NCBI GenBank assembly: GCA_903870685.1
Contig: CAIQDX010000011.1
Coordinates: 1-37,460 of the forward strand
Length of the DNA stretch: 37,460 nucleotides
From: an uncultured Chitinophagaceae bacterium
Lineage (GTDB): Bacteria; Bacteroidota; Bacteroidia; Chitinophagales; Chitinophagaceae
Reading direction: 5' to 3'
The position numbers were made by a program, and so were the translations under genes. Of this stretch, positions 1-37,460 are shown piece after piece. The first letter of the stretch is position 1, and the number at the start of each line of letters is the position of its first letter. The notes below the pieces were generated by a model that had not been told where the DNA came from, ran no database searches, and saw only the letters and a program-made list of their open reading frames with translations.

Positions 1-468
1 AACATGAATGCCCATTCTTTTACATTGTTCGCCAACAGCCGTACCGAATTGATGAATCAGCTGTGCATCAGTCATGGCACCTAACATTAATTGTCGCGGA
101 AAATTAATCACACTGTCCAAACGCATGCCTAGTCCCCATTCACCGTCAATGCAAATCATCAACGGAGTCTTTGCAATACTTTGATAATAGTTAGTAAGAT
201 TAGCTTGCCTTACCGGACCACCTTGAAAAAAACAAAGTCCGCCAATATTATAATCGTTTATTAATTTAACAATACCGTCTACATGATCTTGTCCCAAATT
301 ACTGTGAGCACGAATGATCATTAACTGACCAATGCGTTCGTTCTTGCTCAATTTTCTAAAAACACTATCTACCCAATGTTTCGATGCTTTGGTTTGTTTA
401 TAAAAATTTTGAGATTGACTGCTAAAAGCAATCATAAAAAAACAAAGGATCATCATTATTTTACGCAT
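1..468 (-). CDS. Glycoside hydrolase family 3 protein (beta-N-acetylglucosaminidase type), 5' part only
   Basis: The first 156 codons of a minus-strand gene run off the left edge of the window. The predicted protein begins with a Sec signal peptide of about 20 residues (MRKIMMILCFF..., ending near SSQSQ). It continues into the N-terminal part of a GH3 (beta/alpha)8 barrel: an ERIGQLMIIRAHS segment, then NIGGLCFFQGG and IDGEWGLGMRLD. These match the strands around the substrate pocket of NagZ-like GH3 enzymes. Bacteroidota homologues are usually about 1,000 residues long and often carry a C-terminal beta-lactamase-like domain; that part lies outside the window. The likely role is exo-hydrolysis of beta-linked sugars, possibly peptidoglycan GlcNAc, in the periplasm. 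The nucleophile region is not visible. Start chosen at the ATG at 468 because the signal peptide follows directly. It is divergent from the subtilisin gene at 990. Confidence 0.85.
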   Translation of the reverse strand, partial: MRKIMMILCFFMIAFSSQSQNFYKQTKASKHWVDSVFRKLSKNERIGQLMIIRAHSNLGQDHVDGIVKLINDYNIGGLCFFQGGPVRQANLTNYYQSIAKTPLMICIDGEWGLGMRLDSVINFPRQLMLGAMTDAQLIHQFGTAVGEQCKRMGIHV

Positions 469-989
469 AAAAAAAATTGAAGAGCCAAGTTAGCAAAAAC
501 CCGCAAGAGAGTGAATGATTTAGCGGTTTATTGTAAGAGTGGCAGCTCATTACAACAAGTTTTATTCGAGACTGCTATTGGTCTGATTCTGCCATCCTTC
601 GTTGTTTAGTGGACTTGGGCAAAAGAAGTTGTGAAGAAGGCCTATAGATAGGAGTATTCTGGCTGTTTCATTCGAGCATCCTTCGTTTGAACAATTTCTA
701 TTGCCTGATTTTTTGTACTTATCGGAAATAATTGCGCAGAGGTTTTGAAACGTTGGCAGCTAACTGCTGTAAGTTCGTTCTTATACTGCTGTAAAGGTAA
801 AATTCTTTTATTGATAACCAAAGAGTTAGTGCGAATTTTTATTATACAACAACAAGTATGACAAAAGTCATATACTATTGATAACTCTTTTATTAAGTTT
901 ACCATAAGCTTTAGTTATATCCCCCACTAAGTAATGGCTTTGTTATCTCCGGCATTGTTTTTAAATAATACTTTTTCAATTATTAGTGT
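469..989. other. Intergenic region with no convincing gene
   Basis: This 521-base gap separates two divergent secreted-protein genes. An 87-codon minus-strand frame at 642-905 has no recognisable domain, no signal peptide and an odd composition (five cysteines), so I do not call it. Two short direct repeats are present: ATTCGAG at about 564 and 670, and CATCCTTCGTT at 593-603 and 677-687. They may be traces of an old duplication or decayed element. A weak -7-like box (TAACTTGG on the minus strand, 485-492) precedes the GH3 gene, and TACTTTTT at 969-976 precedes the subtilisin gene. Neither is a full consensus match. Confidence 0.5.
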
Positions 990-3900
990 ATGAAAAAAAT
1001 ATACTTCTTATTATTTATTGTTGTGAATGTAAGTATTGTTTATTGTCAAAATAAACAAATTGATGACCCTAAAAACAAATGGGTTCCTAATCAAATTATT
1101 GTAAAGTTCAAAGACAGTTATCAGTTGAATAACCGGTCAATGGAAGTTGGCAAAACGGCTACCAGCGTTGCATTTGATGCTTTTGCATCGGATAATAAAA
1201 TAAAAAAAATAGAACGTGTATTTCTTCAGGATGGTTTTTTTGTGCGTCGTGCAAAGATGCATGGTGTTGCAAAAAAGTTTGAAAACTTAACTACTGTAAC
1301 TATTGCAAAAGACAGTGTTAATATGACTGAAATGATCAAACAATTTCAGGCAATGCCCGAAGTAGAATATGCCGAACCTAATTATATATTTTCAACAGGC
1401 AATACCACTAAACCCAATCCTGTTCAATTGGTATCATTGATAGAAGAGAAACAAAACTTTCTGACCAATGTAAGAATTGATAATACAAAAATAAAATCTG
1501 CTTTTATTCCTCCTGCACCAACGGTTACACCATCCGATCCTTTATTTGGACAACAACTGAATTTGCAACTGATCAATGCTCAAAAAGCATGGGAAGTAAC
1601 AAAGGGCGACAGCTCTATTGTTGTTGCTGTTTTAGATACCGGTATTGATTGGCAACACCCCGATCTGGCACAAAATATATGGACTAACAAAAAAGAATTA
1701 AACGGTACAGCCGGTGCGGATGACGACAATAATGGTTATGTAGATGATATACGCGGTTGGGATTTTGTAAACAACGATAATAACCCAATGGATGATAACA
1801 GCCATGGTACCCATGTGGCTGGTATTATTGCTGCCAGAGGCGATAACGGAATTGGTATTACCGGCATTAACTGGTATGCAAAAATTATGTGTATTAAAGT
1901 AATGCAGAGCACAGGTAGAGGCGATGCTGCTACTATTGCAAAAGGAGTAGAATATGCTGCTGCCAATGGTGCCAATATTATTAACCTTAGCCTGGGTGGT
2001 TATTATGAAAGTTTAACCTTGAAAGCTGCATTAGAAAATGCTTATGCCAATTGTTTTATTGTAGCTGCGGCAGGTAATGACGGTACGGCTATTGGTCCGT
2101 GTATGGGTTGTGCTCCTTTATATCCTGGCGCATATTCTTTTGTAATGGGTGTGCAAGATCAAGCATCATATTCTAACTACGATCAGGACGGACCTTTTGT
2201 TTCAAAATATCCTAACTTATTAAATTATGATGTGTTTGCTCCTGGCTCAAGTGTAACCAGTACTATACCTAATGGAGCTTATGCTGCTTATACAGGAACA
2301 TCTATGTCAACACCTTTAGTAGCTGGTATTGCTTCTTTGTATATGACCAAATATCCAAAATATGATAAAGAGTTTTTGTTTGGTCATTTAGTAAATAATA
2401 GCTTAGGCGGTTTTATTGATGCTTATAAAGTTTTAACCGATCAGGGCAAACCTAATATAACAATTACAAAAACAGATATTGTTGATACTTGTTCAACATG
2501 CAATAATGATGGCTATCCTGATGCAGGTGAAAATGTAACACTTCGTTTTTATATAAAAAACACATGGGCACCAGCCGATAGTGTGTCCATTAAATTGAAT
2601 TATGAAGGATTAGCTGATACAAGTTTGGTTCAATTTATTAGAGACAGTTCTTATGTTGGAGCCATCTCTCCTAATGCATCAGCTTTTACACAGTTGCCAT
2701 TAATAGTACATATTTCAGATAAAGTATATCATGGTGCAGATTATAAAATTAAAGCCACTATAAAAGATAATATGGGAAATAGTTGGCAACAAATAGTAGT
2801 AATCACTTTTCATAATGCTATAACATTTGGAGGAATACTTACCAATGATGTTACTTTATACCCAAATAAATACTATTATGTAGTTGATAATTTATTAGTG
2901 CAAGATTGTAACATGATAATCAAGCCAGGTTCTACTTTAAACTTTAGCGATGGAAAAGCATTAAGAACGGTTGGTACTGGCACTATTCAAGCTTTGGGTA
3001 AAAGAGATTCCGTTATAACATTTACATCAAATACGCGATGGCAGGGTTTAAATTTGAATTATGGTCAATACCCTAATGGAATCGCATTCAAAGACTATGA
3101 CTATTTTATTGATACAGTTAAAAATACATCGAAATTTAAATATTGTGTTTTTGAGGCGATTGATAATTATTTGGGAGGAATACAAGGAGGATCTTTAATT
3201 ACTAGATCAGTATATCGAGGGTCTTATTCTCAACCATATGCAGGTTTCTTTTTCAGAAATAATGTCATAAATAATTTTGGTGTTAGTGGTGATATGAGAC
3301 TTGAGTCTTCAGATTATTGTAATTATATAGATAATGTATCAGGAATGTTTATGTGGGGGAATTTTGGAGATAAAAGGAATAATGTACTTAACAGTAGTGG
3401 AGGTATAGATTTAAGAGAGTTTGTCGGTACTGGGATATCTAATATTCCTAAATATATATATTTTGGAACCACCGATTCTGCTTTACTAGAAAACCATATT
3501 TATGACTTCTTTGATTATTCAAACTATAATGCAATAAATATTAAAGGGTTTAAAACTACACCATGCGATTCATGTCCAGGAATGGTTTGGAAACTTACAT
3601 TAGATGGGAAAGAAATGTCATCCAATACCATTAACCCAGAAGATATTTTAGAATTAGGTACACATGAAATAAAAGTATGGTTTAATACGCAGATGGATAC
3701 GGCATATACACCCACGATTTCATTTGGGCAAAGAGATCCATTTAATCAAAACTTTATAAAGAATAAGGGAGTTTGGAGTACAGATGGAAAAACTTATACT
3801 ATTAGTCGTGATTTTGTTTTAACAGACCCAAAAGGAATAGTAAACTTCGCTGTTTCTGGTGCTAAGGATACATTAGGTTTGGAGATTCCTTATGAACGTA

Positions 3901-5045
3901 CAAGATTTAGAGTAAACTTACAGTCTACTGGTTCCAAGTCTTTAGATTTTAGTTTGGTACCACAATGTGGCAAGCTTCAATTAAACTGGGAAAATTTGCG
4001 AACACCCGGTAGCGATATTATTGGTTATAATATTTACCGAAGAAACAAAACTTCAAATGGGGCATTTGGTTTATTAAATAATACATTGATTTTAGATAAT
4101 GCCTACAAAGATTATAAAGTTGGTTTAGACACAACATACGATTATGTGTACACTGCTGTAAGAGATGGTATGAATAATGAAACGGATTCTTCATTTATAT
4201 TAACAGGTAAACCATTGCCTTCTAAATTAGGAGATGCAGATGGTGATAGTGCAGTTAATGTAACAGATGTTGTTGCTGCGGTTAATTATATTCTGCAAAA
4301 AAATCCTAACGCATTTATTTTCAAACAGGCCGATATCAATAATGATAAAGTAATTAATGTGCTGGATATTATTGGCATTATTGATCGCATCTTAAATCCA
4401 CGTATTGGTGGTTATAACGGAACCTATGATTATAATCCTACCAGCAGTCCGGGTAAATTATTCCTCTATAATCAAAACGATACACTGTTTGCCAGAACGG
4501 TATTTAAGATCGGTGGAATAGAAAGTAGTACAAATAATACTGTTAGCAAATGGATTGGCGATTTAAGCAAATGGGAAACAGTAAAAACACCTGCCGGAAA
4601 AATCATGCAATATAGTTTTGGCGGCAGTTTAGAATTGCCTGATGCTTTACCGATTGCAATTATAAATAGTAAAGTAAATCCGTCTGAATGGATTATTTCA
4701 ACAGATGATGGCAGACCATTGGAAATTGTTTGGTTAGGTAAAATTGCAAACAATATTAAAAAGCAAAGTGAGAATGTGTATTTGTCAGATGCATCACCTA
4801 ACCCTGCAAAAGATGTACTCCATTATACAGCAGAAATAAAAACAGCAGTCAATAATTTCAGTTGTGTACTCACAGATATCAGTGGCAAAGAATTATGGAA
4901 AAAAGAATATGGAACAAAAGCAGCAGGCCTCAGCAATGAAACCATTAATGCTCATGGTTTCAATAAAGGCGTTTACATTCTTAAAATATATTGGAATGAA
5001 AACGGAACTGCTTATGAAAAAGTAAATAAAGTGGTTTTGCAATAA
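990..5045 (+). CDS. Secreted S8 (subtilisin-like) serine peptidase with dockerin-like module and T9SS C-terminal signal
   Basis: The protein has 1,351 residues. It starts with a Sec signal peptide (residues 1-19, ending VYCQ) and a fervidolysin-type prodomain at about 29-135 (WVPNQIIVKFK ... EVEYAEPNY). The S8 catalytic domain spans about 183-480, with Asp216 in VLDTGID, His272 in HGTHVAG and Ser438 in GTSMSTP, so the triad is complete. A CARDB-like beta domain (about 495-615) follows. Next come a beta-helix-like stretch with a PGSTLNF motif, a fibronectin III-like domain (about 991-1079) and a type I dockerin-like module (about 1081-1139). The module has two calcium loops, DADGDSAVNVTD and DINNDKVINVLD. 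The last 85 residues, from ASPNPAKDVL, are a T9SS type A sorting domain. It should be exported by Sec and then T9SS and be released or anchored at the cell surface. The ATG at 990 is immediately followed by the signal peptide. Substrate unknown. Confidence 0.93.
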   Translation: MKKIYFLLFIVVNVSIVYCQNKQIDDPKNKWVPNQIIVKFKDSYQLNNRSMEVGKTATSVAFDAFASDNKIKKIERVFLQDGFFVRRAKMHGVAKKFENLTTVTIAKDSVNMTEMIKQFQAMPEVEYAEPNYIFSTGNTTKPNPVQLVSLIEEKQNFLTNVRIDNTKIKSAFIPPAPTVTPSDPLFGQQLNLQLINAQKAWEVTKGDSSIVVAVLDTGIDWQHPDLAQNIWTNKKELNGTAGADDDNNGYVDDIRGWDFVNNDNNPMDDNSHGTHVAGIIAARGDNGIGITGINWYAKIMCIKVMQSTGRGDAATIAKGVEYAAANGANIINLSLGGYYESLTLKAALENAYANCFIVAAAGNDGTAIGPCMGCAPLYPGAYSFVMGVQDQASYSNYDQDGPFVSKYPNLLNYDVFAPGSSVTSTIPNGAYAAYTGTSMSTPLVAGIASLYMTKYPKYDKEFLFGHLVNNSLGGFIDAYKVLTDQGKPNITITKTDIVDTCSTCNNDGYPDAGENVTLRFYIKNTWAPADSVSIKLNYEGLADTSLVQFIRDSSYVGAISPNASAFTQLPLIVHISDKVYHGADYKIKATIKDNMGNSWQQIVVITFHNAITFGGILTNDVTLYPNKYYYVVDNLLVQDCNMIIKPGSTLNFSDGKALRTVGTGTIQALGKRDSVITFTSNTRWQGLNLNYGQYPNGIAFKDYDYFIDTVKNTSKFKYCVFEAIDNYLGGIQGGSLITRSVYRGSYSQPYAGFFFRNNVINNFGVSGDMRLESSDYCNYIDNVSGMFMWGNFGDKRNNVLNSSGGIDLREFVGTGISNIPKYIYFGTTDSALLENHIYDFFDYSNYNAINIKGFKTTPCDSCPGMVWKLTLDGKEMSSNTINPEDILELGTHEIKVWFNTQMDTAYTPTISFGQRDPFNQNFIKNKGVWSTDGKTYTISRDFVLTDPKGIVNFAVSGAKDTLGLEIPYERTRFRVNLQSTGSKSLDFSLVPQCGKLQLNWENLRTPGSDIIGYNIYRRNKTSNGAFGLLNNTLILDNAYKDYKVGLDTTYDYVYTAVRDGMNNETDSSFILTGKPLPSKLGDADGDSAVNVTDVVAAVNYILQKNPNAFIFKQADINNDKVINVLDIIGIIDRILNPRIGGYNGTYDYNPTSSPGKLFLYNQNDTLFARTVFKIGGIESSTNNTVSKWIGDLSKWETVKTPAGKIMQYSFGGSLELPDALPIAIINSKVNPSEWIISTDDGRPLEIVWLGKIANNIKKQSENVYLSDASPNPAKDVLHYTAEIKTAVNNFSCVLTDISGKELWKKEYGTKAAGLSNETINAHGFNKGVYILKIYWNENGTAYEKVNKVVLQ

Positions 5046-5293
5046 AGCAGCCTAACGGCTATGAGGCAAATGAATTTATTTTTTATTCTTTTTTGCTTGT
5101 CCAAAAAAGAAACAAAAAAGGACAACCGAAAACGATAACAGCCCGTTTTCGGTGGGGTTCCCTGATTAAGCTGTTGCACTTCTGTGACTTCAGCTATAGG
5201 GCAATGATGCGTAACTAAAAGGCATTGCATTTTTAATGACATGATTCACATTAAAAATGGTTTATCAAATATTAAAAAATTAAAGAGTCGTTC
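5046..5293. other. Intergenic spacer, possible dispersed repeat with hairpin
   Basis: The spacer holds a perfect 10-base inverted repeat (ACCGAAAACG at 5125-5134, CGTTTTCGGT at 5144-5153) that is not followed by a T tract, so it does not look like a standard terminator. A 76-codon minus-strand frame covers 5012-5242 and overlaps the end of the protease gene. Its A-rich and T-rich runs (5081-5120) and lack of any domain suggest non-coding, repeat-like DNA rather than a gene. No TAnnTTTG box is visible before the next gene. Confidence 0.4.
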
Positions 5294-8200
5294 ATGCATT
5301 GGAGAAAAAAGCTGATAACCATTTTTGTCTTGCTGCTATTTGTTTGTATAGAAGTAGAAGCTCAGCAGGTATTATCAATTGTAAACAAAACCATTGGTTA
5401 TAATTCCAATACTGAATTAGAAATTAATTTACAAAACAGTGCAAAGGTTTCGGCTGTTCAGTTTGATGTTACTGCAAGTTTGACCAATATTAATTTCCCT
5501 TCTGTAAAAGATAGTATTGTTACCACAGCACGTTTTGCAGACCACAGTATTTCTTATTCAAAGGTTTCGGCAACGCAAGTGCGGATTATTTTGTTCAGCA
5601 TGTCTAATGCTTATCTAAATGGAACATCCGGTAAATTGTTAGGTATCAAAATAAATTCAGGTTCTGTTCCGGGAGTCAATAATATCAGTTTATCAAATAT
5701 TACTTTGGCAGATTCAACAGGACAGTCGATAAGCTTCACACAACAGAACGGAACTATTACAGTAATAGCACCACAATTAAATGTTACAGATACAGTAAGA
5801 TTAGGTAACATACCTATGTTGAACAATACTAATAATTATCTGTATTTAAATAATAATGGAAATGATACACTAAAGATTACTGGAATAAGTTCTGATAATT
5901 CGGAATTGACATTCCCTAATTTGAATTTGCCAATTAAGCTGCAACAGTATCAAGGATATAATTTGAATAATAATATTTATCCTACTTCAAAAGGCAATAA
6001 ATTATATGCTATTAAAATTGTTTCAAACGATCCTGCAGGTGATAAGTATGTATATGTAAAAGATTCAACGTATGCAGTAAATAAAATTTATTTCTCAAAT
6101 GCAGTTATAGGTTCCTACAATACCGATACTGTAGTTTCTATTGCTGTAAAAAATCAGGAAAATTTTTCTGCATTTCAGTTTACGGTTCAATTGCCAAATG
6201 GAATTGATTATGTTGTTAATAGTATTGCATTAGACAGCAGCAGATTGGTGGATCATGTGGTTAGTGCCAATGTTGTCAATGGAAACTTAACTGTAATTGC
6301 TTATTCATCAGGGCTACAAAATTTTAAATTGAATGACGGTCAGATTCTAACATTTAAAATAAAGTTGAATAAACCGGGAGGTACTTACCCATTAACATTA
6401 TCCAATGCTGCAATAACAAATGCACAGGCACAAAATATTATATCTGATTTTGTTTCAAGTACTGTAACTATAAAATCAGCAACTATTTCTTTAAACAACA
6501 CACAACTATATTTTGGAAGAATTTCTACAAAAGAATATTCGCAAGCAGGATTAACAATAAACAATACGGGTACTCAGAATTTGATCATTTCAAAATTTGT
6601 TTATCCGTCAACAGCTTTGAATAGCAATGCTGCGCTCCCATTAACGATAACACCGGGAAATAATAAGAATGTCAATTTTAGTTTTCATTCGAATATGCCT
6701 GTTGATTTAAACAATACAAATATTACCATTCAATCCAATGACCCGTTGGGCGATAAATCGGTGATAGTAAATGCAGCAGCTTATTCAAAAGATGAAGTAT
6801 ACTTAAAATATCCTTATCTGCATCATGCAAATGCTATCAGAGTTCCTGTGATGCTTACAAATTATGATACATTGAATGGGGTTCAGTTTGATATACAAAT
6901 TAACAGCCCCTCAAAAATTTCTTTTAGCGACAGCATGTTTGTATTGAGCGACCGATTTAAAAAGTATTCTGCCTCTTATCAGAAATTAGATGCACAAAAT
7001 TTACGTGTGATATTATATTCTTTAGATGCTACACCTGTTATACCCGACAGTGTTTATATAGGGGAATTATTATTAAATATTGTTGCAACGCAGCCTGATG
7101 GTAATTATGGGTATGTAGATTTTGCGAATGTTGTTTTAGGAAGTACGGGAGGTGTTAATTTATTTTCAGGAAAGGTGGGACAAAATATAAATCTGTGTAA
7201 TGGCAGTGCTGCATTGACTGTTACAGGAACAGTTAATGTTTGTGATTCTTTGATTTTAAAAACAAATACAGGCACACCCGCATTATGGTATATGAATGAT
7301 ACTCTGTTGTCGAATATTCAAAGCAGTACTTATAATGTAAATGTGTCTGGCAATTGGAAAGCAATTATCAGTTATGGTTCCTGTAATTATGTATCCAATA
7401 CAGTACAAACAATAAAAGTTTCAGCACCAGCTGTTCCGACAATTAGTAATAATCGTCCGCTAATATTTTGCAATGGAGATAGTACAGTGCTTACATCATC
7501 AGCATCAAGTGGCAATCAATGGCTGTTGAATGGAACAAATATATCAGGAGCAACCAATCAAAATATCACTATAAAAGCAAGTGGCGTTTATACAGTTCAA
7601 ACAACAAACAATTCAGGATGTTCATCACTGTCATTGAAAGATACTGTTACAGTAAATGCATTGCCTGCTATTCCAACTATCAGCAATAATCGTCCGCTAA
7701 CATTTTGCAGTGGTGATAGCACAATACTTACATCATCAGCATCAAGTGGCAATCAATGGTTATTGAACGGAGCAAATATATCAGGATCAACCAATCAAAA
7801 TATCACAGTAAAAGCATCAGGCGTTTATTCAGTTCAAACAACAAACAATTCAGGATGTTCATCAACATCATTAAAAGATACTGTTACTGCAAATGCATTG
7901 CCTGCTTTTCCAACTATCAGCAATAATCGTCCGCTAATATTTTGCAGTGGTGATAGCACAATACTTACATCATCTGCATCAAGTGGCAATCAATGGCTGT
8001 TGAATGGAACAAATATATCCGGATCAACCAATCAAAATATTACTCTAAAAGCAAGTGGCGTTTATACAGTTCAAACAACAAACAATTCAGGATGTACAAG
8101 TCAAAGCAGTTTAAATATCACGATTAAAGTAAATCCTAATCCAATTGTCAATTTTATTACTTCATCAGTTTGTCTTGGTCAAACATCACAATTTACTGAT

Positions 8201-8866
8201 ACATCAACCATAACTGATAACACCTCAAATTCATTTAATTATCAATGGAACTTTGGCGATGGTATCAATTCGAGTATTAAAAACCCATCACATTTATATG
8301 CAGTTTCAGCCAATTATATTGTGAAACTTAAAGTTACTTCTTCAAATGGCTGTACTGATTCAATTAGTAAACAAGTAATAATAAATAGTCTTCCATCAAA
8401 ACCGATTATTACAATCAACGGCAATCAATTAACAACTTCTTCCGGTTTACAAACATATACCTGGCTGTTAGAAAATCAAGTTATCACTGGTGCAACAAGT
8501 AATACTTACAGTCCAACAAAAAGCGGTAACTATATTGTTATTGTGGTAAATGCTTTTGGCTGTTCTTCAACCAGCGGTGCGTTTAATTATGTTGTTACTG
8601 CCATAAATCCCATTAATGCGGGCAGCAATAAAATAATGATTGCCCCTAATCCAGCTTACGGTGGCGAAGCCTGGTTAATATTCGAACATCAACTGTTATC
8701 AAAAGTTACAGTAAATATATTTTCTGCAAATGGAATTTTATTAAACACATTTACTACCATAAATCAACGAACTAAATTGCCAATCGATCAGTTTAGCCAT
8801 GGAATTTATTTTGTAAGTATTATAACTAACTCCGGAAAAACAACTCTGTCATTAATGGTTAAATAG
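5294..8866 (+). CDS. Secreted multidomain protein with three cohesin-like domains, Ig-like repeats, PKD domain and T9SS signal
   Basis: The protein has 1,190 residues and a signal peptide (1-24, ending VEAQ). Three segments have a cohesin-like pattern of alternating strands: a VSAVQFDV-type strand, then a GKLLGIKI-type strand, then an ISLSNITLAD-type strand. They lie at about 25-157, 263-395 and 500-632. Two ASPM/Hydin-like beta domains with a SNDPxGDK motif separate them (about 160-260 and 398-497). After an Ig-like segment come three tandem 79-residue Ig-like repeats (from residue 715; the third is partial). A PKD domain (about 943-1030, WNFGDG at 985-990), another Ig-like unit and a T9SS type A sorting domain (1114-1190, starting IAPNP) complete it. 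No catalytic residues are visible, so it looks like an adhesin or scaffold displayed at the surface. Its position directly downstream of a dockerin-bearing protease suggests a partner relationship; that is inference. Confidence 0.85.
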   Translation: MHWRKKLITIFVLLLFVCIEVEAQQVLSIVNKTIGYNSNTELEINLQNSAKVSAVQFDVTASLTNINFPSVKDSIVTTARFADHSISYSKVSATQVRIILFSMSNAYLNGTSGKLLGIKINSGSVPGVNNISLSNITLADSTGQSISFTQQNGTITVIAPQLNVTDTVRLGNIPMLNNTNNYLYLNNNGNDTLKITGISSDNSELTFPNLNLPIKLQQYQGYNLNNNIYPTSKGNKLYAIKIVSNDPAGDKYVYVKDSTYAVNKIYFSNAVIGSYNTDTVVSIAVKNQENFSAFQFTVQLPNGIDYVVNSIALDSSRLVDHVVSANVVNGNLTVIAYSSGLQNFKLNDGQILTFKIKLNKPGGTYPLTLSNAAITNAQAQNIISDFVSSTVTIKSATISLNNTQLYFGRISTKEYSQAGLTINNTGTQNLIISKFVYPSTALNSNAALPLTITPGNNKNVNFSFHSNMPVDLNNTNITIQSNDPLGDKSVIVNAAAYSKDEVYLKYPYLHHANAIRVPVMLTNYDTLNGVQFDIQINSPSKISFSDSMFVLSDRFKKYSASYQKLDAQNLRVILYSLDATPVIPDSVYIGELLLNIVATQPDGNYGYVDFANVVLGSTGGVNLFSGKVGQNINLCNGSAALTVTGTVNVCDSLILKTNTGTPALWYMNDTLLSNIQSSTYNVNVSGNWKAIISYGSCNYVSNTVQTIKVSAPAVPTISNNRPLIFCNGDSTVLTSSASSGNQWLLNGTNISGATNQNITIKASGVYTVQTTNNSGCSSLSLKDTVTVNALPAIPTISNNRPLTFCSGDSTILTSSASSGNQWLLNGANISGSTNQNITVKASGVYSVQTTNNSGCSSTSLKDTVTANALPAFPTISNNRPLIFCSGDSTILTSSASSGNQWLLNGTNISGSTNQNITLKASGVYTVQTTNNSGCTSQSSLNITIKVNPNPIVNFITSSVCLGQTSQFTDTSTITDNTSNSFNYQWNFGDGINSSIKNPSHLYAVSANYIVKLKVTSSNGCTDSISKQVIINSLPSKPIITINGNQLTTSSGLQTYTWLLENQVITGATSNTYSPTKSGNYIVIVVNAFGCSSTSGAFNYVVTAINPINAGSNKIMIAPNPAYGGEAWLIFEHQLLSKVTVNIFSANGILLNTFTTINQRTKLPIDQFSHGIYFVSIITNSGKTTLSLMVK
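7436..8095 (+). repeat. Tandem 237-bp in-frame repeat, 2.8 copies
   Basis: Units begin at 7436, 7673 and 7910, a constant spacing of 237 bases (79 codons). The third copy is recognisable to about 8095 and then diverges into the PKD-domain linker. Each unit encodes an Ig-like module (PTISNNRPL ... GNQWLLNG ... SGVYTVQTTNNSGC). The copies are nearly identical in DNA as well as protein, which points to recent duplication or ongoing gene conversion. Confidence 0.93.
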
Positions 8867-8967
8867 TTTTCTCTTTGTGATATTCAAGGGAAAGCATCTA
8901 GGGTTTAGTGGAATCTAAATTTTATTTCCTTCTTATCATTCACTAAGCTTTTATCTTTATCATCAAT

Positions 8968-10155
8968 ATGAATGTTTATACAACTAAATCAACCGTAATT
9001 ATAACTTGTCACAAACGTATTGTTCCTTATCTCGAGCAGGAAGTAAAAGCACTTGGTTTTGAATTAGAAGAAAGTTTTGTAACAGGTGTAAGATTGTTTG
9101 CTTCAGTTAATGATTGCATCAAACTCAATCTCAATCTGCGTTGTGCCAGTCAGGTGTTATATAGTTTAAAATCTTTTGATGCACATAATGCCGATGATAT
9201 TTATCGAAATTTGGTTGGTTATACTTGGGAAAATATTTTACCCGATCCCGGATATTTTTCTGTAACCAGCAATGTAAATAATGAAACCATCAACAACAGT
9301 ATGTTTGCCAATCTTCGTGTGAAAGATGCGATTGTTGACAGACTTCGTGAAAAAAGAGGAACTCGTCCATCAACAGGTTCAGAACTTACAGGTGCAGTTA
9401 TTCATTTATTCTGGAAGAATGAATCAGCAGAAATATTTATTGATACTTCAGGTGATTCATTGGCACGACATGGTTATAGAAAAATTCCCGGATTGGCACC
9501 TATGTTAGAAGCATTGGCTGCTGCCACTATTTATGCAACACGATGGGATAGAGTTTCACCATTTATAAATCCAATGTGTGGTTCCGGTACTGTTGCCATT
9601 GAAGCAGCATTGATCGCTACTAACAAACGACCCGGATTATTTAGAACTAATTATGCATTCATGCATGTAAAAGGATATGATGAATCTGTTTATTTAAAAG
9701 AAAAAGAATTATTGCAGAAACAAATTATTAAAGTGCCGGATCTTAGAATCATTGCAACCGATTACAGCGATAAAGCTATTGAGAATGCAAAGAAAAATGC
9801 AGATGCAGCAGGCATTGCAACTATGATTGAATTTAAAGTTTGCGATTTTACATTAACTGAAATTCCACAAGATGCAAACGGTATCATGTTTGTAAATCCT
9901 GAATACGGCGAACGTTTGGGTGATGTTGCAGCATTAGAAATTACTTATGCAAAAATTGGTGATTTCATGAAACAGAAATGTGGCGGTTATTTTGGTTATG
10001 TATTTACCGGCAACTTAGATCTTGCAAAAAAAATTGGCTTGAAAGCAAAACGCAGAATAGAATTTTATACCAGCACTATTGATTGCCGTTTATTAGAATA
10101 CGAATTATATAAAGGAAGCAGGGCTGTGCCAAAAGAAATAAAAGATGTTGTATAA
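8968..10155 (+). CDS. THUMP-domain class I SAM-dependent RNA methyltransferase (RlmL/YpsC type)
   Basis: The protein has 395 residues. The N-terminal third is a ferredoxin-like plus THUMP RNA-binding region, and the SAM-binding Rossmann domain follows. The motif NPMCGSGTVAIEAA marks the cofactor site, TDYSDKAIENAKKN is the motif for the acidic ribose-binding residue, and NPEYGERLG occupies the motif IV position. Family members methylate N2 of guanosine in 23S rRNA (m2G2445 for E. coli RlmL). The usual motif IV is NPPY; here the second proline is replaced by glutamate. The gene ends at a good terminator and is convergent with the DUF5606 gene. The ATG at 8968 has no visible Shine-Dalgarno, as usual for this phylum. 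A -7-like TATCTTTA lies at 8952-8959. The exact target nucleotide cannot be read from sequence. Confidence 0.9.
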   Translation: MNVYTTKSTVIITCHKRIVPYLEQEVKALGFELEESFVTGVRLFASVNDCIKLNLNLRCASQVLYSLKSFDAHNADDIYRNLVGYTWENILPDPGYFSVTSNVNNETINNSMFANLRVKDAIVDRLREKRGTRPSTGSELTGAVIHLFWKNESAEIFIDTSGDSLARHGYRKIPGLAPMLEALAAATIYATRWDRVSPFINPMCGSGTVAIEAALIATNKRPGLFRTNYAFMHVKGYDESVYLKEKELLQKQIIKVPDLRIIATDYSDKAIENAKKNADAAGIATMIEFKVCDFTLTEIPQDANGIMFVNPEYGERLGDVAALEITYAKIGDFMKQKCGGYFGYVFTGNLDLAKKIGLKAKRRIEFYTSTIDCRLLEYELYKGSRAVPKEIKDVV

Positions 10156-10162
10156 ATAAAAT

Positions 10163-10195
10163 AAAAATGCCACCTGTTTTGCAAGTGGCATTTTT
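10163..10195. terminator. Bidirectional intrinsic terminator
   Basis: An 11-base perfect inverted repeat (AAAAATGCCAC at 10163-10173, GTGGCATTTTT at 10185-10195) flanks an 11-base loop. It has A and T tails on both sides, between the stops of the convergent methyltransferase and DUF5606 genes. Confidence 0.85.
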
Positions 10196-10211
10196 AATTA
10201 TAAAAACTTAA

Positions 10212-10634
10212 TTAAGCTTTCTCTTCAATTGTTCCTTCTTCTTCTTCAGTTTCGGTTAATTTAAATTCAACTTTATGTTCTTTTAAAATACCAAACCATT
10301 TCACCATCTTCTTCATATCGCTGGCATACACTCTTTCGAAATCCATATCGGCATACACTTTTTTGAAATAAGCTGTTACTGCTTTTGGATCTTTTTCTGA
10401 TGGTAATTTTTCAGTGCTTTTATCCATTGCCTGAAAAATTTCTACCAAGTTTACGTTTTCACGGATGGTAAATATTTCAATGCTTTCCAAATGCGAAAAG
10501 TTATGAATACGACTGCTTACAAACTTTGTGGTTTTATCTTCCAAAGAACGAACAATGGCACCATCGGTTTTGCTTCCCACCACTTCAAATAAACCGGTCA
10601 TGCCTGAGATTGATATTAATTTACTGTATTCCAT
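10212..10634 (-). CDS. DUF5606 family protein
   Basis: This 140-residue soluble protein has no signal peptide or membrane segment. The N-terminal half (MEYSKLISISGMTGLFEV ... DGAIVRSLEDKTTKFVSSR) is the characteristic start of the Bacteroidota-specific DUF5606 family. A helical region follows, and the last 13 or so residues are a highly acidic tail (TETEEEEGTIEEKA). The family's function is not known to me. Upstream on the minus strand is a -7-like TTACTTTG (10655-10662) about 20 bases before the ATG, so it probably has its own promoter. It is convergent with the methyltransferase gene. Confidence 0.88.
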   Translation of the reverse strand: MEYSKLISISGMTGLFEVVGSKTDGAIVRSLEDKTTKFVSSRIHNFSHLESIEIFTIRENVNLVEIFQAMDKSTEKLPSEKDPKAVTAYFKKVYADMDFERVYASDMKKMVKWFGILKEHKVEFKLTETEEEEGTIEEKA

Positions 10635-10707
10635 AAAATATTTTTTAGAGGCTGCAAAGTAAAGGTAAATTGATTAAGATGAGAAAAGTGCTTTTATAGT
10701 ATCAATA

Positions 10708-11355
10708 TCAAGCAATCTCTTTTAACAAATTTTCAATTCTTTGTTTCAATGTTTCATAATCAGTAAAACCTCTTGCGAGTAAATGAAATTTAGTTTCTGA
10801 GGTTTGCATTAAAACACATGGAAAACCCGTTACCTGCAATTGTTTGCACAACTGAAATTCGTAATGTGCTTTCTCTTTGTATTCTTCACTTTTTAATTTA
10901 CTATAAAATGCTTCTGGTTGAATGCTGTATTTTTCTAATAGATGACGATAAGCTTCATCATCGCACAAATCTCTTCCTTCATAATTCAAAGCATATTGTA
11001 GATCGCTGGCAAATTCTACTTGTCGGTGCGGATAATAATCTTTGAACACACATAATGCAATAGCAGCTTTTTCTGAATCCAAATACCAATCACTCAAATC
11101 AGGATTAAAAATATGCCATAGAAAATCTTTGCCAAACTCAATGCCGGTAAGCTCTTCAACGGTTGTGTACGCTTTTTGAATATACGGTGCCATCAAACCA
11201 ATAGGTTGTTTCTTTTCATTAATTATCATACCACCGGATAAAACTTCGGTTTCAAATTGTGATTGATATTCGGCAGCGATTTTTTTAATTACCGGACTAA
11301 ATCCATAGCACCATCCGCAATAAGCATCATAACAATAAAATAAAACTGGTCTCAT
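10708..11355 (-). CDS. DsbA-family thioredoxin-fold protein
   Basis: The protein has 215 residues. It starts straight into a thioredoxin-fold beta strand (MRPVLFYCYD) followed by the redox motif C13-G-W-C16 in AYCGWCYGFSP. A cis-proline region near the C terminus (QVTGFPCVLMQ) completes the DsbA-like fold. There is no signal peptide, so it acts in the cytoplasm, like the 2-hydroxychromene-2-carboxylate isomerase/FrnE-type branch rather than periplasmic DsbA. The likely role is thiol-disulphide exchange or a glutathione-like redox step; the substrate is unknown. It shares the 11356-11475 intergenic region with the divergent aminotransferase gene. Confidence 0.85.
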   Translation of the reverse strand: MRPVLFYCYDAYCGWCYGFSPVIKKIAAEYQSQFETEVLSGGMIINEKKQPIGLMAPYIQKAYTTVEELTGIEFGKDFLWHIFNPDLSDWYLDSEKAAIALCVFKDYYPHRQVEFASDLQYALNYEGRDLCDDEAYRHLLEKYSIQPEAFYSKLKSEEYKEKAHYEFQLCKQLQVTGFPCVLMQTSETKFHLLARGFTDYETLKQRIENLLKEIA

Positions 11356-11425
11356 GCTGCAAAGAAAAGCAGATTATTTTAACAGTTCATCCATCAACAA
11401 AAATTTACAACAAATGTTATTTCTC

Positions 11426-11433
11426 TACTTTTG
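11426..11433 (+). promoter_or_regulatory. -7 box (TACTTTTG) of the DegT-family gene
   Basis: This is an exact TAnnTTTG match followed by CAAC. It sits 42 bases before the ATG at 11476. A transcript starting a few bases downstream would begin at about 11440, which leaves almost no leader for the TTG at 11446 and so favours the ATG. No good -33 TTTG was found. Confidence 0.6.
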
Positions 11434-11475
11434 CAACGTTAAACTTTGAACCTTAAACCTTTTAAACTTTTAAAT

Positions 11476-12693
11476 ATGCCCGGTTTTGAATTTTTTGGTG
11501 ATGAAGAAAGAAGAGAAGTAAACGATGTTTTACAAACAGGAATTTTAATGCGTTACGGATTTGATGGTCCGCGTAAAGGCATTTGGAAATCTGTTGAATT
11601 GGAAAAAGAAATTTGTAAAACATTCGGGAGTAAATATGCGCAACTTACATCGAGCGGAACATCAGCATTAACAACTGCGATGGCTGCATTAGGTATTGGT
11701 GCAGGCGATGAAATTATTATGCCTGCATTTACATTCGTTGCAAGTTTCGAAGCGGTGTTAAGTGTAGGCGCTATTCCGGTTCTGGTTGAAGTGGATGAAA
11801 CATTAACATTAAATCCGCAGGCAGTGTTGAATGCCATCACCAGAAAAACAAAATGTGTGATGCCGGTGCATATGTGCGGCAGCATGGCAGATTTGGATGC
11901 ATTAAAAAATATATGTGATGAACACAATTTAATTTTATTGGAAGATGCTTGCCAGAGTATTGGTGCAACATACAAAGGAAAACATGTTGGAACCATTGGT
12001 GCTGCAGGAACATTTAGTTTTGACTATGTAAAAACAATTACCTGTGCCGAAGGTGGTGTGGTGATGACTAACAGTGAAGACGTTTATATTAAGTGCGATG
12101 GTTACACCGATCATGGTCACGATCATAAAGGTGTTGATCGTGGTGCAGACTTGCATCCATTCATTGGATATAATTTTAGGATCAGCGAATTGCATGCTGC
12201 TGTTGGTTTAGCGCAGATAAGAAAGTTGGATAAATTTTTAGCGATTCAAAAAAAGAATCACACTTATTTAAAAAATGTTTTGGCAGAAATACCTGAAGTT
12301 TCTTTCAGACAAATACCTGATCCTTCCGGTGATAGTTGCACATTTTTATGTTGGTTTTTACCAACAGCAGAAATTACAAAAGCATTTGTTGATGAAATGA
12401 AAGCGCAAGGAATTTTAGCAGGTAATTTTCATTACATCGACAATAACTGGCATTACATTCGTAACTGGCATCATTTAAAAAATGGCGGATCGTTATATCC
12501 TTTATCGGATGCTCAGAAAGAGGCATTAGCAAAACTAAAATCACAAGCGTTTCCTGTGAGTGATGATTTGATGAGCCGTTGCATTTGCACTGCCATTAAT
12601 CTGTCATGGACTGATGAACAATTAAAAGAGAAAGGAGAGAAGATGATTGCTGCAATTAAAAAAGCATTACAACAATCAAGTGTTGCTGTATAA
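11476..12693 (+). CDS. DegT/DnrJ/EryC1/StrS family PLP-dependent aminotransferase
   Basis: From the ATG at 11476 the protein has 405 residues. It shows the fold-type I sequence landmarks of sugar aminotransferases: TSSGTSALTTAMAALGIGAGDEII near the N terminus, the phosphate and pyridine-binding EDACQSIGATYKG, and the Schiff-base lysine (about K186) in FDYVKTITCAEGG. GYNFRISELHAAVGLAQ follows. The family transfers an amino group, usually from glutamate, to a keto-sugar nucleotide for surface polysaccharides. No other sugar-nucleotide gene lies nearby, so the substrate is open. The frame stays open to a TTG at 11446, but the promoter box and the ATG argue for the shorter form. The 3' end overlaps no gene, and its terminator lies at 12699-12728. 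Confidence 0.9.
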   Translation: MPGFEFFGDEERREVNDVLQTGILMRYGFDGPRKGIWKSVELEKEICKTFGSKYAQLTSSGTSALTTAMAALGIGAGDEIIMPAFTFVASFEAVLSVGAIPVLVEVDETLTLNPQAVLNAITRKTKCVMPVHMCGSMADLDALKNICDEHNLILLEDACQSIGATYKGKHVGTIGAAGTFSFDYVKTITCAEGGVVMTNSEDVYIKCDGYTDHGHDHKGVDRGADLHPFIGYNFRISELHAAVGLAQIRKLDKFLAIQKKNHTYLKNVLAEIPEVSFRQIPDPSGDSCTFLCWFLPTAEITKAFVDEMKAQGILAGNFHYIDNNWHYIRNWHHLKNGGSLYPLSDAQKEALAKLKSQAFPVSDDLMSRCICTAINLSWTDEQLKEKGEKMIAAIKKALQQSSVAV

Positions 12694-12698
12694 GAAAT

Positions 12699-12728
12699 TA
12701 AAGCCGTAATTTTTATTACGGCTTTTTT
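12699..12728. terminator. Terminator whose arm overlaps the end of the convergent gene
   Basis: AAAGCCGTAAT (12700-12710) and ATTACGGCTTT (12715-12725) form an 11-bp stem with a TTTT loop, followed by a T tract on the plus strand. The right arm contains the stop codon (12716-12718) and last codons of the convergent minus-strand gene. Confidence 0.85.
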
Positions 12729-13000
12729 ATTGCATTTGGTTTTTGTTCGAGATAATCTGTGTAATCGATAGAACCCAATCTAAACTTTAAAGAAATTTTT
12801 GTTGCTTTTTCGAATTGTATTTCTTTCTTGCAAAAAAAACCAAGCGTGCTGTTGTAATAATTGTCAGGCAAGGGTTTCAGCGGATATAACTTTAAACTGT
12901 CAACAACATGTTTTGCAACCATAGGTTGTTGAGACAGCTGTGCTTTGCTGATTACAGAAAGTATTAGCAATAAATTTACAAACAAACAAATTCTTTTCAC
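12716..13000 (-). CDS. Small secreted protein of unknown function
   Basis: From a GTG at 13000 this gives 94 residues: a signal peptide (MKRICLFVNLLLILSVISKAQ-like, about 20 residues, basic then hydrophobic, with a cleavage site near SKAQ) and a short mature domain containing LKPLPDNYYNSTLGFFCKK. The frame stays open to 13096, but the extra N-terminal residues would bury the signal peptide and run into a dispersed repeat, so I prefer the GTG. A -7-like TAAATTTA lies at 13025-13032. No domain recognised. It resembles the many small periplasmic proteins found in this phylum and is divergent from rpoN. Confidence 0.6.
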   Translation of the reverse strand: MKRICLFVNLLLILSVISKAQLSQQPMVAKHVVDSLKLYPLKPLPDNYYNSTLGFFCKKEIQFEKATKISLKFRLGSIDYTDYLEQKPNAIKKP

Positions 13001-13065
13001 AGCAATGTTGTTTTCTTTTGTGTGTAAATTTACATTGTTTAAGAAATGTTGAGTAAGAATAAAAA

Positions 13066-13100
13066 GTACAAGTGTGCGACGCAACCGCAGATGCACAAAG
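13066..13100 (-). repeat. Dispersed GTTGCGTCGCAC element, copy 1
   Basis: On the minus strand the core reads GTTGCGTCGCACACTT (13070-13085), preceded by GCATCTGCG and followed by GTAC. It lies in the divergent region between the small secreted protein and rpoN. Confidence 0.75.
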
Positions 13101-13147
13101 TACGGGAGTTGGTAAAAAAATAATTTTAATAATTCGGCATAAATAAA

Positions 13148-14632
13148 ATGGCATTAGGTCAATCGTTACAGCAGAGGTTATTACAAAAATTATCGCCACA
13201 ACAAATTCAGTTGATGAAATTGTTGCAGGTGCCTACTGCTAATTTGGAAGAAAGAATTAAAGAAGAACTGGAAGAAAATCCCGCATTGGAAATGGATGAA
13301 GAAGGAAAAAATGATGATGCTGATGAAATGAAAGATGAATTTGAAACCGCCGAAGAAGAATATGACCTGGATGGAAGTGAAGATGAGTATGAAGATCTGG
13401 ACCTTAGCGAATATGTTGCTGATGATGACGGAGAGATAGCCGATTATAAAATGAAGGATGAGAATTATCCTGAAATGGATGATAAAAAAGTTATTCCAAT
13501 AAAAAATGAGAGCAGTTTTTTTGATGTGGTGATAGGTCAATTAAGTTTATTGGAATTAGATGAAAGGCAGTTTAAAATAGCCGAACAGATTGTTGGAAGT
13601 TTAGATGATGATGGTTATTTACGCAGAGAATTAAGCAGTGTTGTAGATGATCTTGCTTTTCGTCAAAATGTGATGACTGATGAAAAAGAAGTTGAAAGAA
13701 TTATTAAACAAATTCAGCAATTCGATCCTCCCGGTGTTGGTGCAAGAAATTTACAGGAATGTTTGTTATTGCAGTTAGAAAGAAAAATAAATGAAGAAAA
13801 AAGTGTTGAACTTGCTATAAAGGTTTTAAGTAAATATTTTGATGAGTTTACAAAGAAACATTACGAAAAAATTCAGCGTGGATTAAATTTAACTGATGAA
13901 GAAATTAAAGCTGTCATCAATCAAATCATCAAATTAAATCCTCGTCCCGGTGGTAATGTTGGCGAGATGAATAAAGCCGAAAGTTATATTGTTCCCGATT
14001 TTTATATTTTAAATAATGGTGGTGTTTTAGAACTCTCATTGAATTCTCGCAATGCACCGGACTTACGTGTGAGTGAGGGTTACAGAGATATGATGAAAGA
14101 ATATGAGCTAGGTGCAAAAAAAGATAAGCGACAAAAAGAGGCTGTGATTTTCATCAAACAAAAAATAGATTCTGCAAAATGGTTCATTGAAATGATCCAA
14201 CAACGGCAACATACTTTGTTGATAACGATGGATACCATCATGAAACATCAGAAAGAGTTTTTTTTAACAGGTGATGAAACAGAAATGCGACCGATGATAT
14301 TAAAAGATATTGCTGAAAAAACGAATTTGGATATTTCGACTGTCAGTCGTGTTGCCAATAGCAAATTTGTGCAAACAGAATTTGGAACATTTCGATTAAA
14401 ATTTTTCTTCAGCGAAAGTTTAAGTACCGACAGCGGCGAAGAAGTAAGTACCCGTGAAGTGAAAAAAATATTAAGCAACATGATTGAAGCAGAAGAAAAA
14501 CGCAAACCTTTAAGCGATGAAGAATTAACCGATATGCTGAATGAGAAAGGTTATAATATTGCCCGCCGAACTGTTGCCAAATACAGAGAGATGTTGAATA
14601 TTCCGGTAGCAAGATTGAGAAAAGAACTTTAA
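13148..14632 (+). CDS. rpoN: RNA polymerase sigma-54 factor
   Basis: The protein has 494 residues with the full sigma-54 layout. Region I (residues 1-50) is glutamine and leucine rich (LGQSLQQRLLQKLSPQQIQLMKLLQ), where activators bind. A very acidic region II spans about 48-115. The core-binding domain contains FDPPGVGARNLQECLLLQL, and the DNA-binding helix-turn-helix contains DIAEKTNLDISTVSRVANSK. The RpoN box ARRTVAKYRE (472-481) reads the -24 element. It directs transcription from -24/-12 promoters together with AAA+ activators; no activator gene is in the window. The next gene starts 15 bases downstream and is probably co-transcribed. The ATG at 13148 coincides with the conserved N terminus. 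Confidence 0.97.
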   Translation: MALGQSLQQRLLQKLSPQQIQLMKLLQVPTANLEERIKEELEENPALEMDEEGKNDDADEMKDEFETAEEEYDLDGSEDEYEDLDLSEYVADDDGEIADYKMKDENYPEMDDKKVIPIKNESSFFDVVIGQLSLLELDERQFKIAEQIVGSLDDDGYLRRELSSVVDDLAFRQNVMTDEKEVERIIKQIQQFDPPGVGARNLQECLLLQLERKINEEKSVELAIKVLSKYFDEFTKKHYEKIQRGLNLTDEEIKAVINQIIKLNPRPGGNVGEMNKAESYIVPDFYILNNGGVLELSLNSRNAPDLRVSEGYRDMMKEYELGAKKDKRQKEAVIFIKQKIDSAKWFIEMIQQRQHTLLITMDTIMKHQKEFFLTGDETEMRPMILKDIAEKTNLDISTVSRVANSKFVQTEFGTFRLKFFFSESLSTDSGEEVSTREVKKILSNMIEAEEKRKPLSDEELTDMLNEKGYNIARRTVAKYREMLNIPVARLRKEL

Positions 14633-14647
14633 TCTAAGGGAATAAAA

Positions 14648-15298
14648 ATGCAAGAAACAGAAATTTATAAACCATCTATTTTGCTTCGAGTACCTGCGAA
14701 AATAATTTCGTACGTTTTTCATCCTTTATTTATACCAACCTATATTTTTATTTTTTTGTTGTATCAATTTCCTTACGAATTTTCAGGTATTACTTTGTGG
14801 CATTTAAAAATGCGTTTGTTTGGTTTATTTTGGTTTACTGCATTTTTTCCGGCCTTCTCTGTTTTTTTGTTGTGGCGTTTAAAATTCAGCGACAGCATTT
14901 TTTTGCGCACACAAAAAGAACGTGTTATTCCTTTTTTAATCAGCATGTTTTTTTATTGGTGGATGTATTATTTAAGTCGCAATTTTACCGATCAACCTGT
15001 TGTACTTAAGTTTTTCTATTTCGGCATTTTTATTTCAACATCGTTTGGTGTTATCATCAATAATTATATAAAAATAAGTCTGCACGCAATGGCCATTGGT
15101 GCTGCATTAGCGGCTATGATTCTTTTTGCATTCTTTTATCATACACAAATAACCACAGCCATCAGTATCACATTATTATTAACGGGAATTGTTTGCAGCA
15201 GTCGATTAATTGTAAGCGATCACACTAATGCCGAAATTTATATTGGATTATTTGTTGGAATTATTTGCCAGATGATTGGCTATTGGTTTGCGATGTAA
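14648..15298 (+). CDS. Polytopic inner-membrane protein, PAP2-phosphatase-like
   Basis: This 216-residue protein has about six hydrophobic helices. Three weak but correctly ordered motifs recall the PAP2 lipid phosphatase family: RTQKERVIPF (in place of KxxxxxxRP), SLHAMAIG (in place of PSGH) and SSRLIVSDHTNAEIYIG (SRxxxxxHxxxDxxxG-like). If active it would dephosphorylate a prenyl or lipid phosphate on the periplasmic side. The second motif has SLHA rather than SGH, so activity is uncertain. It lies 15 bases after rpoN and is probably in the same transcript. An unrelated membrane protein of unknown role remains possible. Confidence 0.6.
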   Translation: MQETEIYKPSILLRVPAKIISYVFHPLFIPTYIFIFLLYQFPYEFSGITLWHLKMRLFGLFWFTAFFPAFSVFLLWRLKFSDSIFLRTQKERVIPFLISMFFYWWMYYLSRNFTDQPVVLKFFYFGIFISTSFGVIINNYIKISLHAMAIGAALAAMILFAFFYHTQITTAISITLLLTGIVCSSRLIVSDHTNAEIYIGLFVGIICQMIGYWFAM

Positions 15299-15299
15299 T

Positions 15300-15355
15300 T
15301 TTTTTGTAGTCAGCTTTTGTATTTTAATGAAACACCGGTTGCGTCGCACTCTTCA
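15300..15355 (+). repeat. Dispersed GTTGCGTCGCAC element, copy 2
   Basis: The core GTTGCGTCGCACTCTT lies at 15338-15353. The left block TTTTTTGTAGTCAGCTTTTG starts right after the stop codon of the membrane-protein gene. It matches the left block of the copy upstream of leuS. Confidence 0.8.
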
Positions 15356-15390
15356 AAATTCGGAATTTTCTTCATCAGATTCAACAAATA

Positions 15391-15427
15391 AAAAACGTCA
15401 GGCTATAATTTTCAGCCTGACGTTTTT
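15391..15427. terminator. Bidirectional intrinsic terminator
   Basis: A 14-base perfect inverted repeat (AAAAACGTCAGGCT and AGCCTGACGTTTTT) around a 9-base loop lies between the convergent membrane-protein gene and korA-like gene. It is the strongest terminator in the window. Confidence 0.92.
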
Positions 15428-15447
15428 AAATATTTGAAAGAAATTTA

Positions 15448-17295
15448 TTACAGCATTCCTTTAATCACATCAATCAATTCGCCTTTTGTAATAGGTATTC
15501 CCATCATTTTATTAAATGCTTTTGCATCAACTAAATATTGGTCACGAATAATTTTTACCAATTGTCCGTTATTGATTTCAGGAATTAATATTTTATCAAA
15601 GTTCTTGATCATCTCTCCCAAATTTTTAGGGAAAGGGCGGATATAACGAAGATGTGCATGGCTAACAGAAAGACCTTGGGCTTGTAATTCCAAAACAGCA
15701 CTTTTAATGGCACCATAAGTTGAACCCCAACCTAATACTAATACTTTTCCTTTTTCGGCACCACTATCAATTTTTTGCAATGGAATATAATCAGCTATCT
15801 TATCAACTTTTGCTTGTCTTGTTTTGATCATGTGCTGATGATTATCCGTATCATAACTTACAGCACCGGTTAAGTCTTGTTTTTCCAAACCACCAATGCG
15901 ATGTTCGAATCCAGCTGTTCCCGGAATAGCCCAAGGACGAACTAATTTTTCATCGCGTTTATATGGAAGAAAAGTTTCTTCGCCTTCATCCAATTTTGTT
16001 TTATACTTAACATCGATTGGCTGCAAATCAGCTGATACCGGGTATTTCCAAGGTTCAGCACCATTTGCAATATATCCATCGCTTAATAAAATAACCGGAG
16101 TCATGTGTTGAACTGCAATGCGTGATGCTTCGTATGCAACATCGAAACAATCGCTTGGTGTTGATGAAGCTATAACAGGCATTGGACATTCACCGTTTCT
16201 ACCATAATAAGCTTGCATCAAATCGCTTTGTTCGGTTTTTGTTGGTAAACCTGTTGATGGTCCGCCACGTTGAACATTTACAATCACCAATGGAATTTCT
16301 AACATTACTGCCAATCCCATCGCTTCAGCTTTTAATGCCATACCAGGACCAGATGTTGTTGTTATACCTAATAAACCACCATAACTTGCTCCAATGGCGG
16401 AAGAAATAGCAGCAATTTCATCTTCGGCCTGAAATGTTTTTACACCAAATGATTTGTATTTACTTAGATCTTGTAAAATATCTGTTGCAGGAGTAATTGG
16501 ATATGAACCGAGAAATAATGTTAGTCCACTTTTTTCACCAGCAGCAACTAAACCCATTGCTAAAGCAGCATTACCCATAATATTTCTGTATGAACCTGAA
16601 GGTAATTTTGCTTTTTCAATTGTATAACGAGAAGTAAAAGTTTCGGTAGTATCGCCATAATTATATCCGGCCTGCAATACTTTGATATTGCTTTGAAGAA
16701 TGATTTCTTTTTTGCCAAATTTATCTTTTAGAAAATCAATAGTAGTATCCAATGTTCTGTTATACATCCAATAAATGAAACCGAGCACGAACATGTTTTT
16801 TGCACGGTCTCTTTCTTTAACTCCCAACTCTTTAAAATCTTTTAAAGCTTCGCGAGTTAATTTAGTTACATCAATTTTAATTACTTCGTAATTATCCAAA
16901 CTGCCATCTTCCAAAGGATTGATACCATCCGGATAATGTGCTAAACGAAGGTTCTTAGAATCAAAACCATCAATGTTAGCAACGATTTTTCCACCTGGTT
17001 TTAAGCTTTTGATATTAACTTTTAAAGCAGCTGCATTCATTACTACCAATACATCTGCAATATCGCCTGGGGTATAAACTTTTTTAGAAGAAAAGTGTAA
17101 TTGATAACCACTCACACCAGCCAATGTTCCTATTGGTGCCCGTATTTCAGCCGGAAAATCAGGGAAAGTTGCCAGATCAATTCCCATTAATGCTGTATTA
17201 TTTGTGAATTGGGTTCCGGTTAATTGCATTCCGTCTCCGCTATCTCCGGCAAATTTGATTGTTACTTCCTGTAAAATTTCTTCTTGTGCGCTCAT
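15448..17295 (-). CDS. korA: 2-oxoacid:ferredoxin oxidoreductase, fused gamma/alpha subunit (KorA-like)
   Basis: The protein has 615 residues. The N-terminal gamma domain (about 1-190) opens with VTIKFAGDSGDGMQLTG. The alpha domain (from about 225) carries GSYPITPATDILQDLSK, FQAEDEIAAISSAIGASYGG and TTSGPGMALKAEAMGLAVMLEIPLVIVNVQRGGPSTGLPT, all typical of 2-oxoglutarate or 2-oxoacid:ferredoxin oxidoreductases. The alpha subunit works with a TPP and Fe-S-binding beta subunit (KorB) to oxidise a 2-oxoacid to acyl-CoA with ferredoxin reduction. No beta subunit gene lies on either side: a terminator and a plus-strand gene follow, and a divergent gene precedes. The partner must be elsewhere. Substrate (2-oxoglutarate or another acid) not certain. 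The ATG at 17295 follows a -7 box by 20 bases. Confidence 0.93.
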   Translation of the reverse strand: MSAQEEILQEVTIKFAGDSGDGMQLTGTQFTNNTALMGIDLATFPDFPAEIRAPIGTLAGVSGYQLHFSSKKVYTPGDIADVLVVMNAAALKVNIKSLKPGGKIVANIDGFDSKNLRLAHYPDGINPLEDGSLDNYEVIKIDVTKLTREALKDFKELGVKERDRAKNMFVLGFIYWMYNRTLDTTIDFLKDKFGKKEIILQSNIKVLQAGYNYGDTTETFTSRYTIEKAKLPSGSYRNIMGNAALAMGLVAAGEKSGLTLFLGSYPITPATDILQDLSKYKSFGVKTFQAEDEIAAISSAIGASYGGLLGITTTSGPGMALKAEAMGLAVMLEIPLVIVNVQRGGPSTGLPTKTEQSDLMQAYYGRNGECPMPVIASSTPSDCFDVAYEASRIAVQHMTPVILLSDGYIANGAEPWKYPVSADLQPIDVKYKTKLDEGEETFLPYKRDEKLVRPWAIPGTAGFEHRIGGLEKQDLTGAVSYDTDNHQHMIKTRQAKVDKIADYIPLQKIDSGAEKGKVLVLGWGSTYGAIKSAVLELQAQGLSVSHAHLRYIRPFPKNLGEMIKNFDKILIPEINNGQLVKIIRDQYLVDAKAFNKMMGIPITKGELIDVIKGML

Positions 17296-17314
17296 GACTA
17301 TTATTTATAGTTTG

Positions 17315-17322
17315 CAAAGGTA
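17315..17322 (-). promoter_or_regulatory. -7 box (TACCTTTG) of the korA-like gene
   Basis: On the minus strand TACCTTTG followed by CAAAC is an exact TAnnTTTG match 20 bases before the ATG at 17295. Confidence 0.65.
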
Positions 17323-17438
17323 AGCGGATGAGGCATTTGTTGAACGCAGAATTTGATTTTTATCGAAATAAATTCGTTAAATCATTTCGTCGCATATCTT
17401 GCAGCTTCTTTTTTAATAATTGTTTTTGAATTGATGAT

Positions 17439-18272
17439 ATGAATCGTAAAGATGCTTCGATAGTCGCAATATTTTGGGTGTTTATTTTCTGTAATTCAAT
17501 CATAGCTTGTAGTTTGGGTAATAGCACCCCAATTCAAATTGTTACTCAAACCCAAGACACAACCAATAAATTCTTCTGGAAACAAATTAATTACGACAGC
17601 AGCAAACAATATATTTATTTAACTTTTGACGATGGTCCTTCAAATGGTACTGTTTCTGTATTTGATCTTTGCAAACAATTGGGCGTGAAAGCAAGTTTTT
17701 TTATGGTTGGAGGACAAGCCCTAACAAAAAATTCGAAAGATATTGTCAACATGGTGCGTAATGAATATCCGCAGATTTTATTGTGCAATCATAGTTTTAG
17801 TCATGCTAACAGTAAATACGTATATTTTTATCATCATCCCGAAATGGCTGCTGCAGATTTTTATAAATCGCAATTAAGTTTGAATGTGCCTTTTAAAATT
17901 GTTCGATTACCCGGTAACAGAGCTTGGATTTATCAAAATGAGATAAAAGCATCTGATCTCGTTAAGCCTGTTTGTATTTTATTAGACAATGCAGGATATA
18001 ATGCAATTGGCTGGGATATTGAATGGAAATTCAAACACAAGAATGCACATCCTATACAAACGCCCGAACAAATGATCGCGATGGTTGACAGTGCTTTTAG
18101 TAGGAATGAAACAAGAACAAATAATCACATTGTTATTCTCTCTCACGACAGAATGTTTCGCGATAAAAATTATACCGATTCGTTGGCAAAATTTATTATG
18201 TTACTAAAGCAAAATTCCAAGTATATTTTTGAAACAGTGGATCATTATCCACAACTAAAACCGCTTCAATAA
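17439..18272 (+). CDS. Polysaccharide deacetylase (NodB/CE4) family protein, probable lipoprotein
   Basis: The protein has 277 residues. The N terminus is hydrophobic and ends SIIAC, a plausible lipobox with Cys24, so it is probably a lipoprotein in the envelope. CE4 motif 1 is TFDDGP (62-67; D65 would be the metal-binding and D64 the base-type aspartate). Motif 2 is HSFSH (H118 and H122, metal ligands). RLPGNR stands in for the usual RPPxG of motif 3, and LSHD occurs near the C terminus (motif 5-like). The likely reaction is metal-dependent removal of N- or O-acetyl groups from peptidoglycan or polysaccharide. Single gene with its own terminator; divergent from korA. Substrate unknown. Confidence 0.88.
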   Translation: MNRKDASIVAIFWVFIFCNSIIACSLGNSTPIQIVTQTQDTTNKFFWKQINYDSSKQYIYLTFDDGPSNGTVSVFDLCKQLGVKASFFMVGGQALTKNSKDIVNMVRNEYPQILLCNHSFSHANSKYVYFYHHPEMAAADFYKSQLSLNVPFKIVRLPGNRAWIYQNEIKASDLVKPVCILLDNAGYNAIGWDIEWKFKHKNAHPIQTPEQMIAMVDSAFSRNETRTNNHIVILSHDRMFRDKNYTDSLAKFIMLLKQNSKYIFETVDHYPQLKPLQ

Positions 18273-18286
18273 TTTTAACGGTTTTA
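18256..18286 (+). terminator. Probable intrinsic terminator, overlapping the end of the deacetylase gene
   Basis: TAAAACCG (18256-18263) pairs with CGGTTTTA (18279-18286) across a 15-base loop. The stem is short and the left arm lies in the last codons. Confidence 0.5.
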
Positions 18287-18330
18287 TTTATAGAACTTTT
18301 TTATTTTTACTCAGATAAAAAACAAAAATT

Positions 18331-19098
18331 ATGGCATTTTTTAAATCAGGTAATCCAACATTAACTCAGAAAATTTTTAATGCAGAAGCAACTCGAAATG
18401 CTGATCTGCAAGGTGTGATGAGTGTAAGAGGCACCATTAATAAATTTGGTTTTTTAATGCTGATGGTGATGGGTGGCGCAGCTTACAACTGGCGTTTATT
18501 CGAAACACAAAACCAATCTTCAATGATGATGTGGATGATGGTTGGTCTTTTTGGTGGAATTATTGCGGTGATAGCAATGTCGTTCAAACCTAATTGGTCT
18601 CCTTATATTGCTCCGTTATATGGTTTATTGGAAGGTTTATTTTTAGGTGGTTTTTCGGCAATAATTAATAATGCATTTAAATTAAAATATCCCGGATTAA
18701 TTATGCAGGCAGTTGGCTTAACATTTGGTGTTGCCATTGCAATGTTTCTTCTATATAATTTTCGGATAATTAAAGTAACTGAAAAATTCAGAAGCATTAT
18801 TTTTTCTGCAACACTTGGCATCGGAATTTTTTATTTGATCAGCATGGTAATGAGAATGTTTGGTGTTGATATGCCATTCATGTACGATTCAAGTTTGTTG
18901 GGTATTGGCATTAGTTTATTTGTTGTTGGAATTGCCGCAATGAATTTAATTATGGACTTTGATATGATTGAACAAGGTGCTGAAGCAGGCGCTCCAAAAT
19001 TCATGGAATGGTATGGTGCTTTTGGTTTATTGGTTACCATCGTTTGGTTATATATTGAAATGGTAAGGCTGCTAACCAGATTTACAGGCAGAGATTAA
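18331..19098 (+). CDS. Bax inhibitor-1/YccA family membrane protein
   Basis: The protein has 255 residues with seven predicted membrane helices after a short soluble N terminus (FKSGNPTLTQKIFN ... GVMSVRGTINKFGFL). That opening, the YGLLEGLFLGGFSAIIN helix and the C-terminal acidic pair within NLIMDFDMIEQGAEAGAPKFMEWYGAFGLLVTIVWLYIEMVRLL are typical of the bacterial BI-1/YccA subgroup. The family includes pH-sensitive calcium leak channels; the two aspartates in the last loop (MDFDMIE) match the di-aspartyl sensor position. Physiological role in Bacteroidota not known. Monocistronic, with a terminator at 19123. Confidence 0.92.
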   Translation: MAFFKSGNPTLTQKIFNAEATRNADLQGVMSVRGTINKFGFLMLMVMGGAAYNWRLFETQNQSSMMMWMMVGLFGGIIAVIAMSFKPNWSPYIAPLYGLLEGLFLGGFSAIINNAFKLKYPGLIMQAVGLTFGVAIAMFLLYNFRIIKVTEKFRSIIFSATLGIGIFYLISMVMRMFGVDMPFMYDSSLLGIGISLFVVGIAAMNLIMDFDMIEQGAEAGAPKFMEWYGAFGLLVTIVWLYIEMVRLLTRFTGRD

Positions 19099-19122
19099 AC
19101 AATCATAAAAAAATAATTTTCG

Positions 19123-19149
19123 AACCATTCCCAACGGAATGGTTTTTTT
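19123..19149 (+). terminator. Intrinsic terminator
   Basis: AACCATTCC (19123-19131), loop CAAC and GGAATGGTT (19136-19144) form a perfect 9-bp stem. A run of seven T closes it. Confidence 0.9.
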
Positions 19150-19216
19150 ATTTGCGTGCATAATTCGTTTTTAATTAAAATGCGAATAGTTTTATCTTGT
19201 ACGTTCATTCATCAAT

Positions 19217-21208
19217 ATGGAATTTAATCGTACACATTTATCCAACGAAGAATTAATTAATATCTACAAAAATTTATTGCTTCCGCGAATGATCGAAGAA
19301 AAAATGTTGGTATTACTTCGTCAGGGTAAAATAAGCAAATGGTTTAGCGGTATCGGACAAGAAGCAATTGCAGTTGGCAGCACAATTGCATTAGAAGATG
19401 ATGAATGGATCATGCCCATGCACCGCAATCTTGGTGTGTTTACTTCACGCAAAATGCCATTACATAAATTATTCATGCAATGGCAGGGCAATAAAGAAGG
19501 ATATTCTAAAGGTCGTGAAAGAAGTTTTCATTTTGGAACTAAAGAACATCATATCTGCGGAATGATCTCACATCTTGGCCCGCAGTTAGCTATTGCCGAC
19601 GGTGTTGCATTGGCATATAAATTAAGAAAAGAAAATAAAGTTTCAGTTGCTTATACCGGTGATGGTGGAACTAGTGAAGGAGATTTTCATGAAGCACTGA
19701 ATGTGGCTGCGGTATGGGATTTGCCGATAATTTTTATTATTGAAAATAATGGTTATGGATTGAGCACACCGGTGAATGAACAATACCGTTGCAAGAATTT
19801 AGTTGATAAAGCAATTGGTTACGGAATGGAATCTGTTCGCATCGATGGTAATAATGTGATGACAGTTTATGATACCATTAAAGGTGTTCGTGAATATTGT
19901 ATTCGTGAACAGAAACCTTATTTAATTGAATGCATGACTTTCAGAATGCGTGGTCATGAAGAAGCAAGCGGAACAAAATATGTTCCTAAAGAATTATTTG
20001 AAGAATGGGGCAGAAAAGATCCGATAAAAAATTTCGAACAATATTTAACTGCTGCACAAGTGTTGAATGAAATGCAAATTGCAGATATAAGAAATGAATT
20101 TAAACAACACATCGAATCTGAATTACAAATTGCATATCAGGCAAATGAAATTGTTGCTGATACTGATGAAGAATTAAATGATGTTTATGCAGTGAAGATG
20201 ATTGATGACAGTAATAAGATGACAGTAAAAAATTTAGAACATTCATCTGAGATACGTTTTATCGATGGAATTAAACAAGCACTCCATCAATCTATGCTCG
20301 AACATCACAATTTAATTTTGATGGGACAAGATATTGCAGAGTATGGCGGTGCATTTAAAATAACGGAAGGTTTGCTTGAAGAATTTGGAAAAGACAGAGT
20401 ACGCAATACACCACTCTGCGAAAGCGCTATTGTAGGAGCTGCTCTGGGATTGAGTTTGGAAGGATTTAAATCGGTGATGGAAATGCAGTTTGCAGATTTT
20501 GTAACCGCAGGATTTAATCAGGTTGTAAATAATTTAGCTAAAATAAATTATCGCTGGAATCAAAATGCAGATGTTGTAATCCGTATGCCAACAGGTGCCG
20601 GTGTTGCTGCCGGACCATTTCATTCGCAAAGTAATGAAGCATGGTTTACACATGTGCCGGGATTAAAAGTTGTATATCCTTCAACGCCGCATGATGCAAA
20701 AGGTTTATTGATTGCTGCTATTAACGATCCCAATCCTGTTTTATATTTCGAACATAAAGCTTTGTATCGAAGTGTGAGTGGAAATGTTCCGGAAGAATAT
20801 TATGAAGTTGAAATTGGTAAAGCAAATATTGTGAATGAAGGTGATGATATCAGCATCATTACTTACGGTGCTGCGGTGCATTGGGCATTGGATTATGCAA
20901 AAGAGTACGAAGATATTTCGATTGAAATAATTGATCTGCGAACATTATTGCCATTGGATTATCATGCGATAAAAAATGCAGTTGCAAAAACAGGAAAAAT
21001 TTTATTGCTGCATGAAGATACTTTGATGGGCGGCATTGGTGGAGAGATCAGTGCATGGATAAGTGAACATTGTTTCGAAATGCTTGATGCGCCTGTGTTA
21101 CGTTGTGCAAGTTTAGATACACCAATTCCTTTTAATTCGAATTTGGAAAATAATTTTCTGGCAAAAAGCAGATTGGATGAGTGTGTGAAAAAATTATTAT
21201 CGTACTAA
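19217..21208 (+). CDS. 2-oxoacid dehydrogenase E1 component, fused alpha and beta subunits
   Basis: The protein has 663 residues. The alpha part (1 to about 330) carries the thiamine diphosphate motif GDGGTSEGDFHEALN (148-162) ending at ENN (176-178). The beta part (from about 341) begins EIRFIDGIKQALHQSM and contains the GQDIAEYGGAFKITEGL and RMPTGAGVAAGPFHSQSNEAWF blocks of transketolase-like E1 beta chains. E1 decarboxylates a branched-chain 2-oxoacid or pyruvate and passes the acyl group to lipoyl-E2. No E2 or E3 gene is adjacent. The fused form is common in Bacteroidota. Whether it serves pyruvate or branched-chain oxoacids cannot be told by eye. Start ATG at 19217, with weak -7-like TAGTTTTA at 19187. 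Confidence 0.93.
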   Translation: MEFNRTHLSNEELINIYKNLLLPRMIEEKMLVLLRQGKISKWFSGIGQEAIAVGSTIALEDDEWIMPMHRNLGVFTSRKMPLHKLFMQWQGNKEGYSKGRERSFHFGTKEHHICGMISHLGPQLAIADGVALAYKLRKENKVSVAYTGDGGTSEGDFHEALNVAAVWDLPIIFIIENNGYGLSTPVNEQYRCKNLVDKAIGYGMESVRIDGNNVMTVYDTIKGVREYCIREQKPYLIECMTFRMRGHEEASGTKYVPKELFEEWGRKDPIKNFEQYLTAAQVLNEMQIADIRNEFKQHIESELQIAYQANEIVADTDEELNDVYAVKMIDDSNKMTVKNLEHSSEIRFIDGIKQALHQSMLEHHNLILMGQDIAEYGGAFKITEGLLEEFGKDRVRNTPLCESAIVGAALGLSLEGFKSVMEMQFADFVTAGFNQVVNNLAKINYRWNQNADVVIRMPTGAGVAAGPFHSQSNEAWFTHVPGLKVVYPSTPHDAKGLLIAAINDPNPVLYFEHKALYRSVSGNVPEEYYEVEIGKANIVNEGDDISIITYGAAVHWALDYAKEYEDISIEIIDLRTLLPLDYHAIKNAVAKTGKILLLHEDTLMGGIGGEISAWISEHCFEMLDAPVLRCASLDTPIPFNSNLENNFLAKSRLDECVKKLLSY

Positions 21209-21215
21209 ATTATTA

Positions 21216-21282
21216 GCCACGAATGTCACGAATTTTCACTAATCGAATTTTATTATTCGTGTACATTAGTGCAATTCGTGGC
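21216..21282. repeat. CACGAAT-rich imperfect palindrome
   Basis: GCCACGAAT (21216-21224) and ATTCGTGGC (21274-21282) are perfect outer arms. Inside, CACGAAT, CACTAAT and their complements recur, so the whole 67 bases can fold into one long interrupted hairpin. It starts 8 bases after the E1 stop codon and may also act as a transcript 3' end. Confidence 0.8.
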
Positions 21283-21311
21283 AATAAAAAACTGTTCAAT
21301 TATTTATTTGC

Positions 21312-21370
21312 AGTTGAAGAGTGCGACGCCTCAAAAGTTGATTGAAAAACAAAAGCTCGTCACAAAAAAA
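21312..21370 (-). repeat. Dispersed GTTGCGTCGCAC element, copy 3 (variant core)
   Basis: On the minus strand the core reads GGCGTCGCACTCTT (21317-21330). It is preceded by the left block TTTTTTTGTGACGAGCTTTT. It lies between the CACGAAT palindrome and the ABC-transporter promoter. Confidence 0.75.
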
Positions 21371-21413
21371 TTACAAATAAAATTATTGAAAGAGATTGAT
21401 TCGAACCTTACAG

Positions 21414-21421
21414 TACTTTTG
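21414..21421 (+). promoter_or_regulatory. -7 box (TACTTTTG) of the ABC-transporter operon
   Basis: This exact TAnnTTTG match ends 11 bases before the ATG at 21433, so the leader would be only about 5 bases long. Confidence 0.6.
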
Positions 21422-21432
21422 ATGTTATTATT

Positions 21433-22371
21433 ATGATGCAACAAGTGATCGAGGTTAAAGGGTTAACCAAACATTTTAAAAATATTACCGCAGTTGATGA
21501 TCTTTCTTTTTCGGTAAGTGAAGGTGATGTGTATGGTTTTCTGGGACAAAATGGTGCAGGAAAGAGTACTACCATCAGAATGTTGCTCACATTAATTTCT
21601 CCAACATCGGGCAACATAAAATTATTTGGAATGCCTTTGCAATTGCATCGCAGAGAAATTTTGCAAAAGGTTGGTGCTGTGGTTGAAAAGCCTGATGTGT
21701 ACAAATATTTATCGGCATACGATAACCTGAAACTCTTTGCCAGATTGAGCGGCGTAAAAATATCGGAACAAAAATTAATGCAGCAGCTAGAGATGGTTGG
21801 ATTGACTGCAAGAGCAAAAGATAAAGTACAAACTTATTCGCAGGGTATGAAACAAAGATTAGGAATTGCGATTGCATTGGTGCACGATCCTTCATTAATT
21901 ATTTTAGATGAACCAACAAACGGATTAGATCCGCAAGGTATTGCAGACATCAGAAATTTAATTTTGCATTTGAGTAAAGAACAGAAAAAAACAATTGTTG
22001 TTTCATCGCATTTATTGAGTGAAATTGAACAAGTGGCAACAAAAATTTTAATTATTGATAAAGGGAAAAAAATCATTGAAGGAGAATCGGCACAATTATT
22101 CGATCCGTCACAAACCGTTGTTGAATTAACAACAATGGATAATATTTTTTCGTTGCAGCAATTAGAACAAAGTATTTGGCAAAAAAATATTCAACCGCAA
22201 AGAGAAAATGTTTTGGTGTTGAAGCTGGATAAAAAATTAATTCCGCAATTACATCGCGATCTGGTGAGCATGAATATTGAAGTTTTATCATTACAACCAA
22301 GACATAGTTTAGAAGATTATTTTTTACAAGTAACATCGGGCAATCAACATGTGGACACTTTTACAAATTGA
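21433..22371 (+). CDS. ABC transporter ATP-binding protein
   Basis: The protein has 312 residues. Walker A is GQNGAGKST (38-46), the signature is YSQGMKQR (135-142, QGMKQ in place of the classic SGGQ), Walker B is LIILDEP (155-161), and the H-loop is SSH (191-193). A roughly 90-residue C-terminal extension after the nucleotide-binding domain is usual in the drug/lipid exporter (ABC-2, NosF/GldA-like) group. It overlaps the permease gene by 23 bases, so the two are translated together. Substrate unknown. A second ATG lies one codon downstream. Confidence 0.95.
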   Translation: MMQQVIEVKGLTKHFKNITAVDDLSFSVSEGDVYGFLGQNGAGKSTTIRMLLTLISPTSGNIKLFGMPLQLHRREILQKVGAVVEKPDVYKYLSAYDNLKLFARLSGVKISEQKLMQQLEMVGLTARAKDKVQTYSQGMKQRLGIAIALVHDPSLIILDEPTNGLDPQGIADIRNLILHLSKEQKKTIVVSSHLLSEIEQVATKILIIDKGKKIIEGESAQLFDPSQTVVELTTMDNIFSLQQLEQSIWQKNIQPQRENVLVLKLDKKLIPQLHRDLVSMNIEVLSLQPRHSLEDYFLQVTSGNQHVDTFTN

Positions 22372-23224
22372 ATTGTATAAAATTTTTCGCCGACCAAGAA
22401 CATACATCGCGTTCGTGGCCATCACTGCATTAATTACCATTGTGCAATTGGGATTAAAAGTAGATGGTAAAGAATATGCAGCATTTGTAATGGCCGATCT
22501 CAGCAACACTTTACAAATTGATGGAAAAATAATGAACGGTTATTTTGTTTGTTATGTTTTACTGCAATTATTATTAGTGCATGTGCCTTTATTAATTGCA
22601 TTGATTGCAGCCGATATGATCAGTGGCGAAGCAAACATGGGAACGTTGCGTTTGTTGTTGACAAAACCAATCAGCCGAACACAATTTATTTTAGCAAAAT
22701 TTTTCGCAGCAACTATTTATACCATCTTATTATTAATATGGTTAGCAATATTGGCTTTGTTTTTAAGCATGTGGATTTTTGGAACCGATGATATGTTTTT
22801 ATTGAAAAATAATTATGCTGTACAAATTGAAAATGCAGATATTTTCTGGCGTTATGCAGGAGCATTTTGCTTTGCTGCATTAGCCATGACAACAGTTGCT
22901 GCATTGGGTTTCTTCTTATCGCAATTTGCCGAAAACTCAATCGGGCCAATCGTTGCTACGATGAGTGTGATTATTTTTTTTACCATTCTCAGCACTATGA
23001 GTATTCCAATTTTTAATTTGATCAAACCATATTTATTCACCACACACATGGTTGCTTGGAAAGAATTTTTTGATGTGAAAGTGAACAGTAGTAATGAAAC
23101 AATTCGAGGAACCATTCAACGACCGGACAGATTAATTAATTCGACTTTTATTCTGTTGGCGCATATTGTTTTTTTTGTTGGTGCATCGTTGTATGTGTTT
23201 AAGAAAAAAGATGTGTTGAGTTAA
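22349..23224 (+). CDS. ABC-2 type transporter permease
   Basis: The protein has 291 residues and about six membrane helices. It begins MWTLLQIELYKIFRRPRTYIAF, the typical amphipathic entry helix of ABC-2 (NosY-like) permeases, and includes ISGEANMGTLRLLLTKPISRTQF, the coupling segment that contacts the ATPase. It forms the exporter with the preceding ATP-binding protein, which it overlaps by 23 bases. The LolA-like gene follows after about 25 bases and is probably in the same operon. Confidence 0.93.
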   Translation: MWTLLQIELYKIFRRPRTYIAFVAITALITIVQLGLKVDGKEYAAFVMADLSNTLQIDGKIMNGYFVCYVLLQLLLVHVPLLIALIAADMISGEANMGTLRLLLTKPISRTQFILAKFFAATIYTILLLIWLAILALFLSMWIFGTDDMFLLKNNYAVQIENADIFWRYAGAFCFAALAMTTVAALGFFLSQFAENSIGPIVATMSVIIFFTILSTMSIPIFNLIKPYLFTTHMVAWKEFFDVKVNSSNETIRGTIQRPDRLINSTFILLAHIVFFVGASLYVFKKKDVLS

Positions 23225-23247
23225 AAATGTAAAAAGTGAAAAGTAAA

Positions 23248-23946
23248 ATGATGAAAGCTGGCAAGATATTTTTATTTCTTTTTGTTTTCAGTTGTGCAAT
23301 GAATGTTCAAGCACAAGACATGAGTATTCTTGTTCAAAAAGTAAAAGCAAAATTAGATTTGGTAAACGATTATGTTGCCGATGGTAAAATGAAGACCGAT
23401 GTGGCTTTCATTAAAGCACCTGTCGGAAAAATAAAAATATTTTTTAAGAAACCTAATCTCTTTAAAATTAAAAGAGAACATGGGATTTCTGTTTTGCCTA
23501 AAGGTGGTGTAAGTATTAATTTAAGTTCGATTATTGCTTTGAAAGATTATGTTGCATTGGCAGCTGGTGATGTGATAATCGATGGAATAAAAACTAAAAT
23601 TGTAAAGTTGTTACCCATGAACGAAAGCAGCGAAATAATTTTAACCACTTTATATATTGATGAAGCAAATCTTCTCATCAAAAAAGCAATTACAACCACC
23701 AAAGAAAACGGCACTTACGAAATGCAGTTGTATTATGGAACCTATGCTGCATACGGGCTACCCGATAAAGTAATTTTTGCTTTCAACACCAAGGATTATA
23801 AAATGCCTAAAGGAATTACTTTAGAATTTGAAGACAATGATAAGCCCACCGAAGCTGAAAAAATAAAAGGGCGCAAAGGAAAAGTAGAAATAACGTACAG
23901 CTCGTACATTATTAATAAAGGAGTTGATAATAGTATGTTCAAATAA
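23248..23946 (+). CDS. Periplasmic LolA-like / outer-membrane lipoprotein-sorting-type protein
   Basis: From the ATG at 23248 the protein has 232 residues with a clear signal peptide (MMKAGKIFLFLFVFSCAMNVQAQ-type, cleavage near VQAQ). The mature part has repeated beta strands such as GKIKIFFKKPNLFKIKRE, the pattern of LolA/LppX-fold proteins that bind lipoprotein acyl chains, followed by a domain ending LEFEDNDKPTEAEKIKGRKGKVEITYSSY. A GTG at 23236 would add four lysine- and serine-rich residues, but the ATG pair at 23248/23251 fits the signal peptide better. Located after the ABC exporter, so a lipid or lipoprotein cargo for that exporter is a reasonable guess, not shown by the sequence. Confidence 0.7.
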   Translation: MMKAGKIFLFLFVFSCAMNVQAQDMSILVQKVKAKLDLVNDYVADGKMKTDVAFIKAPVGKIKIFFKKPNLFKIKREHGISVLPKGGVSINLSSIIALKDYVALAAGDVIIDGIKTKIVKLLPMNESSEIILTTLYIDEANLLIKKAITTTKENGTYEMQLYYGTYAAYGLPDKVIFAFNTKDYKMPKGITLEFEDNDKPTEAEKIKGRKGKVEITYSSYIINKGVDNSMFK

Positions 23947-24011
23947 TTTTTTGTTACAAGCTGAAGTAAATCTATTTAGCTTTTGTTGCGTCGCACACTT
24001 GTACTGTTTGA
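23947..24011 (+). repeat. Dispersed GTTGCGTCGCAC element, copy 4
   Basis: The core GTTGCGTCGCACACTT is at 23985-24000, followed by GTAC. The left block starts TTTTTTGTTACAAGCTGAAG directly after the stop codon of the LolA-like gene. It lies between convergent genes. Confidence 0.8.
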
Positions 24012-24024
24012 ATATTTCTAAGCA

Positions 24025-24894
24025 TTAAAAAACTTCAATACTCCATGTTCTTTGAAAAGTTTCACCGATAGGTAAAAGATTAATCCCTTCTTTTTCGGCA
24101 AGTTGTTGTGTGGTATCAATAGCGTCTGCAATGCCACACCATGGCTCTATACAAACAAAGTTGGCATCTTTAAAATTCCATATTCCCATGAAAGGAAAAT
24201 TATCAAACACAAGTTTTAATCCGTGAGTTGTTTTATCGCTTACAATCGAAATACTGTTAGATTTTAATTCTTTAAAAACCAATGCATCATTATAAAATAA
24301 TTCTTTAGTTAACGGAAGTTTATTTGTGTTGATAAGAAATGGAATGGAGTTTTTTTCAATCAATCCATCTTTCGAAAGCGGATATTTTCCTGCATTTTCT
24401 GTTTCATTAAATAATAAATAATAATCCGAAAATGTTGTTCCATCAACTAACGGAACTTTAAATGCAGGATGTGCGCCAACAGAAAATAATAGATCTTCAT
24501 CTCCTGAATTCTCAACAATATAAGTAACTCTTATATTATTTTTTAAAATCTCATGTTTAACCGAAAATTTAAATTGAAATGGATAAACACTTAGCGTTTT
24601 TTCATTTGCAACTAAAGTAAATGTGATGCTGTTTTCTGTTTGTTTGGTTACTTCATAAACACTTTCTCTGCCAAACCCATGACGCCCCATTTGATAACTA
24701 TTTCCTTTGTAATGATAGGTGGTATCTTTTAATCCGCCAATAATAGGAAACAATACAGGACTGGTTTTGGGCCAATAAGCAGGATCGCCGTTCCATAAAT
24801 AATTTAACTGAGTTTGTTTGTTGTAAATACTTAAAATTTCGGCACCTTGATGATTAAAAGAAACTTCAAGTGTTTCATTGGATAATGTGAGCAT
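24025..24894 (-). CDS. Aldose 1-epimerase family protein (GalM/YeaD/LacX-like)
   Basis: This 289-residue cytoplasmic protein is all-beta in pattern. Motifs GRHGFGR (about 70), SVGAHPAF (about 145) and the acidic CIEPWCGIAD (near 255) line up with the substrate histidines and the catalytic glutamate of galactose mutarotase-like proteins. Residue NGDPAYWPKTSPVLFPIIGG is the family's opening signature. It interconverts alpha and beta anomers of a hexose or hexose phosphate. It begins 15 bases after pdxA on the same strand, so the two are probably one transcript, though no functional link to vitamin B6 is evident. Confidence 0.9.
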   Translation of the reverse strand: MLTLSNETLEVSFNHQGAEILSIYNKQTQLNYLWNGDPAYWPKTSPVLFPIIGGLKDTTYHYKGNSYQMGRHGFGRESVYEVTKQTENSITFTLVANEKTLSVYPFQFKFSVKHEILKNNIRVTYIVENSGDEDLLFSVGAHPAFKVPLVDGTTFSDYYLLFNETENAGKYPLSKDGLIEKNSIPFLINTNKLPLTKELFYNDALVFKELKSNSISIVSDKTTHGLKLVFDNFPFMGIWNFKDANFVCIEPWCGIADAIDTTQQLAEKEGINLLPIGETFQRTWSIEVF

Positions 24895-24909
24895 AGGATA
24901 AAAATAATA

Positions 24910-26004
24910 TTATGATTCTTCTATTTTTTCGTCAACTGTATTTGCAAATAATCTGGCACTCATTTTCTTCAATGGATTTTCTCTTGCAGAAGTATAACCA
25001 AATCTTCTGCGAATAATATCGATGGCCTCATATGTTGCCGCTAAGAATGATGTTGGGTCTGCTATCCCTTTTCCTGCAATATCAAATGCCACACCGTGAT
25101 CGGGACTGGTACGAACTGCATTTAATCCTGCTGTATAATTTACACCTTCGCCAACAGCCAAAGATTTAAAAGGAATTAATCCCTGATCGTGATACATGGC
25201 CAGCACGGCATCAAACTTTTCATATTGTGCTCTTGCAAAAAATGCATCAGCACTGTATGTTCCAAATGCAAGAATATTTAAATTTTGTTTTGCTTCTTTA
25301 ATAGCAGGTTTAATAATTGTTTCTTCTTCGTTACCAACTAAACCTTCATCTCCTGCATGTGGGTTCAAGCCCAGAACAGCAATTCGTGGCTTATCAATTC
25401 CAAAATCTTTTTGCAAACAGCTGTTGATAATTTTTATTTTGCTGATGATATTTTCTTTGGTGATGTGTGTAGCAATATCACTTACTGCAACATGTTCGGT
25501 AACTAAACCAACACGCATATTATCGGCAACCATTAACATCACAACATCATTCACACCAAACTCTGCTTTTAAATATGGCGTATGACCGGTGTAATTAAAT
25601 TCTGCAGTTTGAATATTTTTTTTATGAATTGGTGAAGTAACTAATGCATCAATATTTTTTTCTTTCAAAGCTTTAACTGCTTGTTGTAAAGAAAGCAAAG
25701 CATACTTGCCGCCAATTTCATTTAAGATGCCCGGATTGATTAACACTTCTTCTTCCCAACAATTAAAAACATTAACCTGTTTCTGGCTGAGTTTATTAAA
25801 TTCCTTGGTACTGTTGTATGCAAAATTAATTTCAGGTAAACATTTGCGATAAAAATTAATACTCTTATTGCTTGCAAACACAACAGGAATGCACATTTCA
25901 AGAATCCTGTGATCGCTGAGTGATTTAATAATTAATTCAATACCAATCCCATTTAAATCTCCGCAAGTAAATCCAATAACTGGTTTTTGCAATTCGTTGC
26001 TCAT
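24910..26004 (-). CDS. pdxA: 4-hydroxythreonine-4-phosphate dehydrogenase
   Basis: The protein has 364 residues, slightly longer than E. coli PdxA (329). It starts PVIGFTCGDLNGIGIELIIK, with TSPIHKKN in the middle, AMYHDQGLIPFK (metal-binding histidine) and SPDHGVAFDIAGKG near the end, all PdxA landmarks. It oxidises 4-phosphohydroxy-L-threonine, and the product condenses with 1-deoxyxylulose 5-phosphate through PdxJ to give pyridoxine phosphate. It is divergent from rsmA across 74 bases; in gammaproteobacteria pdxA and rsmA are co-transcribed. The ATG at 26004 follows a TATTTTTG box by 19 bases. Confidence 0.96.
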   Translation of the reverse strand: MSNELQKPVIGFTCGDLNGIGIELIIKSLSDHRILEMCIPVVFASNKSINFYRKCLPEINFAYNSTKEFNKLSQKQVNVFNCWEEEVLINPGILNEIGGKYALLSLQQAVKALKEKNIDALVTSPIHKKNIQTAEFNYTGHTPYLKAEFGVNDVVMLMVADNMRVGLVTEHVAVSDIATHITKENIISKIKIINSCLQKDFGIDKPRIAVLGLNPHAGDEGLVGNEEETIIKPAIKEAKQNLNILAFGTYSADAFFARAQYEKFDAVLAMYHDQGLIPFKSLAVGEGVNYTAGLNAVRTSPDHGVAFDIAGKGIADPTSFLAATYEAIDIIRRRFGYTSARENPLKKMSARLFANTVDEKIEES

Positions 26005-26023
26005 TATAATTTTTTATATCCGT

Positions 26024-26031
26024 CAAAAATA
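26024..26031 (-). promoter_or_regulatory. -7 box (TATTTTTG) of pdxA
   Basis: Exact TAnnTTTG match on the minus strand, 19 bases before the pdxA ATG. No clear -33 element. Confidence 0.5.
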
Positions 26032-26065
26032 AGAACAAAGCATGAGATGCAGCCTTTGATTTTGT

Positions 26066-26073
26066 TACTTTTG
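26066..26073 (+). promoter_or_regulatory. -7 box (TACTTTTG) of rsmA
   Basis: Exact TAnnTTTG match that ends only five bases before the rsmA ATG (26079). If used, it would give a leaderless or near-leaderless transcript. The -33 position has no TTTG. Confidence 0.5.
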
Positions 26074-26078
26074 AGCCG

Positions 26079-26834
26079 ATGCAGTACACACTTAAAAAAT
26101 CATTGGGTCAACATTTTCTGAAAGATGAAAATATTTGCAAAAAAATTGTTGATGTTTTGCAGGAAAATGAAGTGAAGCAGTTGCTGGAGGTTGGACCCGG
26201 TGGCGGTGCATTAACCAAGTATTTATTACAGTTGAAAGGAATTGATCTTAAAGCGGTGGAATTGGATGCTGAAAAAGTTACTTATTTAAATGCAGCTTAT
26301 CCTTCGATTAGAGGAAAAATTATTCATCAAAGTATTTTGGATATCGATGCGCCTTTCGAAAATGAATTTACTGTTATTGGAAATTTTCCATACAATATTT
26401 CTTCGCAAATCCTTTTTAAAATATTGGATTGGAAAGAGCGTGTGCCGGTTGTGATCGGCATGTTTCAAAAAGAAGTAGCACAAAGAGTTGCAGCCAAACC
26501 GGGAAATAAAGTGTATGGAATTATCAGTATTTTAATTCAGGCTTTTTATGATGTTGAATATTTGTTTGATGTACCACCCGAAAGTTTTAATCCGCCGCCA
26601 AAAATAATGAGTGGCGTTATAAGATTGAAAGTTAGAAACACGAGATACGAAGTGAAGAGCGAAAGAATTTTTGTTCAGTTGGTGAAAGCGGCATTTAATC
26701 AACGAAGAAAAACTATGCGTAATGCCACAAAAAGTTTGTTTGATGATGATGTTATGAAAGATGAAATTTTTAATAAACGAGCCGAACAATTAAGCATCAG
26801 CGATTTTGCTGCACTAACATTTAGAATGAGATGA
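26079..26834 (+). CDS. rsmA: 16S rRNA (adenine1518-N6/adenine1519-N6)-dimethyltransferase
   Basis: The protein has 251 residues. It opens [19 protein letters not shown], has the SAM motif [14 protein letters not shown] and the catalytic GNFPYNISS (motif IV, N-x-PY), and ends with the C-terminal helical domain. RsmA dimethylates two adjacent adenosines near the 3' end of 16S rRNA during 30S assembly. The start at 26079 is fixed by the conserved KSLGQHF opening. The last four bases overlap the ATGA of the next gene, so the two are translationally coupled. Confidence 0.97.
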
Positions 26835-27754
26835 AGAAAATAATTATTACCGGAAACACACACGAATATTTAATTGAAACATTGCGCAGTAATGGATATG
26901 AAGTTTTGTATGAACCTTCCATTAAATATGAACAATTAATTGAAATAATAAATGATACAGAAGGGTTGGTTGCTACAACAAGAATTGATATTGATAAAAC
27001 AATGATCGATGCTGCAACACAATTAAAATGGATTGGAAGATTGGGCAGTGGCATGGATCAAATTGATGTAGCATATGCTGAAAGTAAAGGCATAAAATGT
27101 TTTAATAGTCCTGAAGGAAATAGAAATGCAGTAGCCGAACATTCGTTAGGATTGTTGTTGAATTTGATGAATAAAATTTCGAGCAGTCAACAGGAAATTA
27201 AAGAAGGCAAATGGAATCGTGATAGTAATAAAGCCGATGAACTAACCGGTAAAACCATTGGTATCATTGGGTTTGGTAACACCGGCACTGCATTTGCAAA
27301 ATTATTATCGTCGTTTGATGTTACTGTTTTGGCTTATGATAAATACAAATTTGGTTTTGCAAAAGGATTTATTCGCGAAGCACAACCCGAACAAATTTTT
27401 AGATATGCCGATATAATTAGTTTGCATGTTCCTTTAACCGATGAAACTTTTCATTATGCCAACGATGCATTTTTTAATTCGTTGGAAAGGCAACCTTATT
27501 TTTTAAATACTTGTCGTGGAAAAGTAACCGATACTGCTGCGTTAATTAATGCGTTAAAAAATAAAAAAATAAAAGCTGCAGGAATTGATGTGTTGGAAAA
27601 TGAAAAATTAAATTCTTATTCTGAAACGGAAAGAAAACAATTGAACGAATTACTGTCGATGCAAAATGTAATTATCACGCCGCATATTGCAGGATACAGC
27701 CACGAAGCATTTTATAAAATGGCAAAAGTGTTGCTCCAAAAACTAGGAATATAA
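26831..27754 (+). CDS. D-isomer specific 2-hydroxyacid dehydrogenase
   Basis: The protein has 307 residues with the two-lobed NAD-dependent D-2-hydroxyacid dehydrogenase fold. The dinucleotide motif is GFGNTG (147-152). The spacing identifies the catalytic arginine (R229 in NTCRGKVTD), glutamate (E258 in DVLENEK) and histidine (H285 in TPHIAGYS). It resembles phosphoglycerate dehydrogenases without the C-terminal regulatory domain. Substrate is uncertain: 3-phosphoglycerate, glyoxylate-type acids and 4-phosphoerythronate are all possible. The last would fit the nearby pdxA, but PdxB enzymes are longer. Overlaps rsmA by four bases. Confidence 0.88.
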
Positions 27755-27770
27755 TTTCTGATTTGCTGAA

Positions 27771-27832
27771 AAGCGTTCAGAACGTACAAGTGTGCGACGC
27801 AACAGCAGCCTGATTTTTGTTAGGAAGCTGGT
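27771..27832 (-). repeat. Dispersed GTTGCGTCGCAC element, copy 5
   Basis: On the minus strand the core is GTTGCGTCGCACACTT (27788-27803) followed by GTACGTTCTGAACGC, with ACCAGCTTCC on its left side (about 27822-27832). It lies between the dehydrogenase stop and the greA promoter. Confidence 0.75.
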
Positions 27833-27841
27833 CCCAAAATT

Positions 27842-27871
27842 TTTGTTTCAATTTTATATTTTATATATTTG
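27842..27871 (+). promoter_or_regulatory. greA promoter: TTTG, 18 bases, TATATTTG
   Basis: TTTG at 27842-27845, an 18-base spacer and TATATTTG at 27864-27871 match the Bacteroidota -33/-7 consensus at near-ideal spacing. It is the best promoter in the window. Transcription would start at about 27877, about 60 bases before the greA ATG. Confidence 0.75.
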
Positions 27872-27878
27872 TACTAAT

Positions 27879-27918
27879 TGCAACGCTGCACAGGTATGTG
27901 GCGTTGTATTTTTTTTAT
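27879..27918 (+). promoter_or_regulatory. Hairpin and T tract in the greA leader, possible attenuator
   Basis: TGCAACGC (27879-27886) pairs with GCGTTGTA (27901-27908), with one G-U pair, and inner bases can extend the stem. A T-rich tract TATTTTTTTTAT (27907-27918) follows at once. This has the form of an intrinsic terminator within the leader, ending about 20 bases before the greA ATG. Confidence 0.5.
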
Positions 27919-27936
27919 GTCTTTAAAACAAAGATC

Positions 27937-28404
27937 ATGAGTGAATATGTAACAAAAGAGACGTTTGAAAAAATGCGTGCCGAATTACAACGCATGAAAG
28001 GCATTGACCGTCCGGCGGCTTCGAGAGCAATTGCCGAAGCAAGAGAAAAAGGCGACTTAAAAGAAAATGCTGAATATGATGCTGCCAAAGAAGCACAAGG
28101 AATGCTGGAAGCAAGAATTAAACAATTGGAAGGAATTATTTCTTCAGCTAAAATTGTTGATCCAAATTCTATTGATATCAGCAAAGTTGCTGTGTTAACG
28201 AAAGTTACCATTACCAATCAGGCAACAAAAAAAACGATCACTTACCAAATTGTTGGTGAGAAAGAAGCTGATCTGAAAGCAGGAAAAATCTCGGCTTCAT
28301 CGCCTATTGGCAAAGGCTTGCTGGGCAAGGCCATTGGTGAGGTTGCAGAAATACAGGCGCCAACAGGATTAATAAAATTTAAAGTGGAAAATATTTCTAT
28401 TTAG
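27937..28404 (+). CDS. greA: Transcription elongation factor GreA
   Basis: From the ATG at 27937 the protein has 155 residues: an N-terminal antiparallel coiled coil (about 1-75) with the tip GDLKENAEYDAAKE, whose acidic D40 and E43 chelate the second magnesium in the RNA polymerase active site, and a C-terminal FKBP-like domain. GreA enters the secondary channel of RNA polymerase and stimulates cleavage of backtracked RNA. The frame extends upstream to 27817, but that would pass through the promoter and a structured leader, so the MSEYVTKETF start is chosen. A perfect terminator follows. Confidence 0.97.
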   Translation: MSEYVTKETFEKMRAELQRMKGIDRPAASRAIAEAREKGDLKENAEYDAAKEAQGMLEARIKQLEGIISSAKIVDPNSIDISKVAVLTKVTITNQATKKTITYQIVGEKEADLKAGKISASSPIGKGLLGKAIGEVAEIQAPTGLIKFKVENISI

Positions 28405-28426
28405 AAAATGCGAATCTCGAAACAAT

Positions 28427-28458
28427 AAAAGCTTTACAAATTATTGTAAAGCTTTTTT
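28427..28458. terminator. Bidirectional intrinsic terminator after greA
   Basis: AAAAGCTTTACAA (28427-28439), loop ATTA and TTGTAAAGCTTTT (28444-28456) form a perfect 13-bp stem with A and T tails on both sides. It can serve greA and the minus-strand small lipoprotein. Confidence 0.92.
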
Positions 28459-28463
28459 ACTTT

Positions 28464-28490
28464 TATAATACTCTTGAAAAAAGTATTATA
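28464..28490 (-). terminator. Second hairpin at the end of the small lipoprotein gene
   Basis: TATAATACT (28464-28472) pairs perfectly with AGTATTATA (28482-28490) around a 9-base loop. The arm overlaps the stop codon of the minus-strand small gene. It is AT-rich, so weaker than the neighbouring terminator. Confidence 0.45.
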
Positions 28491-28638
28491 CTATCCTTGG
28501 GTTTTTCGCTTGCTGAATTTGTTTGGAAGTGATTACTGATTTGTAAAACCCGTTTTGGCAGGAGCTGAGCATAACTATAAAATAAATAACTCCTAATCCG
28601 TAGAGAAATAATTTTAGTGTTGAACTGTTGCTTCTCAT
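28486..28638 (-). CDS. Small putative lipoprotein (50 residues)
   Basis: A 50-codon frame starts at the ATG at 28638. It has a short polar N terminus, a hydrophobic stretch (LFLYGLGVIYFIVMLSSC) ending in a lipobox LSSC at Cys27, and a 23-residue mature tail rich in K and Q (QNGFYKSVITSKQIQQAK). This is the pattern of a Sec-exported lipoprotein. It lies between greA and the HIT gene on the opposite strand, and both its ends abut hairpins. No family recognised. It is short enough that automatic annotation would skip it. Confidence 0.5.
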   Translation of the reverse strand: MRSNSSTLKLFLYGLGVIYFIVMLSSCQNGFYKSVITSKQIQQAKNPRIV

Positions 28639-28697
28639 AGCTTTGGTTTTTGTATAAACGAATAAAAACGTTTATTATTTTGTACTAAATTATTTTT

Positions 28698-29087
28698 ATG
28701 ACAATATTTTCCAAGATCATCGCCGGAGAAATACCTTCTTATAAAATTGCGGAGAGCGAAAAGTTTTATGCGTTCTTAGATATTTTTCCATCAGCTCTAG
28801 GGCACACATTGGTAGTACCAAAAATTGAAGTAGATAAATTGTTTGATCTGCCTGCTAATTATTTAGATGGCATTTTAACTTTTGCACAACCTATTGCAAA
28901 AGCTATCGAAAAAGCATACAACTATAATCGTGTAAATATTGTCACTATTGGGTTTGAAGTGCCTCATGCACATATTCATTTATTACCGATGAATGGAATG
29001 GGGGATATGAATTCACTTTCTAAAAAAATAAAAATAACTGCTGAAGAATTAAACGAAGCACAGGAAAAAATATTAGCCAATTTGTAA
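28698..29087 (+). CDS. HIT family protein (Hint-like nucleotide hydrolase)
   Basis: The 129-residue protein starts TIFSKIIAGEIPSYKIAE and contains the histidine triad HAHIHLLP (90-97), with the catalytic central His92. HIT/HINT enzymes hydrolyse nucleoside phosphoramidates and aminoacyl-adenylates. The length and opening match bacterial HinT-type proteins. Its stop codon is immediately followed by the stop codon of the convergent ruvC (no spacer). Proximity to greA is a common arrangement in this phylum. Confidence 0.93.
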   Translation: MTIFSKIIAGEIPSYKIAESEKFYAFLDIFPSALGHTLVVPKIEVDKLFDLPANYLDGILTFAQPIAKAIEKAYNYNRVNIVTIGFEVPHAHIHLLPMNGMGDMNSLSKKIKITAEELNEAQEKILANL

Positions 29088-29651
29088 TTATTTTTTCTTC
29101 ACTCTTGTTTCATTCTTGGCAATAAAATCTTCCCAACCTTTAAATCCTTTTGAAGCTTTTGCCAAAGGAGATGATGTTTGATAATGATGGCACAATGCAA
29201 CTGCCAAAGCATCCGTTGCATCAAAGTATTGTGGTTTCTCTTCAATATTTAAAATTCGCTGTAACATCCGCCACACTTGCTCTTTATCGGCATTACCATT
29301 TCCGGTGATAGATTGTTTTACTTTTTTTGGTGAATATTCGGTAACAGTTAATCCTGCTTGCATTGCAGCAGCAATTGCCACACCTTGAGCTCTTCCCAAC
29401 TTCAACATACTTTGAACATTCTTTCCAAAAAAAGGCGCTTCAATTGCAAATGTTGAAGGATGATACAAATTAATTAATTCGCAAACTTTAGTATGAATTT
29501 TTTCTAATCGTAGGTAAATGTCTTTGTGAGAAGAAAGTTTTAAAACATCCATCAATAAAACCTGCACTTTATTTCCATCAACTTTTAATAATGCATAACC
29601 CATCAGCAATGTGCCGGGATCGATGCCTAATATAATTTGAGGTTGTTTCAT
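29088..29651 (-). CDS. ruvC: Crossover junction endodeoxyribonuclease RuvC
   Basis: The protein has 187 residues. The catalytic acidic residues are visible at family spacing: D11 in GIDPGT, E71 in FAIEAPFFGKN, D144 and D147 in YFDATDALAVALCH (compare D7, E66, D138, D141 in E. coli). RuvC resolves Holliday junctions as a dimer with RuvAB. A C-terminal basic tail (ETRVKKK) is present. No ruvA or ruvB is nearby. The gene meets the HIT gene end to end without a terminator between them. Confidence 0.96.
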   Translation of the reverse strand: MKQPQIILGIDPGTLLMGYALLKVDGNKVQVLLMDVLKLSSHKDIYLRLEKIHTKVCELINLYHPSTFAIEAPFFGKNVQSMLKLGRAQGVAIAAAMQAGLTVTEYSPKKVKQSITGNGNADKEQVWRMLQRILNIEEKPQYFDATDALAVALCHHYQTSSPLAKASKGFKGWEDFIAKNETRVKKK

Positions 29652-29732
29652 CTTTTGTGAAAATAGTTTATTCTTTGCACATGTTTTTTATCTTGTTATT
29701 TCAACCTTTCTTTGTACAACTAAACACATTAC

Positions 29733-30719
29733 TTGAATAAACGTTTCAAAATATTTTTGAATTATATCGTAGGGCCAGTTTTATTTATCTGGTTAGCCAT
29801 TTCTATTTATCATCAGATAGAACAACAAAAAAATTTACCACATACCTGGAAAAATATAATGCAAAATTTCTCGGCAACAGATTGGTGGAAATTTTTTTTA
29901 GTGAATGTTTTGATGTTTGTTAACTGGGGATTGGAAGCAAAAAAATGGCAGTTATTGGTTAGGGGCATTCAAAAAATTTCTTTTATTAGATCGTTTCGTG
30001 CAATCTTCTCCGGACAAGCGTTTGCATTAAATACAATCAACGGCGTTGGCGAATATTTAGGTCGAGTTGTTTACTTGGATGATGGTAATCGTTTACGTGG
30101 CGTTGCCATTAGTGTTGTTGGAAGTTTTAGTCAGATCATTGTAACCTTCACAATGGGATTATTTGGTTTATTGTACATGCGATTTTTTTTATTGGATCAC
30201 AATCAACCTTTTCAGGGATTATCAGCTTTTTGGTTAGATGCCTTGACTTGGGGATTATTTATTGGGATAATAGTTTTCACCATGATGTATTTTAGTTTAT
30301 CATGGGTAACAAAAATGGTTGAAAAAATTCCATTCATTTCTAAGTACACATTTTATATTCAAAAAGTTGAAGATCTGCATGGCATAGAATTAACAAGAAT
30401 TTTAGGCCTTTCATTTATTCGATACTTAGTATTTGTTGCACAATACTTATTATTGTTGCAAGTTTTTAAAGTAGATGCCAATTGGATTTCGTTGGTATGG
30501 TTGCTTTGTATTATGTTTTTTGTTTTAGCAATTGTGCCAAGTATTACTTTAGCAGAATTAGGATTAAGAGGTGAGTTAAGTATTCAATTGATCGGCTTGG
30601 TAAGCACAAATACGATTGGTATTTTATTTACAGCCACCGGAATTTGGTTAATTAACAAAGTGATTCCTGCATTAGCCGGAAGTTTATTTATTTTAGGGGT
30701 TCGATTATTTAAGAAATAG
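29733..30719 (+). CDS. Lysylphosphatidylglycerol synthase-like/flippase-like membrane protein
   Basis: This 328-residue protein has about eight membrane helices with the AglD/MprF-type core: INGVGEYLGRVVYLDDGNRLRG and LAIVPSITLAELGLRGELS match the two conserved loops of the flippase-like (LPG_synthase_TM) family, which moves lipids or lipid-linked sugars across the membrane. There is no catalytic LPG synthase domain. The start is a TTG at 29733: an in-frame stop lies 12 bases upstream and the next ATG would cut off the first helix. The DUF3108 gene follows after 5 bases, so they form an operon. Substrate unknown. Confidence 0.82.
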   Translation: MNKRFKIFLNYIVGPVLFIWLAISIYHQIEQQKNLPHTWKNIMQNFSATDWWKFFLVNVLMFVNWGLEAKKWQLLVRGIQKISFIRSFRAIFSGQAFALNTINGVGEYLGRVVYLDDGNRLRGVAISVVGSFSQIIVTFTMGLFGLLYMRFFLLDHNQPFQGLSAFWLDALTWGLFIGIIVFTMMYFSLSWVTKMVEKIPFISKYTFYIQKVEDLHGIELTRILGLSFIRYLVFVAQYLLLLQVFKVDANWISLVWLLCIMFFVLAIVPSITLAELGLRGELSIQLIGLVSTNTIGILFTATGIWLINKVIPALAGSLFILGVRLFKK

Positions 30720-30724
30720 ACTGA

Positions 30725-31516
30725 GTGAAAAAAAGTATTCTATTAGTTGTAACATTTTTATTCTGCATCCGCCTTTCAGCAGGTGATGATTTTTGTGGCA
30801 TTCGGAACTTATCTTTTCAGAATGGTGAGAGTATTACCTATACCATTTTTTATTCGGTGATTGGAGTGTATGTTAATGCAGGCACTGCTATTTTTTCGGT
30901 AGCTACTGAAAAAATGAATCATAAAGAAGTATATCATATAACGGCTACAGGTAACTCAAATCCGCATTACGACTGGATTTTTAAAGTTCGTGACAAATAC
31001 GAATCTTTTATTGATACTGCCAATCTGCAACCGCTAAAATTTATACGCGATGCAGATGAAGGCGGTTATAAAACTTTAGAGAATGTAATTTTTAATCAGC
31101 AAAATAATACTGCAACAAGCGAAAAGGGTATTGTAAAAGTTCCTAATTGTGTGCAGGATGTTTTAAGTTCTATTTATTTTGCCCGCAATGTAGATTTCAA
31201 TAAATATAAGATCGATGATAAGATCCCATTCGAAATGTATTTAGATAATCAGGTTTATTCTTTATTTATGAGGTATCAGGGAAAAGAAGAAATCAAAACA
31301 CGATACGGAAAATTTAGAACTATTAAATTAAAACCATTATTACTCAAGGGAAACATATTTGCAGGTGGCGAAAAAATGAGTATTTGGTTAAGCGATGATG
31401 GTAATCATATTCCGTTACGTATTGAAAGTCCGATTGCCGTAGGTACTATAAAAATTGATATGATGGATTATAAAAATCTACGTTATCCTTTAACGTCGTT
31501 GATTGAAAAAAGATAA
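30725..31516 (+). CDS. DUF3108 domain-containing exported protein
   Basis: The protein has 263 residues, starting at a GTG at 30725, five bases after the preceding stop codon. A signal peptide (MKKSILLVVTFLFCIRLSAG) leads into a beta-rich domain with FQNGESITYTIFYSVIGVYVNAGTAIFSV and VRDKYESFID, the DUF3108 pattern; the second half has FEMYLDNQVYSLFMRYQGKEE and the SDDGNHIPLRIESPIAVGTIKIDM end. It is predicted to be periplasmic. Function is unknown; operon with the flippase-like gene. Convergent with the MBL gene after 8 bases and no terminator. Confidence 0.85.
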   Translation: MKKSILLVVTFLFCIRLSAGDDFCGIRNLSFQNGESITYTIFYSVIGVYVNAGTAIFSVATEKMNHKEVYHITATGNSNPHYDWIFKVRDKYESFIDTANLQPLKFIRDADEGGYKTLENVIFNQQNNTATSEKGIVKVPNCVQDVLSSIYFARNVDFNKYKIDDKIPFEMYLDNQVYSLFMRYQGKEEIKTRYGKFRTIKLKPLLLKGNIFAGGEKMSIWLSDDGNHIPLRIESPIAVGTIKIDMMDYKNLRYPLTSLIEKR

Positions 31517-31524
31517 TAAAATAA

Positions 31525-32412
31525 TTAAGAAAGTTCACTCAATTTAAAAACTTCTTTTTGCCTGATTCCTCTTTCGGTTTGTTGAAGATCACAACATTCA
31601 TTTACAGGATCATGTTCGAAGAATAAAATGTAATCATTCTCTAAAGCTTCTTTTAAAAATATTTTCTTTTCATTCAAAGTTGTTAATGGGAACATATCAT
31701 AACCCATCACATAAGGTAATGGGATATGATGAACCGATGGCAACAGATCGGCCATGTAAACAATTGTTTTGTCTTTATATTTTATTTGAGGTAACATCAT
31801 GGCATCGGTGTGGCCGTTTACAAAACGAAATGATATTTCGGGAAGAATAGATGAAGGTTCACAGGTGATAGATGTCGGATAATCTCGACTCTCATCTGTT
31901 ATCTTAAAACTGTCAACCATTTTTAATTGTCCGCTTTCTTTAATCGGTAAAATATTTTCTTTTAAGAAAGAAGCTTTTTCTCTGTCGTTTGGTTTTGTTG
32001 CCCATTCCCAATGACGTTCATTGCTCCAGTAAGTTGCATTTTTAAAAGCCGGAATTAATTTATCATTCACCCTATCGATACTTCCACCGCAATGATCAAA
32101 GTGAAGGTGGGTAAGGATCACATCGGTTATATCATCTTTACTGAAACCTGCTTTTTTTAATGATGAATCAAGTGTATGTTCTCCATGCAAATAATAATGA
32201 CCGAAAAATTTTGCATCCTGTTTATTACCTACGCCGTTATCAATTAAAATTAATTTATTGCCATCTTCAATCAGTAAACAACGCATTGCCCAGCTGCATA
32301 AATTATTTTCATCGGCAGGATTTAATTTGTTCCACATAGATTTTGGAACAACACCAAACATGGCACCGCCATCTAATTTAAAATATTCTGTTTCTATGCT
32401 GTAGAGTTTCAT
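31525..32412 (-). CDS. MBL-fold metallohydrolase
   Basis: The protein has 295 residues. The zinc motif LTHLHFDHCGG (HxHxDH), the later GHTDAM histidine, the MADLLPS aspartate and FFEHDP histidine follow the class B lactamase-fold order, and N-acyl-homoserine lactonase-like or other small-molecule hydrolases share this spacing. Substrate unknown. Its ATG overlaps the stop region of the MFS gene by four bases, so it is translationally coupled to it. Confidence 0.9.
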   Translation of the reverse strand: MKLYSIETEYFKLDGGAMFGVVPKSMWNKLNPADENNLCSWAMRCLLIEDGNKLILIDNGVGNKQDAKFFGHYYLHGEHTLDSSLKKAGFSKDDITDVILTHLHFDHCGGSIDRVNDKLIPAFKNATYWSNERHWEWATKPNDREKASFLKENILPIKESGQLKMVDSFKITDESRDYPTSITCEPSSILPEISFRFVNGHTDAMMLPQIKYKDKTIVYMADLLPSVHHIPLPYVMGYDMFPLTTLNEKKIFLKEALENDYILFFEHDPVNECCDLQQTERGIRQKEVFKLSELS

Positions 32413-33692
32413 GCTGCAAGTGTTTTTTCTTTTTTCATGTGAACAAACATCAACAAAATTAATCCGATAATAAAAAATACCATCAATGCTAAAACAGAAT
32501 TTCTCATGCCACCCAGAAATTCTCCAACAGATCCAAATACCAATGTGCCAATTACGGTTCCCATTTTATCGCACACATCAAAAAAACTAAAATAAGATGC
32601 GGTATCTTTTGTTTCGGGTAATAATTTAGAATATGTTGAACGACTCATTGATTGCGTTCCACCCATTACCATTCCCACACAAAATGCAACAATAAAAAAT
32701 TCGTTGACGGTTGTTACTCTGGATGCAAAAAAACAAATGCCGATCCATATTGTAATTAAAACACCTAGTGTAATAATGTTACCTACTTTATCAGATAATC
32801 TTGCAAATAAAGTAGCGCCAAGAATTGCGACTAATTGAATAATTAAAACGGTGATGATGAGTTGAGATGATTCCATCTTTAATTCATCCGATGCAAAATA
32901 TGTTGCGAGATACATTACCGTTTGCACACCCATATTGTAAAAGAAAAAACTGCGTAAGAACTTTGACAATCTTGGAAAATGCTGCAATTGATTCCATACT
33001 TTTTTTAATTCATGAAATCCATTGGTTAATATGCTGTGTTCTAAATCTTGTTCAGATGGTTTTGATGCAGGCAATCTTGAAAAAGTGATTTGTGCAAATC
33101 CTGCCCACCAAATTCCTACAGAAAGAAATGATAATCTTACCGGCCACGCACCCCATCCTAAATTTAATTTATCGTTGCTCATAATAAATCCCAAACAAAC
33201 GATCATTAATAATACACTTCCAATATAACCCAATGCAAAACCTTTCGCACTCACTCTGTCCTGATCTTCTTCTGCTGCGATCTCCGGTAAATAAGCATTA
33301 TAAAAAACAATGCTTCCGCAATATCCAATCGATGCGATGATTGATGCAACTATTCCCCAACCAATATTTTCTTTTGTTAAAAAGATCATACTGCAACAAG
33401 CAATAGAACCGAGATAACAAAAGAATTTCATGAAAGATTTTTTATTTCCTTTATAATCGGCAATAGAAGAAAGTATGGGCGATAAAAACGCAATCACTAA
33501 AAACGAAAATGAAATAGCATATGATGCTAAAGATGATCGATCATATGTTCTTCCAATAAACTCAACTTGCGGTGGTGCAATGGCTGTATAATATGCTGGA
33601 AAAATAGCTGAAGTAATGATCAACGAATAGGAACTATTTGCCCAATCGTACATTGCCCAGGCATTAATAACTTTTTTGGGAGCAGTTAGCAT
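32409..33692 (-). CDS. MFS transporter, UMF1 family
   Basis: The protein has 427 residues and 12 predicted helices. The opening VINAWAMYDWANSSYSLIITSAIFPAYY is the signature of the UMF1 (Atg22-like) branch of the major facilitator superfamily. The central loop LARLSDKVGNIITLG resembles the MFS motif A. Substrate in bacteria unknown. It is the first gene of a two-gene operon with the MBL hydrolase. No clear -7 box was seen upstream. Confidence 0.92.
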   Translation of the reverse strand: MLTAPKKVINAWAMYDWANSSYSLIITSAIFPAYYTAIAPPQVEFIGRTYDRSSLASYAISFSFLVIAFLSPILSSIADYKGNKKSFMKFFCYLGSIACCSMIFLTKENIGWGIVASIIASIGYCGSIVFYNAYLPEIAAEEDQDRVSAKGFALGYIGSVLLMIVCLGFIMSNDKLNLGWGAWPVRLSFLSVGIWWAGFAQITFSRLPASKPSEQDLEHSILTNGFHELKKVWNQLQHFPRLSKFLRSFFFYNMGVQTVMYLATYFASDELKMESSQLIITVLIIQLVAILGATLFARLSDKVGNIITLGVLITIWIGICFFASRVTTVNEFFIVAFCVGMVMGGTQSMSRSTYSKLLPETKDTASYFSFFDVCDKMGTVIGTLVFGSVGEFLGGMRNSVLALMVFFIIGLILLMFVHMKKEKTLAA

Positions 33693-33714
33693 AAAGAAAT
33701 ATTAAATGATGAAC

Positions 33715-33775
33715 TATAAATGTTGAATTCAATTTTTACGAACACTAATTTATAATTTAACATTCAACATTTATA
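33715..33775. repeat. AT-rich 14-bp inverted repeat
   Basis: TATAAATGTTGAAT (33715-33728) and ATTCAACATTTATA (33762-33775) are perfect complements separated by 33 bases, just after the uppP stop codon. Low GC makes it a weak terminator at best. Confidence 0.75.
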
Positions 33776-33780
33776 ATAAA

Positions 33781-34578
33781 CTATTTTATTAATCCTTGTT
33801 GAATTAAAACCAAAACAATAATTCCTACAATAATTCTATACCAACCAAACATTTTAAAACCATGTTTTTGTAAATAAGTGATAAAGAATTTTACGGCTAT
33901 TAATGCAACAATAAAAGCAACTACATTACCAATGCCTAACAGCATTAGATTGTGTTTATCTTTCAATATTTCGGGATGTGTGGTTAACGTTTTCAATAAT
34001 TTATAACCAGTTGCTGCAGCCATTGTTGGCACAGCTAAAAAGAAGGAGAATTCTGCCGCTGCATGTCTGGTTAATTTTTGTTGCATACCGCCAATAATGC
34101 TGGCAGCACTGCGGCTTACACCTGGAATCATTGCTAAACATTGCCAAATGCCAATGATAAAACCATTTTTATAACTGATATTTTTTTCTTCAGTAATGGT
34201 ATGTTGTGTAAACAATTTATCTATAAATAAAAGTATGATACCACCCACTAATAAACTTACTGCAACTGTGGTTGGACTTTCCAATAATCCATCAATTTTT
34301 TCAGATAATAATTTACCCAATATCAATGCAGGAATAACTGAAATGATTAGTTTGATATAAAAATGCCATTTTGAAAAATCAAAAAATTTCTTCCAATACA
34401 AAGCAACAACCGAAAGGATGGCACCTAACTGAATGGCAATCTCAAACAGTTTTACAAATTCGTCTTTTTCAATTCCCATCAAGGAACTTGTGATGATCAT
34501 ATGACCGGTTGATGAGATGGGTAAAAATTCTGTAATGCCTTCTACAATGGCGATGATGATTGACTGCAGCGTATCCAT
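33781..34578 (-). CDS. uppP: Undecaprenyl-diphosphate phosphatase
   Basis: From the ATG at 34578 the protein has 265 residues with about eight membrane helices. The catalytic motifs [15 protein letters not shown] (E13, E17 and H26) and [10 protein letters not shown] are both present. It converts undecaprenyl diphosphate to the monophosphate, recycling the carrier for peptidoglycan and polysaccharide synthesis. A longer form starting at 34614 would add 12 polar residues before the first helix and is less likely. Downstream of DUF3098 and ftsX on the same strand, a gene order common in Bacteroidota. A terminator-like hairpin lies between it and DUF3098. Confidence 0.95.
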
Positions 34579-34611
34579 AAGTATAAGTTTGTTTTTGGGA
34601 TGATAAAGAAA

Positions 34612-34637
34612 CAAAAAAAGCGGTGAAATACACCGCT
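34612..34637 (-). terminator. Terminator between DUF3098 and uppP
   Basis: On the minus strand AGCGGTG, a 5-base loop and CACCGCT form a perfect 7-bp GC-rich stem, followed by a run of seven T (34612-34618 complement). It would stop or attenuate reading from DUF3098 into uppP. Confidence 0.8.
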
Positions 34638-34664
34638 AATTAATTTATCTAACAATAAAATATT

Positions 34665-34916
34665 TTATTCTGCTGTTTTCGATTTTTTAAATATCGCAAA
34701 CACTTCAACGAGCAAACCCAAAATAATTAAAATTGGTGCAATAGTTACACGGGTTGTGCTGTACACCACGTTATAATCAAATACATGTGGGTCTTGATTT
34801 TTACCACCACTCATTAAAAACATTCCTAACGCAATTAGGATCCCACCTATTGCCATCCAGATATAATTGTCTTTAACAAATAAAGGTTCAATGGTATTTT
34901 GTTTTTTGTCGCTCAT
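34665..34916 (-). CDS. DUF3098 family membrane protein
   Basis: The 83-residue protein has two hydrophobic helices (WMAIGGILIALGMFLMSGG and ITIAPILIILGLLVEVFAIF-like) joined by a short loop with DPHVFDYNVVYSTTR, which is typical of the family. The N terminus is polar and cytoplasmic. Function unknown; it usually lies between ftsX and uppP, suggesting an envelope or division role (inference). Terminator follows. Confidence 0.9.
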   Translation of the reverse strand: MSDKKQNTIEPLFVKDNYIWMAIGGILIALGMFLMSGGKNQDPHVFDYNVVYSTTRVTIAPILIILGLLVEVFAIFKKSKTAE

Positions 34917-34958
34917 GATTATTTTTTTGAGAGTTGCAATATAGGAAGTTTGGATGAT

Positions 34959-35040
34959 AGTTCATGGTTCATGGGATATAGTTCATAGTGATGCAATAGT
35001 TAAATTTTTTCCATGACCCATCACCTATGACCTATGAACT
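34959..35040. repeat. GTTCATRG-rich imperfect palindrome
   Basis: AGTTCATGGTTCATGG at 34959-34974 is mirrored by CCTATGACCTATGAACT at 35024-35040, with further GTTCATAG and CCATGACC units inside. It fills most of the gap between DUF3098 and ftsX. Confidence 0.7.
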
Positions 35041-35043
35041 TCT

Positions 35044-35919
35044 CTAATACAAATCATCCAATTTCATCTTCAAATATTTTCTAACGCTGCGGTGTGTGCT
35101 TATAACTGAAATACTAACACCAACTAAAATCATTCCGCCAAATAAAGTAAGATTCAAAGTTAGGTCATGAATTAATTTTAATTGTGGTACCTGACTTTCT
35201 AACCAAGTGATCATAATCGATAGTAATGCAATCGAAATTCCCGCACTGATCAATCCATTCACAACGGCTTTCAAATCCATTGGCTTGGTAATAAAACCTC
35301 TGGTAGCACCAACCATCTGCATTGTTTTAATTAAAAAGCGATTGCTGAACATGGCTAACCGAATGGTGTTATCGATACTGAACATCACTATCAAACATAA
35401 AATAATTGCCACCACTAAAAATGCTAAACCAAATTTGCTGGCTTTATCGTTTACATTATTTACCAGATCGCTTGGATATTTTAATTCAGTTATTTGATTT
35501 CCATAAACTGCCATCAGACTTGCAGATATTTTATTTAAACTATCCTTGTTTACATAATTAGCTTTTGCAAAAAAATCAATGCTTTCGGGCAATGGATTGG
35601 CATCTAAAATATTTGCCCAATCTTCGTTATTATCTTTATTCCATATTTTTTTTGCGGTTTCTTTATTTACATATTGCACATCTTTGGCATAAGGTTGATG
35701 CGCAATAAATTGTTGAATCTGGCTGATGGTATCTTTGTTCGAAGTGCGTAAAAATGCCTGCAGTTTAATATCTTCTTTAAAAACGGTACCGGCTCTCTCA
35801 AAATTTAAAAATATCCAACCCATGATTCCCATGATAAGCAATACCAGCGATACGCCTATAATGCTGTAAATATAATTGGGCTTACTGCGTTTTAACGATG
35901 ATGCACCTTCTTTTGCCAT
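35044..35919 (-). CDS. ftsX: Cell-division protein FtsX-like permease
   Basis: From the ATG at 35919 the protein has 291 residues: a cytoplasmic N terminus (MAKEGASSLKRSKPNYIYS), a first helix (about 18-40), a periplasmic domain of about 120 residues and three C-terminal helices. The MFSIDNTIRLAMFSNRFLIKTMQMVGATRGFI segment is the FtsX/MacB-family loop that couples to the ATPase FtsE. FtsEX controls peptidoglycan hydrolases at the septum. No ftsE is adjacent. An upstream TTG at 35949 lies inside the promoter box, so it cannot be the start. Confidence 0.93.
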   Translation of the reverse strand: MAKEGASSLKRSKPNYIYSIIGVSLVLLIMGIMGWIFLNFERAGTVFKEDIKLQAFLRTSNKDTISQIQQFIAHQPYAKDVQYVNKETAKKIWNKDNNEDWANILDANPLPESIDFFAKANYVNKDSLNKISASLMAVYGNQITELKYPSDLVNNVNDKASKFGLAFLVVAIILCLIVMFSIDNTIRLAMFSNRFLIKTMQMVGATRGFITKPMDLKAVVNGLISAGISIALLSIMITWLESQVPQLKLIHDLTLNLTLFGGMILVGVSISVISTHRSVRKYLKMKLDDLY

Positions 35920-35946
35920 AATAATTGTATCTGTTGTTAACGATGG

Positions 35947-35954
35947 CAAATGTA
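35947..35954 (-). promoter_or_regulatory. -7 box (TACATTTG) of ftsX
   Basis: Exact TAnnTTTG match on the minus strand, 27 bases before the ATG at 35919. It forms an inverted pair with the plus-strand box at 35965. Confidence 0.65.
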
Positions 35955-35964
35955 GCTAAACGCT

Positions 35965-35972
35965 TACATTTG
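35965..35972 (+). promoter_or_regulatory. -7 box (TACATTTG) reading towards leuS
   Basis: Exact TAnnTTTG match followed by CAAC on the plus strand. It is the mirror image of the ftsX box, 10 bases away. It would give a leuS leader of about 320 bases, unless it drives a separate small RNA. Confidence 0.6.
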
Positions 35973-36046
35973 CAACTCTCTAACGATTTTAGCGGTCGTC
36001 AAAGTATAGCAAGGTAAAATTTTACAAATAAAAATTTTGTTAGAAT

Positions 36047-36105
36047 TATTTTGTAGCCGGCTTTTGCACTGCTATTTTGCATCGTTGCGTCGCACTCTTG
36101 AACGC
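36047..36105 (+). repeat. Dispersed GTTGCGTCGCAC element, copy 6
   Basis: Left block TTTTGTAGCCGGCTTTTGCA and core GTTGCGTCGCACTCTT (36084-36099) followed by GAACGC. Best matched to copy 2 at 15300. Confidence 0.8.
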
Positions 36106-36215
36106 TTTGTTCTTTATTCAGCTTTTATTAAAGCGAATGATGAACCACAAAGACAGAGAGTTACCGAGATACACCGAAATTTGCATTAGCTTAAAAATGT
36201 TCAACAGAGTTTGGA

Positions 36216-36277
36216 GCGTTGAAGTGAGTGACACAACAGCCGATGCCATGAAAAACAAAAGCTGGCAAACAAAAAAT
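36216..36277 (-). repeat. Dispersed GTTGCGTCGCAC element, diverged copy 7
   Basis: On the minus strand the left block TTTTTTGTTTGCCAGCTTTT is well kept, but the core has changed to GTTGTGTCACTCACTT followed by CAACGC. It is inverted relative to copy 6 and ends 25 bases before the leuS ATG. Confidence 0.6.
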
Positions 36278-36302
36278 ATTAAATCGAGAATCTTAAATAA
36301 AA

Positions 36303-37460
36303 ATGGAATACAATTTCAGGGAAATAGAAAAAAAATGGCAGGACGAATGGAAGAAAACGGAAGCTTATAAAGTAAGTAACGAATCTTCGAAACCAAAATA
36401 TTATGTGCTGGATATGTTTCCATATCCAAGTGGTGCAGGTTTGCACGTTGGACATCCATTGGGTTATATTGCCAGCGATATTTTTGCACGGTACAAACGC
36501 TTGAAAGGCTTTAACGTGCTGCATCCTATGGGTTACGATGCATTTGGTTTGCCTGCAGAACAATATGCAATTGAACATGGAATTCATCCGGCAATTTCAA
36601 CAGAAAATAATATTAATAATTTCAGAAATCAATTAGATAAAATTGGTTTTTGTTTCGATTGGAGCCGCGAAGTAAAAACTTGCGATCCTAAATATTATAA
36701 ATGGACGCAATGGATATTTCTTCAATTGTTTAATTCTTTTTTTAATCGCGAAACACAAAAAGCAGAAAGCATTGATTCGTTGATTTCTATTTTTGAAACC
36801 GAAGGAAATATTAATCATCCTTGTCCCGGTGATGATAGCATTGAATTCGATAAAGATTTTTGGAAAAGTTTTACCGATGTGTATCAACAGGAAGTGTTGA
36901 TGCATTATCGTTTGGCATTTTGCGGTTACGGTGAAGTGAATTGGTGCGAAGCATTGGGAACCGTTTTAGCAAATGACGAAGTGGTGAATGGTGTTAGTGA
37001 ACGTGGTGGTCATCCTGTTGTAAAAAAGAAATTACGTCAATGGTATTTGAGAATAACCGAGTATGCGGATAGATTGCTGCAAGGCTTGCAGACAGTAGAG
37101 TTCAGCGATGCGATGAAAGAAATGCAGACCAACTGGATCGGTAAATCAACCGGCGCTGAAATTGATTTCAAAATTCAAAATTCAAATTTTAATCTTACTG
37201 TTTATACCACTCGTCCTGATACAATTTTCGGTGTTGATTTTATGGTAGTATCACCCGAACATGAATTGGTGAAACTTATCACTACAGCAGAGCAAAAAGT
37301 AGAAGTTGAAAAATATATTGATTATGTAAACAGTCGCAGCGAAAGAGAACGCATGGCTGAGAAAAAAATTACCGGATGTTTTACTGGTGCGTATGCAATT
37401 AACCCATTCAACGCAAAACCAATTCCCATCTGGATTTCAGAATATGTGTTGGCTGGTTAT
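36303..37460 (+). CDS. leuS: Leucyl-tRNA synthetase, 5' part only
   Basis: The first 386 codons of leuS reach the right edge of the window. The class I signature is HVGH (48-51) in [35 protein letters not shown] follows, and [18 protein letters not shown] marks the approach to the CP1 editing domain (about 225 onwards), whose start ([21 protein letters not shown]) is present. The KMSKS half is beyond the edge. The enzyme charges tRNA-Leu with leucine and edits mischarged products. Start at 36303 because the [16 protein letters not shown] opening is typical. It is divergent from ftsX. Confidence 0.97.

Follow-up and report, generated by a model that had tools for sequence, protein, structure and literature searches.

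Domain organization of the two genes

The window, by which we mean the entire 37,460-nucleotide stretch of DNA from an uncultured Chitinophagaceae bacterium that was analyzed, contains two adjacent genes on the plus strand (Table 1). The first encodes a subtilase with a dockerin, an X module and a type IX secretion system (T9SS) tail, and the second encodes a scaffold-like protein with three cohesins. Their separation by 248 bases, noted in the original prediction, was confirmed by the coordinates; this gap exceeds that of most relatives, and terminator-like stems were predicted in it on the minus strand only.

Table 1. Features of the gene pair (positions in the window).
Feature	Positions	Strand	Size or evidence
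Gene 1, S8 subtilase with dockerin, X module and T9SS tail	990..5045	+	1351 aa
Peptidase_S8 catalytic domain	1611..2402	+	aa 208-471; PF00082 170.6 bits
Type I dockerin	4227..4391	+	aa 1080-1134; both calcium-loop ligand sets seen
X module, shortened cohesin-like domain immediately 3′ of the dockerin	4452..4742	+	about aa 1155-1251; profile comparison
T9SS type A sorting domain, gene 1	4794..5030	+	aa 1269-1347; TIGR04183 30.7 bits
Gap between genes 1 and 2	5046..5293	.	248 bases; inverted repeats
Gene 2, scaffold-like protein with three cohesins	5294..8866	+	1190 aa
Cohesin domain 1	5366..5773	+	fold; profile A4 E 2.5e-35 (profile member)
Cohesin domain 2	6074..6478	+	PF00963 19.8 bits, E 0.00165, below cut-off; A4 E 8.1e-38 (profile member)
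Ig-like spacer between cohesins 2 and 3 (HYDIN/DUF1573/choice-of-anchor D type)	6479..6757	+	PF22544 33.1 bits; DUF1573 31.8 bits
Cohesin domain 3	6788..7198	+	A4 E 5.6e-31 (profile member)
Three tandem 237-nt repeats, Ig_7 domains	7427..8137	+
PKD_4 domain	8132..8368	+	57.6 bits
T9SS type A sorting domain, gene 2	8639..8863	+	TIGR04183 34.0 bits

Gene 1 shares 30-35% identity over most of its length with the six long homologs compared. Its PF00082 score and the presence of D216, H272, N363 and S438 identify it as an S8 subtilase; the catalytic triad (D216, H272 and S438) is thus intact, as had been claimed, and is accompanied by N363. The equivalents of all four residues are conserved in an alignment of the 15 other complete homologs (15/15). 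The two-loop dockerin that had been read from the translation is likewise recognized as a type I dockerin by Dockerin_1 (PF00404; 27.0 bits, curated cut-off 22.9). In dockerins, the calcium loops carry Asp or Asn at loop positions 1, 3, 5, 9, and 12. This pattern is found in both loops in alignment A3, in which D10, D21, D43, D47, and D54 of the dockerin segment are invariant across 23 rows. In the structure model of the dockerin and X module, the dockerin part superimposes on the dockerin 6kgd_B with a modest Z of 7.0 (rmsd 1.7, 54 aligned). Both proteins end in intact sorting domains of T9SS cargo, again as claimed: TIGR04183 scores are above the cut-off of 23, and PF18962 gives 28.5 and 28.0 bits for genes 1 and 2, respectively (cut-off 27).

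Residues 3-648 of gene 2 are homologous to a scaffold of genome G642. The spacer between cohesins 1 and 2 resembles the Ig-like spacer between cohesins 2 and 3, and NF012200, which is above its cut-off of 45 bits in 10/10 homologs scanned, reaches 21.8 bits on gene 2. An AlphaFold2 model of cohesin domain 1, built from a 3-row alignment (pLDDT 76.2, pTM 0.73), has the cohesin β-sandwich fold: all 50 of the 50 matches listed by Foldseek (best E 1.6e-8) and all 50 of the 50 listed by VIA (6kgc_A: Z 17.9, rmsd 1.7, 132 aligned) are cohesin-containing entries, the cohesin content of most being read from entry titles. They include 3kcp, 4fl4, and 2o4e, which we take to be cohesin-holding entries. 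By sequence, the gene 2 domains score weakly. A scan of the whole gene 2 protein gave no PF00963 match at E≤1; the best score for a single domain, that of domain 2 in Table 1, lies below the curated 24.1 bits, and nothing else in the genome matches PF00963 at E≤1. Among 34 homologous domains scanned, three of them from gene 2, 20 match PF00963 at E≤0.01, and the cut-off is passed by 10 of the 13 gene 2 homologs scanned (failing: L125, L131, and L164). A cohesin profile built in-house from mixed hits of the class contained some wrong-strand rows and was not used as evidence; in a two-protein search, it gave weak values of 0.04, 7.5e-4, and 2.1e-3 on the gene 2 domains. The original prediction had called three cohesin-like domains from their strand pattern only. 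The call itself stands, and its basis is now a fold model for domain 1 and profile homology for domains 2 and 3; the failure to match cohesin folds that was to count against it did not occur.

In the 3.2-Mb genome of the window, a single dockerin scores above the cut-off, on gene 1, and profile A4 finds three cohesins of the gene 2 type, all within gene 2. A second dockerin match (L002, 16.9 bits) was rejected, because its translation reads as part of a SusC-like protein. Polysaccharide-degrading enzymes with dockerins, as in a cellulosome, are not found, the single above-cut-off dockerin of the genome being located on a protease.

The X module and its relation to cohesins

The profile of the dockerin and X module (A3) aligns X to the cohesin profile A4 (hhalign, 96.2%, E 2.2e-9), and the X profile matches the third cohesin of L168 with an E of 1.5e-7 in a search of a small set of frames. 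The fold of X matches cohesins weakly (Z 5-6.7). Support for a cohesin origin of X comes from profiles and not from fold, because Foldseek returned no match at E≤0.001 for the dockerin-X model, which is of modest quality (pLDDT 64.1, pTM 0.55). Judged by these profiles, X is a cohesin-derived module. Thus, the gene 1 dockerin might be occupied in cis, and this is a live rival to docking on gene 2: the dockerin would close on the adjoining X and act as a structural clamp ahead of the sorting tail, and gene 2 would be an adhesin, inherited together with gene 1, whose cohesins have another binding partner. Such an arrangement is consistent with the kinship of X and cohesins, with L137, in which a full cohesin occupies the position held by X in gene 1, and with genomes elsewhere in Bacteroidia (G250, G289, G302, and G617) in which a PF00963 cohesin comes immediately after a dockerin within one reading frame. 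However, besides its weak fold match, X differs from the scaffold cohesins in being shorter and more divergent, and a clamp leaves unexplained both the cohesin gene of this type that follows in 20/22 related loci and the arrays of three proteases described below. We therefore consider a clamp in cis unlikely.

The presence of a dockerin and a cohesin-derived X within one polypeptide would also allow head-to-tail chains, in which each protease binds through its dockerin to the X of the next one, with the scaffold cohesins nucleating or capping the chain. Fusions with the order cohesin-dockerin-cohesin occur in L127 and L137, which favors this idea. On the other hand, part of the cohesin domain is absent from X in the alignment, and such chains seem very improbable.

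Recurrence and variation of the gene pair

A single-protein query (gene 1, aa 481-1262) retrieved no relative from the genome collection. A two-row alignment of the dockerin and X module, searched against about 85,000 species genomes, succeeded where this query had failed and found 22 dockerin-X loci. A cohesin gene lies directly downstream in 18 of these and after tandem protease genes in two more, and in the remaining two the contig ends first. Since L133 contributed to the query, the count independent of it is 19 of 21 loci with a cohesin gene. The stop and start codons of the dockerin and cohesin genes overlap by 4 bases in four loci, and gaps of 2-20 separate the genes in eight. Bacteroidales, Lutibacter, and Ca. 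Neomarinimicrobiota are among the carriers. Pfam detects S8 in 15 of the 21 dockerin-X proteins scanned (one partial), four are cut short and two have another architecture (the dockerin bearers of L120 and L133 are not S8 proteases); L139, one of the four, is S8 once the whole gene is read (L166). Twelve of the 21 carriers have one dockerin match per whole genome, and exactly three cohesins of this type occur in ten of those twelve. The trees of the two genes agree at the branches starred in both and conflict at weaker ones (L130/L143; L122/L124/L126); the window and L125 form long branches whose placement is unsure. Dockerin and cohesin are also fused naturally in L127, L137, L140, and L145, in keeping with such a pairing. 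The pair is a conserved two-gene module and not a unique oddity, and its recurrence is strong, if indirect, support for a functional partnership.

The pair is nevertheless rare, profile A1 having matched 2/395 genomes of the class. At E≤1e-5, the cohesin region of gene 2 as a single sequence had no match in 243 other genomes of the family (four congeners), nor did gene 1 aa 481-1262 in the same 243 at E≤1e-4, apart from two in which short FN3-like stretches matched. In view of this absence from relatives, recent transfer was considered, and it was set aside; GC is uniform along the window, and there is therefore no compositional sign of transfer.

It could be argued that no functional link exists, the dockerin being a calcium-binding stabilizer or linker, the cohesin-like domains generic surface β-sandwiches and their proximity meaningless. 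The modules are indeed widespread, since PF00963 occurs at E≤0.002 in 69/395 genomes of the class and a dockerin accompanies it in 41 of the 68 others, and in 18 of the 23 loci without X from the dockerin-X scan, the flanks examined contain no cohesin of this type. This explanation is hard to reconcile with the fact that, over large distances, the dockerin-X subtype is paired specifically with this subtype of cohesin, with the translational overlap in relatives, or with the combination of one dockerin and three cohesins in 10/21 carrier genomes, and we give it very little credence.

Several relatives show elaborated arrangements. Three genomes have three tandem S8-dockerin-X genes ahead of the cohesin gene(s). 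In some relatives, the C-terminus of the scaffold is a second dockerin, and the gene after the scaffold encodes one cohesin; by analogy with cellulosomes, this resembles a distinct step for anchoring. Pfam/NCBIfam detected neither cohesin nor T9SS tail in L169 or in the single-cohesin genes that follow L130, L134, and L135; with profile A4, a cohesin is recognized in the copies of G640 and G644 (E 1.4e-8 to 1.9e-11). In L120, which belongs to Lutibacter agarilyticus DSM 29150, both the scaffold's second dockerin and a cohesin-like part of the gene after it were seen by eye (no match to PF00404 and PF00963, respectively), and the T9SS tail of the latter gene is above cut-off (43.4 bits).

Predicted docking and comparison with known systems

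It is most likely that the protease docks on the scaffold. The two genes probably encode a dedicated, conserved cohesin-dockerin pair, in which a T9SS-exported protease docks on the cohesins encoded by the next gene to form a predicted proteolytic surface scaffold. A feasible course would be that both proteins, judging from their tails, are exported by the T9SS; outside the cell, the S8 protease would plug into the gene 2 cohesins through the calcium-loaded dockerin at its end, up to three proteases could be clustered on one Ig-spaced scaffold, and these may degrade extracellular protein. Counting against this model, each protein has its own T9SS tail, and docking is therefore not needed for surface attachment. 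Neighboring genes can also be co-inherited without their products binding. A wider reading, to which we give an even chance, is that this "one plug, three sockets" S8 machine is a minimal analogue of the cellulosome for proteolysis, exported by the T9SS and conserved as an operon in Bacteroidota and Ca. Neomarinimicrobiota, with three tandem proteases per three cohesins in some lineages and a second, orthogonal dockerin-cohesin pair anchoring the scaffold in others.

Cohesin-dockerin systems are usually regarded as clostridial and cellulolytic. The pair shares with the clostridial cellulosome the dockerin family, the cohesin fold, a dockerin on the enzyme and a multi-cohesin scaffold, which in some relatives has a dockerin of its own and a one-cohesin gene after it. 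By contrast, no cellulase, CBM or dockerin-bearing glycosidase was seen in the pair, its enzyme is a protease, T9SS tails are present, and 12/21 carrier genomes have a single dockerin. Clostridial cellulosomes are reported to have dockerin-bearing S8 proteases, including one with a double dockerin in C. thermocellum, and peptidase-bearing scaffoldins (PMC12484212, PMC6780208, PMC11557425). The cellulosome-like complex of Ca. Stygibacter (Cloacimonadota), as described in PMC8542988, has dockerins on an S8/S53 peptidase among others and a scaffoldin-like protein that combines cohesins with a CTD for surface attachment. It differs from the pair, by description, in having one scaffoldin of 3,755 aa, with CBMs and enzymes of several classes, and section 7 of that paper describes no dedicated adjacent protease gene. 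The Planctosome of freshwater Planctomycetes (PMC6461901) is also a proposed cohesin-dockerin complex for polypeptide degradation, but with M12B and M14 peptidases, lamin-tail anchoring and another architecture. Proteolytic cellulosome-like complexes have thus already been proposed in Planctomycetes and Cloacimonadota, so that the kind is known and the variant is new; no description of this gene pair was found in the passages of open-licence PMC literature covered. The mucinolysome of Limousia is a further non-cellulosic cohesin-dockerin complex with some dockerin-bearing peptidases, although it is Gram-positive and CAZyme-based with many clients (PMC12997984, in part). The same 2026 paper terms cohesins and dockerins in Bacteroidetes surprising and notes that 78 Bacteroidetes MAGs, which have both types of module, need to be investigated, and the pair bears on this printed question of why Bacteroidetes have them (PMC12997984).

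The recurrence of the pair in distantly related bacteria suggests that it forms a small machine for degrading protein on a scaffold, unlike the classical machines that degrade cellulose; if true, this would join T9SS surface display with modular docking for protein breakdown. With two adjacent genes, one client and one three-site scaffold, the system is testable and small enough for reconstitution, and the predicted binding would offer a new plug-socket pair for engineering. Among PDB sequences, profile A4 found cohesins weakly; the best match (E 0.027) is the cohesin module of Clostridium perfringens NagJ (2jh2), which differs in belonging to a glycosidase.

Distribution and order of the paired genes

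The window is one entire contig of a 3.18-Mb genome. In this genome a single dockerin, in the S8 subtilase encoded by gene 1, is over the PF00404 (Dockerin_1) cut-off, and the cohesin profile A4 finds three cohesins, every one in the scaffold-like protein encoded by gene 2. Among the five genomes of the genus, a dockerin at E ≤ 0.001 and a match to the cohesin part of gene 2 occur only in this one. Across the 244 genomes of the family (own included), the cohesin region has no match in any other at E ≤ 1e-5, and gene 1 (aa 481–1262) matches two others at E ≤ 1e-4, in a short FN3-like stretch only. Because both are confined to one genome among these relatives, the two genes came or stayed together; the GC of the window gives no sign of recent transfer.

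A profile of the three window domains (A1) matched only the own genome and G466 among 395 class genomes. In G466, three A1-matching domains lie within one 872-codon frame, and the sole PF00404 match at E ≤ 0.001, which came from an independent search, falls in the gene immediately upstream. A two-row alignment of the dockerin and X, the shortened cohesin-like module that follows it, gave full matches in the same two genomes only; partial matches cover the dockerin in G439 and X, interrupted by one stop, in G444. Against 84,980 species genomes it named 45 loci. One of these, L133 (uncultured Barnesiella sp.), corresponds to the G466 locus and shaped the query.

Reading of the sequences together with the dockerin-X alignment A3 placed a dockerin followed by X in 22 of the 45 loci. 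A cohesin frame lies directly downstream on the same strand in 18 of the 22, with three cohesin domains in 17 (in L143 the third is truncated) and two in L121, where the contig then ends. L119 and L139 have additional dockerin proteases ahead of the cohesins. L132 and L136, both 3-kb contigs from a single genome, end inside another S8 gene; on a separate contig of this genome, three S8-dockerin-X genes precede a triple-cohesin gene. A cohesin gene is found downstream in 20 of the 22 loci, or 19 of 21 without L133, and none contradicts this order. Among the other 23 loci, cohesins occur in the dockerin's own frame in four and in an adjacent frame in one (L148), and 18 are without cohesins by the A4 profile within the flanks examined. 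Stop-to-start distances, measured to the first plausible start, are included in the table. In L142, the triple-cohesin frame overlaps, out of frame, another that encodes a fourth cohesin plus a type IX secretion (T9SS) sorting tail; the two may be separate genes or reflect a frameshift or an assembly error.

Features of the window and of the loci compared
Feature	Position or locus	Description
Gene 1	990–5045	1351 aa; signal-like N-terminus (by eye), subtilase prodomain, S8 catalytic domain, long middle, dockerin, X, T9SS tail
Gene 1 dockerin	aa 1080–1134	
Gene 1 X	~aa 1155–1251	
Gene 2	5294–8866	1190 aa; three 130-residue domains with Ig-like spacers between, then Ig_7 repeats, PKD domain, T9SS tail
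rRNA methyltransferase gene, RlmL type	starts 8968	next gene after gene 2
Inverted repeats	5097–5153	two, by eye, in the gene 1–gene 2 gap
Tandem repeats	7427–8137	three of 237 nt, in gene 2
GTTGCGTCGCAC-type repeat	13063, 15338, 23985, 27781, 36084, 36215	in either orientation; at gene boundaries or close to them
G466 dockerin gene	19 bases before triple-cohesin gene	Omp28-like protein, dockerin, X, tail-like end
Cadherin/NHL/FG-GAP gene	L120, 491–10855	Lutibacter; 3454 residues
Overlapping cohesin frames	L142, 11068–14977	
Stop-to-start −4	L123, L129, L138, L141	
Stop-to-start 2 to 20	L120, L121, L122, L124, L126, L131, L133, L143	
Stop-to-start ~80	L134, L135	
Stop-to-start 160 to 275	L125, L128, L130, L142	
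Stop-to-start 248	window	

Identity of the modules and their bearers

Domain searches place a T9SS tail at the C-terminal end of both window proteins, as the original prediction had claimed, and the dockerin it assigned to gene 1 exceeds the PF00404 cut-off. Its three cohesin-like domains in gene 2 are likewise upheld, by the predicted fold of domain 1 and by the matches of relatives to PF00963 (cohesin). The whole gene 2 protein has no cohesin match in Pfam at E ≤ 1, and a PF00963 search of the whole genome returned a single match, domain 2 of gene 2 (E 0.00165, under the cut-off). An AlphaFold2 model of domain 1 (pLDDT 76.2, pTM 0.73), for which the three window domains made up the whole input alignment, gave 83 Foldseek matches at E ≤ 0.001, the best 50 of which are all cohesin entries. 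The 50 matches listed by VIA-align are also all cohesin entries, type I ranking above type II (6kgc_A: Z 17.9, rmsd 1.7, 132 residues). In alignment A4 (34 domains, three from the window), PF00963 matches reach E ≤ 0.01 for 20 domains (the strongest at 7e-8), a single member has a hit to one other family, and an Arg, R58 in the row of domain 2, is shared by all 34 rows. The PF00963 cut-off is passed by 10 of the 13 gene 2 relatives scanned, L125, L131 and L164 being the exceptions. At the level of sequence, the relatives confirm the cohesin identity of the gene 2 domains.

Homology of gene 1 to a G647 protease spans nearly the full length (34% identity over 1420 columns), and aa 3–648 of gene 2 are 29.5% identical to a G642 scaffold. 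Pfam, run on 21 of the 22 dockerin-X proteins (L143 left out), detected S8 in 15; it is partial in L119. The L133 bearer has an Omp28-like domain scoring below that family's cut-off, and the L120 protein bears dockerin-X in place of the protease. The dockerin proteins of L121, L132, L136 and L139 are cut at a contig or locus edge, and the complete genes behind L119 and L139 (L167 and L166) have S8 by search with a custom profile. All four S8 catalytic residues are kept in 15 of 15 other complete proteins aligned, including L143; only Asn and Ser are visible in the cut L119 protein.

Protease and cohesin trees built from 16 loci are congruent wherever a branch is starred in both; weaker branches differ. 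L130 groups with L143 in the protease tree (100/100) and with L134/L135 in the cohesin tree (86/82), and the internal order of L122/L124/L126 differs. The trees show largely joint inheritance of both genes and do not in themselves show binding.

The ten frames scanned at 8968–21205 are mostly metabolic or housekeeping (sigma-54, oxidoreductases, aminotransferase, others) or of unknown function. The tandem repeats of gene 2 (88% and 79% to the first copy) encode its Ig_7 domains and perhaps represent recent length variation of the stalk. An inserted element or a terminator may account for the inverted repeats between the genes; a 25-base part of them has no second copy within the window. The copies of the GTTGCGTCGCAC-type repeat are 68–96% alike.

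Module numbers and the X module

Of the 21 dockerin-X genomes, 12 have a single PF00404 match at E ≤ 0.001, and the others 2 to 25. G641 has none, though the dockerin-X alignment found its locus; PF00404 therefore undercounts dockerins. By A4, the 12 one-dockerin genomes contain exactly three cohesins in 10 cases, two (cut contig) in one and four in one. Three consecutive protease-dockerin-X genes precede the triple-cohesin gene in G630, G642 and G647; in G647 a two-cohesin gene lies in between, and the contig begins immediately ahead of the first protease.

G640 (three copies), G644 and G645 have triple-cohesin proteins with a second dockerin at their end, and a one-cohesin gene follows these scaffold genes. 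The four second dockerins scanned score 37.7 to 46.2 bits with PF00404, and those scaffolds of this type that were scanned for a T9SS tail (L130, L134, L135, L169) have no match. Scaffolds without a second dockerin are mixed: the tail is over the cut-off in the window, L129, L138, L141 and L164, below it in L131, and unmatched in L122, L123, L125, L128, L133 and L167. Exchange of tail for dockerin is thus a trend and no rule. Set against two first dockerins, the second dockerins are 25–44% identical (19–28% for the one called by eye in L120); the single cohesins share 19–29% identity with those scaffold cohesins that entered the comparison.

A worn cohesin is the probable origin of X. In a profile-profile comparison, the alignment of dockerin-X with the cohesin profile extends through X (96.2%, E 2.2e-9). 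The X profile, run against a small set of frames, matches cohesin 3 of L168 at E 1.5e-7, and a full cohesin occupies the position of X in Kordia (L137); the fold search of X gave a weak match. With such an origin, docking in cis or in chains would be possible. Separately, a PF00404 dockerin stands directly beside a PF00963 cohesin in one frame in G250:C40, G289:C5, G302:C1, G419:C1 and G617:C55, cohesin first in G419 and dockerin first in the other four; judged from sequence, this pairing is a recurrent cis module in Bacteroidia.

Proposed docking and known systems

The T9SS would export both proteins, and the protease dockerin would then plug into the scaffold cohesins. That the protease docks on the scaffold is the most likely reading, since the gene pairing is dedicated, about half of the carrier genomes have a single dockerin, and arrays of three proteases precede three cohesins. 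Because both window proteins bear sorting tails, the gain in this genome is likelier to be clustering than attachment.

Protease-bearing cohesin-dockerin systems have already been proposed elsewhere, in Planctomycetes (PMC6461901) and Cloacimonadota (PMC8542988), and cellulosomal clostridia have dockerin-bearing S8 proteases and peptidase-bearing scaffoldins (PMC12484212, PMC6780208, PMC11557425); the present gene pair would be a variant of such systems. A rumen Bacteroidetes study identified no cohesins or dockerins, in line with other Bacteroidetes genomes (PMC5831590), and a mucinolysome study called their presence in Bacteroidetes surprising (PMC12997984). No description of a protease-dockerin/triple-cohesin gene pair was found in the text searched from the open-licence PMC literature.

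Eight ~2-Mb genomes of the Bacteroidia family f51 (G400, G430, G506, G528, G568, G588, G607, G623) have at least 14–20 dockerin and at least 5–10 cohesin matches each, which points to an expanded, possibly multi-enzyme repertoire. Dockerin matches number 25 in G642 (L132) and 27 in G652 (L127, Ca. Colivivens caballi), and L127 encodes a cohesin-dockerin-cohesin protein.
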